DNA from: Crateriforma conspicua
GTDB lineage: Bacteria; Planctomycetota; Planctomycetia; Pirellulales; Pirellulaceae
Reading direction: 5' to 3'
Assembly (NCBI RefSeq): GCF_007752935.1
Contig: NZ_CP036319.1
Coordinates: 5,622,501-5,686,500 of the forward strand
DNA length: 64,000 nt
Position numbers and translations under genes: made by a program. The notes beneath the pieces are model-generated. The model was given only the letters and a program-made list of their open reading frames with translations, had not been told where the DNA came from and searched no databases. The stretch's first letter is position 1. Each line of letters begins with the position of its first letter. Below, piece after piece: positions 1 through 64,000 of this stretch.

Positions 1-2
1 CG

Positions 3-1226
3 GAAGACTACAGACCTTGGATTGGGATGGTTGCATCATTCAATGCTCTAGGGCTTCTAGCCTACTATTCAGCACGGGCGTTGACGGACCTTGCCAAACC
101 GGGGAGGGGAAAGTCCTGGCAAGTTTGCCCGGAGCGCTTTTTTGTTGTGGCCCCGTTGCTACTATCATTATCTTTGGCTGCACAAGCATTGTTCCTGGTG
201 CGAGTCGGCGGTTTGGGTGCAGTTGTAACCAAGGAAGCCAACCTCAGTGGAATGGGAATTCTATTCCTTTTCTCCGAATCATTTCCCTATTTGCTTTTTG
301 TTTCAATCGTTTTATACTTTCGAATCGATGGCCGGAAGATACCCTCTGGAATATTGCTTGGGCTATTCCTTGCAACGATTTTGCTGATGTTTGCATTCGG
401 TGGACTACGAGGCAGTCGGAGCAACTTTTTGGCTGGCGTGATCTCAATTGCAACGTTGATGCACTACACACAGCAGCGTATAAGGCGGCGTTGGCTAATC
501 ATGAGTGCAATTCCCATCTTTGCATTCCTGGTCGTTTATGGTGTTTACAAGAGCCTAAGACACAAAATCGTTGAAGTTGAATCACTTGAAGAGTTTTCTG
601 AAGTATCGTCCACACATAATCGAACGTGGCAGGGAATGATCATCGGCGACATTGGTCGATCGAGTATCGAAGCCTATACACTATATAAACTATCAACAGG
701 AGACGACTACGAATATGCGAAGGGAAGCACTTACCTTGCCGCAGTAACATTGCTGGCGCCAAGGTCGCTCAGGCCACCGCTGCGGACTAGTACGATCGCC
801 GGCACAGACTTGCTATATGGGATGGGAAGCTACACAGGCTACGGCAAGGGAGCTGTTCGATCAACACGGATCTTCGGGGTTGCAGGTGAAGCGATGCTGA
901 ATTTCGGACCTTGGTTCATTCCCGTTGCATTTTTCCTTGTGGGGATCGTCATGTCTAGGTCGAGAGCCTTTGTTCGCAATACACCTTTGTGTGACATGCG
1001 TTTTCTAGCCTATCCCTTCGTCTTTCGAGTTCTATTAACTATTTGGATGCTTGATCAAGCGAATGTAGTGTTTGCGTTGTTCAAGAATGGCGCCTTTCCG
1101 CTACTTTTTGTTATCCTGGTGTCAAGACGGCAGGCGTTGACCAACCACGGGATCCATACGACCTTTTCAGGTCCGTCAAACGCTGGACTGACCGAACCGC
1201 TTAAGCTTGAAGGCCAGTTAAATTAG
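3..1226 (+). CDS. Wzy-like O-antigen/oligosaccharide repeat-unit polymerase, 5' partial
   Basis: The reading frame is open from the first bases of the window, so the true start lies upstream; an internal ATG at 27 gives 399 residues. The product is a polytopic inner-membrane protein with many hydrophobic segments (for example around residues 36-60, 80-100, 108-130 and 300-360) and one long polar loop (about 180-270), the layout of Wzy/EpsG-like polymerases that join lipid-linked repeat units in the periplasm. No signature motif defines this family, so the call rests on topology and on its place beside glycosyltransferases and a PglC-type initiating transferase. The stop codon TAG at 1224-1226 overlaps a GTG that may start the next gene. 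A flippase or other polytopic polysaccharide protein is a less likely alternative. Confidence 0.7.
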   Translation, partial: EDYRPWIGMVASFNALGLLAYYSARALTDLAKPGRGKSWQVCPERFFVVAPLLLSLSLAAQALFLVRVGGLGAVVTKEANLSGMGILFLFSESFPYLLFVSIVLYFRIDGRKIPSGILLGLFLATILLMFAFGGLRGSRSNFLAGVISIATLMHYTQQRIRRRWLIMSAIPIFAFLVVYGVYKSLRHKIVEVESLEEFSEVSSTHNRTWQGMIIGDIGRSSIEAYTLYKLSTGDDYEYAKGSTYLAAVTLLAPRSLRPPLRTSTIAGTDLLYGMGSYTGYGKGAVRSTRIFGVAGEAMLNFGPWFIPVAFFLVGIVMSRSRAFVRNTPLCDMRFLAYPFVFRVLLTIWMLDQANVVFALFKNGAFPLLFVILVSRRQALTNHGIHTTFSGPSNAGLTEPLKLEGQLN

Positions 1227-2497
1227 TGCGCTTCGTTTCTCGGAGTTTCGAAAATCAAGTTCTTCTCATCACCCTCAAAGAGTGCGCTGTAAGCAATCTA
1301 AAAATGAAATATCATGGCAATCTGCTCTTCGTCGCCGACTCGGTCTACACAAAGCATGAGAATGAAATCTTTGGGCTTCGCGTCTTCGGCCGAGAGTTCT
1401 TCGATGCATACTTAAAGGTTTTTGACACTGTAACAATCTGTGCTCGAGTTCAGCAAGTGGATCAACGTCCAAAGGATCTACCGCGGACCGACAGCGAACG
1501 AATTCGTTTTGTCGGCCTGCCCAACGTCCATGGCATTAGATGGTTGCTCGGATGTGACACTAGAATTCGGTCCTCCATCTCGACTGCTGCCGAAAAGGCC
1601 GATGCATTAGTTTCACGCGTTCCGTCGACTACGGGGTTCATTGCATATCATGCTGCGAAGAAGTTGCGTAAGCCATTTTTGGCTGAGGTTGTCGGCGATC
1701 CCCTGGACTCGATCTCGAACTATGGAAAAGGGCCAGCGTTTCAGGCACTCGGGTGGATTTACTATCTGCGGTTCAAACGGTTCATGAAACAACAGAAACT
1801 GGCATCTTACGTCAGTCGGAGAATTCTCGGTGTGCGTTATCCGGCTGCCGACGATGCTCTAGTCGAGGAATACAGTTCGGTCAGACTATCCGCAGATAGA
1901 CTGCTTCAATCAAAAGCTTATGATGCCCCCCCAAAGACTCTGCAGGTCCTCTGTTTACTCAGTTTTCTGGGTTACAAACGTCACATCGACTTGATACACG
2001 CTGCCGAGATACTCCATCGAGCAGGAATCAGCTTTCATTTGCACATGGCAGGTGACGGACCGGAGAAATCTTTTATCGTTCAACGCTGTCAAGAGCTGGG
2101 AATTTCCGATGCAACGACGTTTTACGGTTATGTGGCTGATGCGCAGGAACTCAACGAAATCATTGATCGATGCAACGTGGTTGTTGTTCCCTCTGCACAG
2201 GAAGGTTTGCCGCGATCCATGCTGGAAGGGATGTCTCGGGGGCTTGCTGCGACTGGTTCGGAAGTTGGAGGAATTCCCGACTTGGCCAGGGAGACCGAGG
2301 TATTTTCCCTAGGCGACGTAGACCATCTTGCGAAAATACTTAAACGTTTTGCCGGGAGTGCCAAAGAACTTTCTGCTGCAAGTGAGCACGCCATCAACAC
2401 GGCACGTCAATATACGGCTCCCATCCTTGAGCCTCGCAGAACGCGAATGTATCAGGCACTTGCCAATCAAGCCGGTTGCAACGACGCCATCATATAA
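1226..2497 (+). CDS. Family GT4 glycosyltransferase
   Basis: Predicted cytoplasmic GT-B glycosyltransferase that adds one sugar to the lipid-linked repeat unit. The C-terminal half carries the acidic E-x7-E nucleotide-sugar motif (EGLPRSMLE) followed by G-x-E-V-G-G-I-P-D, as in GT4 enzymes such as WcaI/CapM types; the N-terminal half has the usual hydrophobic first strand (GNLLFVADS). Two starts are possible: the GTG at 1226, which overlaps the previous stop codon and suggests translational coupling, or the ATG at 1304, which lies just before the conserved first strand and leaves out a 26-residue extension. Sugar specificity cannot be read from the sequence. The 3' end overlaps the next ORF if that starts at 2476. 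Confidence 0.85.
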   Translation: MRFVSRSFENQVLLITLKECAVSNLKMKYHGNLLFVADSVYTKHENEIFGLRVFGREFFDAYLKVFDTVTICARVQQVDQRPKDLPRTDSERIRFVGLPNVHGIRWLLGCDTRIRSSISTAAEKADALVSRVPSTTGFIAYHAAKKLRKPFLAEVVGDPLDSISNYGKGPAFQALGWIYYLRFKRFMKQQKLASYVSRRILGVRYPAADDALVEEYSSVRLSADRLLQSKAYDAPPKTLQVLCLLSFLGYKRHIDLIHAAEILHRAGISFHLHMAGDGPEKSFIVQRCQELGISDATTFYGYVADAQELNEIIDRCNVVVVPSAQEGLPRSMLEGMSRGLAATGSEVGGIPDLARETEVFSLGDVDHLAKILKRFAGSAKELSAASEHAINTARQYTAPILEPRRTRMYQALANQAGCNDAII

Positions 2498-3072
2498 CGA
2501 CCGAAAAAGTGAATACTCTTTGGCTTCAAATTCGTTGGGCGTTGCCGGTATGGTTCTGCCTATTGGTCACCGGTTGGATGCCGGACAACCGAATCGCGAT
2601 TCGATTGCGTGGTTGGTTGGTCTCGTTCTTCGTCAAGAAATGCGACGGAAAATTTGAACTGGGAAAGGACGTAACGTTGCTCAACACACATCGGCTTACC
2701 ATTGGACAGTCCTGCTACTTTGCGAAAGGAACGTGGCTCAATGCGATGGGAGGAGTAACGATTGATGACGAAGTCGTCTTATCTCCCTACGTCGTAGTCG
2801 CATCAAGTAACCATGGCTTCAGGAATGGATCGGTACGGTTTGGAGGCGCCCATCCGGCGCCAATTCGTATTGGACGAGGCTCCTGGGTCGCGTCTCATAG
2901 CGTCGTGACCGCTGGCGTCAGCATCGGCGGAGGCTGCCTGGTTGCAGCAAACTCAGTCGTTACCCAAGACATGCCAGATGATTGGATTGTAGGTGGCGCC
3001 CCCGCAACTAGAATTAGAGAGCGTATCGACAATCCCAGTAGTGTGGTGCAACAGTGTCAAATTCAGAACTAG
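2476..3072 (+). CDS. Left-handed beta-helix (hexapeptide) acyltransferase, WcaF/serine-acetyltransferase-like
   Basis: The protein (up to 198 residues) has a hydrophobic N-terminal segment followed from about residue 60 by hexapeptide-repeat sequence (IGQSCYFAKGTWLNAMGG, IGRGSWVASHSVV, IGGGCLVAANSVV) and closes with the GGAPATRIR motif typical of sugar O-acetyltransferases. The SSNHGF stretch contains the histidine usually used as catalytic base in this fold. It probably O-acetylates a sugar of the exopolysaccharide. The TTG at 2476 overlaps the previous gene; a GTG at 2509, 12 bases past that gene's stop, is an equally good start. It overlaps the GTG start of the following glycosyltransferase by 19 bases, so translation is likely coupled. 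Confidence 0.85.
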   Translation: MQRRHHITTEKVNTLWLQIRWALPVWFCLLVTGWMPDNRIAIRLRGWLVSFFVKKCDGKFELGKDVTLLNTHRLTIGQSCYFAKGTWLNAMGGVTIDDEVVLSPYVVVASSNHGFRNGSVRFGGAHPAPIRIGRGSWVASHSVVTAGVSIGGGCLVAANSVVTQDMPDDWIVGGAPATRIRERIDNPSSVVQQCQIQN

Positions 3073-4328
3073 CCCGTATATTTATAGCGACAGAACAATC
3101 ATCTCCACTCGCCCAAAACACGGCTATCGACAACGCTGGTATCGTCGCCACGCCTGAAATGTGCCTCAAGGAAAGACCACTTGAGGGAAAAAAACTTTGT
3201 GTGATTGTCACGGCCTCAGTGACTCTCAGTGCCCTTTATCGCGGACAGTTTGATTTTCTCATTAACGAGGGAATGCAAGTAACGGCAGTCTCTGCACCCG
3301 GAGCGGATCTGGAAGAGATTGAGAAACTCGGAGTACGAGTGGAGCCGATTGCCATGGAGCGAGAGCCCAGACCCACCCGCGATTTGATGTCACTGTATCG
3401 TTTGTGGCGGTTTCTGCGACGGGAACGATTTGACATCGTGCATGTTTCGACACCCAAAGCCGGGTTCTTGGGTGCCGTGGCTGCACGATTGGCTTGTCAA
3501 CCTTGTATTGTGTTTACCTTACGGGGTCGCACCTACGAAAACCTTTCGGGTCTTAAACGAGGTCTTTTTGCCGGTCTTGATCGAACGACCTGTTCAATAG
3601 CGAAATTGGTGATTCCCATTTGCAGAGAACTTGGCGATGCAGTGATTCGTGAAGGGATTTGTCGGCGAGAGAAGCTGCGATTTGTCGGCAAAGGATCCAG
3701 CAACGGGATTGAGGCCTCAAGATTCCATCGTGACGCCGAAGCCGAAGCGACAGCTACTGATCTAAGGAAACAACTCGGCATCGACAATCAAGACATCGTC
3801 GTTTTGTTCGTGGGAAGAATTCGACGCGAGAAGGGAGTCAATGAATTGGTCGAGGCCATGAAGCCACTATTGAACCACTACCCCCATTTGCACATGGTGA
3901 TGGTGGGAAGCCCGGAATCTTCAGACCCGATCAACTCCGAAACCGAAGTTGAAATCAAATCGAACGATCGAATTCACGAACTCGGGTGGTTGCCCAATCC
4001 TGAACGCGCCTTTTGGACGGCAGACATCGTCGCCATGCCCAGCTATCGGGAGGGATTTGGCAACGTCGCCTTGGAGGCTGGAGCCGCGGGACTGCCCGTC
4101 GTGGGATTCGACATCATGGGATTGCGTGAAGCGATTGAAGATGGTGAATCAGGCATTTTAGTGCCACTGCGAGACACACAAGCACTGCAAAGAGCTCTTG
4201 AGCAATTGATAATTGCTCCAGACCTGCGAATGAGCTTAGGAACGCAAGGATGCAAGAGAGTACACGATCATTTTCGACAACAAATCATCTGGAATGGTTT
4301 AGCTGAATTGTATTCGCAACTCGCTTGA
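3054..4328 (+). CDS. Family GT4 glycosyltransferase (WbpH/PglA-like)
   Basis: Second GT-B glycosyltransferase of the cluster. The N-terminal domain holds the short motif TLSALYRGQFDFL, near the start of GT4 enzymes of polysaccharide and N-glycan pathways, and a HVSTPKAGFLGA segment. The C-terminal domain has VGRIRREKGV (UDP-binding region) and the E-x7-E motif EGFGNVALE followed by GLPVVGFD. It should act in the cytoplasm on an undecaprenyl-linked acceptor. The listed GTG start overlaps the preceding acyltransferase gene; an ATG at 3159 sits closer to the conserved first strand (KKLCVIVTAS) and may be the true start. Donor and acceptor are unknown. Confidence 0.88.
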   Translation: MSNSELARIFIATEQSSPLAQNTAIDNAGIVATPEMCLKERPLEGKKLCVIVTASVTLSALYRGQFDFLINEGMQVTAVSAPGADLEEIEKLGVRVEPIAMEREPRPTRDLMSLYRLWRFLRRERFDIVHVSTPKAGFLGAVAARLACQPCIVFTLRGRTYENLSGLKRGLFAGLDRTTCSIAKLVIPICRELGDAVIREGICRREKLRFVGKGSSNGIEASRFHRDAEAEATATDLRKQLGIDNQDIVVLFVGRIRREKGVNELVEAMKPLLNHYPHLHMVMVGSPESSDPINSETEVEIKSNDRIHELGWLPNPERAFWTADIVAMPSYREGFGNVALEAGAAGLPVVGFDIMGLREAIEDGESGILVPLRDTQALQRALEQLIIAPDLRMSLGTQGCKRVHDHFRQQIIWNGLAELYSQLA

Positions 4329-4425
4329 ATTAACAGCTTTCCGAGAACGGAATACTTCCCTAGATCGATTGATGACTTGACGGATTTGCAGAGCAAATAT
4401 CTGAAATCAACAGAAGAATTGCTTA

Positions 4426-5483
4426 GTGATTTCTGAACAGTCAAAACGAACCATTTTGGTCACTGGATGTGCTGGATTCATCGGCTTTCATCTTGCAAAG
4501 CGGTTGCTTGAAGACGGTGAGAGTGCTGTGGGTGTCGATAATCTCAACGAATATTTCAGCGTAGACCTGAAGTGTGTCCGTTTGCGAAAACTGAGGTCTT
4601 TTGACAGATTTGCATTCGAGGATTTTCACCTTGCCAATGATGCTGAAACGGTGCATTTGTTCCAGCGGTTTGACTTTGAAAGGGCCATCCACCTTGCCGC
4701 CCAGGCGGGAGTTCGCTACTCAATCGATAATCCAAAGGTCTATCTTCAATCCAATCTGGTTGCCACAGGAAACATCTTGGAAGGTTGCCGTCACCATAGT
4801 GTGAAACACCCTATCTACGCCAGCAGCAGCAGCAGTGCTTGTGGGGCGAATACTCGGCAGCCTTTTTCCGTACATGACAACGTCGATCATGCGATCAGCT
4901 TGTACGCAGCGACGAAGAAATCGAATGAACTGATAGCGCACTGCTAAAGCCATTTATACGGATTGCCGACAACCGGCCTAAGGTTTTTTACCGTTTACGG
5001 TCCCTGGGGGCGACCGGATATGGCGTACTACAAGTTCACGCGGGCCATTCTGCGTGGGGAACCGATCAATGTCTTTTGAGCCATGGCCGTATGAAGCGAG
5101 ACTTCACTTATGTCGACGACATCGTAGAGGCCATCGTTCGCATTGTCGACCATACAGCCACATCCAATCTTTCCTGGAACAGCAATGACCCTGACCCGGG
5201 ATCGAGTACGGCACTGTACCGCGTATAAACCTCGGCAACAACCAACCGGTCGAACTTTCCAGGTTTATTGAGATCATTGAAGAGAGTCTGGGCGTCAAGG
5301 CCAACATCAATTACCAACCCATGCAACCGGGCGAATGTATTGGAAACCTTCGCGGACGTCGATGATCTAATGCGTGTCGTCGGTTTTCGTCCGAGGACGA
5401 GCATTGAAGAAGGTATCGCAAACTTCGTGGATTGGTATTGTAATTACTATGTGGACGAAGTTCTGGAATTCGCGGCTGTTTGA
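4426..5483 (+). pseudogene. UDP-glucuronate 4-epimerase, decayed
   Basis: Conceptual translation gives a complete SDR-family nucleotide-sugar epimerase once four lesions are ignored. Frame 1 (4426-4947) has the Rossmann motif GCAGFIG, the NLNEYFSVDLK region and the catalytic YAATKKSNE, then stops at TAA 4945-4947. Past that stop the same frame continues with [20 protein letters not shown], the signature of UDP-glucuronate 4-epimerases. About 5076 the frame shifts by two extra bases before HGRMKRDFTYVDDI. About 5226 one base is missing inside VYNLGNN, and about 5333 there is one extra base before VLETFADVDDL. The tail runs to TGA at 5483. Intact homologs convert UDP-glucuronate to UDP-galacturonate. 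Both neighbours are intact, so this looks like true decay and not poor sequence. Confidence 0.93.
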
Positions 5484-5504
5484 CGCTATTGCAGAAAAAC
5501 CAAT

Positions 5505-6146
5505 ATGCATAAACGCACGTTTGACCTGCTTTCCTCGTCATGCTTGTTAGTGGTGCTGAGCCCGATCCTTTTTGTGGTCGCTGGTTTGGTCAGGCTACGC
5601 TTGGGATCGCCCATTTTCTTTCGGCAACGTCGCCCCGGGTTAAAGGGCAAGCCGTTTGAACTGATGAAGTTCAGGACGATGACCGATGCGCGCGATGCAA
5701 TGGGAAATTTGCTTCCGGACAATCAAAGAATGACAAGATTCGGACGGTTTTTACGATCGAGTAGCCTGGACGAGCTTCCCACGCTTTTAAATGTCATCCG
5801 TGGCGACATGAGCCTGGTTGGACCAAGGCCGCTGTTGATGGAGTACTTGCCGAAGTACACGGCAGAGGAAAATCGTCGGCATGAGGTGCGTCCAGGGATT
5901 ACTGGCTGGGCTCAAGTCAACGGACGAAACGCGATTCGCTGGGAAGAAAAATTCCGGCTGGACGTTTGGTACGTCGACCATCAAAGTTTGTGGTTGGATC
6001 TTTACATCCTGATGCTGACGGCGTGGAAGGTTGTTCGGCGGAGTGACATTAGTGCCGATGGGCACGCCACGATGCCAAAGTTTGAACGAAGGCCTTCGTC
6101 GAACAGCGTCTACGATCCAGCAGACGCATTGCCGAACATCAACTGA
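5505..6146 (+). CDS. Initiating sugar-phosphate transferase, PglC/WcaJ family (bacterial sugar transferase)
   Basis: A 213-residue monotopic membrane enzyme that transfers a sugar phosphate from a UDP-sugar to undecaprenyl phosphate, the first membrane step of repeat-unit assembly. It is the short PglC-type form: one N-terminal hydrophobic re-entrant helix (residues about 8-30, with a central SP), then the conserved PIFFRQRRPG, KFRTM, SLDELPTLLNVI with the catalytic Asp-Glu pair, GDMSLVGPRP and RPGITGWAQVNGRN blocks. PglC-type enzymes commonly use UDP-diNAc-bacillosamine or related 4-amino sugars, which agrees with the PglD- and PglE-like genes further on. It follows the dead epimerase by 21 bases. 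Confidence 0.95.
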   Translation: MHKRTFDLLSSSCLLVVLSPILFVVAGLVRLRLGSPIFFRQRRPGLKGKPFELMKFRTMTDARDAMGNLLPDNQRMTRFGRFLRSSSLDELPTLLNVIRGDMSLVGPRPLLMEYLPKYTAEENRRHEVRPGITGWAQVNGRNAIRWEEKFRLDVWYVDHQSLWLDLYILMLTAWKVVRRSDISADGHATMPKFERRPSSNSVYDPADALPNIN

Positions 6147-6170
6147 ACGCACACACCTGGAGTAATTCGA

Positions 6171-6479
6171 ATGCCCGAAAATTCGTTCCATAGTCTTGAC
6201 CGATCTCAATTGTCGAATCGAATTCGATTAGTTTTTGAAGAAGTTGCAAAGGACGGGGAAAAAGAATTTGCCTTGCGCGATGAAGATTCCACTGTTCTGC
6301 TGAATTCTGGTCTCGACTCATTAGATTTTGCGATCATTGTTGCTAGGCTAGAGGACGATCTCGACGTGGATCCTTTCGCTGCCTCGGATGATGCGTTCTA
6401 TCCGAAAACCTTTGGCGATTTTGTCGACTTCTATTTCAAGAACATGCCCGAGTCGAAAGAGTCGGGTTCGCCTACATGA
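6171..6479 (+). CDS. Acyl carrier protein
   Basis: A 102-residue protein with the 4'-phosphopantetheine attachment motif LNSGLDSLDFAIIV (Ser50) in an acidic helical context (EDDLDVDPF), the pattern of stand-alone acyl carrier proteins. A GGAG at 6160-6163, eight bases before the ATG, is a good ribosome binding site. The stop codon overlaps the start of the AMP-forming ligase (ATGA at 6476-6479), so the two are probably made in equal amounts. In this setting the ACP probably carries an acyl group destined for a sugar, not for bulk fatty acid synthesis. Confidence 0.92.
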   Translation: MPENSFHSLDRSQLSNRIRLVFEEVAKDGEKEFALRDEDSTVLLNSGLDSLDFAIIVARLEDDLDVDPFAASDDAFYPKTFGDFVDFYFKNMPESKESGSPT

Positions 6480-7939
6480 GCCTCCGCGATCAACTTCGAA
6501 ACGTTGATCCGTGCCGGCGTCTCTGGTCGACACAGGATGGGGGAACGTACACGGCGAATCGATTGCTGGACGAACTGAACACCGTTGGCGAAACCCTGAA
6601 CCGACTTCCTCGTCGTGTCGCTATCGTTGCCACGTCCAGTCTTGATCTCGCCTGGTTGCTATTGGTCCTTGACGGTGCCCTTGAGCAGATTTCCATCGTT
6701 CCGTCAGGCGTTGATCAGACCACACGCAATCGACTACTGAAATCTTCCGGCGCCAATGGGGTGATTTGTTGCGAAAACGCGCCTGTCACAGAGTTTTTTC
6801 CGGCCGTACGCCTGAAATCGATAAATTCAACGAACCCTATCGCAGTTGGCAAATTGGGTAAATCGAGTGCAGAATTCGCATTGGGCTCGCCTCAAGGGAA
6901 TGCAACCAAACGAACCGGGCAAGCCACCCGATGGCAAATGTGTACGTCTGGCACAAGCGGGCCACGGAAATGGGTTAGCCACACGCTGCGGTCGCTGACA
7001 AAATCATTGAAACGAAACACGGAGGCTGGTGCGAAATTTCGCTGGGCATCCATCTACGATCTTTCCAGTTTCGCGGGTCTACAAGTATTTCTACAGAGTT
7101 GGTATGCCGGTTCCGAACTCTTGATGGTCGACCATCAAGAGCCGATACAGGATCGAGTGAATTTCTTGGCCGATTCTGGATGCAATGCAGTTTCAGCGAC
7201 TCCATCAACATGGCGCGTCCTTCTGATGAGCACCGCGATTGCGTCATTGCGATTGAAGCAAGTAACACTGGGGGGAGAGCCTGCGGATCAACTGATACTG
7301 GACACGTTGCAAAGAACATTTCCAGACAGTCGGGTCACTCATATTTATGCTTCAACGGAAGCGGGCGCGGGTTTTGCGATATCGGATACACGTGAGGGAT
7401 TCCCAGCGAGCTACTTGCACACTCCCCCCCGAGGATTGGAACTTTGCGTCAGCTCGAACAGTACCTTACTGATTCGCCCTGAATGTTTTGACCAACATTA
7501 TGCTGGTTCCAAACGGCCGATTCAAAACGCCGACGGTTTCATTGACTCCGGTGATCTTGTCCGTCGCCAAGCAGATCGTTTTGTGTTTTGTGGTCGTGCC
7601 GATGGGGTGATCAATGTGGGAGGAAGAAAAGTTCATCCGTTTGAAGTTGAGTCTTGCTTGCTGCGGCATGACAGTGTCTCGATGGCCCATGTTTTTGCTC
7701 GGCGGAGCCCTATCGTTGGCTCGCTTGTACAGGCCCATGTTGTGTTGCGAACCGGCTTGAGTCCCACACGAGAAATCAAAACGTCCCTCATGAACCACTG
7801 TAGGGGACATCTGCAGCCACATCAGGTTCCTGCCAGCTTGAGAATAGTGGATTCGCTGCAGCTGTCCGACAATGGAAAGCTTCGTAGAGCGACACAGGAA
7901 TCGTCTGACCCTAAGACATTCACCACAGTTTCAAATTGA
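6476..7939 (+). CDS. AMP-forming acyl-ACP/acyl-CoA ligase family protein
   Basis: A 487-residue ANL-superfamily enzyme. The A3 phosphate-binding loop is CTSGTSGPRKW (residues 156-166), the A5 region is IYASTEAGAG, and the hinge/A8 region is FCGRADGVINVGGRKV; the C-terminal NGKLRRA carries the expected catalytic lysine (Lys468). It should activate a carboxylic acid with ATP and load it onto a thiol. Overlap with the ACP start/stop makes that ACP the likely acceptor. It is shorter than typical fatty acyl-CoA ligases (about 550). The substrate acid is not predictable from sequence. Confidence 0.9.
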   Translation: MSLRDQLRNVDPCRRLWSTQDGGTYTANRLLDELNTVGETLNRLPRRVAIVATSSLDLAWLLLVLDGALEQISIVPSGVDQTTRNRLLKSSGANGVICCENAPVTEFFPAVRLKSINSTNPIAVGKLGKSSAEFALGSPQGNATKRTGQATRWQMCTSGTSGPRKWVSHTLRSLTKSLKRNTEAGAKFRWASIYDLSSFAGLQVFLQSWYAGSELLMVDHQEPIQDRVNFLADSGCNAVSATPSTWRVLLMSTAIASLRLKQVTLGGEPADQLILDTLQRTFPDSRVTHIYASTEAGAGFAISDTREGFPASYLHTPPRGLELCVSSNSTLLIRPECFDQHYAGSKRPIQNADGFIDSGDLVRRQADRFVFCGRADGVINVGGRKVHPFEVESCLLRHDSVSMAHVFARRSPIVGSLVQAHVVLRTGLSPTREIKTSLMNHCRGHLQPHQVPASLRIVDSLQLSDNGKLRRATQESSDPKTFTTVSN

Positions 7940-7997
7940 AAGTCTGACCGATGCGGCTTCCTACCGAATCGATACTGCCCCCCTTCCGTTTGCGTCA

Positions 7998-8756
7998 ATG
8001 ATGCCTGACGAACCATACCATGAACATCGAGGAACTGTCGTCGTCACTGGGGCAACCCGTGGCCTGGGTTTGGCCATTGCTGCGCGACTCGCAAACGATT
8101 GCTTTCAAGTGATTGCCACCGGTCGATCAAAAAGCCGGCAGTTTTGCGAGCTCGAAGACGACCGCCAAATCCAGAACCACGTTAAGTTTGCCGAGCTTGA
8201 TTTATCGAATCACACCAAGATTCGGGAAACGGCACGGACGATCGAGAAGGAACACGGGCCGATCCTTGGGCTTGTGAACAACGCTGCAATTGGCACAGAT
8301 GGAATTCTTGCAACCATGCATGAAACACAGATCATTGAGCTGATTAATGTGAATGTCACTGGGACGATCTTGCTGACTAAGCATCTAGCACGGTCGATGC
8401 TGAAACGCCGCACTGGGCGAGTCATTAATGTAGCGTCGATTATTGGACACACTGGGTACAGCGGACTAAGCGTCTACGCGGCAAGCAAATCGGCAATGCT
8501 TGGTTTCACCAGATCGTTGTCGCGGGAACTGGGCAAAGCTGGAATTACCGTCAACAGTGTTTCCCCTGGCTACATGGAAACCGACATGACAAAGTCAATG
8601 TCGGCCGATAAGCTTTCGACAATTGCCCGCCGAAGTCCAATGTCAAAGCTGGTCGACGTCCGAGAGGTAGCAGGCACGGTGGCATTCCTGCTAAGTGAGG
8701 ACGCAAAATCCATCACTGGAACAGACATCGTGGTGGACGCAGGCAGCCGTGCGTGA
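7998..8756 (+). CDS. SDR-family reductase, FabG-like (3-oxoacyl-ACP reductase)
   Basis: Classical short-chain dehydrogenase/reductase: TGATRGLGLA cofactor motif near the N-terminus, NNAAIG, the catalytic serine in INVASIIGH, the YAASKSA active-site Tyr/Lys, and the SPGYMETDM loop typical of 3-oxoacyl-ACP reductases. It probably reduces a 3-oxoacyl-ACP to the 3-hydroxyacyl form. The frame is open back to 7872, inside the ligase gene, but the Rossmann strand starts only after the ATGs at 7998/8001, which lie 58 bases past the ligase stop. It converges on the minus-strand acyltransferase with a 13-base gap. Confidence 0.9.
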   Translation: MMPDEPYHEHRGTVVVTGATRGLGLAIAARLANDCFQVIATGRSKSRQFCELEDDRQIQNHVKFAELDLSNHTKIRETARTIEKEHGPILGLVNNAAIGTDGILATMHETQIIELINVNVTGTILLTKHLARSMLKRRTGRVINVASIIGHTGYSGLSVYAASKSAMLGFTRSLSRELGKAGITVNSVSPGYMETDMTKSMSADKLSTIARRSPMSKLVDVREVAGTVAFLLSEDAKSITGTDIVVDAGSRA

Positions 8757-8769
8757 AACCAGCAAGGTC

Positions 8770-9408
8770 TTATTGAATGAACGGGCGTTTCACAATCTTC
8801 AAATTCCTGCTGGTGCAAAGCATGCCGTCCGCGATGTCGCGATCAATATGCGTCAGGGCATCAACTTGGCAGTCTTCACCCACCCGACGGCCTTGATGAA
8901 CAAATGAGTTTGCTCCCAACAGGGTACGCGCACCGATCGAGCAGTTACCACTGATTTTGGCACCGGGATTCACCGTCGCGTGGCTTTCGATCGACGCGTC
9001 GTGACCGACGGACACCTGAAAATTGATCATTGCATGATCTGCGATCTTTGCATTGACGGAGATGATTGAGTGCGCGCCGACGTATACGCCCTCTCCGATC
9101 TGAGCCGTTTTGGAGATCAATGCCGTGGGATGAATCACGGTAGAGGGAGTCAACCCGTTTGACTTGGCAATGCTTAGGCAACTGCGTCGAACCCTCTGGT
9201 TCGCCATCGACAAAATGTATCCACAATGGGCCGAGAATTTGATCGTTGCAATGTCGCTGATCGGGATCTGCAGATCTCGGTCAGAATACTCCTTCTCTGG
9301 CACAACGAACTTCGCACTATTGAAGGTTGTGCTGTTCGCGAGGGCGGCTTCCGCAATCTCGAGCGCCGTGCTATGGCTTCCGAAAATATAAAGGGTGCCT
9401 GAAATCAT
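8770..9408 (-). CDS. NeuD/PglD-like sugar acyltransferase, inverted in the cluster
   Basis: A 212-residue protein with a short N-terminal nucleotide-sugar-binding Rossmann half (LYIFGSHSTALEIAEAA) and, from about residue 90, a left-handed beta-helix (IGEGVYVGAHSII, MINFQVSVGHDASIESHATVNPG, IGARTLLGANSFV). The VGHDASI histidine matches the catalytic base of sialic-acid and bacillosamine acetyltransferases. It is the only minus-strand gene in an otherwise + cluster, and its ATG (9406-9408) overlaps the ATG of the next, divergent gene in the tetranucleotide CATG. No ribosome binding site is visible upstream. It resembles the following gene in fold but is not a recent duplicate. Confidence 0.85.
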   Translation of the reverse strand: MISGTLYIFGSHSTALEIAEAALANSTTFNSAKFVVPEKEYSDRDLQIPISDIATIKFSAHCGYILSMANQRVRRSCLSIAKSNGLTPSTVIHPTALISKTAQIGEGVYVGAHSIISVNAKIADHAMINFQVSVGHDASIESHATVNPGAKISGNCSIGARTLLGANSFVHQGRRVGEDCQVDALTHIDRDIADGMLCTSRNLKIVKRPFIQ

Positions 9409-10087
9409 GGTTCAACAAGCTAAGTTGACAGAAAACGCGGATTCACAAGGCCGGATCTGGCACGAAAACAATGTTCTGGTCATCGGCGCGGGCGGCCACA
9501 GTAAAGTCGTCTGTTCCACGTTGCGTTTGCTCGGGTGGAACATCATTGGCGCCCTTGACGACCACCCACAAGGCCAGACGAGTCTTCCAATTCTAGGTCG
9601 TTTATGCGAGATCGACGAGTACTGGAACGTACGAAAATTCATTGGCATCGGATGCAATCGTCTGAGGGCACAGATTGATTGCGACACACTGGTTTTTGTT
9701 CCAGGAATCGTCCATCCCGCGTCAACCGTGGACCTATCGGCTTCCGTCTCGGAAGGGGCCGTCGTTATGGCCGGAGCGGTCATTCAGGCCGATGCCGTCG
9801 TCGGACGGCACACAATCGTAAACACGCACGCGACCATCGAACATGATTGCACGGTCGGCGACTATTGCCACATTGCCCCGGCAGCATGCCTGACCGGTAA
9901 TGTCTCGATCGGACAAGGCACGCTTATCGGTGCGGGTGCCACCATCACGCCAGGGGTCTCGGTGGGCAGGTGGGCCGTGGTGGGGGCCGGCGCGACAGTG
10001 ATTAACAACATCGCAGATGGCCAAGTTGTGGTGGGAACACCAGCCCGCCCGATTCGGCAAACAGACACGATTCGCCCAAAGAGATGA
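9407..10087 (+). CDS. PglD-like UDP-amino-sugar acyltransferase
   Basis: The protein opens with a Rossmann strand and loop, NVLVIGAGGHSKVV, followed by a left-handed beta-helix with many hexapeptide repeats; VNTHATIEHDCTVGDYCHIAP contains the histidine pair of PglD/NeuD enzymes and the chain ends VVGTPARPIR. PglD acylates the 4-amino group of a UDP-linked 2,4-diamino sugar precursor. It sits directly before a PglE-like aminotransferase (12-base gap), as in bacillosamine loci. The ATG at 9407 has AAGGG 11 bases upstream; an in-frame GTG at 9395 would also do. Confidence 0.9.
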   Translation: MVQQAKLTENADSQGRIWHENNVLVIGAGGHSKVVCSTLRLLGWNIIGALDDHPQGQTSLPILGRLCEIDEYWNVRKFIGIGCNRLRAQIDCDTLVFVPGIVHPASTVDLSASVSEGAVVMAGAVIQADAVVGRHTIVNTHATIEHDCTVGDYCHIAPAACLTGNVSIGQGTLIGAGATITPGVSVGRWAVVGAGATVINNIADGQVVVGTPARPIRQTDTIRPKR

Positions 10088-10099
10088 AGAAGACTTAAC

Positions 10100-11266
10100 A
10101 TGCCGACACAAACTGGATCCCATAGCCGAATCTATTTGTCCCCCCCGTGCATGACTGACTCGGAGCGGACTGCGCTTTTACGAGCCTTTGATTCGGGTTG
10201 GGTCGCCCCGATCGGACCAGAGATTGATGCATTTGAAACCGAGTTCGCCGAAAGGGTTGGGGTTCGTCATGCCGTTGCATTAAGCAGCGGAACAGCTGCC
10301 TTGCACCTTGCCTTGCTCGCTTGCGGTGTGATGCCGGGAGACCGAGTCGCTGTCTCAACATTGACCTTTGTCGCTTCAGCAAATGTGATCCGCTACGTTG
10401 GCGCTCACCCAATCTTCATTGATAGTGAAGAAGCGTCGTGGAATATCGACCCGCAGCTCTTAAGGGAAGAGATTCGCGAACAAGATGCCAAGGGGACTCC
10501 GATCCGAGCAGTGATTGCCGTCGACTTATTTGGTCAATGCGCCGATTACACCAGAATCCGAAATACGTGCAACGAATTCGGTGTTCGGTTGATTGAGGAT
10601 GCGGCGGAAGCACTGGGGGCACAATGCAATGGGGCGTCGGCAGGTTCATTTGGCGAAATCGGCTGTTTCTCATTCAACGGAAACAAAATCATCACAACCA
10701 GTGGTGGTGGAATGCTTGTCACCAATCATGCCGCGCTGGCTGAATCAGTAAAACGCTGGGCAACACAGTCGAGGTTGCCGACACGACACTACGAGCATTC
10801 CGAGCTCGGCTACAACTATCGCCTGAGCAATCTCCTGGCCGCGATCGGGCGTGCTCAGCTGGCACGACTTGATGAGACCGTGAGACGCAGGAGACAAATT
10901 TTTGATCAATACGTCTCTCGGCTCGGGCCCCTTTCGGGCATCCGCTTCATGCCCGAGGCACCTGGGAACACATGCTCGCGATGGCTTACGGTTGCCTTGA
11001 TTGACGAATCAGAATTTGGCTGTGGACGTGACGCCGTCATCGATGCGTTGGAACAACAAAACATCGAGAGTCGCCCAACCTGGAAACCGATGCATTTGCA
11101 AGCCTTGTACGAGGGAGCGACTATTCGCGGCGGAAGTGTCAGTGAGCGAATATTTACCGAAGGCGTCTGTTTGCCGAGCGGCACATCAATGAGCGACGAC
11201 GCTGTGGATCGCGTTTGTGACGTGGTCCAAGCGACCGCGTCTCGCTTGACGATATCTAACGCTTGA
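10100..11266 (+). CDS. DegT/DnrJ/EryC1/StrS aminotransferase, PglE-like
   Basis: A 388-residue PLP-dependent sugar aminotransferase. SSGTAALHLAL (62-72) binds the cofactor phosphate, IEDAAEALGA (165-174) supplies the Asp that contacts the pyridine nitrogen, and SFNGNKIITTSGGGM (191-205) holds the PLP lysine Lys196. The N-terminal YLSPPCMTDSE and GWVAPIGP stretches match the family that makes 4-amino sugars from UDP-4-keto-6-deoxy sugars. With the upstream PglD- and PglC-like genes this indicates a bacillosamine- or viosamine-type sugar; the 4,6-dehydratase needed (PglF type) is not in the window. The stop codon is part of a hairpin at 11264-11284. Confidence 0.95.
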   Translation: MPTQTGSHSRIYLSPPCMTDSERTALLRAFDSGWVAPIGPEIDAFETEFAERVGVRHAVALSSGTAALHLALLACGVMPGDRVAVSTLTFVASANVIRYVGAHPIFIDSEEASWNIDPQLLREEIREQDAKGTPIRAVIAVDLFGQCADYTRIRNTCNEFGVRLIEDAAEALGAQCNGASAGSFGEIGCFSFNGNKIITTSGGGMLVTNHAALAESVKRWATQSRLPTRHYEHSELGYNYRLSNLLAAIGRAQLARLDETVRRRRQIFDQYVSRLGPLSGIRFMPEAPGNTCSRWLTVALIDESEFGCGRDAVIDALEQQNIESRPTWKPMHLQALYEGATIRGGSVSERIFTEGVCLPSGTSMSDDAVDRVCDVVQATASRLTISNA

Positions 11267-11284
11267 CCGTTTTCCTAACGGTCA
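11264..11284. terminator. Hairpin between convergent genes, overlapping a stop codon
   Basis: An 8-bp perfect inverted repeat (TGACCGTT at 11264-11271 and AACGGTCA at 11277-11284) with a 5-base loop. It begins with the TGA stop of the aminotransferase gene and ends 9 bases before the stop of the convergent VanZ-like gene. There is no T-run on either side, so it may be a transcript-end stabiliser or a bidirectional terminator without a U tract. Confidence 0.5.
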
Positions 11285-11293
11285 GCCGATCGA

Positions 11294-11722
11294 TTAATCG
11301 AGACTGTCCACACGATTAAGAAGAGACAGGTAATCGCTGGGAGAATCAGAGCCGGTTTTGATTTGCTTGGTCCATCCAATGCGAAGCACCGCCGTGATCA
11401 GGAATCCAATTAGCACCCCGAGAAGGTTTTGAGCCAGATCGACGAGCTCGAATGAGCGAGCTGGACTTACAAGATGAGTTGCCTCTATCGCAATTGCGTA
11501 GCAGGCAAGAAACACATATCGGGTCGCAATTTTAGGGGGGACACGAAGCCAGCTTGCTGCGACACTGAGGAGTAGCATTGAAAGAAAATGGACATAGTTC
11601 AAAAGGAACTCGCTCTCGAAGACGATCAGAGACAGAACCTCCGGTCCACGAGCGGAAGTGAACCCGACCACGGTCGCGCACCACAGTAGCCCGAACAGGG
11701 AAATCCGAAACCACTTCTCCAT
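11294..11722 (-). CDS. VanZ-like family membrane protein
   Basis: A 142-residue protein with four predicted membrane helices: near the N-terminus (about 7-25), 41-58, 68-85 and 102-122. The HF.S..L pattern after helix 2 and the ELVDLAQNLLGVLIG ending (D-x-x-x-N-x-x-G) fit the VanZ-like fold. VanZ confers low-level teicoplanin resistance in enterococci, but most family members stand near exopolysaccharide or envelope genes with unknown role, as here. It converges on the aminotransferase gene and is divergent from the next small secreted protein. Confidence 0.75.
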   Translation of the reverse strand: MEKWFRISLFGLLWCATVVGFTSARGPEVLSLIVFESEFLLNYVHFLSMLLLSVAASWLRVPPKIATRYVFLACYAIAIEATHLVSPARSFELVDLAQNLLGVLIGFLITAVLRIGWTKQIKTGSDSPSDYLSLLNRVDSLD

Positions 11723-11969
11723 CAGTCACCTTTTGCTGGTTCTCGTCAAATCGTCCGCTGGTTTTCGTCGCGTGTCCATCGTAGTCGATTGACAGAATTC
11801 GGATGTGAAGATTATCACGGCCCTCGATGAATTGATGACCGATGTGATTCATCCGCGAGATGGCTTGAGGTCTTCGTTGATTCCACCAATACAGGCTCAA
11901 GTACCATCTTCCAAATGCCGATATCCCCGCTTAGTAGGTATGATGGATAGTTGAGGCCATCCACACGGA

Positions 11970-12356
11970 ATGGCAAAAAAACCGGGGAGGCGCCCACGGG
12001 CGTGCAGATCGATGGTGCGATTGACATTGCTGACTTTTTTGGTGCTCGCATCAACTGGAGCGATCTGCGGGCAAGGGATCGGGTCTTCGTATCCCAGGTC
12101 ACCGACGCTAAGCCCCTATCTGGATTTACTTCGAAACGATGGTGGTGTGCTCCCAAATTACCAGCAGTTTGTCCGGCCAAAGATTCAACTGCGAGCACAA
12201 ATCGAACGTCAAAACTATGAAATCCAGCGTCAGCGGCGTGCCATCCGGTCTCTGGATCGCCGTGTCTCGACTCCGCAAGCACCCGGCAATTTGACCACGG
12301 GCGTTCGCGCGAGCTTCCTGCGGTATTCGACGTTTTATCCGTCGTTGAATCCATAG
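11970..12356 (+). CDS. Small secreted planctomycete-type protein
   Basis: A 128-residue product with a signal peptide (hydrophobic stretch about 19-33, ending near AICGQ) and a mature part of about 90 residues. The segment SPTLSPYLDLLR, followed by LPNYQQFVRP, recalls a small family I know from Rhodopirellula-like genomes, as does the aromatic C-terminus (RYSTFYPSLNP). A short coiled-coil stretch (about 72-95, rich in Q, R and E) separates them. Function unknown. An ATG at 12012 gives a shorter signal peptide and may be the real start. A longer minus-strand frame over the same bases shows no recognisable protein features. Confidence 0.7.
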   Translation: MAKKPGRRPRACRSMVRLTLLTFLVLASTGAICGQGIGSSYPRSPTLSPYLDLLRNDGGVLPNYQQFVRPKIQLRAQIERQNYEIQRQRRAIRSLDRRVSTPQAPGNLTTGVRASFLRYSTFYPSLNP

Positions 12357-12795
12357 ACGGCGGAAATACTGCCGTGTGGAATCTGACTGCGACGTAGGTT
12401 CCACTGCTGCTGGAAATGGCTGATTCTTGCTCTGACAGCGGGCAGGTTGGCAAAATTGCATTCGTATACAATGAATGCTTGGTAAAGGCGAAAGTCCTTT
12501 TTACGTGGTCGAGGTCTGCGGACCTCCCGCTTCTAAATGCTGAAACTTCGGACAGCGTGACTTCACGGGCGACGCAACCGACGAAGCGTTAGCATTTCAC
12601 GTGGCTCAGGTGAATCCTTGGTGATGGCCACAGCCGTGGTGGTGGCAAGCATCAGCCTGGCTAACTAAATGTCTTCAGTGTGAATGCTGCTCCGAACCGC
12701 CACTTCGGCAACGATGCCGGACGCGTGTTCGAAGTTTCGAGCCTAACCCGGATTTCTTTCGGCTTCCCTCCAACCAAGATTGCCCGAGAGCCAAA
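12357..12795. other. Intergenic region without a recognisable gene
   Basis: About 440 bases between the small secreted protein and the large TPR gene. No reading frame here looks like protein. The only structure I see is a short inverted repeat GAGGTC-TGCG-GACCTC at 12511-12526. It presumably holds the promoter of the TPR gene, but no box could be picked out with confidence. Confidence 0.5.
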
Positions 12796-15700
12796 TTGAA
12801 ACGCACCGTCAATACCAAAGCTGCACTCATATTGTTGATCGCGGTTACATCCGTTTCTGCGATCGCAGTCGGTTTACACTACTTCCAGAAGGGTCGGAGT
12901 GCGGAACTGTTCCTGTCGGCTGCACGGGAATCCGCAGAAGAGGCTGACGTGGAGGGAGCCATCCGCAGCTACAAGTCGTATTTGAAACTTCGAGCCGACG
13001 ACAATGAGGCACGGAAAGAGTTTGGACAGTATCTCTTTGACCTGGAGTTGTATGGCACCGCTAGCGAGGAGCTTGAGCACGCGTTGCGTTTGGAACCGGA
13101 CGCCACCGAGAGTCGCCGACTCGCTGCACGCTGCGCGATGCTGACCGGACGTGCGACGGACGCAGATGAACACATTCATCGAATTGAAGAATACGGCCAG
13201 GATGCTGAGTTGCTTGACTGGCTGGCACAGTGTTCCCAATATCGTTCGGAGCCAGAGGAGGCTGAGCGGCTATTTCGATCATCGATCGCAATTGACCCCA
13301 ACCAAGCCGAAGTTCATTTCCGTCTAGCAAACCTGCTTTCGCGCGTCATGGACCGCCCGACGGAGGCGGATGATGTGATGGAGGAGATGATCTCGGCTAA
13401 CGCAGATTCAACGATCGCTCATAGGCTTTATTCACAGTATTTGCTGTCGCGATCGTCCCACGCGCGGTCAATCGGCGAGGAGGAAGACGCTATTGAGTTG
13501 GTTTCCCGTTCGCTCAAGGAAGCTGAAAATGCTGTGGAGCTGGACCAAGAGGATTCCGACAGCTTGGTGCTGCTGGCAAATGCTCACTTATTGGCAGGCA
13601 ATCCCGGGGCTGCGAAAAAGGCTGCACTTTCTGCGCAGACTCTGTCGCCGAGTGATCCGCGATCAACACTACTTCTTGCAGAGCTGGAAGTCCGTGCCGA
13701 TGAGATCGACAAAGCGATCGAGTGGCTGACCGACGGCATTCGAGAAATCGGAGACACCCCCGCAACGGTACCCTTGTACGGAAGCCTTGCGGGCATCTAC
13801 TTGGATCAACAGCGACTGGAAGACGCGGAGCTGGCGATTGCCCAGATGCAATCACACGGAGCGGCCCCCGCCATGCTGGGATATCTGCAGGGCAGGGTAG
13901 CAGCAGCCAAGGGCCAATGGTTGGATGCGGTCAAACAACTGAAGCTTGTGCGGCCTTCCCTGGTGGGAAACCTACAGGTGCTTCGACAGTTGGATTTCGT
14001 TCTGGGGACCGGACACGAGATTTTGGGACAACCCGAGTTAGCGATGTCGGCCTTTCGACGTTCGATTGAGTCGGCTCCGGACTGGATTGCCCCTAGATTC
14101 GCGCTGGTGCGTGTTCTCGAAGCGTCCGGCCAACTTGAAAAGGCATACGCGGAAATGGTCGATCTGATGGCCCTTCCGAGTGCGCCCCGCGAGGGCCTGA
14201 TTCAGCTGGGACGACTCGCACTCGCTATCAATTCACGCCGACCGTTCGCAGAGCGTGACTGGGCGACGACCGAGCAGATCGTGCATCGTGCAGTCGCAGA
14301 ACTGGGCGATACCCCAGATGTCGCGGTCCTAAAATCACAATTGTTGATTGCTCAAGGCCACACTGACACTGCGAGCAAACTACTGGAAGATCATTCCTCA
14401 AATGCTGCCGCAGGTTCCGACGACACGAGCTGGACACTCTTGCTTGCCAAATCAAGGCTTGCTCAGGGGCAATCCAACTGGGAAACGGCTCAATCCCTGA
14501 TTGATCAAGCTGAGATGAAGCTCGGCATGTCGGCTGATCTGATCATCGAGAGGGCATTGTTGATCGCACGGCGTGACGGAAGCGACGGAGTTTCAACGAT
14601 CCAAGACATCGCCCAGAATGCGACTGGCCTGGACGGCGAAGATCAAGTCAGGGTGGCTGAACGACTGTCGGCGATCGTTCGTGACTTGGGAGATTCTTCC
14701 ACGGCGTTGCAGATGGTGCGGCCCTATCTAGAAGAACACCCAGAAAGAGTGTCCGTGTGGCAGTTAGCTTTCGAATTAGCGCTGTCCGAAAACGACCGGT
14801 TGCTCCAAACTCAAAGCCTCGATCGGATCCGTGCAATCCAGGGCGAAAGTTCTCTATGGCACTACTTCAGTGCGGTGAAAGACTGGTCGGCTGTGAAAGG
14901 CAAGGAACAAGAATTCGACCAACGAAAGATTTTCGCGCACCTTGATAGTGCTGAAGAGATGCGTCCAGGTTGGGGACTTCCCGCAGTACTGAGAGCGGAG
15001 ATTCTTCTGGATCAAGGGGACGACGATCTTGGCATCACACAATTGGTTTCGGCCATTGAGAACGGAGTGCGGTCCAAGGCAGTGGTTCAAAAAGCGGTTG
15101 CTTCACTCTACCAACGCCGCGAACTCGAAGAAGCAAACCGAATCCTAAATCTTGTCGACACCGCGGACCCTGAACTGGGGCGTCTTTCGTCCGTTGTGTC
15201 CTTAGGGCTGGAAGACACCGAGCGTGGGCTAGAGAAAGCAAGAAAGGCGGCCGAAGCTTCTGACTCATTTGAAGATCACCTGTGGTACGGGCGTGTGGCA
15301 TTTGCCACGGCACAAACGATGGGTGCCGACGAAAAATCAAATGTGGACCGGAATGCGTTGCTACTCGAAGCGAAAAACGCATTCCGTCGCGCCTGCGAAA
15401 TCAACCCAGAAAACCCCCAATCGTGGATCTCACTCATCGATATTGTCCGCCGGCAAGAGCAACCGGAAGACTTGGCCAAGCTTTCGCAAAAGGCGATTGA
15501 GGCCGTCGCGGAGGCGGATCAAGCCGCGTTGCGGGCACAAATACAGTGGATGACAGGCAAAGATTCTCAGGCCGAGAACACGTACGACGAATTGATTTCG
15601 TCGCCAAACCCGAATCCGGCTGTCTTGCGAAAAGCAAGCGAATTCTATCTGTCGAAAAGCCTGTTCGAGAAAGCAAAGAATGCGTTGACAGTGCTGACTT

Positions 15701-17091
15701 CCACAGACGGAACGAGCGAACAAGAATTGTTTTGGGCTCGGCGGCAGATCGCGCTAATGTCGCTCATGCGCCCCGAAATGGTGAAAAACGAGAATGCACT
15801 GTCACTGATTGAGAAAAATCTGGACGAAGCAGGCCCGAATTCCTCCGACTTGCGGGTCAAAGCTCGACTGCTGGCGAATTCACCGGAAACTCAGGTGCAA
15901 GATCTCGTATCCGCTTGGGAAGCAGTGACCGAATCTTCCCAGGGAAGGACGGCGAGCGATTACTCCAGTCTAGCGTTTGCTCGAATGAAATCGGGAAATC
16001 TTCAGGGCGCTCTGGCTGAGCAAAGATCTGCAATTGCGGCGGCCCAGACCACCGGAGAACGCAACCGTATGGTCACCCAGTACGCGGGATGGCTGCTGGA
16101 TCAAAACCAGTTGTCCGAAGCGGAAATCTGGCTGGAAAATCTCGAAGACGAAAGCGAGGCATCAAAAGCCACCCATTTGATTCGGGCCGATTTGGCGGCG
16201 AGAAAGGGAGATCACACCCGGGCAACTGAGTTACTGACAGACATCCTGAACACCATCACCAAGGATGGAGATTCCGATTCAGCAGGTGCAACCGCAGCAG
16301 TGCTAACCCAGGTTGGGCAAGCAGCAGAGCGAATTGCAAATCGCGTCGATTCCGATGCTCGATCCCGCTACACGAAAGTTGTAACTGCCGCGTTCCAGCG
16401 TGCAACCGACTTGAATGCCAGTGCACGATTCTATTTGGCATCATCGCTTTTGCACCAGAACAACATTGATGCTGCAATCACTCAGCTAGAGCGTACCCCT
16501 GTGCAGGAAGCTGAACTCGGGTTGGCGATACGGGCGCTCGACACCTTGGCCGTATCCAAGCAGCTTAACGAAAAACAGCTGGAAAGGCTTGAGATTTTGA
16601 CGCAGTCGTTGATAGAAGATTTTGGGCAAAGGTCGTCTCTTCAGATGGTCCGTGCTTCACTTGCGAAATCGAAGGGTGACGTCGATCAGGCAAGCAAAAT
16701 CTATCGCGATGTGTTAGGTTCCGACGAGCAGAATTTGATCGCACTGAACAACTTGGCGGTCTTGCTAAGCGAATCCGACGGCAGTTTGGCCGAGGCAGCA
16801 AACCTGTCCGATCTAACCATCCAGATTGCGGGGCGCATGCCGGCACTACTGGACACTCGAGCAGTCATTGCAATCGCATCGAAAGAGAACCAAGTCGCCT
16901 TGGAGTTGCTGAACGAGGCTACGCAAAAAGAACCAAACGCCATGTTTCTGTTTCACAGGGCGGTTGCCCAGCTTAAAGCGGGAAATCAAGATCTGGCCAA
17001 TGCCGACTTTCAAAAAGCCATCGCAATCGGGCTTGAATCGGACCAGTTTGGTAAACGGGAACTGGGTTGGTTCCAGATGCTGCAAAAATAG
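12796..17091 (+). CDS. Very large membrane-anchored TPR-repeat protein
   Basis: A 1431-residue protein with an N-terminal membrane anchor (about residues 8-27) and then almost wholly TPR-like helical repeats, with the W/L/G/Y/A/F/A/P spacing visible in blocks such as GAIRSYKSYLKLRADDNEA, AERLFRSSIAIDPNQAEVHF and the last repeats around SKIYRDVLGSDEQNLIALNN. The topology puts the repeats outside the membrane. Large TPR proteins of this type (the PEP-CTERM system TPR family) accompany exosortase and exopolysaccharide loci, and a CPBP protease, a Wza-like protein and PEP-CTERM substrates follow here. The only usable start is the TTG at 12796. It overlaps no gene; the next starts 38 bases after its stop. 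Confidence 0.88.
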   Translation: MKRTVNTKAALILLIAVTSVSAIAVGLHYFQKGRSAELFLSAARESAEEADVEGAIRSYKSYLKLRADDNEARKEFGQYLFDLELYGTASEELEHALRLEPDATESRRLAARCAMLTGRATDADEHIHRIEEYGQDAELLDWLAQCSQYRSEPEEAERLFRSSIAIDPNQAEVHFRLANLLSRVMDRPTEADDVMEEMISANADSTIAHRLYSQYLLSRSSHARSIGEEEDAIELVSRSLKEAENAVELDQEDSDSLVLLANAHLLAGNPGAAKKAALSAQTLSPSDPRSTLLLAELEVRADEIDKAIEWLTDGIREIGDTPATVPLYGSLAGIYLDQQRLEDAELAIAQMQSHGAAPAMLGYLQGRVAAAKGQWLDAVKQLKLVRPSLVGNLQVLRQLDFVLGTGHEILGQPELAMSAFRRSIESAPDWIAPRFALVRVLEASGQLEKAYAEMVDLMALPSAPREGLIQLGRLALAINSRRPFAERDWATTEQIVHRAVAELGDTPDVAVLKSQLLIAQGHTDTASKLLEDHSSNAAAGSDDTSWTLLLAKSRLAQGQSNWETAQSLIDQAEMKLGMSADLIIERALLIARRDGSDGVSTIQDIAQNATGLDGEDQVRVAERLSAIVRDLGDSSTALQMVRPYLEEHPERVSVWQLAFELALSENDRLLQTQSLDRIRAIQGESSLWHYFSAVKDWSAVKGKEQEFDQRKIFAHLDSAEEMRPGWGLPAVLRAEILLDQGDDDLGITQLVSAIENGVRSKAVVQKAVASLYQRRELEEANRILNLVDTADPELGRLSSVVSLGLEDTERGLEKARKAAEASDSFEDHLWYGRVAFATAQTMGADEKSNVDRNALLLEAKNAFRRACEINPENPQSWISLIDIVRRQEQPEDLAKLSQKAIEAVAEADQAALRAQIQWMTGKDSQAENTYDELISSPNPNPAVLRKASEFYLSKSLFEKAKNALTVLTSTDGTSEQELFWARRQIALMSLMRPEMVKNENALSLIEKNLDEAGPNSSDLRVKARLLANSPETQVQDLVSAWEAVTESSQGRTASDYSSLAFARMKSGNLQGALAEQRSAIAAAQTTGERNRMVTQYAGWLLDQNQLSEAEIWLENLEDESEASKATHLIRADLAARKGDHTRATELLTDILNTITKDGDSDSAGATAAVLTQVGQAAERIANRVDSDARSRYTKVVTAAFQRATDLNASARFYLASSLLHQNNIDAAITQLERTPVQEAELGLAIRALDTLAVSKQLNEKQLERLEILTQSLIEDFGQRSSLQMVRASLAKSKGDVDQASKIYRDVLGSDEQNLIALNNLAVLLSESDGSLAEAANLSDLTIQIAGRMPALLDTRAVIAIASKENQVALELLNEATQKEPNAMFLFHRAVAQLKAGNQDLANADFQKAIAIGLESDQFGKRELGWFQMLQK

Positions 17092-17128
17092 TGCCCCAAC
17101 CGCGTTCCGTATTCCAAGGAAAAGAGCC

Positions 17129-17848
17129 TTGCCCGACGTTTCCGTTGATCTCCCAAAGCCCTTCACCTCCAATCGTGAGAATGCGGCGGGCGGAATGGCT
17201 TCCCATGTGCTTCCCTACGTCGCATTTCTATTGCTCGTCCAAATGCGTGGCACGGGTTTGGAACCGGGTTCGCCATGGGGTTCGCTATTGGAGGCGTCGG
17301 TGCCCCTGCTGATCATCGCGTATTTCGGATATCGAGGATTCTATCCCGAGTTGCGTTCTACGGAATTGAGATTCCAATGGATTCCCGTCGACCTTTGCTT
17401 CGGAATTGCCACCGGAATGGGGTGGATGTTGCCGTACGCTCTGGGCCAGTTGCCGACACCGGAAACGGGCTCACTTTCGGGCGAAAGCACTTTGATGGAT
17501 TGGGCTGCACGAGGCACAGCAATGGTGATCGCTGTACCGTTGCTGGAAGAAATTTTTACACGCAGTTTCTCAATGAGATTCATCGATACTTACGATAGCG
17601 AAACGTCGAATTCATTCCGTGATCATCCCATCGGCGTTTTCAGCTTAAGAAGTTTCATCGGGACCATGGTCCTGTTTACGTTTGCTCATGCAACTTGGGA
17701 GTGGTGGGTGGCCATCCCATGGATAGCCGTTACCAATTTGTGGTTCTATTGGCGACGATCCATGTGGTCACTTGTTTTTGTTCACGTGGCCGCCAATTTG
17801 ACGCTAATGGTCGGCGTCGCCGTCACAAAACACTGGTACTTCATCTAA
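17129..17848 (+). CDS. CPBP/CAAX-type intramembrane glutamic protease, exosortase-associated type
   Basis: A 239-residue multi-helix protein with all CPBP catalytic features: the EExxxR motif EEIFTR (Glu140, Glu141, Arg145), a His in FTFAHATW (His187), and HVAAN (His219, Asn223). Family members cleave near or in membranes or act as Rce1-like proteases; a subgroup co-occurs with exosortases. The frame is open back into the TPR gene; I chose TTG 17129 because AAGGA lies about 11 bases before it and it follows the TPR stop. An ATG at 17195 is the alternative. Tight spacing with the TPR gene suggests one operon. Confidence 0.88.
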   Translation: MPDVSVDLPKPFTSNRENAAGGMASHVLPYVAFLLLVQMRGTGLEPGSPWGSLLEASVPLLIIAYFGYRGFYPELRSTELRFQWIPVDLCFGIATGMGWMLPYALGQLPTPETGSLSGESTLMDWAARGTAMVIAVPLLEEIFTRSFSMRFIDTYDSETSNSFRDHPIGVFSLRSFIGTMVLFTFAHATWEWWVAIPWIAVTNLWFYWRRSMWSLVFVHVAANLTLMVGVAVTKHWYFI

Positions 17849-17914
17849 ACAGACCGACAGGAGTTTTGCGACACATGGCAACACGCCGGTAAGCGAGTGA
17901 TCGCCCCATTTGTC

Positions 17915-18039
17915 GGTTCGTTCCTTGCTTATGCGTTTTGAAGTTGCGTTTTTACACGAGGCATTGGTTTTTAGGTAACTCGAAGCGTCAGCGAGGCGAT
18001 GTCAACATCATTTTTTCCTTGCTCACGCGTCGGGTTACC
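17915..18039 (+). repeat. Dispersed noncoding repeat, copy 1
   Basis: About 125 bases that match, with scattered differences, the reverse complement of 23519-23642. Shared blocks include GAAGTTGCGTTTTTAC and GCGAGGCGATGTCAACATCA. The flanks add GCGTCGGGTTACC and GCGTCGGGCTACG words and the block TTGACCGCCCACTT at 18092-18105, which recurs near 23700 but in the same orientation. The copy lies in the noncoding gap after the CPBP gene. It looks like a REP/MITE-like element of the genome. Confidence 0.8.
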
Positions 18040-18563
18040 AAAAAAACGCAACTTTAAAACTTACGCGTCGGGCTACGAAACTTAAAAAACAATTGACCGC
18101 CCACTTGGAGGGGTCGCAGATTGAAGGTGGCCGATACGCCCTATTTTATGACGACTTTCAGCGACAGCTGACCATACCGATCGATTCCTGATTATCGCTC
18201 GGGACGATTGCAACCATCGACGGGCCAAAGGATGCGTTTCACCGCATCCGGAGGCCCATTTTATTTGCGCGAATGCATCGTGGCCATTCGAAATCGCATA
18301 CAGAAAGATACCCAAGTACGTCATGAAACGGATGTTTCACCGACATACCTGAATTTGTTGCCACAATCGATACACGTGTATAGATGCAGCGACCAAATAC
18401 GGACTGCGGATCTGGTTGACTTTGCGGATTACCTTGTTCGAGTTGTAGTGGACGGAGCGGATACTCCGATCGTTGCGATAGATCCAGATGTTTCTACTTG
18501 ACCGGAAATCCCGGGACGAACGACTGTCCACTACTCGATTTGGGCTCCCTGCGGAGACACGCC
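18040..18563. other. Intergenic region without a recognisable gene
   Basis: About 520 bases between the dispersed repeat and the start of the export lipoprotein. A + frame at 18208-18501 and overlapping minus frames exist, but none has a recognisable motif, signal peptide or ribosome binding site, so I treat the stretch as noncoding. Confidence 0.5.
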
Positions 18564-19856
18564 GTGCCAACCATTCGAATTCACGTCCTTGTAATTCTAG
18601 GGATTTTGCCACTGGCAAGTGGATGCCATCTAACTCGTCACCAAAAGGGAATCGCCGCACGAGCCCAGAAGGTTGCCATCGAACCAGCGAATACCCCAAG
18701 AGAGCTTTGCAAGACGACGCTTCCGACCTATCGCATCGAGCCACCGGACATCCTAGACATCGAGGCGGTGCGTATCGTTCCTCGATCGGACTACAGACTG
18801 AACACCACGGATGTATTGCGGATTCAGGTCAAACGAGCTGAATTTCGGCGTCTGGCCCCCGGTGACACGGTCACAATCCGCGTTCCCGCGGCGCCGGCAC
18901 TTGCCCCTATTGATGACCTGTTTCTCATTCAGCCCGACGGCACCGTCAGCCTGGGTGCGAACTACGGCAGTGTGAAGATCGCCGGGGACACCTTGGAACA
19001 AGCCGAGGAACGAATTGAGACCAAGCTTGATGAAATTTTGAAGCTTCCCGAGACCTACGTCGCGCTGTCCCAAGCGGGAGTTCCGGTGGACGGTGAATTT
19101 TCGATCGAACTGGACGGGACGGTCGATTTCGGAGCACCCTATGGTGCCGTCGCCCTGGACGGGCTGACCATCACCAAAGCCCGCCAAATGCTGAACGAAC
19201 ACTTCAAACAATTCTTTGAAGCTCCGGCGATTACAATCAATTTGCTGCAAGCAAGCATTTTGCAACAGATCGTGGGCGAACACATGGTGGGACCTGATGG
19301 CAGCATTACCCTTGGCATCTACGGATCGGTGCCGGTGGCGGGCCTGACCGTTGCAGAGGTCAGCGAACTGGTCGAAGCCCAGCTTGCGATCTACCTGGAT
19401 GAGCCGCAAGTTGCCACCTCCGTTCTGTCATACAACAGCAAAGTGTTCTACATCATCGCCAATGGTGGTGGTTTGGGCGACGGTGTCTATCGGTTTCCCG
19501 TCACGGGGAATGAGACCGTCTTGGATGCCTTGTCGCTGATTCAAGGCTTGCCTCAGGGCTCCAGCTATCGCATGTGGGTTGCACGTCCGACACCAGAAAA
19601 AGGACAGTACGTCACGATGCCAATTGATTGGGCGGACCTGACGTCGCTCGCCGCGACCGAGACGAACTATCAGCTGCTGCCAGGCGATCGCCTTTATATC
19701 GACCATGATCCGATGATGGCATTCGACAATGGTATTGCCAAGTTGACCGCTCCGCTGGAGCGTATCATGGGCTTCAGCATTCTGGGGGCCGAAACGGCCA
19801 CCCGCATGTCAGGCAAAGTCTTAAGTGGTGGCGGCAACCCACGAACAAACTTCTAA
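18564..19856 (+). CDS. Polysaccharide export lipoprotein, Wza family
   Basis: A 430-residue lipoprotein: signal peptide ending in LASGC (lipid-modified Cys21), then the Poly_export domain (YRIEPPDILDIEAV), repeated YRLNTTDVLRIQV, and several soluble SLBB-like segments with the recurring D-G-T-V-x-L/F-G-x-x-Y-G pattern (for example DGTVSLGANYGSVKI, DGTVDFGAPYGAVAL, DGSITLGIYGSVPV). Wza-type proteins form the outer-membrane channel for exopolysaccharide. I chose GTG 18564, with GCGGAG seven bases upstream, over the TTG at 18498 because it starts at the signal peptide. It ties the surrounding genes to polysaccharide export. Confidence 0.92.
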   Translation: MPTIRIHVLVILGILPLASGCHLTRHQKGIAARAQKVAIEPANTPRELCKTTLPTYRIEPPDILDIEAVRIVPRSDYRLNTTDVLRIQVKRAEFRRLAPGDTVTIRVPAAPALAPIDDLFLIQPDGTVSLGANYGSVKIAGDTLEQAEERIETKLDEILKLPETYVALSQAGVPVDGEFSIELDGTVDFGAPYGAVALDGLTITKARQMLNEHFKQFFEAPAITINLLQASILQQIVGEHMVGPDGSITLGIYGSVPVAGLTVAEVSELVEAQLAIYLDEPQVATSVLSYNSKVFYIIANGGGLGDGVYRFPVTGNETVLDALSLIQGLPQGSSYRMWVARPTPEKGQYVTMPIDWADLTSLAATETNYQLLPGDRLYIDHDPMMAFDNGIAKLTAPLERIMGFSILGAETATRMSGKVLSGGGNPRTNF

Positions 19857-19940
19857 GCGTCGTTCGTCTCCATGAAAAGCACCCGAAAGGCGGAAGTTTA
19901 CCAACAAGTCTGGCGATCTGCTTCTTTTCGCCACCGACAG

Positions 19941-20333
19941 CTATGGTGAATTTGACAGGATCAACTGTTCAAAGCTTCCATCAATTTCAACTTCCTCCGG
20001 GAACGACTCCTCGACGCCTAAATCGGGAACGGAATTCAACTGATCGGATGCAACCGATTGGCTGACGGAAACGTCCAGATGACCGACAATTTTCGAGCCC
20101 ATGTGAGTATCAAGCCCGTCTTGACTGATGCAGGAGTTGCTGCAATTACCCCTGCCGACACACCAAGCATCACCGTCGTTCCAGTGCGTCGGCTGGTATC
20201 CATAGTAGCAACGCACATGCTTGGGGGGGTGACAGCCCTGCAACTCGAACGCCGAATGAAAAACACACCCGCCAGATGCGGGGACTAACGCCAGGCAAAA
20301 TACTGCAAGAGCAATGCGGATAGGGACCCCCAT
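19941..20333 (-). CDS. Small planctomycete-type lipoprotein
   Basis: A 130-residue product starting at ATG 20333, whose signal peptide (IRIALAVFCLALVPASGGC) ends in a lipobox. The mature part has a cysteine-rich segment CYYGYQPTHWNDGDAW; the G-Y-x-P/A-T-x-W pattern recalls small lipoproteins of Rhodopirellula relatives. The C-terminal part is acidic and serine-rich. Function unknown. A longer upstream start (20390) exists but would bury the signal peptide. It is convergent with the Wza-like gene. Confidence 0.65.
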   Translation of the reverse strand: MGVPIRIALAVFCLALVPASGGCVFHSAFELQGCHPPKHVRCYYGYQPTHWNDGDAWCVGRGNCSNSCISQDGLDTHMGSKIVGHLDVSVSQSVASDQLNSVPDLGVEESFPEEVEIDGSFEQLILSNSP

Positions 20334-21230
20334 CTCTTGATTGGTAGCCGAAAGCCGCATTCGCGAAAACGTGACGTGTCTTTGGACCATGGGATCGCCC
20401 GATCGTTGTGAAAGTCATTTGATCTGCCGGAAGGTCGTCGGCGGCTTCTAAGATTCGGCGGAATATTCAGCGTTTTCGGTGATCCCACGCCTGCTTCTGC
20501 CCCAAAAGGGCGGGCATGGCCATTCAAAATGCCCATCCGCATTCTGCCTGTGACGGTCAATGGGATTCTGTGGGCTGCGGGCCAATTCGGCCGGTCCTAG
20601 TTGGGAATCGTTCGAACAGCCCCCCCCTTCTGAGCCGGAACGCTCTTTCTGATAGGCCCCCATCCCCCAATGCGGCGGCGTCAACACACTTGCCTTGGCA
20701 ACACTATGTCGCTGATTCGCCCCAGATGATGGTCAAACAAGCAGGAATGGTTTTGCGACCGGCCTGGCACGCAACAATATGAATCGCAATATGCCGTATC
20801 GAGAAGTCAGCGTAAAACTCGATATACGCCGTCGCGCCCACTACAGCGACAGATGAAGTTTCGCCGAACCTCATGATGCCAATATGAAGCCCTCGTGGGG
20901 TGCGCATATTGGAGAAACCATATACCTTCGCCGCCGAATCGAGGGTAGTCATTTCGATTCGATGAAGGCGGTGAAATGGTGGTGAATCCGACCGCAAATG
21001 TGATTGCGCCGGCGGAACCCTCCCTTATAAACCGAGCGTCAGACGGCTTTGGTCTCGAATGCCGTTTCGATACTTGATCGCATCGGTTGATGCTGTCCAA
21101 CACTAAATCGAGTGCGGAAATAGCGAGAGCGTTCTCGCTGCTTTCACTCACGACGTCAAAACGTGTTGCTGGACAACGATCCGCCAGGCGCTCGCCCCAC
21201 TTCAGAATCTGAACCCGTAGGAACAAAAGA
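20334..21230. other. Intergenic region without a convincing gene
   Basis: About 900 bases upstream of both the minus-strand lipoprotein and the + strand dockerin protein. Minus-strand frames (20704-20997 and 20807-21451) are open but have no start signal or family motif, and the second runs into the 5' end of the next gene. A 7-bp inverted repeat AGCGAGA-GCGT-TCTCGCT lies at 21122-21139 in the leader of the next gene. Confidence 0.45.
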
Positions 21231-22448
21231 ATGACACGTTTGAAAGTACGAATCGCATCACTTGCGATCGCCGGCTTGATGGCATGTGCTCCGTCGCTGC
21301 AAGCGCAAACCATCACCGGGCAAGACGACTTTGGTGACAGTTGGAGCGGCAACACGCCGACCGGCGGCAACCAAGTTTTCACTAGCCGAACCATCACCCC
21401 AGACAACTCTGGAAACTTTGGTTTCTGGTGGGGAATTTTCGGCGGCAGCAACTTCGATTACTACGGAATCACCGACCGACGTATCAACTTTGATGTCGCG
21501 GACGACTCGGCTGGCACGTTCCCGATTGATCAGTTTGGCTTTGCATCATCGTTGTTCCCAAACGACAACTTCGTCGCAATTGCCGACTTGGCTAACAACG
21601 ACAACCTGAGCGGACTGGCGTTTGCTGATTGGCAATTCGACATTTCCGCACAGGGAGCAAGCCCGTTCGACGTCCACCGTATCTCGCTGACGATGGTCGC
21701 CTATGGCGATTTCGAATCCGGCGATGACAACGTGGTATTCAGCGGCGGTGTCACAGGTCAGCCGAGTGCAACGTTCTTCGATTTCGGCCTTTCGGCCGCT
21801 CAGGATGCAGCGGACACATTGTATCAGGTGACCATGGAAGCCGGTGGAGTGTACGACTTCTACTTCCAGCCCAGCGCGTTCTTTGACGTCAACGAATGGA
21901 ACAACCTTGTTCTGAACGGACCATCGGGAAGCGTGACCTACCACCCCAATGACAACGGTGGCGCCGACGACGATGGAACCGCATTCAACGGATTCATCGC
22001 CGAACCGACCTTCAGCGATCCCGCCGGTGTCACCCGTGCTTACACCGATGGCTCGTTCGACGAGCAAGAAATCGAGGCCTTTAAAGACCCGATGGTCGAA
22101 CAGATTTCAGGTGTCCAACTAGACAACCAGATGCAGCAATTCACCGCTGTCGTGAAGGGCGTAGGCACGACGTTTGATCTAAACATGACTGCCGCACAGA
22201 ACGCAAGCTTCGAGATCATGGCGTACGACAACATTCTACTGGAATCGGCCGTTCTGGGTGATGCCAACGGTGATTTGACTGTCGACACGCTGGATATCTC
22301 GCCTTTCGCGTTGGCGCTGGTCGACCGAGCCGCATATGAGCTGGCCAACCCGGGAATCGACCCCGACTTCGTGCTGGACTTCAACTGCGACGGCGTTTTC
22401 GATTCGCTGGACATCGCGCCCTTCGGCAGCAAGTTGGCCAGCCCCTGA
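21231..22448 (+). CDS. Secreted protein with C-terminal dockerin-like EF-hand doublet
   Basis: A 405-residue exported protein: signal peptide of about 25 residues ending near SLQAQT, a beta-rich, Asn/Asp/Gly-rich body, and a C-terminal pair of calcium-binding loops (GDANGDLTVDTLDISPF and DFNCDGVFDSLDIAPF) spaced as in type I dockerins. In cellulosomes dockerins bind cohesins; planctomycetes carry many dockerin-like ends without a cellulosome, so here they may anchor or stabilise a surface protein. The body is not recognised. The same C-terminal doublet ends the two nuclease-like proteins in this window. Confidence 0.85.
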   Translation: MTRLKVRIASLAIAGLMACAPSLQAQTITGQDDFGDSWSGNTPTGGNQVFTSRTITPDNSGNFGFWWGIFGGSNFDYYGITDRRINFDVADDSAGTFPIDQFGFASSLFPNDNFVAIADLANNDNLSGLAFADWQFDISAQGASPFDVHRISLTMVAYGDFESGDDNVVFSGGVTGQPSATFFDFGLSAAQDAADTLYQVTMEAGGVYDFYFQPSAFFDVNEWNNLVLNGPSGSVTYHPNDNGGADDDGTAFNGFIAEPTFSDPAGVTRAYTDGSFDEQEIEAFKDPMVEQISGVQLDNQMQQFTAVVKGVGTTFDLNMTAAQNASFEIMAYDNILLESAVLGDANGDLTVDTLDISPFALALVDRAAYELANPGIDPDFVLDFNCDGVFDSLDIAPFGSKLASP

Positions 22449-22524
22449 TTCAATGGCCGCCTGCTGGGCGTGCCACGTTTGTTGTTTGATGTTGAGTTTC
22501 ATGTTTTTGGTTTAGGAATTTACG

Positions 22525-23166
22525 ATGAAAAAGTCCATCTTGATGGCAATTGTTGTGATCGCGGCCGTTTCAGGTCGTGCGAACGCGCTGGACATCACGT
22601 TCAGCACCTCGGCGACCGATGCCAACGCTGGCAACGTCTTAAACGTTGCTGCTGGATCGACCGGCAACCAACTGTACATTTGGGCCAATGCCACCGGCGA
22701 CCCGAACAGCGTCGAAGGCTTGGGCCTGGATGTCACAGCGGACAACGGCAACCTGTTTGCCACGTCTCACGTGATTGAAAACCCGGTTTTTCAAAACATC
22801 CCGGGATTGGATCGTTGGAATCTGGCTGTTAGCAACGGAACTCTTAACGATTCCGGCGTTCTGGTCAACGATTCTCTTGGCGCTGCTCTTCCAGGCTTGG
22901 GTGGCTTGGCGTTTTACCAGGGAATTCAAAACGTTGGCGGTCCGGTGCTGCACAGTGTTCTGACGTTCGATGCCCTGGGTGCTGGAACCACAGAATTGGG
23001 TTTCGAAAAGGGTATTGGCAACATCGCTGCTAACGGCCAAGTTCCTACGTTGAACTTTGGTAGCGCTACCGTTAACGCTGCGGCGGTTCCCGCCCCGGGT
23101 TCGATCGCCGGCCTGCTGTCGTTGGTCGCCACCGGCGCCATCGTCATGCGTCGTCGTCGCCGTTAA
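22525..23166 (+). CDS. PEP-CTERM-like surface protein, tandem copy 1
   Basis: A 213-residue exported protein: signal peptide (MKKSILMAIVVIAAVSGRANA), beta-sandwich-like body beginning DITFSTSATDANAGN, and a C-terminal sorting tail with PAPGS, a hydrophobic helix and MRRRRRR. PEP-CTERM tails are cut by an exosortase, and the proteins are found in the envelope or exopolysaccharide. AGGA about ten bases before the ATG is a fair ribosome binding site. It is the first of three tandem paralogs; a small hairpin (TGACAC/GTGTCA, 23187-23206) follows it. Confidence 0.9.
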   Translation: MKKSILMAIVVIAAVSGRANALDITFSTSATDANAGNVLNVAAGSTGNQLYIWANATGDPNSVEGLGLDVTADNGNLFATSHVIENPVFQNIPGLDRWNLAVSNGTLNDSGVLVNDSLGAALPGLGGLAFYQGIQNVGGPVLHSVLTFDALGAGTTELGFEKGIGNIAANGQVPTLNFGSATVNAAAVPAPGSIAGLLSLVATGAIVMRRRRR

Positions 23167-23260
23167 GCGGCATCTATAAGGATAGATGACACCACCACCA
23201 GTGTCACAAGCCTTTGTTGACTTGTGGAGGGGTGGGCTAAGCGTCGGCGGCCCGCCCTTC

Positions 23261-23443
23261 CTTCGGTTTATTAAGTATTGACGCGTTCGGTTCAATCCAG
23301 ATGCGCACGATTGATTTACCCACTTCGACGATTCGATTTCCCGGCCTGTCGTGTGCGCGGCGGCCTTGTTTCGACGCGTCGCGAACGATGTGGCCGTTGT
23401 TTGAGTTTCGCCCTTCGACGATTATGCCACGTGCCGGCGGCTT
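23261..23443 (+). repeat. Intergenic duplicated segment, copy 1
   Basis: About 183 bases similar to 24486-24667. Shared words include TTTATTAAGTATTGACGCG, GTGCGCACGATTGATTT (with small differences) and CGACGATTATGCC. It shows that each PEP-CTERM gene was duplicated together with its downstream region. No gene is evident inside. Confidence 0.8.
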
Positions 23444-23444
23444 A

Positions 23445-23730
23445 ACATGAATAGCAGATGGACAAAAGTCGTCGGGTTTTGTAACCCGACGCGTCAGTCT
23501 TGCAGCATCGCTTTGCTGGTACCCCGACGCGTGAGCGAAGAAAGAATGATGTTGACATCGCCTCGCTGGCACTTCGGGTGACCAAAAAAACACTGCCTCG
23601 GGTAAAAACGCAACTTCAATACGCGTAAGAAAGGACCGAACCGGCAATGTACGGGGTCCCTCGCTTGCTCGTCAGGTTGCCATGCGTCACAAAACTTCTG
23701 ACCGCCCACTTAGCTTTCGAGAGAACCTGC
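23445..23730. repeat. Dispersed noncoding repeat, copy 2, inside the tandem array
   Basis: About 285 bases present between copies 1 and 2 of the tandem unit but absent at the matching place between copies 2 and 3. It contains a perfect hairpin CGTCGGGTT-TTGT-AACCCGACG (23470-23491) and, at 23519-23642, the reverse complement of the repeat at 17915-18039. It ends with CTGACCGCCCACTT near 23699-23712. The pattern suggests insertion of a REP/MITE-like element after the duplication. Confidence 0.75.
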
Positions 23731-23734
23731 ATTC

Positions 23735-24391
23735 GTGAGAACCAGCTTTTTTGTCGTCCTGCTGACGTTGGCATTGTTTATTTATGAAAATACATGCCCA
23801 GCCGTGACGATCACGTTTAGCACTTCGGCGACCGATGCCAACGCTGGAAACGTCTTGTCCACTGTTCCCGGATCGACCGGAAACCAGCTGTACATTTGGG
23901 TCGACGCAACCGGCAATGAAAACGGTATCGAAGGCTTGGGTCTAGATATTACTGCGGACAACTGCAATGTCGTTGCCACGTCTCACGTGATTGAGAACCC
24001 CGTCTTTCAAGACATCCCGGGATTGGATCGTTGGAACTTGGCGATTAGCAACGGAACTCTTAACGATTCCGGCGTTCTGGTCAACGATTCCCTAGGTGCT
24101 GCCCTTCCGGGCTTGGGTGGCTTGGCGTTCTACCAGGGAATCCAAAATGGTGATGGACCAGTCCTACACAGTGTGTTGACCTTCGACGTGATCGGCGGCG
24201 GAACCACGGAACTCGGCTTTGAAAGAGGCATTGGCAACATTGCTTCTAACGGCGCAGTTCCGCCCTTGAACTTTGGCAGCGCATTTGTGGGAAGCCTTGC
24301 TCCCACGCCTTGCCCCGCTCCGGGTTCGATCGCCGGCCTGCTATCTCTGGTTGCCACCGGCACTGTGTTCATACGTGGTCGTCGCCGATAG
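23735..24391 (+). CDS. PEP-CTERM-like surface protein, tandem copy 2
   Basis: A 218-residue paralog of the preceding gene, starting at GTG 23735, with signal peptide (FFVVLLTLALFIYE region), the same body and a C-terminal tail CPAPGS, hydrophobic helix and RGRRR. Bases 23927-24262 match the third copy at 335 of 336 positions, while both ends differ, so this part was recently exchanged. The one difference (23963) turns a conserved Gly codon into Cys (DNCNVV). A small hairpin GACACC/GGTGTC lies at 24413-24430, like the one behind copy 1. Confidence 0.88.
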   Translation: MRTSFFVVLLTLALFIYENTCPAVTITFSTSATDANAGNVLSTVPGSTGNQLYIWVDATGNENGIEGLGLDITADNCNVVATSHVIENPVFQDIPGLDRWNLAISNGTLNDSGVLVNDSLGAALPGLGGLAFYQGIQNGDGPVLHSVLTFDVIGGGTTELGFERGIGNIASNGAVPPLNFGSAFVGSLAPTPCPAPGSIAGLLSLVATGTVFIRGRRR

Positions 24392-24485
24392 ACGGTACCT
24401 ATTGCGATTACGGACACCGCCATTGGTGTCATGAGCATGCGTCGACCAACGGAAGGGGCAGGCTAAGTTCCGGCAGCCTAAGCTT

Positions 24486-24667
24486 CTTCAGTTTATTAAG
24501 TATTGACGCGCCCAGTTAAATCCAGGTGCGCACGATTGATTTGCCCCCAACGACGATTAGATTCTTCGGCGTGTCATGTGTACGGCGACCTGGTTTCGGA
24601 GTGTCGCGAACCGTGTGGCCGCTATTTGAGTTTCGTACTTCGACGATTATGCCGCATGCCGGCGATT
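24486..24667 (+). repeat. Intergenic duplicated segment, copy 2
   Basis: Counterpart of 23261-23443. Here the segment runs directly into the start of the third paralog, without the 285-base insertion seen between copies 1 and 2. Confidence 0.8.
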
Positions 24668-24684
24668 TACAAGTGAGAATTAAA

Positions 24685-25362
24685 ATGAGAATGAAGGCTT
24701 TGTTGGCAGCCCAACTCGTGCTGGCAGCGTTTGTGTGCGGGAACGCGAGTGCTACTCTAACGATGACGTTTAGCACCTCCGGAACTGATCCGAACGCTGG
24801 AAGCAGCTTGTTCGTGAATCCTGGATCAGCAGGAAATCAGCTTTTCGTTTGGGCGGAGTTGTCGGGCGATGCGAGCGTCGAGCCGTACATCGAAGGCTTG
24901 GGTCTAGATATTACTGCGGACAACGGCAATGTCGTTGCCACGTCTCACGTGATTGAGAACCCCGTCTTTCAAGACATCCCGGGATTGGATCGTTGGAACT
25001 TGGCGATTAGCAACGGAACTCTTAACGATTCCGGCGTTCTGGTCAACGATTCCCTAGGTGCTGCCCTTCCGGGCTTGGGTGGCTTGGCGTTCTACCAGGG
25101 AATCCAAAATGGTGATGGACCAGTCCTACACAGTGTGTTGACCTTCGACGTGATCGGCGGCGGAACCACGGAACTCGGCTTTGAAAGAGGCATTGGCAAC
25201 ATTGCTTCTAACGGCGCAGTTCCGGGTTTGGACTTTCGTACTGCCACCGTCGTCGCGAGTGCGGTCCCGGAACCTTCGTCGTTCGCGATGATCGCCTGCG
25301 GACTGGCCGCCACCGCGTTTCAGGTCCGACGACGAAAGTTGCAAAACGCCAAGAGCGTTTGA
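24685..25362 (+). CDS. PEP-CTERM surface protein, tandem copy 3
   Basis: A 225-residue paralog: signal peptide (MKALLAAQLVLAAFVCGNASA), body beginning TMTFSTSGTDPNAGS, and a classic sorting tail with VPEPSSFAM, hydrophobic helix and VRRRK. Unlike copies 1 and 2 it has the true PEP triplet. The open frame reaches back to 24526, but the ATGs at 24685/24691 (or GTG 24673, which aligns with the start of copy 2) begin at the signal peptide. The central 336 bases are almost identical to copy 2; the 3' end, coding the sorting tail, is clearly different. Confidence 0.9.
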   Translation: MRMKALLAAQLVLAAFVCGNASATLTMTFSTSGTDPNAGSSLFVNPGSAGNQLFVWAELSGDASVEPYIEGLGLDITADNGNVVATSHVIENPVFQDIPGLDRWNLAISNGTLNDSGVLVNDSLGAALPGLGGLAFYQGIQNGDGPVLHSVLTFDVIGGGTTELGFERGIGNIASNGAVPGLDFRTATVVASAVPEPSSFAMIACGLAATAFQVRRRKLQNAKSV

Positions 25363-25440
25363 GTAGCGCTGACTGGTGATTTGCCCACGTCATCCGCGGG
25401 TGTCCGGCGGCGTGGGCGTGGTGGATTCATGTAAACCATT

Positions 25441-26985
25441 ATGGACGACGGTCATATGATAACGAAAACGAACGGCTGGCTCTTGCTTGCTTCGGTCGCT
25501 TTGTCTGGCATTTCGGTTTGCCCTAGCGTGTGCCACGGGCAACTACGGATTTGCTCGTACAACACGCTTTCCAAGCCTGCGAATTCGACTGACATCGGTG
25601 AGATTCGCACGATTTTTTCAGCAATCGCGACAAGACCCGCGAATGGAGTTGCGAAGCGGGTGGACATCGTGGGCCTTCAAGAGCAAAACACGAGCCTTGC
25701 GACGGTCAGCAACTTCGCATCCGCACTAAATGCCGAATTTCCGTCCGCGAACTATCAACAAGTCTTGCTGTCCAACGGATCGTTCCGTCACGCATACGTT
25801 TACGACGCGGGAACGGTGACCCCGGTGTCTTCATCCGAAGTTTATATCGGCATTCGTCCGGCGCTTCGCACGCAGTGGAATCTGTTCGGCTATGGAGGCT
25901 CCGCTTCATTTTATTCCTACTGCGTGCACTTAAAGGCGGGCAATTCCGCGGGCGATAACTATCAGCGAAATCTTGAGGCACAGAACATTCGCTCCAACGC
26001 CGATGCACTGGGCGAAGGAACACATGTGATCTACATGGGCGACTTCAATTTCGTGGGGCATAATGAGTCCAGTGTCCTAACACTCTATGCACCAGGACCA
26101 GGTCAAGCAGTCGACCCGCTGCTCTTGCCGACCTGGCCGGGAGTGTCGTCTCGATTCTGGTTGACTCAATCGACACGAGATATCCCGCTCCCTGACGGGG
26201 GAGCCTTCGGCGGGATCGACGACCGTTTCGATCTGCAGCTTGTCAGTGGAGAGTTTCTGGACGGGGAAGGGCTTTCCTACCTTGGATTCTCCAGCTCGGG
26301 ATTTCCCGGATTTGAACACTCCTACATCGCATTTGGAAATGATGGCCTGGTTTACAACGGCCCGATCAATGTCGCGACGCCAGGTCGCGAACAGCCTTAT
26401 GTTGTGCTGGATGCGCTCTATGAATTGTCCGATCACCTTCCGGTGGTTGCCGACTATCAAATCCCGGCAGTGATGGACGTCCAGATGGATTCCGTACCGT
26501 ATTCCGCGGTTCTTGGAAGCACCGTGGATGTTGCGTTTCTAGTGAAAAACACAGCCCCCGTTTCGGTTTCTTTGGCTGCCGACGAACTGGATTATTCGTT
26601 TGTTGCATCCGCGGGGCTGGTCGGCGCCGGTTCCGGTGTTGAACCGGCGTTGGGTGCAGGTCAATTCGAGTTGATACAGGTTGATACGACAAGCGTTGGC
26701 TTGAAAACCGCGAACTTGACGGTATCGACGAACAGCCAACAAGCCGCGAACCCAAACTTTGCGTTCGACCAAGAAATCTTTGTCACGGTTCAGGGCGATA
26801 TGAACGGAGATTTCAGTGTCGACACTCTCGACATCGTCCACTTTGCTGACGCACTGGTTAATCCGTCGGCGTATGCCCAGAACTTCCCGCACATCGACCC
26901 CAACGTGATCGGTGACTTCAACGGCGATTCTGTCATTGACTCGTTGGATATCAGTGGATTTTCGGGGGCTCTGGTTGGTCCTTAA
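25441..26985 (+). CDS. Secreted endonuclease/exonuclease/phosphatase-fold protein with dockerin doublet
   Basis: A 514-residue exported protein. After a signal peptide (to about residue 33) comes a DNase-I/EEP fold with its metal and catalytic motifs in order: YNTLSK, VGLQEQ (Glu), HLKAGNS (His), MGDFNF (Asp/Asn), and SDHLPVVADY (Asp-His). A beta-rich linker domain follows, and the protein ends with a type I dockerin-like pair (GDMNGDFSVDTLDIVHF, DFNGDSVIDSLDISGF). It may degrade extracellular DNA or hydrolyse a phosphodiester in the matrix; substrate is not predictable. A longer paralog lies at 31781. An in-frame ATG at 25456 is an alternative start. Confidence 0.85.
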   Translation: MDDGHMITKTNGWLLLASVALSGISVCPSVCHGQLRICSYNTLSKPANSTDIGEIRTIFSAIATRPANGVAKRVDIVGLQEQNTSLATVSNFASALNAEFPSANYQQVLLSNGSFRHAYVYDAGTVTPVSSSEVYIGIRPALRTQWNLFGYGGSASFYSYCVHLKAGNSAGDNYQRNLEAQNIRSNADALGEGTHVIYMGDFNFVGHNESSVLTLYAPGPGQAVDPLLLPTWPGVSSRFWLTQSTRDIPLPDGGAFGGIDDRFDLQLVSGEFLDGEGLSYLGFSSSGFPGFEHSYIAFGNDGLVYNGPINVATPGREQPYVVLDALYELSDHLPVVADYQIPAVMDVQMDSVPYSAVLGSTVDVAFLVKNTAPVSVSLAADELDYSFVASAGLVGAGSGVEPALGAGQFELIQVDTTSVGLKTANLTVSTNSQQAANPNFAFDQEIFVTVQGDMNGDFSVDTLDIVHFADALVNPSAYAQNFPHIDPNVIGDFNGDSVIDSLDISGFSGALVGP

Positions 26986-27088
26986 TCGCCACCAATGAAG
27001 CCAATGTTGGTTTATCGTACACAATTTCGTCCCTGCGTGAACTGTTCATGCAGGAAGACAATATGGTTTTACCGAATGGGAAGCACTG

Positions 27089-27934
27089 ATGCGTAACGTC
27101 CAATTCCTATGCCGCGGGCCGTTTTTGGTCTGCTGGCTTGCATTTGCCGTATCCCTGGCATCCAGTGACGGCATACGAGTTTGTGCCGGCAATACCAACG
27201 ATCGCGAGCGATCTGACAAATACGTGCAAACGATCCTGGACCGAGCCATTCCGTTGCTTCGTTTGCGCGAAGTCCAAGATGAACTGGAGTTGGATTCTTC
27301 CCAAAAGTCCAAGTTACAAGCGAATGGAATGAATACCCCACCTCCGACTTTCGACAGGTCGGAATGGGGAACCATGGATCCGCAGGCTCGCCATGACGCG
27401 ACCATCCAACATCAGACCAACCTTCGAGAGTTTTTTCAGCAGCGACGTAAACAAGTGAAGGACGTCCTCTCGGACGCTCAATTAAAGCGTTTGACGGAGA
27501 TCTCGCTTCAGTTTCGCGGAATTTCAATCCTGCAAGATCCAGAGGTCATGCGTGACCTAAAGATCACCATCACACAGAGACAAGACATCCTGAAGCGTCA
27601 GATGACGTTCTTGCGGAAACTGGGGCAAATAGACTTGTCCGCAAACGAGAACCGTCAAGCGAGGCAACAGATGCTTGATGGGTTCAAGGACGAAATGGAA
27701 GTTCACGTGCTGGCGGCGTTGGATCCTGAGCAGCAGCAGAAGCTGGACGAGATGAAAGGAAAGCCGTTTCCGTTTCCGGATCGCTTGCGTGAGCCTGGCG
27801 TTTTACGCAAAGAGTTGTATGCAAGCTCAGAAAAGCCCAAAGTTGCTCCGGTTCGCCCTCGCAACGTCGACAGTTCGTTGCAGCAGGAACTTGAAGCAGC
27901 GATCTATGACGAAGAATTCGAGCGTGATGAATAG
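27089..27934 (+). CDS. Exported helical protein of unknown function (Spy-like layout)
   Basis: A 281-residue product with a signal peptide (LVCWLAFAVSLASS region) and a mature part that is almost all charged amphipathic helix. Features such as ELELDSSQKSKLQ, VLSDAQLKRLTEISLQ and LDPEQQQKLDEMKG follow the L-S/T-x-x-Q-x-x-x-L pattern of periplasmic Spy/CpxP-like proteins, repeated three times. A role as periplasmic chaperone or stress sensor is possible but inferred from layout alone. GGAAG about eleven bases before the ATG is a weak ribosome binding site. Confidence 0.7.
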   Translation: MRNVQFLCRGPFLVCWLAFAVSLASSDGIRVCAGNTNDRERSDKYVQTILDRAIPLLRLREVQDELELDSSQKSKLQANGMNTPPPTFDRSEWGTMDPQARHDATIQHQTNLREFFQQRRKQVKDVLSDAQLKRLTEISLQFRGISILQDPEVMRDLKITITQRQDILKRQMTFLRKLGQIDLSANENRQARQQMLDGFKDEMEVHVLAALDPEQQQKLDEMKGKPFPFPDRLREPGVLRKELYASSEKPKVAPVRPRNVDSSLQQELEAAIYDEEFERDE

Positions 27935-28541
27935 GCCTTTTCGCCTAACACTGGTTCGTGATACCTCAGGTTTGTTCATCTTGCGGCCATTTGCATCTGC
28001 AACATTCAGGAATTCTTCCTAAAGGGCATCTCCGGCCGCTATTACTTGCGGATGCGAATCAGTCGGAAATGCCAAAGTAACCAACGGGATCGATGCGCGG
28101 CAATCTTGGCTATATGCCTAACTTTGCGCACACGCATGTCGTGCGTCAGGCAAAGTCCATCGCATGTGACGACTTTATGTCGCGCAAATGGAGGACACGT
28201 CCGAGCCTCTTGGCCAGCATCATTCGTAGACGCCCCTTCGCTTGGACAATGAAGCTTGCGTTTTCTGGTAGGCGAGTACGGTCGTTCCGACATTTGGCGA
28301 AACCTACGGCCTGACCATCCTTAATGAAGTTTTTGAGTGCAGGCAAACGCCAGCATGATGCGGTATTCAATTCAAATTCATAATATCGAAGAAGCACGCC
28401 CTACAATGCGCCACCGATGCGAAATTAGCTTCGGTACTCAAAGAAAGTATGTGCTTTCCTGCACGGTGCAGGCGAAGCGTTGCTTAGGGACAGAAGTACT
28501 GTCTCGAAATATTGATATGTAGAATCTTCTTGGAGAAACAG
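27935..28541. other. Intergenic region without a recognisable gene
   Basis: About 600 bases before the next PEP-CTERM gene. Short frames on both strands (28042-28293 minus, 28093-28314 plus) have low-complexity or basic compositions and no motifs. It presumably contains the promoter of the following gene. Confidence 0.45.
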
Positions 28542-29222
28542 ATGAAGAAGCAAATTCTGGGCTTCGCTGTCGCAGCCTTGATTGTCCTTGGTTCGGCGGG
28601 AAGCGTTTCAGCTGCCCAACTTGCCGCATGGGACATGTACGGTGTCGGCACCGTTTCCAGCGTCAACCCCGCTGCGTCGGCTGCGTTCGTCACCGCCGAT
28701 CCCATGAAACTTGGCCCGGGACTGGGCACTTCAGGGGCGGGCAACGCACTGAGCTCAAGCGGCTGGGGATCGACCGACACCACCGACTATATCTCGATGG
28801 GCTTCACCGTCGACGCTGGCCAAGCGGTTGATTTGGATGAACTGATCATCGGAACCCGATCGTCGAATACCGGCCCCGGAACCATTGGTGTCTTTACCAA
28901 CCAAGATGGCTTCACCTCGGCGGTGTACTCGATCACACAGCAGGGAACCGACTACGCAAATAGCATCATCGACCTTTCAGCTTTCAGTGGAATCACTGGG
29001 GCGTTCGAGGTTCGCCTGATGGAAATCGGAAATACCCAAGCCGATGGAAGCGGAAACACTTCCAACGGTGGCACCTTCCGCGTGACGGACTACTTCGACA
29101 ACGGCAGCTTCACGGACGTCCAGTTCACCGGTGACGTCGCTGCAGTTCCGGCACCGACCGGACTGGTTGCACTGATTTCTCTGGGACTCTGCGGAATCGT
29201 CGCACGCCGTCGCCGCAAGTAA
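28542..29222 (+). CDS. PEP-CTERM-like exported protein
   Basis: A 226-residue exported protein, unrelated in its body to the tandem trio. Start ATG 28542 has GGAGA seven bases upstream. Signal peptide ends SVSAAQ; the body begins LAAWDMYGVG and ends in a sorting tail: VPAPTGLVALISLGLCGIVA and RRRRK. The triplet is PAP and not PEP, as in tandem copies 1 and 2, so the local exosortase probably accepts PAP. A strong terminator follows the stop. Confidence 0.88.
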   Translation: MKKQILGFAVAALIVLGSAGSVSAAQLAAWDMYGVGTVSSVNPAASAAFVTADPMKLGPGLGTSGAGNALSSSGWGSTDTTDYISMGFTVDAGQAVDLDELIIGTRSSNTGPGTIGVFTNQDGFTSAVYSITQQGTDYANSIIDLSAFSGITGAFEVRLMEIGNTQADGSGNTSNGGTFRVTDYFDNGSFTDVQFTGDVAAVPAPTGLVALISLGLCGIVARRRRK

Positions 29223-29253
29223 TCGACCTTTCAGAGCGACAAGTTTTGAATTC

Positions 29254-29291
29254 GCGGCACGACAAATCTCGATTTGTCGTGCCGCTTTTTT
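29254..29291 (+). terminator. Rho-independent terminator
   Basis: Perfect 14-bp stem (GCGGCACGACAAAT at 29254-29267 and its complement at 29272-29285), CTCG loop, followed by six T residues. It ends the PEP-CTERM transcript 32 bases after its stop codon and is the clearest terminator in the window. Confidence 0.93.
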
Positions 29292-29488
29292 ATTGAACTC
29301 TTTCCTCGCATGGCCTGAGCAGCGGCATGGTCCGCCCCTCTCTCTTTTCATGAAGTTTCGGTTAACCCGTGAAGGTTGCGGCAAAACGCTTCGTAGGGAT
29401 TGTTCAGCGTGCAGAGAGATGGCTACAACAAATCGCTGGCCAAATCAGGCTGTTGGCACTCATGCTTTATCTCGGAATACGCAAACCA

Positions 29489-30622
29489 ATGACAAACGAA
29501 AGTCGCAAGGGATTCACACTGGTCGAATTGCTGGTTGTGATCGCCATTATCGGCATATTGGTTGGGTTATTGTTGCCCGCAGTTCAATCGGCTCGGGAAA
29601 CCGCCCGTCGGATGCAGTGCACCAACCGCATGAAGCAGGTTGGCCTAGCCCTGCACAATTACCATTCCTCGTTCAAGGCGTTCCCGAACGGGCGCATGCT
29701 TTATGACCGCCTACTGTTCGGAAATCCTGAAAAGAACCGCTACACAAACTACTTGGCGATTGGCGAGATGTTTTGGTACGGGAACAAGCCCGTGCACTTG
29801 GCGCTATTGCCGTATCACGAGAACACGGCCATCTATGATCTGGTAGACCACACGGGTTCCAGTTCCCCCAGACTGACGGTCAACGGGCAACCGGCCCATG
29901 ACAACTACGAAGCGTTCAGCAAAAGTGTGTCACTGTATACATGTCCGTCTGACGCCAATAATGACGGTCGCCCGACGAACACAAACTTTCGATACAACTT
30001 CGGTGGGGATACTCCGTACGCGGGAGCGAACGACTGGTACGACAACAATTGCCTAAACGGATGCGAGACGATCGCGAAAGGCAATGGTGCGTTTACCTAC
30101 GGACAGCAGTTGGCATTCCGTGATTTCACGGATGGGTCGAGTCACTCGTTTTGTTTCGCAGAGCGGACCTTGGGCAGCGGTTTTGAAGGAACTCTGCCGA
30201 CCAAATCGGATATCATTACGATGCCGTCGCGGGTGACAACAGGCCTTGTTGACCGCGATCAAATTTTTGATGAATGCCTCAACTACACGCCGTCCATCAG
30301 TGGGTACAACTTTTTCTCCGCAGGCCGATGGCTTGATGGATCTGATTGGTCCAACGGTTGGGCAACAGCGGCCTATTCATCGACGATGTACAACCACGTG
30401 GCACCACCTAATTGGCGGGGCCAGGATTGCGGCGCCGCAAGTGCAATTCCGGACACTCCTGGCGAAGCAGCGATCATTTCGGCCAGAAGCATGCACCCCG
30501 GTGGCGTGAACGGTTTGAAGACCGATGGCTCCGTAACGTTCGTGTCTGAGAGCATTGATTTGGATGCATGGAGGGCCATGGGAACACGCAATGGCAACGA
30601 AACAGTGGAAGACGTTCAATGA
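29489..30622 (+). CDS. DUF1559 protein with type IV pilin-like N-terminus (H-X9-DG family)
   Basis: A 377-residue member of the planctomycete-expanded DUF1559 family. The N-terminus is a prepilin signal, [27 protein letters not shown], split here by the cleavage site after Gly; a prepilin peptidase is needed to process it. The C-terminal H-X9-DG motif ([12 protein letters not shown]) is present and the usual FxDG.S.T/H.x..E block ([13 protein letters not shown]) precedes it. I chose ATG 29489 at the prepilin leader; the frame is open to 29369. The role of these pseudopilins is unknown; they may form secretion pseudopili or surface fibres. Confidence 0.93.
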
Positions 30623-31092
30623 ACCCAATGACGATGATTGCACGCGGTTCACAGGACCTAGCAAGAACGCAACAACTGGTCGCACTCGCTTTTTCGATCA
30701 CGGTGATTCTTTGCCTTATTGGCTGCAGTGGGACGACGGTTGAAACTCGCCGAAGTTCCACGGCGGCATTCTCAGAAGGAATGGCGGCTTTTGAATTGGA
30801 AGAATACGCCAAAGCGGAGCCGCTGCTTGCCGAGGCCATGTCAGGCGCGTTGCAGCCGGATGTTTACGTGGAGGCTGGCGTGGCACGTGCGAAATGCCTG
30901 GGTCACTTGAATATGGTGCAAGAAGGATTGGGAGTCGCGGACATCATGCGTGAAGGCCTACCAAGTGAAGGTGAGTATTTCGCCCTTCGTGCAGCTGTCT
31001 ATGCCGCGGCAGGCGAGGTCGCGACCGCACGTGAAGAATTCGCAAAAGCCCGACGCCTGGACCGCCAAGTCCAGCCTCCGCCAGGGATTTAA
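30619..31092 (+). CDS. Small TPR-like lipoprotein coupled to the DUF1559 gene
   Basis: A 157-residue lipoprotein: hydrophobic signal segment [16 protein letters not shown] ending in a lipobox, then two to three TPR-like helical pairs ([15 protein letters not shown]-like, [19 protein letters not shown]). Its ATG overlaps the stop of the DUF1559 gene (ATGA at 30619-30622), so it is probably a partner of that pseudopilin. Function otherwise unknown. Confidence 0.8.
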
Positions 31093-31780
31093 AGCACCAT
31101 CATCTCGTGGGGGGGGCTCAGTACCGGTAACCCGCAATCGGTATTCAATGCTTCACGCATTCCACAACTCAGTGAGCCATTCACGACGGCCGCAGCCTGG
31201 GACGCTGACCATCTGCGATGCTGCATTGCCTGTGCCGCAACAGTCCGCTGACTATCATGCCGAAGCCCTTCTGAACGCCCGCACGAGACAGATTGTCAAC
31301 TTGTGGTGGCGTTCAAATAGCCAGGCGAAGCTCAGCCGCCTCGGTGATCTGCTTTGGCATACACCCCTCTGCGTCGTCACTGCCAAATAACGAGCCGAAC
31401 GCATCCTGATGCCGAAAGCTCGCTCGAGTACGGCGTAACGGCCCCAATCTTTCTGCAACTCGCCAGTTCTGCCGTACGTTGCCCCAAGCGGACCGCGGAG
31501 CGATCGAGACGCTCACTGCCTTATGAGAACCGCCCCACACGAACACGATCGCCAGTGTGCTGCGACCAACTTTGCATTGCCTGATAGTCACACAGCCCCT
31601 TGCCATTCACATTCAATTCATCGAGATCATGAGAAACTTATACTCATTGACTTTGCTGTCTTGATACACTTTTTCCGTTCTTGCGGCGTTCAAGACTCTC
31701 GCAAGTCTGCAGCGTAGCGGTTTGCTGCGTGCACATATTCTGGCCCTCGTTTTGCTCCGCTGAATTCCTTGGTGTATTGG
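31093..31780. other. Intergenic region without a recognisable gene
   Basis: About 690 bases. Frames on both strands are short and basic and have no recognisable domain. The segment separates a terminator-less lipoprotein gene from the large nuclease-like gene and may contain remnants too old to read. Confidence 0.45.
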
Positions 31781-34564
31781 ATGCGCTCAAATTTTGTCCG
31801 CTGCGGTCGTCGCAATCGCCTCACTCTCGAAATCCTTGAAACGCGGCGGTTGCTCGCAGCGATGCGAGTCGCAACATGGAATGTCCTCAACAATCCTGAC
31901 AACACGACGGAAGATGCAGACTTTCGGACCGTTCTGCAAGCAATTGGCAACGAGACCGTGGGCTCTGTTACAAAATCACTGGATTTATTAACGCTCAGCG
32001 AAACAGACTCCAGTTCGATCTCTCGCGTTGAGTCGATTCTTGACGGACTCTATCCTCACACGGATTTCGGTTACGTCATCTCACCATCGGACGGGGGCGG
32101 CGACGCAACGGGTTTTGTCTATGACACGTCAACTATGCTTCTACAAGAAAGCATTCTGGTCCCCGGCGCGTTCACCCACACGACGTTGCGTGCGAAGTTT
32201 CGCCCCATCGGCACATCAGGAACTGAAGACTTTTTCGTTTACTCGACTCACCTGAAGGCAGGAACAAGTTCTTCCGACCGGTCCAGGCGAGGAACGGAAG
32301 CCTCGCTGCTTCACAATGATGCCAACAGTTTGGGGGAGGGCGCAAATGTACTAATCACTGGCGATTTCAATATGAAAACGAGCAGTGAGCCCGCGTGGAG
32401 CAATTTAACCGCTGCCGGCCCCGGACAGGTCTTGGACATCTATGGGCCGGGGGGTGCAGGAAGCTGGAACGATAACGGAAACTTTAAGCACCTGCACTCC
32501 CAAGATCCACGGACTAGCGGTGCCGGGATGGACGACCGCTTCGATATCCAATTTGCCAGTGGTGAATTCTTCGATGGTGTGGGCATTGACTACATCGATG
32601 GGTCATACCATGTTTTTGGGAACAATGGGACACACACACTGAACGGAAGCATCCTTACAGGTACGGGTGCGAGCCCAAGCGTCTTGCACGCTCTTGAGTC
32701 AGCGAGTGATCACCTTCCAGTTGTTTCGGACTTTGAGGTTTCGGACTCGGTGCAGGTGATAGTCAATCAGACGGGTGGAGGCACGTCGGTTGCGGAATCG
32801 GGAGTTTCAGATACTTACACGCTTAAGCTAAGCCATCCGCCCAGCCACTCCGTCACCGTATCGGTTGATCCCAACTCTCAATTGGACCTGGGCTACGGAG
32901 CGGGTGTGGCGAGATCATACATTTTTACACCTCAAAATTGGTCTTCGGAACAGACGATTTCAGTGACTGGCGTGGATGACTCGGTCGTCGAAGGCCCCCA
33001 TCTTGGCACAATCTCCCATTCTTCCTTCAGTTCCGATCCAGACTTTAATGGGCTATCGATCGAAAACATTTCTGTCAACATCATTGACAATGATTACGGC
33101 CCCGGAATCAGCATCACGCACAGTGGTGGTGGATTGGATGTTGCTGAAGGTGGCCAATCCGACAGCTATTCGGTTGTTTTGGATACTGCCCCAAGCTCCG
33201 ACGTGTCTGTTACAGTTACTCCGGATGGACAACTGGATCTCGGTTCTGGCCAGGCAACATCAGTCGTTCTGACGTTTACGCCATCAAATTGGCAGTCCCC
33301 TCAATCCGTTACCGTTGTGGCGTTCGACGATGCGGTGATAGAGGGTCCACACCTGGGCGGAATATACCATGCGACATCCAGCAGCGACCCGTCATACAAT
33401 GATCTGGCAATCGAGCAACTATTCGCTCAGGTTGCGGACAATGACTTATCGCCATCTCAGTCCGTGGTCATTTCAGAAATCATGTACAATCCGGATACCA
33501 GCGAAGTTGGCTCGCTTCCGGAATGGCTTGAAATTGTCAACACTAGCTCATCCCCAGTCGACCTCAGTGGCTGGTACTTTGCCGATGAAGACGCAAGCTG
33601 GGGATCCTTTCCTACCGGCACGATTCTTCCGCCGAATCAGGCCGCCGTCGTCTACGACAATCGCTTTACATCCGACTCAGTATTTCGGTCTGCATGGAAC
33701 ATCCCCAGCGACGCGATTGTTTCCGGCGTCCAATGGGGAAGCCTTTCCAATTCTCCTTCATCCAGCAATGAGGTACTGCGGCTGTTCGATGCCGGAGCAT
33801 TTGAAATCGACTACGTGAATTATGATGATGCGTTCCCCTGGCCCTCCGATAGCCCGGATGGACCGAGCATCTACCTGACTGACTTGCTGGCCGACAACAG
33901 CATGGGCGACAACTGGACGCGATCCTCCGTGGGGATCGATGGAGCACGTGCTGCTTCATCGCCGTTTTCATCAACCGACGTCGGATCTCCGGGCGATTTC
34001 CCGGCATTGCCAGCCCCCGCCTCTTTGATAGTGTCCGAGTCCCATGGATCAACTGCTGTCAACGAAGGCGGAATAGCGGACAGCATTCAGGTATCGCTTA
34101 CGGGAACCCCCAACTCAAACGTTCTCGTTACTCTAACGCCGACCAATGCACAGATCGACCTGGGCGCTGGCACGGGCGTTCCTCTGGTACTGACATTTAC
34201 ACCAGCGGATTCGGGAATCCCTCAGAGCGTTTTCGTTTCAGCGGAGATCGATGGGTTTGTGGAAGGATACCACTGGTCCGCGATTTCAATCTCCTCACAA
34301 AGTTCGGACCAAGCGTTCGCAAACTTGACTGCAAACGACATTACCGTTGGAATCCAAGATGTCACCCTACGTGGAGACATGAACGGAGACGGTCACATTG
34401 ACAGTTTGGACATTGCGCCGTTTTCAATCGCCATAATTGACCCACAGGCTTACGCACAAGCCTTTCCAGGATTCGACCCCAATGTGCTTGGTGACTTGAC
34501 CGGAGATGGCATCATTGACACGCTAGACATTGCACCGTTTTCGCAACTGATCATGGGCACATAA
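31781..34564 (+). CDS. Large secreted EEP-fold nuclease-like protein with lamin-tail domain, repeats and dockerin doublet
   Basis: A 927-residue surface or secreted protein. The N-terminus carries LEILETRRLLAA, the planctomycete variant of the export/sorting motif found on large surface proteins, followed at once by an EEP nuclease fold with ATWNVLN, TLSETD (Glu), THLKAGTS (His), ITGDFNM and SDHLPVVSD. Then come two copies of a beta-sandwich repeat (VAESGVSDTYTL..., VAEGGQSDSYSV...), a lamin-tail domain (VISEIMYNPDTSEVG, EWLEIVNTS, DLSGWYFAD), a third copy of the repeat (VNEGGIADSIQV...), and a C-terminal dockerin-like doublet. LTD plus EEP is known from extracellular nucleases. It is a paralog of the gene at 25441. 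Confidence 0.88.
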   Translation: MRSNFVRCGRRNRLTLEILETRRLLAAMRVATWNVLNNPDNTTEDADFRTVLQAIGNETVGSVTKSLDLLTLSETDSSSISRVESILDGLYPHTDFGYVISPSDGGGDATGFVYDTSTMLLQESILVPGAFTHTTLRAKFRPIGTSGTEDFFVYSTHLKAGTSSSDRSRRGTEASLLHNDANSLGEGANVLITGDFNMKTSSEPAWSNLTAAGPGQVLDIYGPGGAGSWNDNGNFKHLHSQDPRTSGAGMDDRFDIQFASGEFFDGVGIDYIDGSYHVFGNNGTHTLNGSILTGTGASPSVLHALESASDHLPVVSDFEVSDSVQVIVNQTGGGTSVAESGVSDTYTLKLSHPPSHSVTVSVDPNSQLDLGYGAGVARSYIFTPQNWSSEQTISVTGVDDSVVEGPHLGTISHSSFSSDPDFNGLSIENISVNIIDNDYGPGISITHSGGGLDVAEGGQSDSYSVVLDTAPSSDVSVTVTPDGQLDLGSGQATSVVLTFTPSNWQSPQSVTVVAFDDAVIEGPHLGGIYHATSSSDPSYNDLAIEQLFAQVADNDLSPSQSVVISEIMYNPDTSEVGSLPEWLEIVNTSSSPVDLSGWYFADEDASWGSFPTGTILPPNQAAVVYDNRFTSDSVFRSAWNIPSDAIVSGVQWGSLSNSPSSSNEVLRLFDAGAFEIDYVNYDDAFPWPSDSPDGPSIYLTDLLADNSMGDNWTRSSVGIDGARAASSPFSSTDVGSPGDFPALPAPASLIVSESHGSTAVNEGGIADSIQVSLTGTPNSNVLVTLTPTNAQIDLGAGTGVPLVLTFTPADSGIPQSVFVSAEIDGFVEGYHWSAISISSQSSDQAFANLTANDITVGIQDVTLRGDMNGDGHIDSLDIAPFSIAIIDPQAYAQAFPGFDPNVLGDLTGDGIIDTLDIAPFSQLIMGT

Positions 34565-34678
34565 TCGATGCCGATTAATCCAAACAGGTGCTTCGCTTGC
34601 GAGCCTTCGACTCTTCAATAGCAAGACTCATTTCGAAACCAAAGTGCCCAGGCAAATTTTTAGAAGCGGAATTGAGTC

Positions 34679-35368
34679 GTGACCGGTTTGCTTGGTGCTC
34701 TTTGCGTGATCTTTCCGCTGATTGCCGATACTGCAGTCGGCCCAGAAAGTCCCCGAGTCGCTGGTGCGTTAGTCCAAGCACCACCCTCGGGCCAACCCAT
34801 CGTTGGAAGCAGAACGCCTTCCATTAAACGCGAAGCTACAAACGAGGCCAAATTCGCCTCGGCAGCGTTTTCGCCGTACGCCGATTCAGTTATTGAACCG
34901 CCGGGAATTCAAAAGACAGCTCGAACGCCTCTTGCGTTGTCAAATCTACTTCCTTCGGCCGGCGGGACTGCGTCTGGAATATCCCCGGGGGTTGTGCGTT
35001 CAGGGCATTCGCCGCCGATTTCAATCGTTTCCGACGGTCCCGATTGCGGCAAACCCACTGACGCATGGATCGCTATCTTCCTGATTCCGCCCACTGGCTT
35101 TGAGATGCAAGCCATCCTGAGTTGGGATCTCCTGCTGACGCCTTCCACCGATACTTTATCGACGCACGGCAACGATTCGAGTCATGGTTGCGAACCACTC
35201 TCCTTGTCCGGCCATATTGACATCCACTATAAACTTGTCCGTGTCCACTCCCCCAAGGTTGCGACTTCGATTGCGAGTTTGGCATTGACTGGCCTGGGTG
35301 TCATTGTCTTGGCATCAAGAAACCGTCGGCTTCAGTACTATAAGCTGAAGCGACGGCACCCGAGCTAG
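34679..35368 (+). CDS. Hypothetical exported protein with sorting-like C-terminus
   Basis: A 229-residue frame starting at GTG 34679. It begins with a plausible signal peptide (LLGALCVIFPLIADTAVG) and ends with a hydrophobic helix (VATSIASLALTGLGVIVLA) followed by SRNRRL and a basic tail. That is the layout of a PEP-CTERM tail, but no PEP or PAP triplet precedes the helix (HSPKVAT instead). The body is not recognised. The frame could be chance, though signal peptide plus sorting-like tail in one frame next to PEP-CTERM genes argues for a real, perhaps non-canonical or decaying, substrate. Confidence 0.45.
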   Translation: MTGLLGALCVIFPLIADTAVGPESPRVAGALVQAPPSGQPIVGSRTPSIKREATNEAKFASAAFSPYADSVIEPPGIQKTARTPLALSNLLPSAGGTASGISPGVVRSGHSPPISIVSDGPDCGKPTDAWIAIFLIPPTGFEMQAILSWDLLLTPSTDTLSTHGNDSSHGCEPLSLSGHIDIHYKLVRVHSPKVATSIASLALTGLGVIVLASRNRRLQYYKLKRRHPS

Positions 35369-35437
35369 CTTTCGGCCACGGTGGAACGACTTGAGAAGGC
35401 CCCAAAGGGGCTCTTTCGTCGTGACTTATTGGCAATA

Positions 35438-35749
35438 TCAGGCTGGGCCCAGGAAACGTTTGCCGGAAGCCGCATCATTGAATCCCTTGCCTTCCGTATT
35501 CGTGGAAGGAGCCACTTGGGTGACATCTACTTTGGACCGACGCAGATCTTCAATCTCTTCCGCTAACCCTCGAAGCAATGCGGCTATCTCTTCACCAGCC
35601 TCGTCGCCAAGGTGCACACTTAAACATTTCTTCGAATTGAAGCTGAGACTAAGCTTGTCCATGTTTCGGATACCAATAGCGTGATGGGCATGTTTTAGGA
35701 TGTGGTCCAAATCCACCAGTGGTTTTATCCGAACCACAAGTCTCGTCAA
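35438..35749 (-). CDS. Hypothetical small protein
   Basis: A 103-residue minus-strand frame. Its central part (LSLSFNSKKCLSVHLGDEAG followed by an acidic helix with EEIAALLRGLAEEIEDLRR) has a protein-like composition, while the opposite strand frames look random. No motif or ribosome binding site is evident. It lies alone in a gap of about 880 bases between two exported-protein genes; the rest of the gap (35369-35437 and 35750-36248) shows nothing. Confidence 0.35.
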   Translation of the reverse strand: MTRLVVRIKPLVDLDHILKHAHHAIGIRNMDKLSLSFNSKKCLSVHLGDEAGEEIAALLRGLAEEIEDLRRSKVDVTQVAPSTNTEGKGFNDAASGKRFLGPA

Positions 35750-36248
35750 ATTAAAAATTCGTCTACACGCGCCTGCTCACCTTCACAATTGCAAAAGCCT
35801 TCCTAGGACGCCAAAATACGCGACGTTACTTGCCGCCTGAGGCCGCATTCTGCAACCCATCGCCGGAACACTGAACCGGTCTCCGATCATCCATGCCACG
35901 CCAACACGACCCCCGATCGAAAGGCAAATCAACACGATGTAAATCGGAAGAAAATCGTTGGTTTCCACCAACCAAAACTCACTTCATATTTAGCACATAC
36001 AATTCCCGTGGTTTTAACAAAGTTCATTGTACAATTCCGGACGCACAACAATAACATACGTCTACTGGTGAACACGGTAGTTTTGTTGGTCACTTGAACG
36101 ATGGCCGCGAATCGCTTGCGACCAACTAGGTTTCGTGTTCCGCCTCAAACACCGTTTGCCATCCAGCTGTTTTCTTTCATTCGGCATAAACGATTGGCGG
36201 TGCATTCGTAATCGGCGAGATAGCACCGCTACGCAATTTGGAATTTCT

Positions 36249-37064
36249 ATGTATAGAACAACCGCTATACTGATTATCGCAGCTCTCTTTTCCCCAACCT
36301 GTTCCTATGCGGCATTTCTCGATCAGATATTGAGGTTGGACGCAGTGACGAGTGAAGGGGAGGGCGGTGGCTATACTTGGCAAACGAATGCGGCTTCTTG
36401 GGAAGACGGCCATTTCCAGGCTTGGCTACCAAGCGATGTCCAGATTCTGGACCAAGACAATTCGGTCATTGCAACCATTCAGGCCGAACAGACTTTTGTC
36501 TATTACGAAGCGGACCCGGTGGTGAAGCTCAATTTTTCCGTCACTGCAGGAGCTTCGGATACGACTGTCACCATCTCGTCGGGACTGCTGGAATTTAGTC
36601 CTCTTTTTCCGACCGTGGGAATCGCTAGCGCGGGAATCTCGATTTCAGATTCAACTGGCGATTCAGTTACTCGATCGGGCCTGCTTGACGGGAAGTCGTT
36701 TACAGCCCATTACAACGGAGACAGTGCGAGCGGAACACTCTTTGCTTCCTTACTGAGTGACGATTCGGCAGGACTCTTTCAAACCAGTGCAGCCTCAGAC
36801 TCCCATGGGATCGTTTCGATCAATGACGCCGTCAGGTCGATGCACACCCAGTTTCGTTTCTCGCTTTCGGCTGGGGATCAAGCTTCTGGGACCAGCGTAT
36901 TTGCAGTCATTCCAGTTCCCGAACCGAGCTTGTATCGGGCAGCGGCGTCAATGCTAATCTTTGCTGCGTGTGCGCGAATCTTCCGGCAGCGCCAAAAAGG
37001 ACGGCGTTCCAAATCAGATTCCCGAAGCTCACTGCGCGGCGACCGAAACAAATACCTGAATTAG
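36249..37064 (+). CDS. PEP-CTERM exported protein with long basic tail
   Basis: A 271-residue protein starting at ATG 36249 (the frame is open to 36135). It has a signal peptide (ILIIAALFSPTCSYAA), an unrecognised beta-rich body, and a sorting tail VPEPSLYRAAASMLIFAACARIF followed by a basic stretch. The tail after the helix is unusually long (about 30 residues instead of the usual 5-8), which may affect sorting. No paralogy to the tandem trio is visible. Confidence 0.8.
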   Translation: MYRTTAILIIAALFSPTCSYAAFLDQILRLDAVTSEGEGGGYTWQTNAASWEDGHFQAWLPSDVQILDQDNSVIATIQAEQTFVYYEADPVVKLNFSVTAGASDTTVTISSGLLEFSPLFPTVGIASAGISISDSTGDSVTRSGLLDGKSFTAHYNGDSASGTLFASLLSDDSAGLFQTSAASDSHGIVSINDAVRSMHTQFRFSLSAGDQASGTSVFAVIPVPEPSLYRAAASMLIFAACARIFRQRQKGRRSKSDSRSSLRGDRNKYLN

Positions 37065-37213
37065 GTAACTCCCGCGTGACCAACACTGGTGACATCCACT
37101 TCGACGGCATTTTGAAATTGTGATTGTCAAAAATTGACATCTAACCGATTGCTTGGGTTCATCAAAGAAGCCCAGTGGGAATCGAGGGACGCAGATGATT
37201 TCTTGCCTGAACT

Positions 37214-37456
37214 TTAGTCTGGCATTTCGTAACTTCGTGAAATCGGATCAAAATCTGGACGCTGTTGAATTTCACTAGTTGCTTTGCGAATGCAGTCGGG
37301 TGTGGGAATCCATTCCATCGGTGCATACCCAACCAGGTAATCCAGCGACTTTAGCCCAACGAGTTTGCAGGCGTCGCTGAACTCCATGCCATGATCTCGC
37401 ATCAAAGCATCGACTTCTCGGCACATCGCTCGAATGGTTACGTGATTCTCGTTCAT
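37214..37456 (-). CDS. Hypothetical small protein
   Basis: An 80-residue frame from ATG 37456 with a protein-like helical composition (VTIRAMCREVDALMRDHG, SDACKLVGLKSLDYLVGY). No family recognised and no ribosome binding site seen. It sits just outside the IstB gene and may be part of the same degraded mobile region. Confidence 0.4.
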   Translation of the reverse strand: MNENHVTIRAMCREVDALMRDHGMEFSDACKLVGLKSLDYLVGYAPMEWIPTPDCIRKATSEIQQRPDFDPISRSYEMPD

Positions 37457-37603
37457 TGACGAAAGTCTGCACGGCAGTATCCAGGCATCCATTCCCGTTT
37501 AATCGTCCTTTGGATGAGCTAATTGCTCGGCCTCATCCTCCCACTGGAGGGTATGCACTCCTCGTGATGTTTCAACGACGTCGAGAAAACGCTAGTTCAA
37601 AAT

Positions 37604-38389
37604 TCAACTCTTCTTTTCCATACGCTCGCAATCACAAAACGCGACCCTCGACATTTGGCTTCTTTTTGTCACGGGGCGTTTGAAAAGGGGCCACCTGGGG
37701 GCGTCTCTGGTCCCCTTTGAACTTTTCTCGGCATTTTTCAGACGATAGCTTCGGCCGGCGATCTTCATGATCTCCGCCGATTGCATAAACCGATCCAGAA
37801 TTGCGCTGGCGCCGGGCACGTCGCCGATCAGTTTGCCCCAGTCCTCCAGTGGACGGTTCGTCGTCATCATCACGCTGCGAACCTCGTGACGACGCATGAT
37901 GATCTCGAATAGGTATTCACCGCTGCGTTTGGGCAACTGCTTTATTCCCATGTCGTCGATGATCAACAGGTCCGGTTTCAGGTACTTCGTCAACACCTTC
38001 TCTTCGCCTCCCATCGCCTCGTCGTGCAAGAAGTCTCGCACCACGTCGAAGATACTTTGGTAGAAGACGACGGCTCCGATGCGAATCACGGCGTGACCGA
38101 TCGCTTGGGCCACGTGGCTCTTGCCGGTACCGAGCGGGCCGCACATCAACACGTCCTTGGCACCGCTAAGGAAGTGACCGCTGGCCAGGTCGAATACCCG
38201 CGCTCGATCGACGCTACGGTTGAAAGAGAAGCCAAAGTCTTTCAGCTGACTTTCATCGCGAAAGTTCGCGCGGCGGGCGTCGCGATCGATCTTGCGATTC
38301 CCACGCACCAGCGCTTCATCAGTGAGCACCAGCTCCAGAGAATATTCAAATGCGTTAGCTGACTGCTTCGCACGAGGCAAAATCGACAA
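37604..38389 (-). CDS. istB: IstB-like ATPase of an IS21-family element, orphan
   Basis: A 261-residue AAA+ helper protein of IS21-type transposition. Walker A is CGPLGTGKSH, Walker B is DLLIIDDMGIKQLP, and the family blocks IFDVVRDFLHDEA, SGEYLFEIIMRR, TTNRPLEDWGKLIGDVP and ILDRFMQ are all present. The usual N-terminal 20-30 residues before FEYSLELVLTDE seem to be missing: the start is a TTG beside a run of C residues (G on the coding strand). The IstA transposase that should precede it is absent, so the element cannot move by itself. IS21-like GGTCCCCTTT words occur at about 37709 and 38817. Confidence 0.9.
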   Translation of the reverse strand: MSILPRAKQSANAFEYSLELVLTDEALVRGNRKIDRDARRANFRDESQLKDFGFSFNRSVDRARVFDLASGHFLSGAKDVLMCGPLGTGKSHVAQAIGHAVIRIGAVVFYQSIFDVVRDFLHDEAMGGEEKVLTKYLKPDLLIIDDMGIKQLPKRSGEYLFEIIMRRHEVRSVMMTTNRPLEDWGKLIGDVPGASAILDRFMQSAEIMKIAGRSYRLKNAEKSSKGTRDAPRWPLFKRPVTKRSQMSRVAFCDCERMEKKS

Positions 38390-38720
38390 CGCCCCCCCCC
38401 TAACAAGGCGGAGGACTTTCAGGCGTCCATTGCTTGTCCCTTTTCAGCTCCCACTGACAGCCCGCGCAAACGAGAGCACCTCAGAGCACCTCGGGCCTAC
38501 CAAAGAAGATTGTGGATTCATACCGATGCGTTCTCACCAGACGCGTTCACCATCTGGCGTCCAAGCGACAGAAGCAGGTCACGCTGTGAACGATCCATCT
38601 GCGACCAGAGCTCGGTCAATTCAGACGGCAATGTCACCACAGATGACACCACGTCATCCGCGCAAGTGCCAAATCGCCCTTCACCAGCACGATTCTCGAG
38701 CCCTTGCGGGGGTACTGCCC

Positions 38721-38766
38721 AAGCCGGAAAACACGTGAATCCCCGTGTTTTCCGGCTTTTCTTTTT
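38721..38766 (+). terminator. Strong hairpin with T-rich tail in the mobile region
   Basis: Perfect 15-bp inverted repeat (38721-38735 and 38744-38758, core AAGCCGGAAAACACG) with an 8-base loop, followed on the + strand by TTCTTTTTT. By form it is a rho-independent terminator, yet no + gene lies before it; on the minus strand it lies downstream of the recombinase remnant. It may be the end structure of the integrated element. The surrounding 38390-38854 holds no intact gene; a minus frame 38518-38901 shows a protein-like end (TLPSELTELWSQMDRSQRD) of unknown origin. Confidence 0.6.
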
Positions 38767-38854
38767 TCCGGCAAGTCTCTGTACGACTCCGTACGTCCCC
38801 AAATGGTCCACTTTTTGGTCCCCTTTTTGATCGAGGGGGTCGAACATGTGGCTG

Positions 38855-39097
38855 TCATGACGTCTTGCCTCCAGCGCCCGTGCGGGGCCCCTCGTATTCA
38901 CGGCGACGAAGGATCACGTAGTGGTCCATCGCCACCTGCACTTGGTTGCCCAGCCATTTGCAAACCATGTTGATCGGGTACGCGTCGGCCAAGTCGGTCA
39001 GTGCCGTCGCTCGCAGATTTTGGAATATCCGCGGCCAAGGCGTGAGCCCCGCCTGCTCAACGTACCGAACAAATTGCGATCGTAGATGCGGAGCGAT
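38855..39097 (-). pseudogene. Tyrosine recombinase (integrase), C-terminal remnant
   Basis: Conceptual minus-strand translation gives 80 residues of an integrase end: EQAGLTPWPRIFQNLRAT, LADAYPINMVCKWLGN, QVAMDHYVILRR. This contains the Arg of the second catalytic box and the nucleophile Tyr in the DHY context typical of planctomycete integrases. The upstream part is cut at 39098, where TTAAGGGGACGG sequence begins and an in-frame TAA appears. Only the last quarter of the enzyme is left, so it is inactive. Confidence 0.85.
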
Positions 39098-39325
39098 TTA
39101 AGGGGACGGAGGTCTTTTTTGGTAGCCGAGTGGACGGCGATGGTGTGGACGACGCATCTTTGGATGAAGCGGTGGCGAATGGTTCGAAGGGGGAGTCGCC
39201 GTGTTTCTGCGGCTGAACCCGAACAAGACGGCGGCTTCAGCTGGTGAGGGCAAGGCGACGGTGACTGAACTCTGGCGAGTCCAGCTACGCCGAAGGGCCG
39301 ACAGAGGGTTCTAAGGGGACGGCGG
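39098..39325. repeat. Candidate small element bounded by TAAGGGGACGG
   Basis: The 11-base word TAAGGGGACGG occurs at 39099-39109 and again, directly repeated, at 39312-39322. The first copy is exactly at the point where the integrase remnant ends. The 200 bases between hold no gene. This could be a nonautonomous insertion that truncated the integrase, or flanks of a vanished transposase. The stretch on to 39439 is noncoding. Confidence 0.45.
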
Positions 39326-39439
39326 GATAGTGATGGGTTCGGACGGATGAAATTGACTGGTTTTGAGCGAACCGGCGGATAAAGTGGGGCGTAGACTGCA
39401 CGACGGATCAGCACGCCCCCAAACGCGGCTTTTCACACG

Positions 39440-40144
39440 ATGCATGATCACGCTCATCAATTCACCCTGGGCCTGGCGTTCGGCTTGGGAGCTCTGCATG
39501 CGCTCGAACCCGGACACGGAAAGACCGCGATGCTGGTTTATTTGTCTGGCGAGCGGCGAAGTTGGCTGCATCCCCTGGTCATGGGCCTATCCAGTGCCGC
39601 GGCGCACAGTCTGTCGATGATGGGGATCGCCGCAGCGGTGCACCTTTCCCATCACCTGGTCACCGGAGACCATCATCACGACGATGTGGCGGTCACCTCG
39701 GCGATGCAGTGGATCAGTGCCGGCCTTGTTTTGTGTGTCGGCCTTTGGATGCTGGCGGTCGCTTTTCGCGGCAAGCCTTCGAAGTGCGGCTGTGGCGGCC
39801 ATCATGACGAAGCTTGCGACACCAAGAAAGGTTTTGGGTCTCGCACCAGTTATTCGATGAGCGCACTTTTGGGTGTCGCATTTGGCCTGCTTCCCTGTCC
39901 GTCCGCGATGGCCGCTTATTTCACCAGCATGTCGACCGGGACACCGGTGGCGGCATACGCCGTCATTGGGCTGTTCGCCGCCGGCATTGCCTGTTCGATC
40001 ACCTTTTTTGGCATCATCGTGCAGGTGTTTGGAACTCGATTGTTTTCGGCCGAATCAAATTTGTCGCGACTGCCCTGGTCTTACATTCGGGCCGGGCTGA
40101 TCCTGTGCATCGGCGTCTTTTACACCGCGCGACTGGTCGTCTGA
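39440..40144 (+). CDS. NicO-family nickel/cobalt transporter (HupE/UreJ-RcnA-like)
   Basis: A 234-residue membrane protein with six predicted helices. The first helix has GLGALHALEPGHGKTA (His20, His26), the family signature for metal passage, and a histidine-rich cytoplasmic or periplasmic loop (HHLVTGDHHHDD) follows; a second Cys/His patch is KCGCGGHHDEAC. The later helix has GLLPCPSAMAAY, the counterpart of the RcnA G-L-x-P-C-P motif. Members import or export Ni(II)/Co(II); the His-rich loop and RcnA-like signature favour efflux. It lies at the edge of the metal cluster but is separated from it by a pseudogene. Confidence 0.88.
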   Translation: MHDHAHQFTLGLAFGLGALHALEPGHGKTAMLVYLSGERRSWLHPLVMGLSSAAAHSLSMMGIAAAVHLSHHLVTGDHHHDDVAVTSAMQWISAGLVLCVGLWMLAVAFRGKPSKCGCGGHHDEACDTKKGFGSRTSYSMSALLGVAFGLLPCPSAMAAYFTSMSTGTPVAAYAVIGLFAAGIACSITFFGIIVQVFGTRLFSAESNLSRLPWSYIRAGLILCIGVFYTARLVV

Positions 40145-40203
40145 TTCGGCCGTTCGGCAGGTGCCGCCTTATCATTCGCACAGCCGCGACCAGATGTAAC
40201 CAA

Positions 40204-40271
40204 ATCACGGGCCACCCACGATCACGGGCCACCCACGATCACGGGCCACCCACGATCACGGGCCACCCACG
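40204..40271. repeat. 17-bp minisatellite, four perfect copies
   Basis: Four identical, contiguous copies of ATCACGGGCCACCCACG (40204-40220, 40221-40237, 40238-40254, 40255-40271). The repeat begins inside the last codons and stop of the neighbouring pseudogene read on the minus strand. The unit length is not a multiple of three, so it is not a coding repeat. Confidence 0.95.
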
Positions 40272-41403
40272 GCGACGACGCGGGTCGGTGCGCCGCCAGA
40301 GACCAACTTGGCCAAGACGTCAGAATCCGTCAGCGACATCACCCACAAGCTGCCGTCACGATTGACATCCTGATCGATGATCTTCAGCCTGTCATTCTCC
40401 GGTGCATCTTTCTGTTCGACAAAACAATGGCCAACGTCTGACCGTACCGCGTCTTGGTGGCCACTGGGGTTGTCATTGCTTCGCCATCGGACAACGGAAA
40501 AACCAGGCGGTCGACGGTGGGCTTCGCAGCGTTTGCTTCGATGACACGAAATTTGGTGTCATGCCTTTGCCGGCGGCGAACAAAACATGGCGTCCGATCG
40601 CTTCGACTGCCCCCGTTCGCAGCGGCTGATCGTCGGCATCCGTCCCTAGAGAAAGGTGGTGAACGCTGACGTTGTCGGCGTCGTCGACTTCCGGGTCCAC
40701 CGATACCCAGCAGACTCCGTCGGCGGGAGCGAAAAAGGCTTTGCCGGAATTGACCGCGGCACCGTGCAGCATTCCGGACGGAGACTGGAACGAATACCCA
40801 CGTCCCTGGTTTTCCCCCAAACCGACCACGTCCACTCGTCCCGCATCGACCCCGGCGGGGGCGATCCAGGCCGCACAGGCGACACGATTCGGAACAGCAG
40901 CCAGCGTAATGTGCCCGCTACCGCCGGAGTGAAGCGACGTGGCATCACTGGGATTGGCGGCACATCGGATTTGACCGGCGGTCGCTACAGTGAATCCATC
41001 GACGTTGGTAACGATCGGCGACGACCACGATTTGACCGACGGACGATCGACGCTCCATTGGGGTTCACCGGTTTCCTTGAAATGGAAACCAGGGAAGACG
41101 GACCGTCATGCTCAATCAATCGATACAACGAATGATCATCGGCGGCGGGCGACGAACCGATGTCGTGGTTGTTGCCAAATTGCCCAAACACATCGGCTTC
41201 ATTGCGATGCCAGCGCGGTTGGCCTGACCAGTCCAGCCCCAGGAAATCCTCCGACTCAAAGAACGCGTACACTCCACTTGCATCAACGACCGGTGTCGCT
41301 GCGGCACGCGAATACATGTAGGTCGACAGATGAGCCGCCGATGCCGGATGCGGATACATCCAAAGGGCTTCGCCGCAGCGACAGACCGATCGCACAAGTA
41401 TTC
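40255..41403 (-). pseudogene. PQQ-like/BamB-type beta-propeller protein, truncated and frameshifted
   Basis: Minus-strand translation shows one protein spread over three frames: HLSTYMYSRAAATPVVDAS, FGNNHDIGSSPAADD and DGPSSLVSIS up to about 41075; then, after a frame change, KETGEPQWSVDRPSVKSWSS, VTNVDGFTVATAGQIRCA, GHITLAAVPNRVA and VSVDPEVDDADNVSVHHLSL; then from about 40575 KFRVIEANAAKPTVDRLVF and DGEAMTTPVATKTRYGQTL; then from about 40420 VEQKDAPEND, VNRDGSLWVMSLTDSDVLAK up to a stop in the minisatellite. The N-terminal part, with any signal peptide, is missing. Intact relatives are secreted beta-propellers with blade repeats of this type. Confidence 0.85.
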
Positions 41404-41416
41404 GGACTGGAGTCCG

Positions 41417-42388
41417 CTAGTGCGAATGACCATCCGCGTGACTGGGATCATGTTCGCCGTGGTCGTGCGTATCTGCCCTCGATTCATGGCCGTGGGAGTG
41501 GCCATGATCATGGGAATGACCTGGCAGATTTTCGATGGCAAACGCCACCACGATTCCCAACAGAAACACCAGAGTCAGCTTGCCGCGATCATGATCATGG
41601 AACGCGACCTCCGGCAGCAAATCGGCCAGGGCGATACCGATGAAGAATCCGGCGCTCACGGCCAATCCCCACCCCAATAGATCTGAATGGTCCACCAACC
41701 CGCTGACGCCAAAATAGAACGCGATCGCTCCGACAGGACACGCCAGGGAAAACACGGAATTGGCGGCCCATTGTGCGGCGACCGACCATCGCTGGCGATT
41801 CATTACCGAAGTGATCGCGAACGCGTCCAACGGCTTGTGCAGGGCAACAGCCAGAAACGTCCCCAGTCCCGCCAACCCCAGCCACGCACCGTGGTCGGCT
41901 TCGGCAATGACACTGGCCGAAAGCGCGATGCCGTCGACCAACGTGTGAAGCAACAGCCCGAAGAACAATCCGACCCAACTAATACCTTTCACGCCGTGGT
42001 GATGGTGATGGTCGCAAACCGGCGCGTGACCACGTCCCGAATCGCCGTGTGAACGGTCGGATCCGTCGCCATCACACGACGCCCCTTCCCCCGAATCATC
42101 CACCACGGGCACGGCATGGTCGTGCGTGTGAAACAGCCGGATCAACAGGAACATCGCCGTCAGCCCCAACAGTGCGCCCGTACCGGCCCGACTGGGCGAT
42201 CCCAGAATCTCAGTGGCGTGTGGCAGCAAATGCAGCAAAGCGATGCCCAACATTAATCCTCCCACGCCACTCATCAGCAACTGGGTTCGGAGGTGCGTCA
42301 TCCGGATCAGCGACGTCAGACGCCCACCGGCCAAGGAGACAAAGGCGATCAGACAGCAATAGACGGCAAGCAGTGCAAACGTATTCAT
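41417..42388 (-). CDS. ZIP-family divalent metal (zinc) transporter
   Basis: A 323-residue protein with eight predicted membrane helices, a His/Asp-rich loop between helices 3 and 4 (VCDHHHHHGV and acidic residues before it), and the ZIP metal-path motifs HTLVDGIALSA in helix 4 and HKPLDAFAI in helix 5. The C-terminus is a His-rich tail (HSHDHGHSHGHES). ZIP proteins move Zn(II) or other divalent cations into the cytoplasm. It is divergent from an SmtB-like sensor, with a 190-base shared regulatory region, so it is probably under zinc control. Confidence 0.92.
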   Translation of the reverse strand: MNTFALLAVYCCLIAFVSLAGGRLTSLIRMTHLRTQLLMSGVGGLMLGIALLHLLPHATEILGSPSRAGTGALLGLTAMFLLIRLFHTHDHAVPVVDDSGEGASCDGDGSDRSHGDSGRGHAPVCDHHHHHGVKGISWVGLFFGLLLHTLVDGIALSASVIAEADHGAWLGLAGLGTFLAVALHKPLDAFAITSVMNRQRWSVAAQWAANSVFSLACPVGAIAFYFGVSGLVDHSDLLGWGLAVSAGFFIGIALADLLPEVAFHDHDRGKLTLVFLLGIVVAFAIENLPGHSHDHGHSHGHESRADTHDHGEHDPSHADGHSH

Positions 42389-42552
42389 CCCGGCAAAATA
42401 CCCAGATGCAATCGGATTTCATATGCCGTCATGGGCTGCCGAATCCGGTTTTTGTCGCAGGCCGAGCCTATCCGCCGGCTGCAAGTCCACCAGAGAAAAC
42501 GCAAGCGACGGACAAGATGATTGCTTGACCCGAGCGGCAAACGATCCTACAC

Positions 42553-42572
42553 TTGCACAGTCATGCAACTGT
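42553..42572. promoter_or_regulatory. Candidate operator of the SmtB-like regulator
   Basis: Two overlapping inverted repeats just upstream of the regulator start: TTGCA-n6-TGCAA (42553-42568) and ACAGT-n6-ACTGT (42557-42572). They lie 7 bases before the ATG and in the 190-base divergent region shared with the ZIP gene. SmtB/ArsR proteins bind imperfect dyads in such places, but the sequence does not match a consensus I can name. Confidence 0.4.
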
Positions 42573-42578
42573 AAGCTT

Positions 42579-42959
42579 ATGCAAAAAACGCCGACCAATC
42601 ACCGATCAGCCGCGACCGAAGACGATTCGCCCAGCTGCTGCAGCGACGACCATCAGCATCCGCTGACGGGTTTTGATGACGTCGCCTGCGAACGCGCCGC
42701 GGCAATCTTTCGTGCGCTCGGCGACCCACAACGCCTGCGTTTGCTGATCATGTTGGAGGCTAGGTCTTGCTGTGTTTCGGAATTGGCCGAAGCATTGGGA
42801 GAACCGCTTCCGGCGATTTCGCAAAGACTGCGCGTCCTGAAAAGCGAGCGGATCGTTCGATCGCGTCGCGAAGGCAAGCATGTGTTTTACAGTCTGGCCG
42901 ACGGTCACATTTCGCGTTTGGTGACCAACGGCGTGATGCATGCAATGGAAGACGCTTGA
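42579..42959 (+). CDS. SmtB/ArsR-family metal-sensing repressor
   Basis: A 126-residue winged-helix regulator. The HTH region is LAEALGEPLPAISQRLRVLK and the wing is RSRREGKHVFY. Both classic SmtB metal sites can be read. The alpha-5 site is Asp108, His110, His121 and Glu124, in the exact D-x-H-x10-H-x2-E spacing of SmtB. The alpha-3N site is Cys65 in the SCCVSEL context (matching SmtB Cys61), with N-terminal Cys20/Cys21 and His25/His27. It should repress at low zinc and release DNA when zinc binds. The ATG at 42579 is chosen because upstream in-frame sequence is not protein-like. It leads a three-gene + operon. Confidence 0.92.
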   Translation: MQKTPTNHRSAATEDDSPSCCSDDHQHPLTGFDDVACERAAAIFRALGDPQRLRLLIMLEARSCCVSELAEALGEPLPAISQRLRVLKSERIVRSRREGKHVFYSLADGHISRLVTNGVMHAMEDA

Positions 42960-42989
42960 CCATTCCAAATTTTTCGCCAAGGAACTGAC

Positions 42990-43337
42990 ATGTCGCACGT
43001 TCACGAAAACCACGACCATCAACACGGGCCCGATTGTGAACACACGGGCATTCAGCACGGCGACCATGTCGACTATCTTCATGATGGTCACATGCATCAC
43101 GTTGAATCTGACGGAACGGTGGTCGAACATGCCGTAGAAGTCACCGAGACCAACCCCGACACTTGCACCCCGGCACACCAGTGCAGCGGGCATGACCCGA
43201 ACCACGTGCACGGTCCGGGCTGTGGCCACGAACCGATTCCGCATGGGGATCACATCGACTATTTGGTCGACGGTCATTTGCACCACCCCCATGGCGACCA
43301 CTGCGACGACCATGGTCCGGTAAACGTCGTCAGCTGA
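42990..43337 (+). CDS. Histidine-rich metal-binding protein with internal duplication
   Basis: A 115-residue cytoplasmic protein very rich in His, Asp and Gly. Residues 12-37 and 74-99 are an internal repeat (HGPxCxHxxIxHGDH then DYL, x, DGHxHH; 18 of 26 positions identical). No signal peptide. AAGGA six bases before the ATG is a good ribosome binding site. It follows the SmtB-like gene by 30 bases and precedes a Fur-family gene, so it is probably a zinc (or nickel) buffer or chaperone. It could also be a storage protein. Confidence 0.85.
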   Translation: MSHVHENHDHQHGPDCEHTGIQHGDHVDYLHDGHMHHVESDGTVVEHAVEVTETNPDTCTPAHQCSGHDPNHVHGPGCGHEPIPHGDHIDYLVDGHLHHPHGDHCDDHGPVNVVS

Positions 43338-43369
43338 AGCGACGCTTCCGAATCCCCACCCTTCTCTTT

Positions 43370-43807
43370 ATGAAACAAGCGATGACGACAACGGATTCCA
43401 TCCGGGATTCGATCCGAGCGGCCGGTCTGCGTGCGACCCCCGCGCGTTTGGCCACGCTACAGATGGTCCGCGATGCCGATTCGCCGCTATCGCACGCGGA
43501 GGTCGCCGAGCGTCTGGCCGAAAACGGGATCGACAAAGCCACCGCGTTTCGCAATCTGTGCGACATGACCGACGTGGGATTGCTGCGACGGACCGAGCTG
43601 GGGGACCACGTCTATCGCTTCGAAGAAGTGAGGTCGGGAGAAACGGTCGCCGACGCCCACCCCCACTTCGTTTGCACCGTCTGTGGCTCGGTCTGCTGTA
43701 TGGACAGCGTCAAGCTAACTGCGAGCAGCCGGCGCGCCAGCGAAGAGGTGGGCGAAGTGACCGAAATTCTGCTTCGCGGACGCTGCAAGAATTGCGCGTC
43801 GCAGTAA
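43370..43807 (+). CDS. Fur-family metalloregulator (Zur/PerR type)
   Basis: A 145-residue Fur-like protein: winged helix (RATPARLATLQMVRDADSPLSHAEVAERL with KATAFRNLCDM as recognition helix) and a dimerisation domain with the structural zinc site Cys102-x-x-Cys105 and Cys139-x-x-Cys142, plus the AHPHF histidines (97, 99). Position after an SmtB sensor and a His-rich protein favours a zinc regulator. The recognition helix has TAFRNL where most Fur proteins have TVYRTL. ATG 43370 or 43382 may be used. It converges on the prepilin-peptidase-like gene. Confidence 0.9.
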   Translation: MKQAMTTTDSIRDSIRAAGLRATPARLATLQMVRDADSPLSHAEVAERLAENGIDKATAFRNLCDMTDVGLLRRTELGDHVYRFEEVRSGETVADAHPHFVCTVCGSVCCMDSVKLTASSRRASEEVGEVTEILLRGRCKNCASQ

Positions 43808-43864
43808 CTTGTGACGCTCCGAAATTTGTGGCTCTCTAGCGATCCGACATCTCATGTCGGTGCA

Positions 43865-45379
43865 TCACCAGCATCGATCGATCATTTTCCAAAACGGATG
43901 ATGCAAAACTACCGCGGCAAGCAGGACCGCGGTCGCCCCATTGCGAAACATCCACCGCCGGCCGAAGGATCGAAGCGACAGGGCCCACACCATCAACCAA
44001 TAGATAACGGTGATTGTGACAACGGCCTGCCACCCCATCGCGATGCCGACCAGGACAAACGCCGTCACCAAGCCGCGCTTTCGCGAAACTTTGACGATCC
44101 TGTCGGCCAACAATGCCATCAACCATCCGACACTTCCGCCCAACAAACTAGACACCGCCCGGTCGGCAACTTCCGGAATCGTCAGTTGCAGTATCGAAGG
44201 CAGATGCCGTCCAAAGTCGATCGGGCGCAGCGTCGGCACCAGCACCGGCAACAACGCAAAGAACGCCCACAACGTGATGGCAAACCAGACCGGAGGCCGC
44301 AGACGGTCGCGTTCCATTAGCGCCACCGTCATCACCATGCACATCATGGCAACGTGGAAAAAAAAGATCCCGACCACCGGCCACTTGGTGTACAGGATGA
44401 TCCAAACGATTCCGGTGAATTGATAAAAGGGAAATCCGGGAACGTTGGCCGCACCGGTGATCAATTCACAGAAAAACAACAGCGACACGATCAGCATCGC
44501 CAAGACTTCGACAGCTAGATAACGCACGGGGATCGCCGCCTGGCAATGACGGCAACGTCCACCAAGATTCAGATAGCTGAAGATCGGCAGATTATCGATT
44601 CGTCGGATTGGCGTGTGACACTGGGGGCATGCCGACGACCGCAGCGCGATCGAGTCGCCACGCGGAAGACTTGCCGCCACGACGTTCAGAAAACTGCCCA
44701 GACAGGCCCCAAAACTGGCAAAGACCAGAAACACGGCAAGCTTTGCGGTACGAACCCGCAAGAGTTCCAGCACCGTCAGGTCTTCCAACGCGTAACTGGT
44801 CGGGCGCTCGGCAAACGATTCCATTACCGCCGATCCCGATGGGACGATGATCATGTAGATGGTCATCCCGATACAAGCCAACACGATGGCAATCCGTCGA
44901 TAGGACCAAGCGGATGTCCGCCCCCCGTCCTCGCTCGATTTTTCACTCATCTGATTGATCCCGATCGATTCGCCCGAGTCCTGCCTTCCATTTCCATCGC
45001 GACCTCGTCGCGAAAGCATGGCCAGCAGATCCCGCGCGGCCAAAACCCCAAGGGACACCAATGTCGAACCAGGCGACATGAACCAAATCGGGCCCCACCA
45101 AGGGACATCCTCGGTCGAAAAACGCAGCGACGCAGCCACCGCCAACGTCACCAGGCCCAGCATCCGCAGCAACCCGCATGGACCTAGATCAATACAGGTG
45201 GCCAGAACCGCCAGATTAGCCACCACCAACCATAAGGCAACCGGCCCCTGCATCGCAGACGGCGACCAACACGCAACCGTTGCCACCGCGGTGACCGACA
45301 ACAACACCCGGATGTATTCGCCGACCAACGTGGTGCGAAATGGATCCGAACCGGTGCACTCAGCCGTGTCGATACTCAT
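43865..45379 (-). CDS. Prepilin-peptidase-like (A24) protein with N-terminal membrane extension
   Basis: A 504-residue polytopic protein. The C-terminal 290 residues hold the zinc-binding N-terminal domain of prepilin peptidases: GSFLNVVAASLPRG, CPQCHTPIRRIDNLPIFSYL and GRCRHCQAAIPVRY (CxxC...CxxC). It is far longer than the usual 250-290 residues, with about 200 extra residues and several helices in front. The second half lacks the catalytic G-x-G-D motif; the corresponding place reads LLGGSVGWLM and only MERD is a possible first Asp. It could process DUF1559-type leaders or be an inactive relative. ATG 45379 is chosen; the frame is open to 45451. Confidence 0.8.
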   Translation of the reverse strand: MSIDTAECTGSDPFRTTLVGEYIRVLLSVTAVATVACWSPSAMQGPVALWLVVANLAVLATCIDLGPCGLLRMLGLVTLAVAASLRFSTEDVPWWGPIWFMSPGSTLVSLGVLAARDLLAMLSRRGRDGNGRQDSGESIGINQMSEKSSEDGGRTSAWSYRRIAIVLACIGMTIYMIIVPSGSAVMESFAERPTSYALEDLTVLELLRVRTAKLAVFLVFASFGACLGSFLNVVAASLPRGDSIALRSSACPQCHTPIRRIDNLPIFSYLNLGGRCRHCQAAIPVRYLAVEVLAMLIVSLLFFCELITGAANVPGFPFYQFTGIVWIILYTKWPVVGIFFFHVAMMCMVMTVALMERDRLRPPVWFAITLWAFFALLPVLVPTLRPIDFGRHLPSILQLTIPEVADRAVSSLLGGSVGWLMALLADRIVKVSRKRGLVTAFVLVGIAMGWQAVVTITVIYWLMVWALSLRSFGRRWMFRNGATAVLLAAVVLHHPFWKMIDRCW

Positions 45380-45647
45380 GCTTGGCAACAAAGCAAAGGC
45401 CACCCAAGATCGAAATTCACTGCCAGAGGCCGCAACCTCCAAAGACAGCACAGACTAAAGCAAACACCCTGCACATGCAATTCGTGTGCGATGCATGCGA
45501 GCCCTGGCTGAGCGTGCGGGGCGAAGGGGTTGCGGAACCGATTCCGACCAAGGGCGCATGCCGAATGTCTGAAGGCGTGCCGGCGGTTAGCTGGCGCATT
45601 ACACTTTGGCATCGTCCCATTTCGACATCGGCCCCCCAGGATCCGCC

Positions 45648-46712
45648 ATGTTCCGCCGCAGCACGCTCCGTCCCCTGTCGGGTCTGTTTCTGGTCCTATG
45701 GATGGCTTCGTGCAACACACCGTCGTCCGGAGAACTGGTCATTTCTGATCTGGGAAAGCACTACACGTTTGACCCCAGCATCACGCCTGCTCATCTGCGG
45801 AATCACATCGAACGCGACGAAGACGTGATCGGCGGTAACACCAGCATTCGCAATGAATCCGCCGATCACTTGGACTGGAAAGGCAATCCCAATGCCAACG
45901 GATTCGGCTATTTCCAACGCAATCGCGATCTAGGCCAAGTGATCAACATTCCTGACGGCGATGACGTGACCATCGATGCGATCGTCTTGCGAACCGCACG
46001 CGGCAACAACGCAGTGATGGCGGGAACGCCCGGCGCGAAGATGTACCTGCAGTTCTTCGAAGTCGTTGATTTTCCCGAACAGACACTTCGCATCAACGAA
46101 AACGGAACGACCAAGGGCCAACGTGCCACACATGGCTTTGACATGAAGTACAACCGTGCCGATGACTTTATCGAAGGCGTCACCTATCGTCCGATCCGCC
46201 GCGTGACCGGTGGCGTGTTTCCGACATCGATCCCACCGACCACACGGTACGCGTACCGCCGCAGTCCCGGCGAACCCTTTGGGATTCAAGACGGCCATCT
46301 TCGATATGTAAGATTCGACTTGACTGACGAAGACGAAATCACGTTGCAATCAGGACGTCGCTACGCGTTCATGGTTGGTTTTGAACATCCGGGCGTTGAC
46401 CGGGGCCTGGGCATCGCGGTGACCACCAAGGTTCACACCCAAGAAGCCGCGCAATTTGATGTCGATGCCAATGGAACGCCACGGTGGGCGGTCCGCCGCG
46501 AGGGCGACGGAACCCTACCGCCGACAATGCTGGACACCACCGAAGAACCGACAGAGGACGCACTGCGGCAAACGCTTGTCCGCCAATCCATGTTTCGGCC
46601 GAATCATTGGGACACGCTGCTTCCCACCTCCGATGGTTATCCGGATGTGGACACTTACATGACTCGCCAGTTCTACATCGAACAACGGCTCAGCCCCGCC
46701 TTATCACGGTGA
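45648..46712 (+). CDS. Lipoprotein of unknown function
   Basis: A 354-residue lipoprotein: signal peptide LSGLFLVLWMASC with lipobox Cys, then a mature beta-rich domain (TIDAIVLRTARGNN, YLQFFEVVDFP, YAFMVGFEHPG). The start ATG 45648 has AGGA six bases upstream. The body has the layout of a carbohydrate-binding jelly roll (hydrophobic strands with G/N turns, two distinct halves) but I do not recognise a family. It follows a 270-base divergent gap from the prepilin-peptidase-like gene. Confidence 0.7.
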   Translation: MFRRSTLRPLSGLFLVLWMASCNTPSSGELVISDLGKHYTFDPSITPAHLRNHIERDEDVIGGNTSIRNESADHLDWKGNPNANGFGYFQRNRDLGQVINIPDGDDVTIDAIVLRTARGNNAVMAGTPGAKMYLQFFEVVDFPEQTLRINENGTTKGQRATHGFDMKYNRADDFIEGVTYRPIRRVTGGVFPTSIPPTTRYAYRRSPGEPFGIQDGHLRYVRFDLTDEDEITLQSGRRYAFMVGFEHPGVDRGLGIAVTTKVHTQEAAQFDVDANGTPRWAVRREGDGTLPPTMLDTTEEPTEDALRQTLVRQSMFRPNHWDTLLPTSDGYPDVDTYMTRQFYIEQRLSPALSR

Positions 46713-46892
46713 CCGCTGGCTTCTCATGTCGATACTTCATCGACCACGCGGACCCTTCGGCTTCGAACGCGAACCTCTGCGATCATCCATTCGTCTTCAC
46801 GAACCATGGATAAGGACGAAAGTGGTCTTGAGTACAAGCGCCCGCTGACGTGTCCATTTCTGCTGCAAATCGCATCACCCCACCATCCGAAC

Positions 46893-47714
46893 ATGCCGTC
46901 CATCCGCATCGCCCTTGCCAACGTGCGGCCCGCCCGCGACGCCGATCATGCTTTGGAAATCGTATTGGAGACGATGGTGGCGGCGGCAAAGGGAGGTGCG
47001 TCCATCGTTTGTTTCCCCGAGTGTTTCTTGCCGGGGTATCGAACGGAGCCTTCTGTACGGCAGCCAAGTGAAACGTGGCTGAATCAAGCCTGGGCCGTGG
47101 TGGATGAAAAAGCTGCCGACCTTTCGATTTGTGTCATCCTGGGCACCGAACGAGTCGCAAAAGACGGACGTAAGATCACGGCACGGGTCACAAACCTCGA
47201 CGGCAGTTCTGCGGGCTTTCAAGACAAGGTTCAACTCGACCCATCCGAAGAAGCCGTCTATATCAGCGGGCGTAGCCGCAAGATCTTCCATTGCGGGCCA
47301 CTGGTGTTCGGCGTCGTGATTTGCCACGAGGGTTGGCGTTATCCAGAAACCGTTCGCTGGGCCGCACACAATGGTGCACATGTGGTGTTTCACCCGCATT
47401 TCGAAGTCGTCGAAGCCACGGACTATTTTCCATCAGGTTTTGCCGATCCGACGAACAGCTTTCATGAGAAGGCGGCCCTGTGTCGTGCCGCGGAAAACAC
47501 GTGTTACTTTGCCACGGTCAATTGCGCCCTGCCGGGCGCATCAACAACGTCGGCGGTGGTGGATCCTGACGGTGTTCTGATAACGCATCAACCTTACGGT
47601 GAAGCGGGAGTCCTTTTCGCAGACATCCGCACCGAGAAGGCCACGGGGCGTCTGGCCAAACGCTTGCGATCCTTTGACGTCGACGATCAAGACGCAACGT
47701 TGAAACGGCGATAG
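46893..47714 (+). CDS. Carbon-nitrogen hydrolase (nitrilase superfamily)
   Basis: A 273-residue enzyme with the complete nitrilase triad: Glu in FPECFLPGY, Lys in FQDKVQLDPSE and Cys in VICHEGWRYPE. The family hydrolyses amides, N-carbamoyl groups or nitriles; this short form resembles carbamoylputrescine/beta-ureidopropionase-like amidases, but the substrate is not deducible. ATG 46893 is chosen as the first strand RIALANVRPAR starts right after it. Its 3' end overlaps the convergent DUF1206 gene by 28 bases. Confidence 0.9.
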   Translation: MPSIRIALANVRPARDADHALEIVLETMVAAAKGGASIVCFPECFLPGYRTEPSVRQPSETWLNQAWAVVDEKAADLSICVILGTERVAKDGRKITARVTNLDGSSAGFQDKVQLDPSEEAVYISGRSRKIFHCGPLVFGVVICHEGWRYPETVRWAAHNGAHVVFHPHFEVVEATDYFPSGFADPTNSFHEKAALCRAAENTCYFATVNCALPGASTTSAVVDPDGVLITHQPYGEAGVLFADIRTEKATGRLAKRLRSFDVDDQDATLKRR

Positions 47715-48580
47715 CGTGCCATCAAAAACAGGTGCACAGCGTAGCTCATCAGCCCGAATCCAGTCACGCCAATCAACAGCTTCCCGTAGGATTGAGCGGC
47801 GATCGCGGCCAAGGCATCGCTGATCCCCGCGACCTGTCCATCAGCGGTGCCGCGAATCGCCGAAACCAGGATAAACGCTCCAATGATCGCAAACGCCACG
47901 CCACGGGTCGACAAACCGAATCGTCCCGCCTTCAACGCAAGTTCTCGCGCGGTGTCACTCATTTCGGCGATACGGTACTTCGTCATGAACTTTGCTTTGT
48001 ACGCCTTGTAAACAAAGTAGATGGCCACACCGATCGTCACTGCGCCGGCGATTCCCAGGACGACGCGTCCCCAGGTTGAATCAAGCAGACTGCTGGCGGC
48101 GTTGTTACCGCCCGAACCGGAAGGACTGCCGAATCCGAGAGCCAGCGAGCCGGCGAAACAGCCGAGCAGCAAATAGGCCAAACCGCTGACCGTATACCCG
48201 ATTCGCTTCACAATCCCCTTGGCTTCGTTCCCGGCGCCTTCGGTATCCTTGACCGCTTGCACCCATCGCCATGCGGTGAAACCGATCAACCCGATCGCCA
48301 TCAATCCAAGTAAGAACTGACCAAACGGTTGCTGGCCAATTTCCCGGATAGCGTCACGCGAGCCGGATATTTCACCTCCGGCACCGATCGCCAGTTGAAA
48401 CGCCAAGAGCCCAATGATGAAGTAGACAACGCCCTTGGCCACATGACCAAATCGCCCGAAGGTTTCGACCCAAGACGGGACTTCGGGCATGGATCGTGTC
48501 TTGAATCCGTGCCAAGAAAAATCAGAAGCGTTGGCTTGGTTGGACGACGCAGAGTGTTTCGCAGGCGTAGAGATCGACAT
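47687..48580 (-). CDS. DUF1206 membrane protein
   Basis: A 297-residue protein with six predicted helices arranged as three tandem two-helix repeats: GRFGHVAKGVVYFIIGLLAF, KRIGYTVSGLAYLLLGCFAG and GRFGLSTRGVAFAIIGAFIL start the three units. Each has the G-x-x-x-(K/R/S)-G-x-x-(Y/F) pattern of DUF1206. Function unknown; some members are linked to stress response. The gene is followed and preceded by unrelated metal-type genes and its 3' end overlaps that of the nitrilase-like gene. Confidence 0.9.
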   Translation of the reverse strand: MSISTPAKHSASSNQANASDFSWHGFKTRSMPEVPSWVETFGRFGHVAKGVVYFIIGLLAFQLAIGAGGEISGSRDAIREIGQQPFGQFLLGLMAIGLIGFTAWRWVQAVKDTEGAGNEAKGIVKRIGYTVSGLAYLLLGCFAGSLALGFGSPSGSGGNNAASSLLDSTWGRVVLGIAGAVTIGVAIYFVYKAYKAKFMTKYRIAEMSDTARELALKAGRFGLSTRGVAFAIIGAFILVSAIRGTADGQVAGISDALAAIAAQSYGKLLIGVTGFGLMSYAVHLFLMARYRRFNVAS

Positions 48581-48756
48581 GATGGGTTGTGTGGGGATTC
48601 TGACGGTGATGAAAGGGTACGTTTTTGCTTGAATCTTCCAGAAGCAAAGTCCATACCAAATTCACCGACGTCACCCGGCACTCCGGATACGATCGCATGG
48701 AGCGACCGCTTCCGTGTCACCAAGATCACCCAAGATTCCTCTGCACGAAGACCGTG

Positions 48757-50409
48757 TTAAAGGTCCTGATCGCTTGGGATGACCACATTGTTGACGACAA
48801 CTTCTTCATCGCTGGATCCATAGGGTTCGCGATACGCAGTCCGCCAACGAGTGTCGGTTGCCATCACATCGTCGACGAAGCCACGGATCTCAAACGGGTC
48901 GTCGTGCTCATGTTCCAATTCGTGTTCGAACAAGTCCAACTTTTTACGCAACAAGAACCCTTGCATCCGTTGATAGGGAGTGATCGTGCCACGACGCAAA
49001 AACGCTCCGACTTCCGCACGACGTGACCACTGGTCCCAATGCGGCACCCAGAACTTGGCATGCTCGGTGTCGCCACTCAGTGCAGCAGACATCGCTTCGG
49101 CTCGGATCAACCGAATTTCTTCCATGCATTCTTCCGGGGCAGGGTAGAAGCTGTAGCACATCACCACACTGATGACGATCAATCCAATGATCATCGTGCC
49201 GCCAACGACCTGTGAACTGACAATGCGATCGTATCCCAGCATCGTTGACTGGGGTGGCGTATCGACGGATTCCGAACCAGCCGATACCGATTCCGTCCCA
49301 TCGCCTTTGGTCCGATCCAGCAAACGTAAGGCTGCCCCGGCCAACCCCATCGCAGCAAAGATGGCGAGGCAGATCTGTTCAACCGGCCCAAACTTCTCTG
49401 CGAGCTTCTCGCGTGCGAAAGCGCCGACGTTCGAATCCAAAAAGTGAATCGGATTCGTATAAATATCAAAAGCATGCGTGTGGTCCGATGGTGTGACCCC
49501 CGGCGGGATCAGCGGCCGGTTCAGTGCATAGGCAATGCCCACCACGATGACCATCAAACATGTGAACCAAACGGCAACACTTCGGTTGCTGAAATGTCGG
49601 GCCAACCATCCGATGGTGCCCAGGTTCACCCCGGCGCCAATCACCAGCAAAATGAAGGCGGCGCCGGGTGAATTGGCGTGCTGGAACATCATCCCAAGTT
49701 GGCTCATCGCCAACATCGGCGTCGCGTAAGCGGGAATCGCAACACCGGCCATCCGCGCGGGTGCCCACCAGTCGTCACGATTGATCGAGTGCTGCAATGC
49801 CCCCCACGGCAGAAAACAGGCCAGTAGCCCGACGCCCAACGCCGCCACCAATGTCCAGACGCCGACCGGACCGACCAGTTGCCGGCACATGTAACCGATC
49901 ACCGCAAACAAGCGACGCACACCGATATCCGTAGGATCTTTTTCACTCGCCAGGGCCTGGCTGTCGTCCTCGCGTTCTCGAGCGGCCGAATAGCGATCCC
50001 AAAACATCCCCACCAACGTCACGACCAACAACGAACCGACCGCGAACATCAAGATCACGTAGGGCCGCGATAGCGTCACGCCGTAAAGCAGTGACAGGGG
50101 ATTGAACAAGGGCGCGGCCAGTGCAAAAGCCGACAACGCTCCGGCTTTCAATTTTGCACGACGCATCTCGATCAAGATTGGCAGGACGCCGATGCTGCAC
50201 ACCGGCAACAACATGCCCACCGCCCATGACTGGGGCAGTGCACGCAAACTGTCGCCACCAAACAGACGTCGTGTTCCGTTGGCTCCCAAGTAAAACCGCA
50301 AGATCGCAGCGACCGCCAGGCCGACCAACAGCGTCGGTGCAGATGCCATCAACGCTTCGGTCATTCGCAAAAGACCGCCGAAGACCGCATTCAAAACCGG
50401 GTTGTTCAC
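48757..50409 (-). CDS. Predicted permease (DUF318/ArsP-like), probable metal or metalloid exporter
   Basis: A 550-residue membrane protein with two homologous halves, each with the PLFNPLSLLYG or GAGVNLGTIGWLARHF type motif of the UPF0718/ArsP_1 permease family. A central hydrophilic loop (residues about 145-170) splits them, and a C-terminal soluble tail of about 130 residues holds an acidic/His patch (FEHELEHEHDDP). ArsP exports trivalent organoarsenicals; other members are of unknown substrate. Its start overlaps the stop of the upstream His/Asp-rich lipoprotein by 4 bases, so they are likely co-translated partners in metal handling. Confidence 0.8.
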   Translation of the reverse strand: MNNPVLNAVFGGLLRMTEALMASAPTLLVGLAVAAILRFYLGANGTRRLFGGDSLRALPQSWAVGMLLPVCSIGVLPILIEMRRAKLKAGALSAFALAAPLFNPLSLLYGVTLSRPYVILMFAVGSLLVVTLVGMFWDRYSAAREREDDSQALASEKDPTDIGVRRLFAVIGYMCRQLVGPVGVWTLVAALGVGLLACFLPWGALQHSINRDDWWAPARMAGVAIPAYATPMLAMSQLGMMFQHANSPGAAFILLVIGAGVNLGTIGWLARHFSNRSVAVWFTCLMVIVVGIAYALNRPLIPPGVTPSDHTHAFDIYTNPIHFLDSNVGAFAREKLAEKFGPVEQICLAIFAAMGLAGAALRLLDRTKGDGTESVSAGSESVDTPPQSTMLGYDRIVSSQVVGGTMIIGLIVISVVMCYSFYPAPEECMEEIRLIRAEAMSAALSGDTEHAKFWVPHWDQWSRRAEVGAFLRRGTITPYQRMQGFLLRKKLDLFEHELEHEHDDPFEIRGFVDDVMATDTRWRTAYREPYGSSDEEVVVNNVVIPSDQDL

Positions 50410-51044
50410 GACAGGCCTCCTTCAGCTAGCAAGTTCAACACCGATGCCAAGCCAAGACCATCGGTTCGGCGACCGCCACGACGTGCCTGACCATCCCCTG
50501 GGGGTCGACGATCTGCATCCTCCGCCCGCCCGTCATGATTCTCATCATGGTCGTCGTCCCGATCATGGTCATCGTGATCGTGGTGCTCGTCCTCACGATG
50601 TTGATGTTCAAGAGCCAGCAACCGTTCTTTCTGGCCTTCCGGTCCCAAGCTTTCCCACGCGTCTTCACTGATCTGGCACAGCCGAATCACTTCGTCGATC
50701 CGTGGGGCGTCCCACTGCTCGGGCTGACGATTGATCGACGTTCGAATTGTCTCGCTCAGCTCATAGATTGGAATCCACTGACGTTCGGTGATGGCGGTAT
50801 CCGCGGCATACTCTGGTGTCAGCGAGACCAATTGCGAGAGTCTTTGCTGCGACGGGACATGATCAGGTTGATCTTTCAATTTCCCGACAAGGTTTCTGGA
50901 TTCCGCGCATAGCTGACCAAGAGACAGAGGCAAATCAACCATCTCGCCATCGTGCCCCACCGGGGTCGCCGGCGACGAAGAATCAGATGCGCCGCAACCG
51001 AGCAGCAACAAGAAAAAGATCCCCACCCCGCATCGTGTCATCAT
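50406..51044 (-). CDS. His/Asp-rich lipoprotein coupled to the permease
   Basis: A 212-residue lipoprotein starting at ATG 51044: the signal peptide CGVGIFFLLLLGC ends in a lipobox. The mature protein has an acidic helical domain and then a dense metal-binding stretch (about residues 160-190) of His and Asp. It overlaps the permease start by 4 bases and follows the MoxR gene. The likely role is capturing or presenting divalent metal to the permease outside the inner membrane; this is inferred from sequence composition and gene order. Confidence 0.8.
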   Translation of the reverse strand: MMTRCGVGIFFLLLLGCGASDSSSPATPVGHDGEMVDLPLSLGQLCAESRNLVGKLKDQPDHVPSQQRLSQLVSLTPEYAADTAITERQWIPIYELSETIRTSINRQPEQWDAPRIDEVIRLCQISEDAWESLGPEGQKERLLALEHQHREDEHHDHDDHDRDDDHDENHDGRAEDADRRPPGDGQARRGGRRTDGLGLASVLNLLAEGGLS

Positions 51045-51121
51045 GGCGACACGATGCACCACCAAGTCAATGGGCGGAAGGTGTTCAGCAACAGCGGTGC
51101 AAAAAACCACGTAACGATTCA

Positions 51122-52096
51122 TCACTTGTACTCCGGGGTGTCGACCGAGTTCATGATTCGATCAATGACCGTGTCGACGTCTTCACCCCGAGTCAGTAAC
51201 CGCACCGAAAGAACGGGCTGGGCAACCTTGGCGACATCAGACGGAGTCACAAAATCCCGCCCCTGCATCAGCGCCCAAGCCTGGGCCATTGCTTGCCAGC
51301 AAAGCATCCCACGGGGGCTGACGCCCAATTCGACACCGGCGTCATCGCGTGATGCTTCCACCAGATCGATCAAGTATTCGCTGACACGCGGGTGAACCTT
51401 CACGCTTTGCGCGTCCATTTGCAAACGCCGCAACTGATCCAGGGTCAGCGACGAAGCGGTCGGGTTCGGTCCATTTGCGGATTCGTCGCCGCTGCCCAAC
51501 ACCTGACGTTCCAGGATTCGCAGTTGAGCCTGACGGTCCGGATAGCCGATTTTCAGCTTGATAGAAAAGCGGTCCAACTGTGCCTCCGGCAATGGATAGG
51601 CACCATGCGAATCAATCGGGTTTTGCGTGGCAATGACGAAGAACGCCGACGACAGCGGATGCGGCTTTCCATCGATGGTGACCTGACGTTCAGCCATCGC
51701 TTCCAAAAGTGCACTTTGTGTCCGTGGCGTTGTCCGATTCAATTCGTCCGCCAGCAAGACGTCCGCAAAAACGGGCCCCGCGTGAAATTCGAACTCCCGT
51801 GTTTTCTGGTTAAAGACGCTGAAACCGGTGATGTCCGCGGGCATCAAATCGGGGGTGCACTGGACACGGGCCAAACGGCTGTTGAGCGCATCGGCGATGG
51901 CTTTTGCCAAGGTCGTCTTTCCCGTCCCGGGAAGGTCGTCCAGCAACAGGTGCCCCTTCGCTAACAAACAAGCAATGACCAAATCGATTTGTTCGTCCTT
52001 GCCCAGCAACACGTGCCGCAAATGCAACTGAAGCCCCGAGATCCACTGGGCGTGCGACTGGCAATCTGACTGTTCTTCGTCGGTGGCAACGCTCAT
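51122..52096 (-). CDS. MoxR-family AAA+ ATPase
   Basis: A 324-residue AAA+ ATPase. Walker A is LDDLPGTGKTTLAKA and Walker B with its sensor region is VLLADELNRTTPRTQSALLEAM; sensor 1 is VIATQNPIDSHGAYPLPEAQLDRF. MoxR ATPases act as chaperones for maturation of protein complexes and typically stand with DUF58 and transglutaminase-like or VWA proteins. That is the order here: the start lies 4 bases inside the end of the transglutaminase-like gene (52093). Confidence 0.95.
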   Translation of the reverse strand: MSVATDEEQSDCQSHAQWISGLQLHLRHVLLGKDEQIDLVIACLLAKGHLLLDDLPGTGKTTLAKAIADALNSRLARVQCTPDLMPADITGFSVFNQKTREFEFHAGPVFADVLLADELNRTTPRTQSALLEAMAERQVTIDGKPHPLSSAFFVIATQNPIDSHGAYPLPEAQLDRFSIKLKIGYPDRQAQLRILERQVLGSGDESANGPNPTASSLTLDQLRRLQMDAQSVKVHPRVSEYLIDLVEASRDDAGVELGVSPRGMLCWQAMAQAWALMQGRDFVTPSDVAKVAQPVLSVRLLTRGEDVDTVIDRIMNSVDTPEYK

Positions 52097-54306
52097 ACGG
52101 CTGCCTCCTTTGTAATCTTGGATATCGTTTGTGTATTTAAAAGCCGAACGATTCGGGTGGATGACTTTTCAACCCGGTCATCGTTACCGCCATAGAAAAG
52201 GCGATCGGCGGCATCGCAAAATTGCTGACACGCCGTTTGCAAACCATGATCATCGCGTGTCAGTTGTTCCATCCAATCACGCTGACTTTGGCCTCGTGGT
52301 CGACGTTGGCCCACCAATTTGGCGCGATTTTCAATCGTCCACATTGCCAAACCAAGTCGACGTCGTGGACGAAGCATCGGGGCAAGCCACCAGACCAGAT
52401 ACAACGTCCAGTCGATCCAAATCCGGCGGGTCACATATGCCAGAAATGCAGCGGCGGTACCAACCGTAATGGCTGGCCACTGCCGGGCAACGAACTGGCG
52501 GCAACGCAGCCACAGCGACGGATGGTAATGAGGTTCACGGTACCCGGGCGTGGGCTCCACTTCGAACCAGCGACCATCACTCAGCCGGATTTCAGCCCAC
52601 ACGTGAACATCGTCCGGCCGAACCGATGTGTGACCGGCGATCACGTCGAATCCGCTGGGGCGGACGTAAAAACCGGTGACCAGACGTGATTGCAATCCGA
52701 TTTCTCGGGCCAACAACGCAGCGGTTGTGGCAAACAGATGGCTGCCGCCTCGCGCGGATCCAGCAAACTCGCTGATCGGCAAATCCGAATCACTCACGGC
52801 CTGTCGATCCAGCGTACCGTTGCTTCGTAGGTAACCGATCAAAGCCCGCAGTTGATCATAGGGGTGATCATGATCATCGACGATTTGCTCCGCCAGGTCG
52901 GCGATTTCTCCGATGCCACAGGGAATGACCGTTTCGGACGGAACCAAATGTTCTCGAATCTCATCCTCGGTCAGCTTTTCACTTGCGATGTGAACCACCG
53001 TCAGCGGTGGCACCTTGTCCCGGCCCGGCATGTAAAACGATCCGTCGGACTGAATGCCGAAGAAATCTTGACGATTGACCTCTTTGATATGAATCCCACC
53101 GGTCAGCATCGGCACAGGCAAACGATTCGATCCCAACTTGATCGCCTTCAGCAACCCAACCTGCACCTTGTCCGGATCTTGATGAATCAGATCGTTTCGC
53201 CCCGGGTCAAAGAACCAAGCATCTTCACCGAAATCGACTCGCAACAACTCGTCTTCGGACAGATCCTTTTCTTGTGTCCAATCGATGCCATCGAACGCGT
53301 CATAACGATGCATGGCCAGACGAATTCCCACGGGACCATCCCACTGAACGATTCCCGGATCATTGGCATCATCAAAGTGCTGATGTTTTTCCGGCGGTAC
53401 ACGGTCGGTGGAAAACGATCCGCCACCTTGCTCGCTTTTGGCGGCACGTTCATGACTGGGGATGATCTTTTGGTTCGCCATCGCCTGGCGACGTTCCATC
53501 TTGTTCTTTTTCTTCTTCGGTTCGCCGATCAAATCATTGAACATGTCAAACAGAGTCGACTCCTGAGACTCCAGAAACAGTTCTGAATCCACCGCACCAA
53601 AAGATTCGGCAAAGTCCTTTGCGGCGATCGCGGCGTCACCCGAACCGACGCCACGTTTGGCTGCGGGGTCAGACCAATCTGATCCGCCGCTGGTCGGCAT
53701 GAAACCAAACGTCAAGTGTTTCGATTCGGTAAACCGGTCTTTGACGGCGAGGCCACCCACTGCTAAAACGGCCGCCGCAACCAGGACCGATCCCGGACGT
53801 AGCGTCCACGTTCGCGTGACTTGATCGGGCATTGCCAGATCCAAGCGTTCCCAATGGTTGGCAACCAAATGCCAAACGCACACCAAAATCCACGCCAGCG
53901 GATACACCACGGCATAGGCGTGATCGGAAATCGAGGCGGCAAACAAGACCAGGAAACCACTGGACACCAGCGACAGTGCATGCCAGCGTTCCCCGCGACC
54001 GCCGACGGCCATCGCAATGGCCGCCGCACCGAAAACCGACAACATGGTGACTTCATAGGCGATCGGCGTCGTGAAGTACCGCGCCAGGGCGGCGAACGCG
54101 ATTGGCGTCACTGGCAACAATAACGTTGCAACACGTTGCACCCGAGACGGCTTCCAGGCCGCCGCAATGGTCAGGACCAATACACAGACCAATTCGGAAA
54201 CAAACGTTGGCCGATGTTCCACAGGCATCCGCAGCGGCACCAGGGAAGCAAAGGCGATCAGCGAAAGCACGATGGCTTCGAAACGTTTACGCGACCAAGT
54301 TGGCAT
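52093..54306 (-). CDS. Transglutaminase-like membrane protein (TgpA type) with altered catalytic residues
   Basis: A 737-residue protein starting at ATG 54306: an N-terminal bundle of about six helices, a large periplasmic domain, a transglutaminase-like domain (about 480-600) and a C-terminal helix with cytoplasmic tail, as in TgpA/DUF3488. The catalytic triad is altered: the Cys of RGxCxxxA is Ser (RGGSHLFAT, Ser522), the His is kept (DDVHVWAEI, His568) and the Asp is Glu (FEVEPTPGY, Glu584). The spacing matches active relatives. It may be inactive as a transglutaminase or act as a hydrolase. It overlaps the DUF58 gene by 20 bases and the MoxR gene by 4. Confidence 0.85.
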   Translation of the reverse strand: MPTWSRKRFEAIVLSLIAFASLVPLRMPVEHRPTFVSELVCVLVLTIAAAWKPSRVQRVATLLLPVTPIAFAALARYFTTPIAYEVTMLSVFGAAAIAMAVGGRGERWHALSLVSSGFLVLFAASISDHAYAVVYPLAWILVCVWHLVANHWERLDLAMPDQVTRTWTLRPGSVLVAAAVLAVGGLAVKDRFTESKHLTFGFMPTSGGSDWSDPAAKRGVGSGDAAIAAKDFAESFGAVDSELFLESQESTLFDMFNDLIGEPKKKKNKMERRQAMANQKIIPSHERAAKSEQGGGSFSTDRVPPEKHQHFDDANDPGIVQWDGPVGIRLAMHRYDAFDGIDWTQEKDLSEDELLRVDFGEDAWFFDPGRNDLIHQDPDKVQVGLLKAIKLGSNRLPVPMLTGGIHIKEVNRQDFFGIQSDGSFYMPGRDKVPPLTVVHIASEKLTEDEIREHLVPSETVIPCGIGEIADLAEQIVDDHDHPYDQLRALIGYLRSNGTLDRQAVSDSDLPISEFAGSARGGSHLFATTAALLAREIGLQSRLVTGFYVRPSGFDVIAGHTSVRPDDVHVWAEIRLSDGRWFEVEPTPGYREPHYHPSLWLRCRQFVARQWPAITVGTAAAFLAYVTRRIWIDWTLYLVWWLAPMLRPRRRLGLAMWTIENRAKLVGQRRPRGQSQRDWMEQLTRDDHGLQTACQQFCDAADRLFYGGNDDRVEKSSTRIVRLLNTQTISKITKEAAV

Positions 54307-55504
54307 CACGCACCTCCGTCCACAACGCCAACAACTGGTCATCCAAAGCCAAGTCACGGCGGATCACCCGATCGTCGTGTTCGGCTTTGACGCGATGGTT
54401 CCGTCCGGGGTCGCTGATACTGACCCTCGGATTCCCGTCGGCATCGGAATCAATCGCGATCATTGTGTGACCGTCGGCTCGGCCGATCCGCGTGACTTGA
54501 TCCACACCATCGATCGGCACATCGGTCAACGCGTTCATGATCTGAACGAATCCGTCACGCCCCACTCGTGGGATGACTTGACGATTGCCGATGCGAATCC
54601 GAAGCGGGATGGAAGACCGATGCAAATTCGCCATCAAACTGGCCGCAACTCGAATCCGGTCCGCAAGTTCGGCCCGTGAACTTCCGGCCTGATCACTGAT
54701 CACCACGTGGATCCGGGGACATTCCGGACCACTACGCTCGGAAACGATCAACCGATCGGCGCGTGCGGTTGCCACCCAGTTCACCTGCTTGGCCGCATCG
54801 CCCAACCGGTATTCACGGACACCGACGATGTCCCCACATCGGCCAATCCGGTTCCCGTCGCCGGTCTCGGCTCGACGACGCCCGGTCAACGCGGTCTGGC
54901 CCGTAATGGGATACACCTTGGGCCAAACGGTCACTCGCAATACGTCCCCCATCCGACGCCGCGCCGTCCAAATACCGAACGGAAAGGAACACGTCAACGA
55001 AGTCACACCATCGGGATAGTGTCCGCGCAATTCGGGTTGGACGCCAAAGCGATACGTGCTGACTGCCCAGGGTCGGACGTACGCCAACGCGGCCGTGGGC
55101 GGATGCGTGGCCATCCCCTCATCACAAACACGATCCAAAAACCCTTCGACGGCCAAGCCCCATACCGGCATCGGCAAAACGTTTCGAACGGAGAGAGCCA
55201 AGTGGCATCGATCGCCCTCGTGGACACAATCGACTTCCGGGGTCAAACGACAGGACACCGCCCGGACGGCCACCCACGGCCAGACCATTCCCACCAAGAT
55301 GACCGCCGCCAAAGCGGCCGCAAGCGTCCAGCCAATCGGAGCCAGAAAAGCCCCAATCATCACGCTGGCCGCCGTCGCCAAGACGAACCAGCCGACGGGT
55401 TCCTTCAACCAATAAACAAATCGATTCGCCCAGGGACAAAAGTCGGTGGTCAACGCACGGACCAACCAACTGGATGCCTTGGACGCATCAGGCGCAATCG
55501 ACAT
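54287..55504 (-). CDS. DUF58 protein (VWA-like), MoxR partner
   Basis: A 405-residue protein: two N-terminal membrane helices (about 38-78), a beta-rich extracytoplasmic or cytosolic part, and the DUF58 signature REYRLGDAAKQVNWVATAR with ADRLIVSE, followed by a VWA-like fold start (IHVVISDQAG). DUF58 proteins are paired with MoxR ATPases and are thought to help assemble envelope proteins. It is the first gene of the minus-strand run DUF58, transglutaminase-like, MoxR, lipoprotein, permease. Confidence 0.92.
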   Translation of the reverse strand: MSIAPDASKASSWLVRALTTDFCPWANRFVYWLKEPVGWFVLATAASVMIGAFLAPIGWTLAAALAAVILVGMVWPWVAVRAVSCRLTPEVDCVHEGDRCHLALSVRNVLPMPVWGLAVEGFLDRVCDEGMATHPPTAALAYVRPWAVSTYRFGVQPELRGHYPDGVTSLTCSFPFGIWTARRRMGDVLRVTVWPKVYPITGQTALTGRRRAETGDGNRIGRCGDIVGVREYRLGDAAKQVNWVATARADRLIVSERSGPECPRIHVVISDQAGSSRAELADRIRVAASLMANLHRSSIPLRIRIGNRQVIPRVGRDGFVQIMNALTDVPIDGVDQVTRIGRADGHTMIAIDSDADGNPRVSISDPGRNHRVKAEHDDRVIRRDLALDDQLLALWTEVRDANLVA

Positions 55505-55554
55505 GAGCGCATCTCAAGCTATCTACGAGAACGAAGAAAAAGGCAGCAAGTCGT

Positions 55555-56073
55555 TCAGACTCGCGGCGGTCCTCGTAACGAGATGCTTGAGAGAGAAACT
55601 TCGCGAGGAAGACAAACGTCGACCCAAATTTCGTCCAAGGCGACGTCGATGGTGCCGAAGCAGACGGCCGCGATCACAACCGGAGCGGCGTGCCGCGCGG
55701 TGTAAAAATTCTGACAAACGCTGCAGCGATCCGAATCATGGGATTTCCCCGGCGACGAATCACCGGAGGGTGCGTCTGCCGCGTCGGCAAGCATTTCGGG
55801 CGTCAATTCGCCCGGCGGCAACTGGCATTGCTGGGCGTCAGCCGGATGCCCGTGGTCACAGCATTCCGCCGTGTGTCCGGACGTATGATGCCGCGTCCCG
55901 GCCGCGACATGGACTTGCCCGCCATGAACGTCACCCGAGCAGCACAACTCCGTCTCGCCGACACACTCGCAGTGCGACGAACTCACGCAACCGACGTGCA
56001 GCCACCCGGCAAAGTTGCCTATCAGCAACAGCAGCACGGTCAGGCTGGCGACAGCTCGTTGAAACGGAAACAC
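55555..56073 (-). CDS. Cys/His-rich exported protein
   Basis: A 172-residue protein with an N-terminal hydrophobic segment (ASLTVLLLLIGNFAGWLHV) and then many Cys and His pairs: HCECVGETELCCSGD, ECCDHGHPAD, and CSVCQNFYTARHAAPVV. The C-x-x-C-Q-x-F/L-Y-T-A-R-H ending looks like DUF2946-type proteins found near metal transport genes. It lies 50 bases upstream of DUF58 on the same strand. Metal binding outside the cytoplasm is probable; the metal is unknown. Confidence 0.6.
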   Translation of the reverse strand: MFPFQRAVASLTVLLLLIGNFAGWLHVGCVSSSHCECVGETELCCSGDVHGGQVHVAAGTRHHTSGHTAECCDHGHPADAQQCQLPPGELTPEMLADAADAPSGDSSPGKSHDSDRCSVCQNFYTARHAAPVVIAAVCFGTIDVALDEIWVDVCLPREVSLSSISLRGPPRV

Positions 56074-56449
56074 AGATTACTACAGCGCAAGAAGAGGACC
56101 AGAATGCACAAGCAGCGACGCACGGCGACGCGCGACCGGTCCCAGCCGATATTTACAGCGGAATCCAGTATGCCTGCGTCATTACGAAGGGTCAACGCAT
56201 TTGGTTTTCCCAGCAATGCCCGCACATGGGTTCTTCATCATCCGCGTCGCCGCCACCAACCAAGAGTGGAATTCTGCAAGAACGGCCTCGCAAAAGCAGT
56301 GAACGCCCGAACACACACCAAATCCAACTGGCGACTCCGCCCACGGCTTCCAGATCCCTATGATGGCGCAGCGGAAGCCTTGCGGTGGGAAGCCGCAACC
56401 TAGACAAATTCGCCAATTCGTCCCGCCAGATTTACACGCAGAAGATTCC
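56074..56449. other. Intergenic region without a recognisable gene
   Basis: About 375 bases between the divergent Cys/His-rich protein and the TIGR03067-type protein. No convincing frame, repeat or hairpin. It should contain both promoters. Confidence 0.5.
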
Positions 56450-56854
56450 ATGAAAACGATGCTGATTCTTTTTGCCGCCGGAATACTGGCGGCTTTCGCG
56501 GTGAAGGATTCCGCCGATTCGGATCTGAAGCGGATGCAAGGTGAATGGACCGCAATCGACGACGAAGAAACGGTCGTGATGGTGGTCGCCAAAAACAACT
56601 TGGAATATCGCAACCCGAAAACAGGCGAATGGTTCAAGGCAGAATTCAGTTTGGATCCGTCCACATCGCCCAAACAAATCAACGCGATGATCAAGGAGGG
56701 TGCGATCGACGAATTCAAAGGCAAAGAATCGCTGGGCATCTATCGATTCGCCGATGGTCGCCTGGAAATCGCCGCCTGCCGCCCCGGTGAAACCGAGGGC
56801 CCCAAAGACTTTGATGACCCGCGATGCCGCCGCTTGGAATTCACCCACGACTGA
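56450..56854 (+). CDS. Small exported TIGR03067-type protein
   Basis: A 134-residue product. The N-terminus is a signal-like hydrophobic segment (MKTMLILFAAGILAAFAV); the mature part begins with the L-x-R/K-M-Q-G-x-W motif of the planctomycete TIGR03067 family (DLKRMQGEWTAIDDE) and continues with lipocalin-like strands (KESLGIYRFADGRLEIAACRPGE). Function unknown. ATG 56450 is chosen at the signal peptide; the frame is open to 56360. Confidence 0.8.
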   Translation: MKTMLILFAAGILAAFAVKDSADSDLKRMQGEWTAIDDEETVVMVVAKNNLEYRNPKTGEWFKAEFSLDPSTSPKQINAMIKEGAIDEFKGKESLGIYRFADGRLEIAACRPGETEGPKDFDDPRCRRLEFTHD

Positions 56855-56923
56855 CCACCAACGGATCGCACCAGCCGGCGCTTTGGTAAACCGCCAAGCC
56901 GATTGAGCGATTCGCTTGACGGA

Positions 56924-58444
56924 TCACTGTGACGGCGACTGCCAATCGGGATGCGGTATCGGCATGCGAGCCTTGCGCTGCTTCAACGCATGTTCCAGGT
57001 CAGCACGAAACTGCTTCGCCATCGCGGGATCGCTTTGTGATCGTTCCGTCTGTTCCGACAAGTCGGTGGGCAAATGGTACAGTTCGTCTCGGCCGTCTTC
57101 ATAAAAGTGCATTAGCTTCCATGATCCCGAACGCATCGCCGAATGAGGACGCGTTTGACTGGTGTACCCATCATCGATCCCGATGGCTCGCGGCGTTTTG
57201 GCGAACCGTCTCTCCGGATGGTAGTACGGAAAGTGCCAAACCACGGGCATCGGCTGAAGCGATGATTCGGGGTTCAAGAACACGGGCACAACCGACTGGC
57301 CGTCCAAATTGCCCGGCAGTGACGCCTTCCCCACCTCCGCAAAGGTCGGAAACAGATCGGTGCCCGTCACCATGGCAGCGGAGGTTTCCCCTGGCGGCGT
57401 TTTCCCAGGCCACCGAGCTAGAAAAGGCACCCGAATGCCGCCTTCGTACAAATTCCATTTGGACCCGCGAAGCGGAGCGTTGCCGGCATACTCAGGATGC
57501 CCGCCATTGTCCGATGTGAACACGACCAGAGTGGTATCTGCGTGCCCGGATGCATCCAACGCTGCCAACAATTCACCCACATGATGATCAAGGGTCGTCA
57601 CCATGGCCCCGTAATTTGCCAACGCTTCACGCCGCGGATGACCTTCTGGGATTTTTGCCAAACAGCGATCATAAAGCCACTTCACCCGAGTATGAACGGG
57701 CGTGTGCACGTAAAAGTGTGACACCATCAAGAAGAACGGACCAGCGTGCGGCTTCTTCAAAAAACCGATCGCCCGCCGGGTCATTGAATCGACCGGAAAT
57801 TCACCGTCGGGTATTTCGACCCAACCACGCTTTGCATGGTCGCTGTAGTAGGAATAGGGATGACAACCGAAATCCTCCTCGGCGACCTGGAACCCTTGCT
57901 TCGCGGGACCATGCGTCGGGCTCCAACCCAAATATCGTTCGTGGTGGCGATTCAAATGCCACTTACCGAAAAACGCGGTTTCATACCCTGCATCGCGAAG
58001 GCATTCCGCGACGGTGACTTCCCTCAGCGGAAGATCCAAGGTGAAGGGCGGCGCACGCAGCGGGGCCACCACCGGCTGGTATCCGGGCCTGTCCTTGGTG
58101 ACGAATTCGAACCCCAGTCGAGCGGTGGATTTTCCCGTCAGCAAACTGGCTCGTGAAGCGGAACAAATCGGTGCCGCGGAATAAGCCTGAGTGAAACGAA
58201 CGCCCTCGGATGCCAAACGATCCAAATGAGGCGTTTCAAACCATGGGTTGCCGTAACACCCCAAATCCGCCCACCCCAAATCGTCGGCCAAAATCAGCAG
58301 CACGTTGTCACTCGCGTGCGTGGTCTCCACCCCGATACCACACACAAGCATGATGGCGATTGTGCAAAGCCGACTGCATGAACGGCGTTGACATCGAAGC
58401 TTGAGAATTGAAATTTCCGAATCTCGTTTGTCTCGCTGTGTCAC
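56924..58444 (-). CDS. Exported sulfatase (formylglycine type)
   Basis: A 506-residue type I sulfatase. ILADDLGWADLGCYG has the metal-binding Asp pair (54, 55), and CSASRASLLTGKS (Cys94) is the formylglycine motif in its C-x-A-x-R form. KWHLNRH and the TSDNGGH metal site are present too. The most likely start is GTG 58444, which overlaps the stop of the upstream sulfatase region and gives an N-terminal signal peptide ending near THASD; the frame reaches back to 58492. Sulfatases remove sulfate esters from algal or animal polysaccharides. A sulfatase-maturating enzyme is needed elsewhere. It is last in a three-gene operon. Confidence 0.92.
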   Translation of the reverse strand: MTQRDKRDSEISILKLRCQRRSCSRLCTIAIMLVCGIGVETTHASDNVLLILADDLGWADLGCYGNPWFETPHLDRLASEGVRFTQAYSAAPICSASRASLLTGKSTARLGFEFVTKDRPGYQPVVAPLRAPPFTLDLPLREVTVAECLRDAGYETAFFGKWHLNRHHERYLGWSPTHGPAKQGFQVAEEDFGCHPYSYYSDHAKRGWVEIPDGEFPVDSMTRRAIGFLKKPHAGPFFLMVSHFYVHTPVHTRVKWLYDRCLAKIPEGHPRREALANYGAMVTTLDHHVGELLAALDASGHADTTLVVFTSDNGGHPEYAGNAPLRGSKWNLYEGGIRVPFLARWPGKTPPGETSAAMVTGTDLFPTFAEVGKASLPGNLDGQSVVPVFLNPESSLQPMPVVWHFPYYHPERRFAKTPRAIGIDDGYTSQTRPHSAMRSGSWKLMHFYEDGRDELYHLPTDLSEQTERSQSDPAMAKQFRADLEHALKQRKARMPIPHPDWQSPSQ

Positions 58445-58445
58445 A

Positions 58446-59831
58446 TCACTGTCCGTTGGCAAACATCTTTCTTTTTCGCGACCGTTCCACACCCCGGGTC
58501 CACGCGTTCAACTCCCGCAACATCTTTACGTATCGCTCCGGATGCTGTTCCGACACGTCCCGTTGTTCCGGTTCCTCGGCGGACAAGTCGAACAAGACGG
58601 GCTTCAAATCAGAATCTTTTGGATTTGATTTCCTGGTTACAAAAGGCTTCACCAACTTCCAGTTGCCATCTCGCATCGCTGCGTTGTGCGTGTAATTGGG
58701 GTTTGCCCGGTTCCACTGCCAAAACAAGGGACGTGAAAGTGGGTCCGAGGCCCCGGATAAAACACCCTTCAAACTGGTACCGTCGATCGGAAGCTTCGGC
58801 GGATGCGAAACACCACAGACGTCCAGGATGGTCGGAAACAAATCGATGAACTGCACCACCTGCTCTCGCTCGCCCGACGGCCATTGGCCAGCCCAGCGAA
58901 AGAACAACGGGACACGTATTCCACCTTCATAGACCTCATACTTCGTGCCGCGATGCTGAAGATTAAAACGCGTTCCCGTCACGGGATCCGGCCCATTGTC
59001 GCTGGCAAAGATCACCAACGTTCGTCGTGACAGATCCAAACGATCCAATTCGGCCAGCAATTGGCCGATGCCTTGATCCATCACCTCGATCATCGCGTAA
59101 ATCGTCGCCGTTGACTGCTCCAATCCTTGATCGACATAGAAGTCGATCAATTCCTGCGGTGCCTCCAGCGGCCGATGCGGCGCATAGTGGGCCAAGTGCA
59201 AAAAGAACGGGTCGCGATGGTGTCGTTGAACAAAACGGATCGCTCGCTCAGTCAGTTCCTCGGTCAAATACCCTTTGTTGCCATGGGAAACCGTTCCGTT
59301 GACATCCAACCGAAAACCAAAATAGGAGTTGGGACCGATGAAACCGGCGAATTCATCGAAGCCTCGTTTCATTGGATGATAATCCGGTTCGATTCCACAG
59401 TGCCACTTGCCGACCAACCCGGTCGCGTAACCGTTCGCGCGAAGCACATCGGCAAGCGTGGTTTCATCCAAACGTAATCGAGACAACTTGGGGAAACTTT
59501 CTTGGTTCAACGTGACCACGCCGGTGCGATGCGGGTAACGCCCCGTCAACATCGCTGCACGAGCCGGTGCGCAAACACAAGATCCGCTGTAGGCGTTATT
59601 GAACCGGACACTTTCGGCCGACAACCGATCCAAATTGGGCGTCCGACTGGCACCACCGTTGTTCGAAGCCAAATCCCCCAGCGCAAAATCGTCCGCAAAG
59701 ATCAAAATCACGTTGGGACGCTCTGGCGATCCGAATCCCGCCTTCGCATCCGCTGTCGCCTGCCCACAACAGGTCAATGGAATGATCGGGACGGCCGCCA
59801 CAACCAACCATACGATTCGTCGCCAACACAT
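58446..59831 (-). CDS. Lipoprotein sulfatase (formylglycine type)
   Basis: A 461-residue sulfatase. The signal peptide ends with a lipobox (PLTCCGQ, Cys21/Cys22), which would tether it in the envelope. Metal site ILIFADDFALGD (Asp47, Asp48), formylglycine motif CAPARAAMLTGRYPHR (Cys87, consensus C-x-P-x-R), and further metal ligands in KWHCGIE and ASDNGPD. ATG 59831 is chosen as the longer frame overlaps the upstream gene. It acts in the same pathway as the other sulfatase and the sialidase-like fusion, from which it is separated by 58 bases. Confidence 0.92.
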   Translation of the reverse strand: MCWRRIVWLVVAAVPIIPLTCCGQATADAKAGFGSPERPNVILIFADDFALGDLASNNGGASRTPNLDRLSAESVRFNNAYSGSCVCAPARAAMLTGRYPHRTGVVTLNQESFPKLSRLRLDETTLADVLRANGYATGLVGKWHCGIEPDYHPMKRGFDEFAGFIGPNSYFGFRLDVNGTVSHGNKGYLTEELTERAIRFVQRHHRDPFFLHLAHYAPHRPLEAPQELIDFYVDQGLEQSTATIYAMIEVMDQGIGQLLAELDRLDLSRRTLVIFASDNGPDPVTGTRFNLQHRGTKYEVYEGGIRVPLFFRWAGQWPSGEREQVVQFIDLFPTILDVCGVSHPPKLPIDGTSLKGVLSGASDPLSRPLFWQWNRANPNYTHNAAMRDGNWKLVKPFVTRKSNPKDSDLKPVLFDLSAEEPEQRDVSEQHPERYVKMLRELNAWTRGVERSRKRKMFANGQ

Positions 59832-59889
59832 CAGGGCCCCCTTTATGATTGTCTTTGCCAATTGACCATTGAAGCCTGCGTCGGAAGAT

Positions 59890-62865
59890 TCAGTTCGCTT
59901 CCCATGGGTCCAACCCCAGCTCGGCACCTGTTTCCAAACCATCGGGATCGATGACCAAGTGCTTCACTCGCTTGCGCATCCAGGTGTACGTCACGTGGAC
60001 TTTGCCGTCACGTGACTGGATCATCGCCGGATATGACAGCTCACCTTTATCGACGTGTTCGACCACCGCGGCCTTGTTCCAATCGATGCCATTGGAACTG
60101 ATCGCAAGATGTAACGTCTGTCGTGATCCCCAACCGTCCTTGCGATTGCCACCGGCATGGTTGTAAAGCAACAGGTGGCGACCATCGGCCAACGTCAACG
60201 CTTCGATACCCGAATTGGGATTGGGCAATCCCAATTCCGTCATCGCGTTCCAGGTATTTCCGGAATCCGTCGTGACAGCTTGAAAGATCTTCGAATGCTT
60301 CGATCGCATCAAAGCCTGGATGCGGCCGTCGGAATGCGTCAAGAAACTGGGCTGAATCACTTGAAACGGCTGATTCTCCGGTTCGATTCTTCGCCACGAA
60401 GTTCCCAGTTCAGGGTGCCTGAGATCCGACAGAATCTCATAATGCATCCGCCAATCGTCATCGTGTTCGCTGGAAGACGGGCAGAGCAGGGTACCATCAC
60501 CTAAAAGCATCGGCTTGGAACGCACCGGACCGTCGATCGTTTCCGGCAAGCGACGACGATCGCGAAAGGACCGCCCGCCGTCATAGCTGAACATGACCTC
60601 GCCCCACCAATCGCGTGCGTTCGGACCGACCTTGAAAAACAACATCAGCGGCGCGTCACCGGGTGGTTGGAACAGCACTGGGTTCCAACAGGGATATCGC
60701 AGGCCATCGTGCTGGATCCCGTTGGCCACCTCGACCGGTCGCTTCCATTGGTTCCCATCGTGATAGCTGGACCAGATCCCGACATCGGGATGCTTTTCAC
60801 GAGTCCCACCGAACCATGCTGCTACCAAACCGCGATTCGTTTCGCAGATTGTCGATGCATGACACTGCGGGAAGGGCGCATTGGTGTAGATGAATTCGTC
60901 GTCGACCCAACCGGGGAACCGCGGCGTGTCCGCCGGCTTCGGTTTTCGTGCCACCAACTGGTCGGTAGGAAACTGGGTGCAGTCTTCGTGACGGATGAAA
61001 TAGATCCTGCCGTTTTCTGCTCCCACCAAAAGGTCCGGCTTTCCATTGCCGTCAAAATCACAAACGGCGGGGCTGGACGTATGACCGGCAACATTCCGCT
61101 TGGCTAGATTGCCGATCCGCTTGAGCACCGCTTTCCCATCGCGTTCTTCACAGTTCCGCCACCAGACCGCGTTCTCGCTGTTGGCCAAGATGTCCTGTCG
61201 TCCGTCACCGTCCCAATCGACCAACGCCAGCTTGATACGCCCGCTACCTCCAGCAGATTTCGCATTCATGCGGACGGGCTTGCCATCTTCGTCGACAAAG
61301 ACTCGCGTTTGATCGGTCGCTCGACTCTGGCACGTCAGATAACCTTCCTGGTCCAAGATGACCAAGTCCAGCTGACCGTCTTGATCCCAATCCGTGGCCA
61401 ACGGCGTCGTCCGCCACTGGGATTGCTGGTTTTCCGCGGGTTGATTCCACCAATAAAAACGCGGCGGCGGTTCCCGATTCCAAAACGGCAACGGCTGTTC
61501 GGTCAATCCGTTCTTAGTGCCGCGCAGCAGCGTCAAGCGAGGCCAAATGGAATTAACCAAAATGTCGTCAGCGCCGTCTCCGTTCCAATCTGCGACCGAC
61601 AACGTGGTGTATCCCCACTTGGCTTCTGCAGGCCCCTGAATCGACCCATTGGGCCCCGCCATGATTCGAAAGACCTTACCGTCGACCTGCAACAATTCGG
61701 GTGCCGACCAACGCTGGCCTTTGCCGTCCAGGTTTTCAAACAGGGCGATGTTGCCCGCCGTGTTGCCGCACAAAATGTCTTCATCGCCGTCCCCATCCCA
61801 ATCGTGCGCAAAGGGCGTGGCCAGCGCGCCGAACTTCAACGTGTCCGCTTCTTGTTGGAAATAGACCGGCTGCCGAAACACCGGGGTGCCTGTTTGACCG
61901 GACGCGACATTTTCCACCAACGCCACGCGACCGTCTTCATCACCAACGATCAGGTCCACGTCTCCATCACGATCCCAGTCGATGGCGGTGGGCGTGATCA
62001 TCTGCAGATGCATCACCAGCGGCTGTCCGTCGTCCCCGTTCAGCATGACGCCAACCGCATAGGATGGCTGCGATCGCGACCCCACGTTTTCGAAATAGGT
62101 GAACCCGTCCAGGAATTCGCCACAAATCAAATCCAGGTCGCCGTCGCCGTCGAAGTCAGCAAAGTTCGGACTGGGCCACCCAAAAACGTCGATCGGTGAT
62201 CCACCGGCGGTGATCTTTCGTGGCCGTGCGTAGTCATCGCCGGAGATCCGTTCGATCAAATAAACATAGCCGTGAAGCGGCCCGTTTTGCCAGCGTCCTT
62301 GCGCGTCAAAAGCTTGATCCCAGACGTAATCGGACCAGTCGCCAATGCCAACTATCAGATCTTGGTCGCCATCGCCTTCCCAATCCACATAACGCCACAT
62401 CCGTGCCCTTGTCTTTCCGACATGAAAACTCGCGTCGGGATAGATGCTGCGTTGGGTGGAAAAGTCACCGTCGCGAAATGCGGTCAGTTCATTGTTTTCC
62501 ACCAGCAATCGCGGTTGCCCATCGACGTAGCTGACCTGTGTGTTCGTTTTGGTCGGCCCCAACCGAACCCCGGCTTTGAAAACCGGCATTTTGACCGACG
62601 GATCCTGTGTGGGGTTCTCAAAGTAATACACACCATTGGACGGCTTATCAGGACACGAAACCAACAGGTCCAGATCCCCGTCGTCGTCGTAATCCATGGG
62701 CAGCGGCCAGGCCCAAAGCCCGACGCCCAAGTCCACTTGCAACCCAGGATGGTTGTACTTCAGCGGCTGCAACTTCCACTGATCGGGCTCCGCAGCCATC
62801 GCTCGGCCGTAGGCGGAAACACCAAGCATGGAAAGAAGCAATGCGATCCGAAATGCGGTCATCAT
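59890..62865 (-). CDS. FG-GAP/VCBS repeat protein fused to sialidase-like (BNR) domain
   Basis: A 991-residue exported protein. The signal peptide ends near AMAAEP. Residues about 50-650 hold nine FG-GAP/VCBS units marked by Asp-rich calcium loops (DYDDDGDLDLL, DWEGDGDQDLI, DFDGDGDLDLI, DWDRDGDVDLI, DWDGDGDEDIL and others). From about 670 a BNR/Asp-box sialidase-like propeller follows: HASTICETNRGLVAAWFGGT, PCWNPVLFQPP, SYDGGRSF, KPMLLGDGTLLCPSSSEHD, TDSGNTWNAM. The family acts on sugar chains; the fusion of an FG-GAP scaffold to the sialidase domain is unusual. It is first in the operon and its start is divergent from the GntR gene. Confidence 0.85.
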   Translation of the reverse strand: MMTAFRIALLLSMLGVSAYGRAMAAEPDQWKLQPLKYNHPGLQVDLGVGLWAWPLPMDYDDDGDLDLLVSCPDKPSNGVYYFENPTQDPSVKMPVFKAGVRLGPTKTNTQVSYVDGQPRLLVENNELTAFRDGDFSTQRSIYPDASFHVGKTRARMWRYVDWEGDGDQDLIVGIGDWSDYVWDQAFDAQGRWQNGPLHGYVYLIERISGDDYARPRKITAGGSPIDVFGWPSPNFADFDGDGDLDLICGEFLDGFTYFENVGSRSQPSYAVGVMLNGDDGQPLVMHLQMITPTAIDWDRDGDVDLIVGDEDGRVALVENVASGQTGTPVFRQPVYFQQEADTLKFGALATPFAHDWDGDGDEDILCGNTAGNIALFENLDGKGQRWSAPELLQVDGKVFRIMAGPNGSIQGPAEAKWGYTTLSVADWNGDGADDILVNSIWPRLTLLRGTKNGLTEQPLPFWNREPPPRFYWWNQPAENQQSQWRTTPLATDWDQDGQLDLVILDQEGYLTCQSRATDQTRVFVDEDGKPVRMNAKSAGGSGRIKLALVDWDGDGRQDILANSENAVWWRNCEERDGKAVLKRIGNLAKRNVAGHTSSPAVCDFDGNGKPDLLVGAENGRIYFIRHEDCTQFPTDQLVARKPKPADTPRFPGWVDDEFIYTNAPFPQCHASTICETNRGLVAAWFGGTREKHPDVGIWSSYHDGNQWKRPVEVANGIQHDGLRYPCWNPVLFQPPGDAPLMLFFKVGPNARDWWGEVMFSYDGGRSFRDRRRLPETIDGPVRSKPMLLGDGTLLCPSSSEHDDDWRMHYEILSDLRHPELGTSWRRIEPENQPFQVIQPSFLTHSDGRIQALMRSKHSKIFQAVTTDSGNTWNAMTELGLPNPNSGIEALTLADGRHLLLYNHAGGNRKDGWGSRQTLHLAISSNGIDWNKAAVVEHVDKGELSYPAMIQSRDGKVHVTYTWMRKRVKHLVIDPDGLETGAELGLDPWEAN

Positions 62866-62909
62866 GTTGAGAGTCCTTTGACAGGCGTCAAGTTGGCCGT
62901 ACAATCCTT

Positions 62910-62923
62910 AAGTCTATAGACTT
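62910..62923. promoter_or_regulatory. Perfect palindrome, probable GntR operator
   Basis: AAGTCTATAGACTT, a 14-base perfect palindrome in the 77-base gap between the divergent sialidase-like and GntR genes. Its T-x-T-A-x-A-x-A style core and position fit an FCD-type GntR operator, and it could control both directions. Confidence 0.75.
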
Positions 62924-62942
62924 CTATGGAGACTGCAAGCAG

Positions 62943-63650
62943 ATGCAGGAAACGAACGCCCAACGGGCCTATGACTATCTTCGAAGCTGCCTGGTCCAGG
63001 GCGAATTCCTTCCGGGCGCACGCATCCGCTACGGACCGGTCGGAAAAAAACTGGGAATCAGTGCAACGCCAGTGCGCGAAGCAATCGGCCAATTGGCCAA
63101 CGAAGGATTCGTCGAATTGGTTCCGCAACTCGGCGCGGTGGTTCGACAAATCAGTCGCGACGAAGTGATCGAGCTTTACGAATTGCGTGAAGCGATCGAA
63201 CCCTACGCGACGGCGCGAGCGGCCGAACGGATCGAACAATCGCAACTTGATCAGATCGGCAAGCAACTGGATCGCATGACCCAGTTGACCGAACGGACGC
63301 GTCAATCATCATCGAAAAGCGTACCCAAGAAGACCGTTCGCAGTTTTGAACAAGCTGACTTGGCGTTTCATATGCTGATCATCGAAGCAACGGGAAATCG
63401 CACGATGCTGCGAACCGTTGGCAATTCACACCTTTTGACGGGAATATTCTCGGTGGCCCGTCACGGATACGACGCGGGGGTGATGCAAGCGACCTGCGAC
63501 GACCACAAACGCATCCTAACGTCACTGCAACGCAAGAAACCCGACGCGGCCCGCGATGCAATGGCGGTGCATATCCGCAATGGCCTTGAAATTTCGCTCG
63601 CTGGGATCACCGACGACGACCATCGCTGGTGGGATGCTTCAAGTCGCTAG
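62943..63650 (+). CDS. GntR-family regulator, FCD (FadR-like) subgroup
   Basis: A 235-residue regulator: winged HTH (FLPGARIRYGPVGKKLGISATPVREAIGQLANEG) and a C-terminal all-helical FCD domain (ELYELREAIEPYATARAAE, then a ligand and metal site with FEQADLAFHMLIIEATGN, NSHLL and CDDHKRIL). The FCD domain binds organic acids, often sugar acids. It is divergent from the sulfatase/sialidase operon and is followed by a symporter gene, so it probably senses a breakdown product of the polysaccharide. The ATG starts 20 bases past the palindrome, so self-repression is likely. Confidence 0.93.
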   Translation: MQETNAQRAYDYLRSCLVQGEFLPGARIRYGPVGKKLGISATPVREAIGQLANEGFVELVPQLGAVVRQISRDEVIELYELREAIEPYATARAAERIEQSQLDQIGKQLDRMTQLTERTRQSSSKSVPKKTVRSFEQADLAFHMLIIEATGNRTMLRTVGNSHLLTGIFSVARHGYDAGVMQATCDDHKRILTSLQRKKPDAARDAMAVHIRNGLEISLAGITDDDHRWWDASSR

Positions 63651-63738
63651 GTTAGTTTCAGCGCGACATCGCCCACACCCGCCCACACCCGCCCAAACGC
63701 TTTCGCCATCCGCCCGCCGGCAAGGAGACCATCTGTCG

Positions 63739-64000
63739 ATGCACACCCCATCGTTTTATCCCGCCGACTGGGTCGTGCTGTGCCTGTACTTCGTGGCGAC
63801 CATGGGTATCGGCGCATTCTTTTATCGAAAGACTCGCAACACCGAAGGCTTCACCGCGGCCAATCATGCGCTGCCGGGTTGGGTTTGTGGATTGTCGATC
63901 TTCGCGACGTTCCTTAGCAGCATCAGTTACCTGGCACTTCCGGGAAAATCGTTTGCCGAAAATTGGAACCCGTTCGTCTTTTCGCTTTCCATCCCGCTGG
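63739..64000 (+). CDS. Sodium:solute symporter, 3' partial
   Basis: The frame starts at ATG 63739, with AAGGAG at 63722-63727, and runs off the window. The 87 residues show two hydrophobic helices and the SSS-family start: DWVVLCLYFVATMGIGAFFY, TEGFTAANHALPGWVCGLSI and ATFLSSISYLALPGKSF. SSS transporters take up sugars, sugar acids or sialic acid with Na+. Position after the GntR gene suggests it imports a product of the sulfatase/sialidase pathway. Confidence 0.9.
   Translation, partial: MHTPSFYPADWVVLCLYFVATMGIGAFFYRKTRNTEGFTAANHALPGWVCGLSIFATFLSSISYLALPGKSFAENWNPFVFSLSIPL

Follow-up and report, generated by a model that had tools for sequence, protein, structure and literature searches.

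A recurrent ACP-ligase-SDR cassette beside PglD-like acyltransferases in Crateriforma conspicua, a candidate route for acylating a surface amino sugar

Background

Surface amino sugars bear many short acyl groups, on which serotype, phage receptors and immune recognition can depend. WbeL of Vibrio cholerae is presumably a ligase, and we take the other tetronate acyl genes to be of the LuxC and alcohol-dehydrogenase types. In V. cholerae O1 the wbeL product is predicted to be necessary for tetronate to be attached to a 4-amino-4,6-dideoxy sugar through its amino group, and a wbeL deletion strain lacks the O1 antigen (PMC3441752, in its accessible parts).

In Flavobacterium psychrophilum, the R-group genes of the O-polysaccharide (wfpC-G) are found with pglE and pglF. 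The polymer has a 3,5-dihydroxyhexanoyl group, and a PglD homologue is predicted to move the ACP-bound acyl group to UDP-Qui2NAc4N (available text of PMC6519341). The viosamine island of Pseudomonas syringae (vioA, vioB, vioR, vioS and acp) yields an N-(3-hydroxy-1-oxobutyl) amino sugar, according to the sections of PMC3927599 that are open.

Results and discussion

The window is a stretch of 64,000 nucleotides of C. conspicua DNA. All six genes named in the first-pass annotation are present at 6171-11266, and their profile matches agree with the named families: an ACP, an AMP-forming ligase, an SDR, two NeuD/PglD-like acyltransferases and a PglE/LegC-type aminotransferase. That annotation requires one strand correction, since the first acyltransferase (P0004) is on the minus strand, and one extension, a PglC-like transferase upstream. 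The features are as follows.

5505..6146, plus strand: P0007, PglC-type small phosphoglycosyl transferase (PGT; PF02397, 219 bits)
6171..6479, plus strand: P0001, acyl carrier protein (ACP), carrier Ser in GLDSL (PF00550, 20.8 bits, exactly the gathering score)
6476..7939, plus strand: P0002, AMP-forming ligase (PF00501, 58.8 bits; PF13193, 47.3 bits)
7998..8756, plus strand: P0003, FabG-like SDR (PF00106/PF13561, about 178 bits); start set at 7998, with an alternative in-frame ATG further upstream at 7872
8770..9408, minus strand: P0004, PglD-fold acyltransferase, class B (GHD; TIGR03570, 128.4 bits, below the cut-off of 160.8)
9395..10087, plus strand: P0005, PglD-type acyltransferase, class A (EHDC, GTPAR; TIGR03570, 200.9 bits, above the same cut-off; PF17836 PglD_N); start GTG at 9395 or ATG at 9407
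10100..11266, plus strand: P0006, PglE/LegC-type sugar-4-aminotransferase (PF01041, 330 bits)
G000:C1:5614605-5615453, outside the window: PglF-type dehydratase (PF02719, 401 bits; L026 ORF 10571-12601)

The ACP, ligase and SDR genes are contiguous, on one strand and in that order (6171-8756), and the ATGA overlap claimed for the first two was located as a 4-nt overlap at 6476-6479. P0004 lies tail-to-tail with the SDR gene, 13 nt apart, and head-to-head with P0005, their start codons overlapping at 9406-9409.

The locus brings together an ACP, a ketoreductase, a sugar acyltransferase and an aminotransferase. With F. psychrophilum it has in common the ACP, the 3-ketoacyl-ACP reductase, the PglD homologue, PglF and a candidate PglE. 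There, however, two 3-ketoacyl-ACP synthases are described and 'ligase' is absent from the main text, whereas the locus has a ligase and no KAS III nearby (PMC6519341, as far as available). The likeness to the pseudomonad viosamine islands that had been pointed out earlier is borne out for the ACP, the 3-oxoacyl-ACP reductase and the sugar acyltransferase, and an aminotransferase is also common to both, but it breaks down at the acyl supply. The P. syringae chain comes from a 3-oxoacyl-ACP synthase III and none is near the locus, so the acyl-group supply differs; the sugar there is a dTDP sugar on flagellin, whereas here it would be a UDP sugar on a polymer (PMC3927599, open sections). The V. 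cholerae O1 system also places an uncommon acyl group on an amino sugar, as proposed here, its sugar being the perosamine of the O-antigen (accessible parts of PMC3441752). The flagellin islands of Aeromonas Group II and of enterobacteria have an ACP, a 3-oxoacyl-ACP reductase and an AMP-dependent synthetase/CoA ligase in one sugar island, as in the locus, but luxE and luxC lie alongside (with pse genes in Aeromonas) and the gene numbering suggests a different order (PMC7874193 and PMC4875605, in the portions at hand). By analogy with the tetronate, viosamine and F. psychrophilum precedents, the locus can be regarded as a variation on an established theme, with a ligase and not a KAS III.

Recurrence of the triad

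A scan with the ligase profile only gave 396 relatives, and the best 80 loci were kept. An ACP lies upstream of the ligase in 76 of these 80 and an SDR downstream in 76, with both in 74; because the loci were picked by the ligase alone, the association is beyond chance. Among the six misses, L058, L075 and L094 are truncated by contig ends, L059 and L089 have neither partner, and L041 lacks the ACP. Possible 4-nt overlaps occur at 32 of 76 ACP-ligase joints and 43 of 76 ligase-SDR joints. Record titles place the triad in Pseudomonadota, Planctomycetota, Verrucomicrobiota, Chlorobiota and further groups, often beside amino-sugar genes, and is a portable three-gene cassette. A literature search, partial and thin on subscription journals, found no tested function for it.

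The gene after the SDR differs by locus (PglD-like, LpxA-like, GNAT, others or none), so that no one acyltransferase is fixed to the triad. Forty-two proteins from this position, 38 chosen from the 80 loci by short gap and length plus those of L018, L021, L023 and P0004, include 14 hexapeptide (PF00132), 8 GNAT (PF00583) and 3 Antibiotic_NAT matches; the four additions are all of the hexapeptide class, and the tally is not a rate for all 80 loci.

In L018, L021, L023 and L082 the triad is preceded by a PGT gene. L021 and L023 have the triad with one PglD-like gene, of class B, while pairs of class A and class B are found in L018, L061 and L082 as well as in the window. The PglD-like gene immediately 5' of the ACP in L063 and L110 is class A. 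L082 (Adhaeretor mobilis) has the gene order of the window, PGT-ACP-ligase-SDR-NeuD-NeuD-AT, with a PglD-like domain and the aminotransferase in one ORF. In L018 a class-A PglD-like domain and an ACP share one ORF. This fusion was met once, in a draft genome; among the matches listed from 294 genomes of the phylum, with up to 7 candidates scored in each, none spanned the two parts. A single-protein pattern scan of genome contigs matched 50 stretches, none of them confirmed as relatives, and among phage records the AMP-ligase matches, in 16 records, were all remote (below 60% identity).

Proposed route of the acyl group

The four PF08541 matches in the genome come no closer to the ACP gene than about 0.99 Mb, and KAS III was detected in only 2 of the best 80 ligase loci. 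As none lies near this locus, the acyl group is likely to be supplied by way of the ligase. For the thioester chemistry, the acid, the sugar and the division of labour we infer the following. As the first sugar of the exopolysaccharide, the PglF-type dehydratase, the PglE-type aminotransferase and the PglC-type transferase would make and transfer a UDP-4-amino-4,6-dideoxy sugar. P0002 would adenylate a free short acid and then load the dedicated carrier P0001, and P0003 would reduce the bound group, most simply from 3-oxoacyl to 3-hydroxyacyl (for example acetoacetyl to 3-hydroxybutyryl). The product of the triad is probably a short, hydroxylated acyl-ACP. A PglD-fold enzyme would then move the acyl group from the ACP onto the 4-amino group of the sugar. 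P0004 would be the acyl-ACP user and P0005 a PglD of the acetyl-CoA type, the two acting as rivals for one amino group or at separate stages.

That an acyl group is built on the ACP and given to an amino sugar appears fairly probable. The first-pass annotation had proposed such a delivery in place of acetyl-CoA. The conserved triad, the L018 and L082 fusions and the PglF, PglE, PglD and PglC types argue for the delivery but do not show that acetyl-CoA is replaced; P0005 is like an ordinary PglD.

The amino sugar and the two acyltransferases

The PglF-, PglD- and PglC-type enzymes of the locus and the PglE candidate P0006 would form a full set. The PglF-type gene is about 13 kb upstream of the ACP gene, and its PF02719 match is the sole full-length one in the genome. 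P0007 has PglC as its best solved relative (8g1n, 222 bits, versus 130 bits for WbaP) and probably uses the amino sugar to begin the repeat unit. P0006, the only DegT-family aminotransferase in the locus, scores 359 bits with the LegC model TIGR04181 (cut-off 420) and 267 bits with the PseC model, also below its cut-off. Its best solved relative is 1o61 (273 bits), and it is 57% identical to its relative in L023. All four enzyme types of the Campylobacter-type PglF-E-D-C pathway are represented, the PglE type by a candidate, but the locus differs in having an acyl cassette with its own carrier protein and one more PglD-like enzyme.

P0005 resembles an ordinary PglD. Its nearest solved structures are 4m98, 4ea7 and 7txp, and some of its best solved relatives are acetyltransferases whose structures contain acetyl-CoA or CoA. 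Acetyl-CoA may well be its donor, and it is perhaps an ordinary acetylating PglD. It belongs to a seven-member clade with the fused L018 and L082 domains (96/90). The L018 domain that is fused to an ACP shares class A with P0005 and is unlike P0004, so acyl-ACP may serve class-A enzymes too. A rule that class A always transfers acetyl groups was considered and is weakened by this fusion.

P0004 is sister to the L023 protein, which sits in the same gene order. Its reading frame is intact and encodes the catalytic His, and its predicted fold is still that of the NeuD/PglB/VioB family in spite of its TIGR03570 score (AlphaFold2 pLDDT 88.6; Foldseek top matches PglB-ATD, PerB and PglD). A genome profile search found only two clear NeuD-family proteins, and both are in the locus. 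The residue before the catalytic His is Gly in P0004 and Glu in P0005. Across 80 other PglD-like loci, Gly at this position occurs with an ACP nearby in 5 cases and without in 6, and any other residue in 0 and 69 (Fisher p 1.9e-5); a counterpoint to this association is that 6 of the 11 Gly-type genes have no nearby ACP. P0004 is likelier than P0005 to be the acyl-ACP user, a role to which we give slightly less than an even chance. Loss of the C-terminal GxPA motif was also tried as a mark of the acyl-ACP class and dropped: the motif is absent in P0004 and the L023 protein, but several class-B members keep some form of it.

The orientation of P0004 has no evident explanation in repeats, as the only inverted repeats found are chance-like ones of 10-15 nt. 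A simple consensus scan gave no promoter signal (5 sites versus 4.0, sd 2.1, in shuffles) and no promoter-like site just upstream of P0004, and terminator-like sites likewise gave no signal (2 versus 6.9 in shuffles). The inversion and the missing upstream site make the expression of P0004 uncertain. The suggestion that two acyltransferases serve two positions is not borne out: with a single aminotransferase and two acyltransferase classes, competition for one amino group, or one N- plus one O-acylation, is just as likely.

An ordinary diNAcBac-type pathway is one alternative. PglF, PglE, P0005 and PglC would together produce a 2,4-diacetamido sugar, with acetyl-CoA as donor, and transfer it; the triad would serve another target, such as a lipid or an O-acyl group at some other place on the polymer, and P0004 would be a decaying duplicate. 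The PglC-type PGT, the PglF and the above-cut-off score and solved relatives of P0005 are all consistent with this, as are the low score, the inversion and the lost GxPA motif of P0004. Decay is nevertheless hard to reconcile with an intact ORF that retains its catalytic His and a confident PglD fold, with the presence of a sister gene in L023, where the gene order is the same, and with class A and B pairs that recur in three other loci. This alternative appears unlikely.

The carrier, the ligase and the acid

P0001 and the ACP next to a Qingshengfaniella ligase are 60% identical over 55 residues. P0003 carries TGATRGLG and YAASK motifs and scores 217.9 bits with the 3-oxoacyl-ACP reductase model TIGR01830, below its cut-off of 297.75. 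P0002 has the AMP-binding and C-terminal domains, its catalytic motifs are intact (alignment A6) with a nearly invariant catalytic K468, and its AlphaFold2 model (pLDDT 89.9) has the ANL fold. Its nearest relatives among solved ligases range over CoA ligases, a D-alanine carrier ligase, a b-aminoacyl-ACP synthetase and adenylation domains, a mixture that leaves CoA versus ACP as acceptor undecided by sequence. The structure search gave a fold class only and no acid specificity. P0002 has Ser at position 198, in its acyl-pocket stretch, against Arg in 52 and Leu in 2 of the 55 aligned rows. Arg is common there but not universal, and three Azospirillum rows outside this set have Ala, Thr and Ala.

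Asp195 of P0002 is presumably near the amino-acid-binding position of adenylation domains. A Dlt-like scheme, in which the ACP receives an amino acid (such as alanine) from the ligase, a PglD-like enzyme transfers it to the amino sugar and the second acyltransferase N-acetylates it, would give work to both acyltransferases. The ligase profile does match the D-alanine--carrier ligase 7vhv at 118 bits, though behind MenE at 138, but Asp195 is conserved in just 32 of 55 rows, and the FabG-like SDR that follows the ligase in 76 of 80 loci has no obvious aminoacyl-loading role, which makes this scheme more doubtful still. Least probable of all is a long-chain or lipid-like acyl group as anchor of the glycan: a liposugar component has been suggested for flagellin islands with an ACP, a ligase and a 3-oxoacyl-ACP reductase, the one role offered for these genes there (PMC4875605 and PMC7874193, in their accessible portions), but the locus has no KAS III nearby and no elongation gene among its scanned proteins, and the sugar N-acyl groups described in the available parts of the compared papers are short (3-hydroxybutyryl, dihydroxyhexanoyl, tetronate).

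Conclusions

A short acyl group delivered from the ACP to an amino sugar remains the preferred reading. A broader proposal is offered tentatively: that the triad is a general mobile cassette, spread over many bacterial phyla, charging free acids on a private carrier for surface amino sugars, that the class-B PglD-like proteins form a distinct family of nucleotide-sugar acyltransferases dependent on acyl-ACP, and that the ligase with Ser198 loads another acid than most of its relatives. For many short acyl groups of surface amino sugars the acyl-supplying genes are merely predicted. The triad offers a simple assay, the acid that the ligase places on the ACP, and the one residue that largely separates the two PglD classes can be tested as a rule for telling users of acetyl-CoA from users of acyl-ACP.

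Layout of the locus

The six genes that the first-pass annotation placed at 6171-11266 are present there and belong to the families named: an ACP (P0001), an AMP-forming ligase (P0002), a FabG-like SDR (P0003), two NeuD/PglD-like acyltransferases (P0004 and P0005) and a PglE/LegC-type aminotransferase (P0006). The overlap described for the first two is also found, the ACP stop and ligase start sharing one ATGA (6476-6479). The genes beside this triad of ACP, ligase and SDR are as follows.

5505-6146, directly upstream of the ACP gene: small phosphoglycosyl transferase (PGT); PglC is its best solved relative
8770-9408, minus strand: acyltransferase P0004, 13 nt from the end of the SDR gene
ATG start at 9407: acyltransferase P0005, whose start overlaps the start codon of P0004

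The PGT scores 222 bits against PglC and 130 bits against WbaP. In the genome, a single contig of 7.18 Mb, the sole full-length PF02719 dehydratase (5614605-5615453, 401 bits; the runner-up match has 58 bits) lies about 13 kb upstream of the ACP gene, beyond the window edge. The exopolysaccharide locus of this PglF-type gene also encodes an exosortase (L026:6571-7512; PF09721, 173 bits) together with a protein that combines a ParA-type ATPase domain with a Wzz match below threshold. P0005 (201 bits) and P0004 (128 bits) are the only clear NeuD-family proteins of the genome, the remaining 12 matches being partial and at most 56 bits, and of eight DegT-family matches P0006 alone falls in the locus. 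Since PglF, PglE, PglD and PglC types are grouped together, the locus could be self-sufficient in making and transferring a UDP-4-amino sugar.

Between the PglF-type gene and the window polysaccharide genes, some 5 kb upstream of the window, lies a transposase-like gene with an integrase core (rve; L026:14020-14889). A GalE/UDP-glucuronate-epimerase-like gene (4426-5483, plus strand) is disrupted: an in-frame stop closes the N-terminal part (PF16363, PF01370) after 173 codons, and the downstream parts lie in different frames. The polysaccharide genes are followed by a 1431-residue repeat protein (12796-17091, plus strand) that is TPR-like by eye. Elsewhere the window encodes a DUF1559 protein whose N-terminus is of prepilin type, a feature suggestive of planctomycetes, and a nuclease-family protein (31769-34564, plus strand) with PF03372, a lamin tail (PF00932) and a weak, sub-threshold dockerin match. 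A GntR/FCD regulator (62943-63650) is divergent from the genes for a sulfatase (PF00884; 56924-58492, minus strand) and a protein of 1004 residues bearing FG-GAP and BNR repeats (59890-62904, minus strand).

The ligase and its acid

The ligase has a predicted ANL fold (pLDDT 89.9) with intact motifs, and the nearest solved relatives of its profile are MenE, D-alanine carrier ligase, Cfl and 4-chlorobenzoate ligase. Position 198 aligns to the His of the MenE FHISG stretch, which presumably lines the acyl pocket. Among 55 aligned ligases this position is Arg in 52 and Leu in two; the window has Ser, and Azospirillum ligases beyond this set also lack the Arg (Ala, Thr, Ala). Because of this substitution, the window ligase may load an acid unlike that of most relatives. 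A genome search found no KAS III near the locus, and given the FabG-like SDR, the simplest scheme would be that a 3-oxo acid is loaded by the ligase and then reduced by the SDR; alternatively, a hydroxy acid would be loaded, with the SDR acting otherwise.

Distribution of the triad

The ligase is patchily distributed among relatives. Matches with an E-value no higher than 1e-39 occur in 4 of 39 other genomes of one set, the best match in a same-genus genome is no better than 4e-12, and 1 of 391 other genomes in a second set passes 1e-25, with up to four candidates scored per genome. A ligase-only profile scan of species genomes gave 396 relatives, and the record titles of the best 80 of these point to Pseudomonadota, Planctomycetota, Verrucomicrobiota, Chlorobiota, Ignavibacteria, Balneolaceae, Anaerolineae and further groups. 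Profiles whose only seeds were the window and the previously collected loci L013-L026 detect, in these 80 loci, an ACP upstream in 76 and an SDR downstream in 76, with both in 74. Three of the six loci without a full triad are truncated at contig ends (L058, L075, L094); in the three others, no ACP was detected in L041 and neither partner in L059 and L089. Other neighbors include a PseI/NeuB-like synthase in at least 31 loci, a DegT aminotransferase in at least 35, a NeuD-like gene in at least 15, a PGT in at least 9 and KAS III in at least 2, which are lower bounds because the profiles were home-made. Among the literature matches listed, no paper was found that reports a tested function for the triad.

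On annotated plasmids of Qingshengfaniella and Haematobacter the triad is preceded by a small gene annotated as acyltransferase. In the Haematobacter ligase (L014:9119-10996) the P-loop is preceded by a long insert of low-complexity repeats with abundant Gly, Pro, Thr, Ser and Gln. In annotated Azospirillum plasmid records the triad lies between pseI and flagellin, with KAS III present. The order in the Azospirillum plasmid loci L015, L016 and L017 is pseI, a second ACP, an alpha/beta hydrolase, the triad and KAS III, with flagellin next in the two annotated records. This gene set is possibly an acyl module for flagellin pseudaminic acid.

Two relatives encode NeuD fusions.

L018:10365-11276, minus strand: NeuD-ACP fusion, 303 residues (NeuD 1-201, ACP 227-296)
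L082:9780-11789, plus strand, Adhaeretor mobilis: NeuD-aminotransferase fusion, 669 residues (NeuD 6-207, PglE-like aminotransferase 269-649)

Fusions of these types presumably often unite partners of one reaction path. The order in A. mobilis (PGT, ACP, ligase, SDR, NeuD, NeuD-aminotransferase) is that of the window, save that the first NeuD of the window is inverted. Among the matches listed for 294 genomes of the phylum, no second NeuD-ACP fusion covering both parts was found.

Two classes of PglD-like enzyme

When aligned, 18 proteins encoded in these loci fall into two classes. Class A (8 proteins) has N-T, and Asp or Glu preceding the catalytic His. Class B (10 proteins) has Gly preceding the His in eight, the exceptions being L025 and L052, and further on mostly [FLV]xG[TMSA][HN]. 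H141 of PerB, the residue mutated in 4eaa, aligns with this His and is preceded by Asp. A tree of 17 of the proteins, with many long branches and 7 of 14 inner branches open, recovers a class A set of seven in which P0005 groups with the two fused domains (96/90), and joins P0004 to the L023 protein (100/99).

The Gly appears to be linked to a nearby ACP. A class B profile listed 82 places outside the window in the 294 phylum genomes, and 80 of these (two were omitted) were compared with flanks of 4 kb on each side, shorter at contig ends. An ACP was found near 5 of the 11 genes with Gly before the His and near none of the 69 without it (Fisher p = 1.9e-5, which overstates independence since the rows are related), in a search that may overlook ACPs. 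The 69 have Asp or Glu in 57 cases and lack the His in 4. GHD alone as a mark has an ACP in 4 of 5, the exception being L188. The five Gly-type loci with an ACP contain KAS III genes (L141-L143) or an SDR and a ligase-like gene (L212, L218).

P0004 has a confident PglD-family fold (pLDDT 88.6). The best Foldseek matches of its model are PglB-ATD, PerB, PglD, VioB and WeeI, with LpxA and LpxD ranked below in both E-value and TM-score. Because P0004 has this fold, retains the catalytic His and groups with class B, because a class B gene is the sole PglD-like gene found beside the triad in L021 and L023, and because P0005 matches a typical PglD in score and motif, P0004 is the likelier user of acyl-ACP and P0005 of acetyl-CoA. 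Against this split, the domain fused to the ACP in L018 belongs to class A, as do the PglD-like genes directly before the ACP in L063 and L110. Pairs of class A and class B occur in 4 of 94 loci examined (the window, L018, L061 and L082), so the pair is not peculiar to the window. The earlier proposal that an acyl group passes from ACP to an amino sugar thus holds in outline, its key steps still being proposals, with the change that the inverted P0004 is the likelier acyl-ACP user. Acylation of two positions, also suggested, is one among several options for two acyltransferases.

Comparison with known systems

Excerpts of the published accounts describe several related systems. The Flavobacterium psychrophilum O-polysaccharide carries dihydroxyhexanoyl on Qui2NAc4N, and the authors predict that a PglD homologue transfers it from an ACP, in a gene set that includes KAS and reductase (PMC6519341). 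The viosamine island is described likewise; it uses KAS III and yields a 3-hydroxybutyryl product (PMC3927599). In V. cholerae O1, WbeL is required for the O antigen of acylated perosamine and has a predicted role in tetronate synthesis (PMC3441752). Genes for an ACP, a reductase and an AMP-synthetase or CoA ligase co-occur in Aeromonas and enterobacterial flagellin islands, where these excerpts give them no tested role (PMC7874193, PMC4875605). Whereas the F. psychrophilum and viosamine systems are KAS-fed as described there, the window is probably ligase-fed; what is new in C. conspicua relative to these known systems is therefore this probable ligase feed in place of KAS, together with two classes of PglD-like enzyme.
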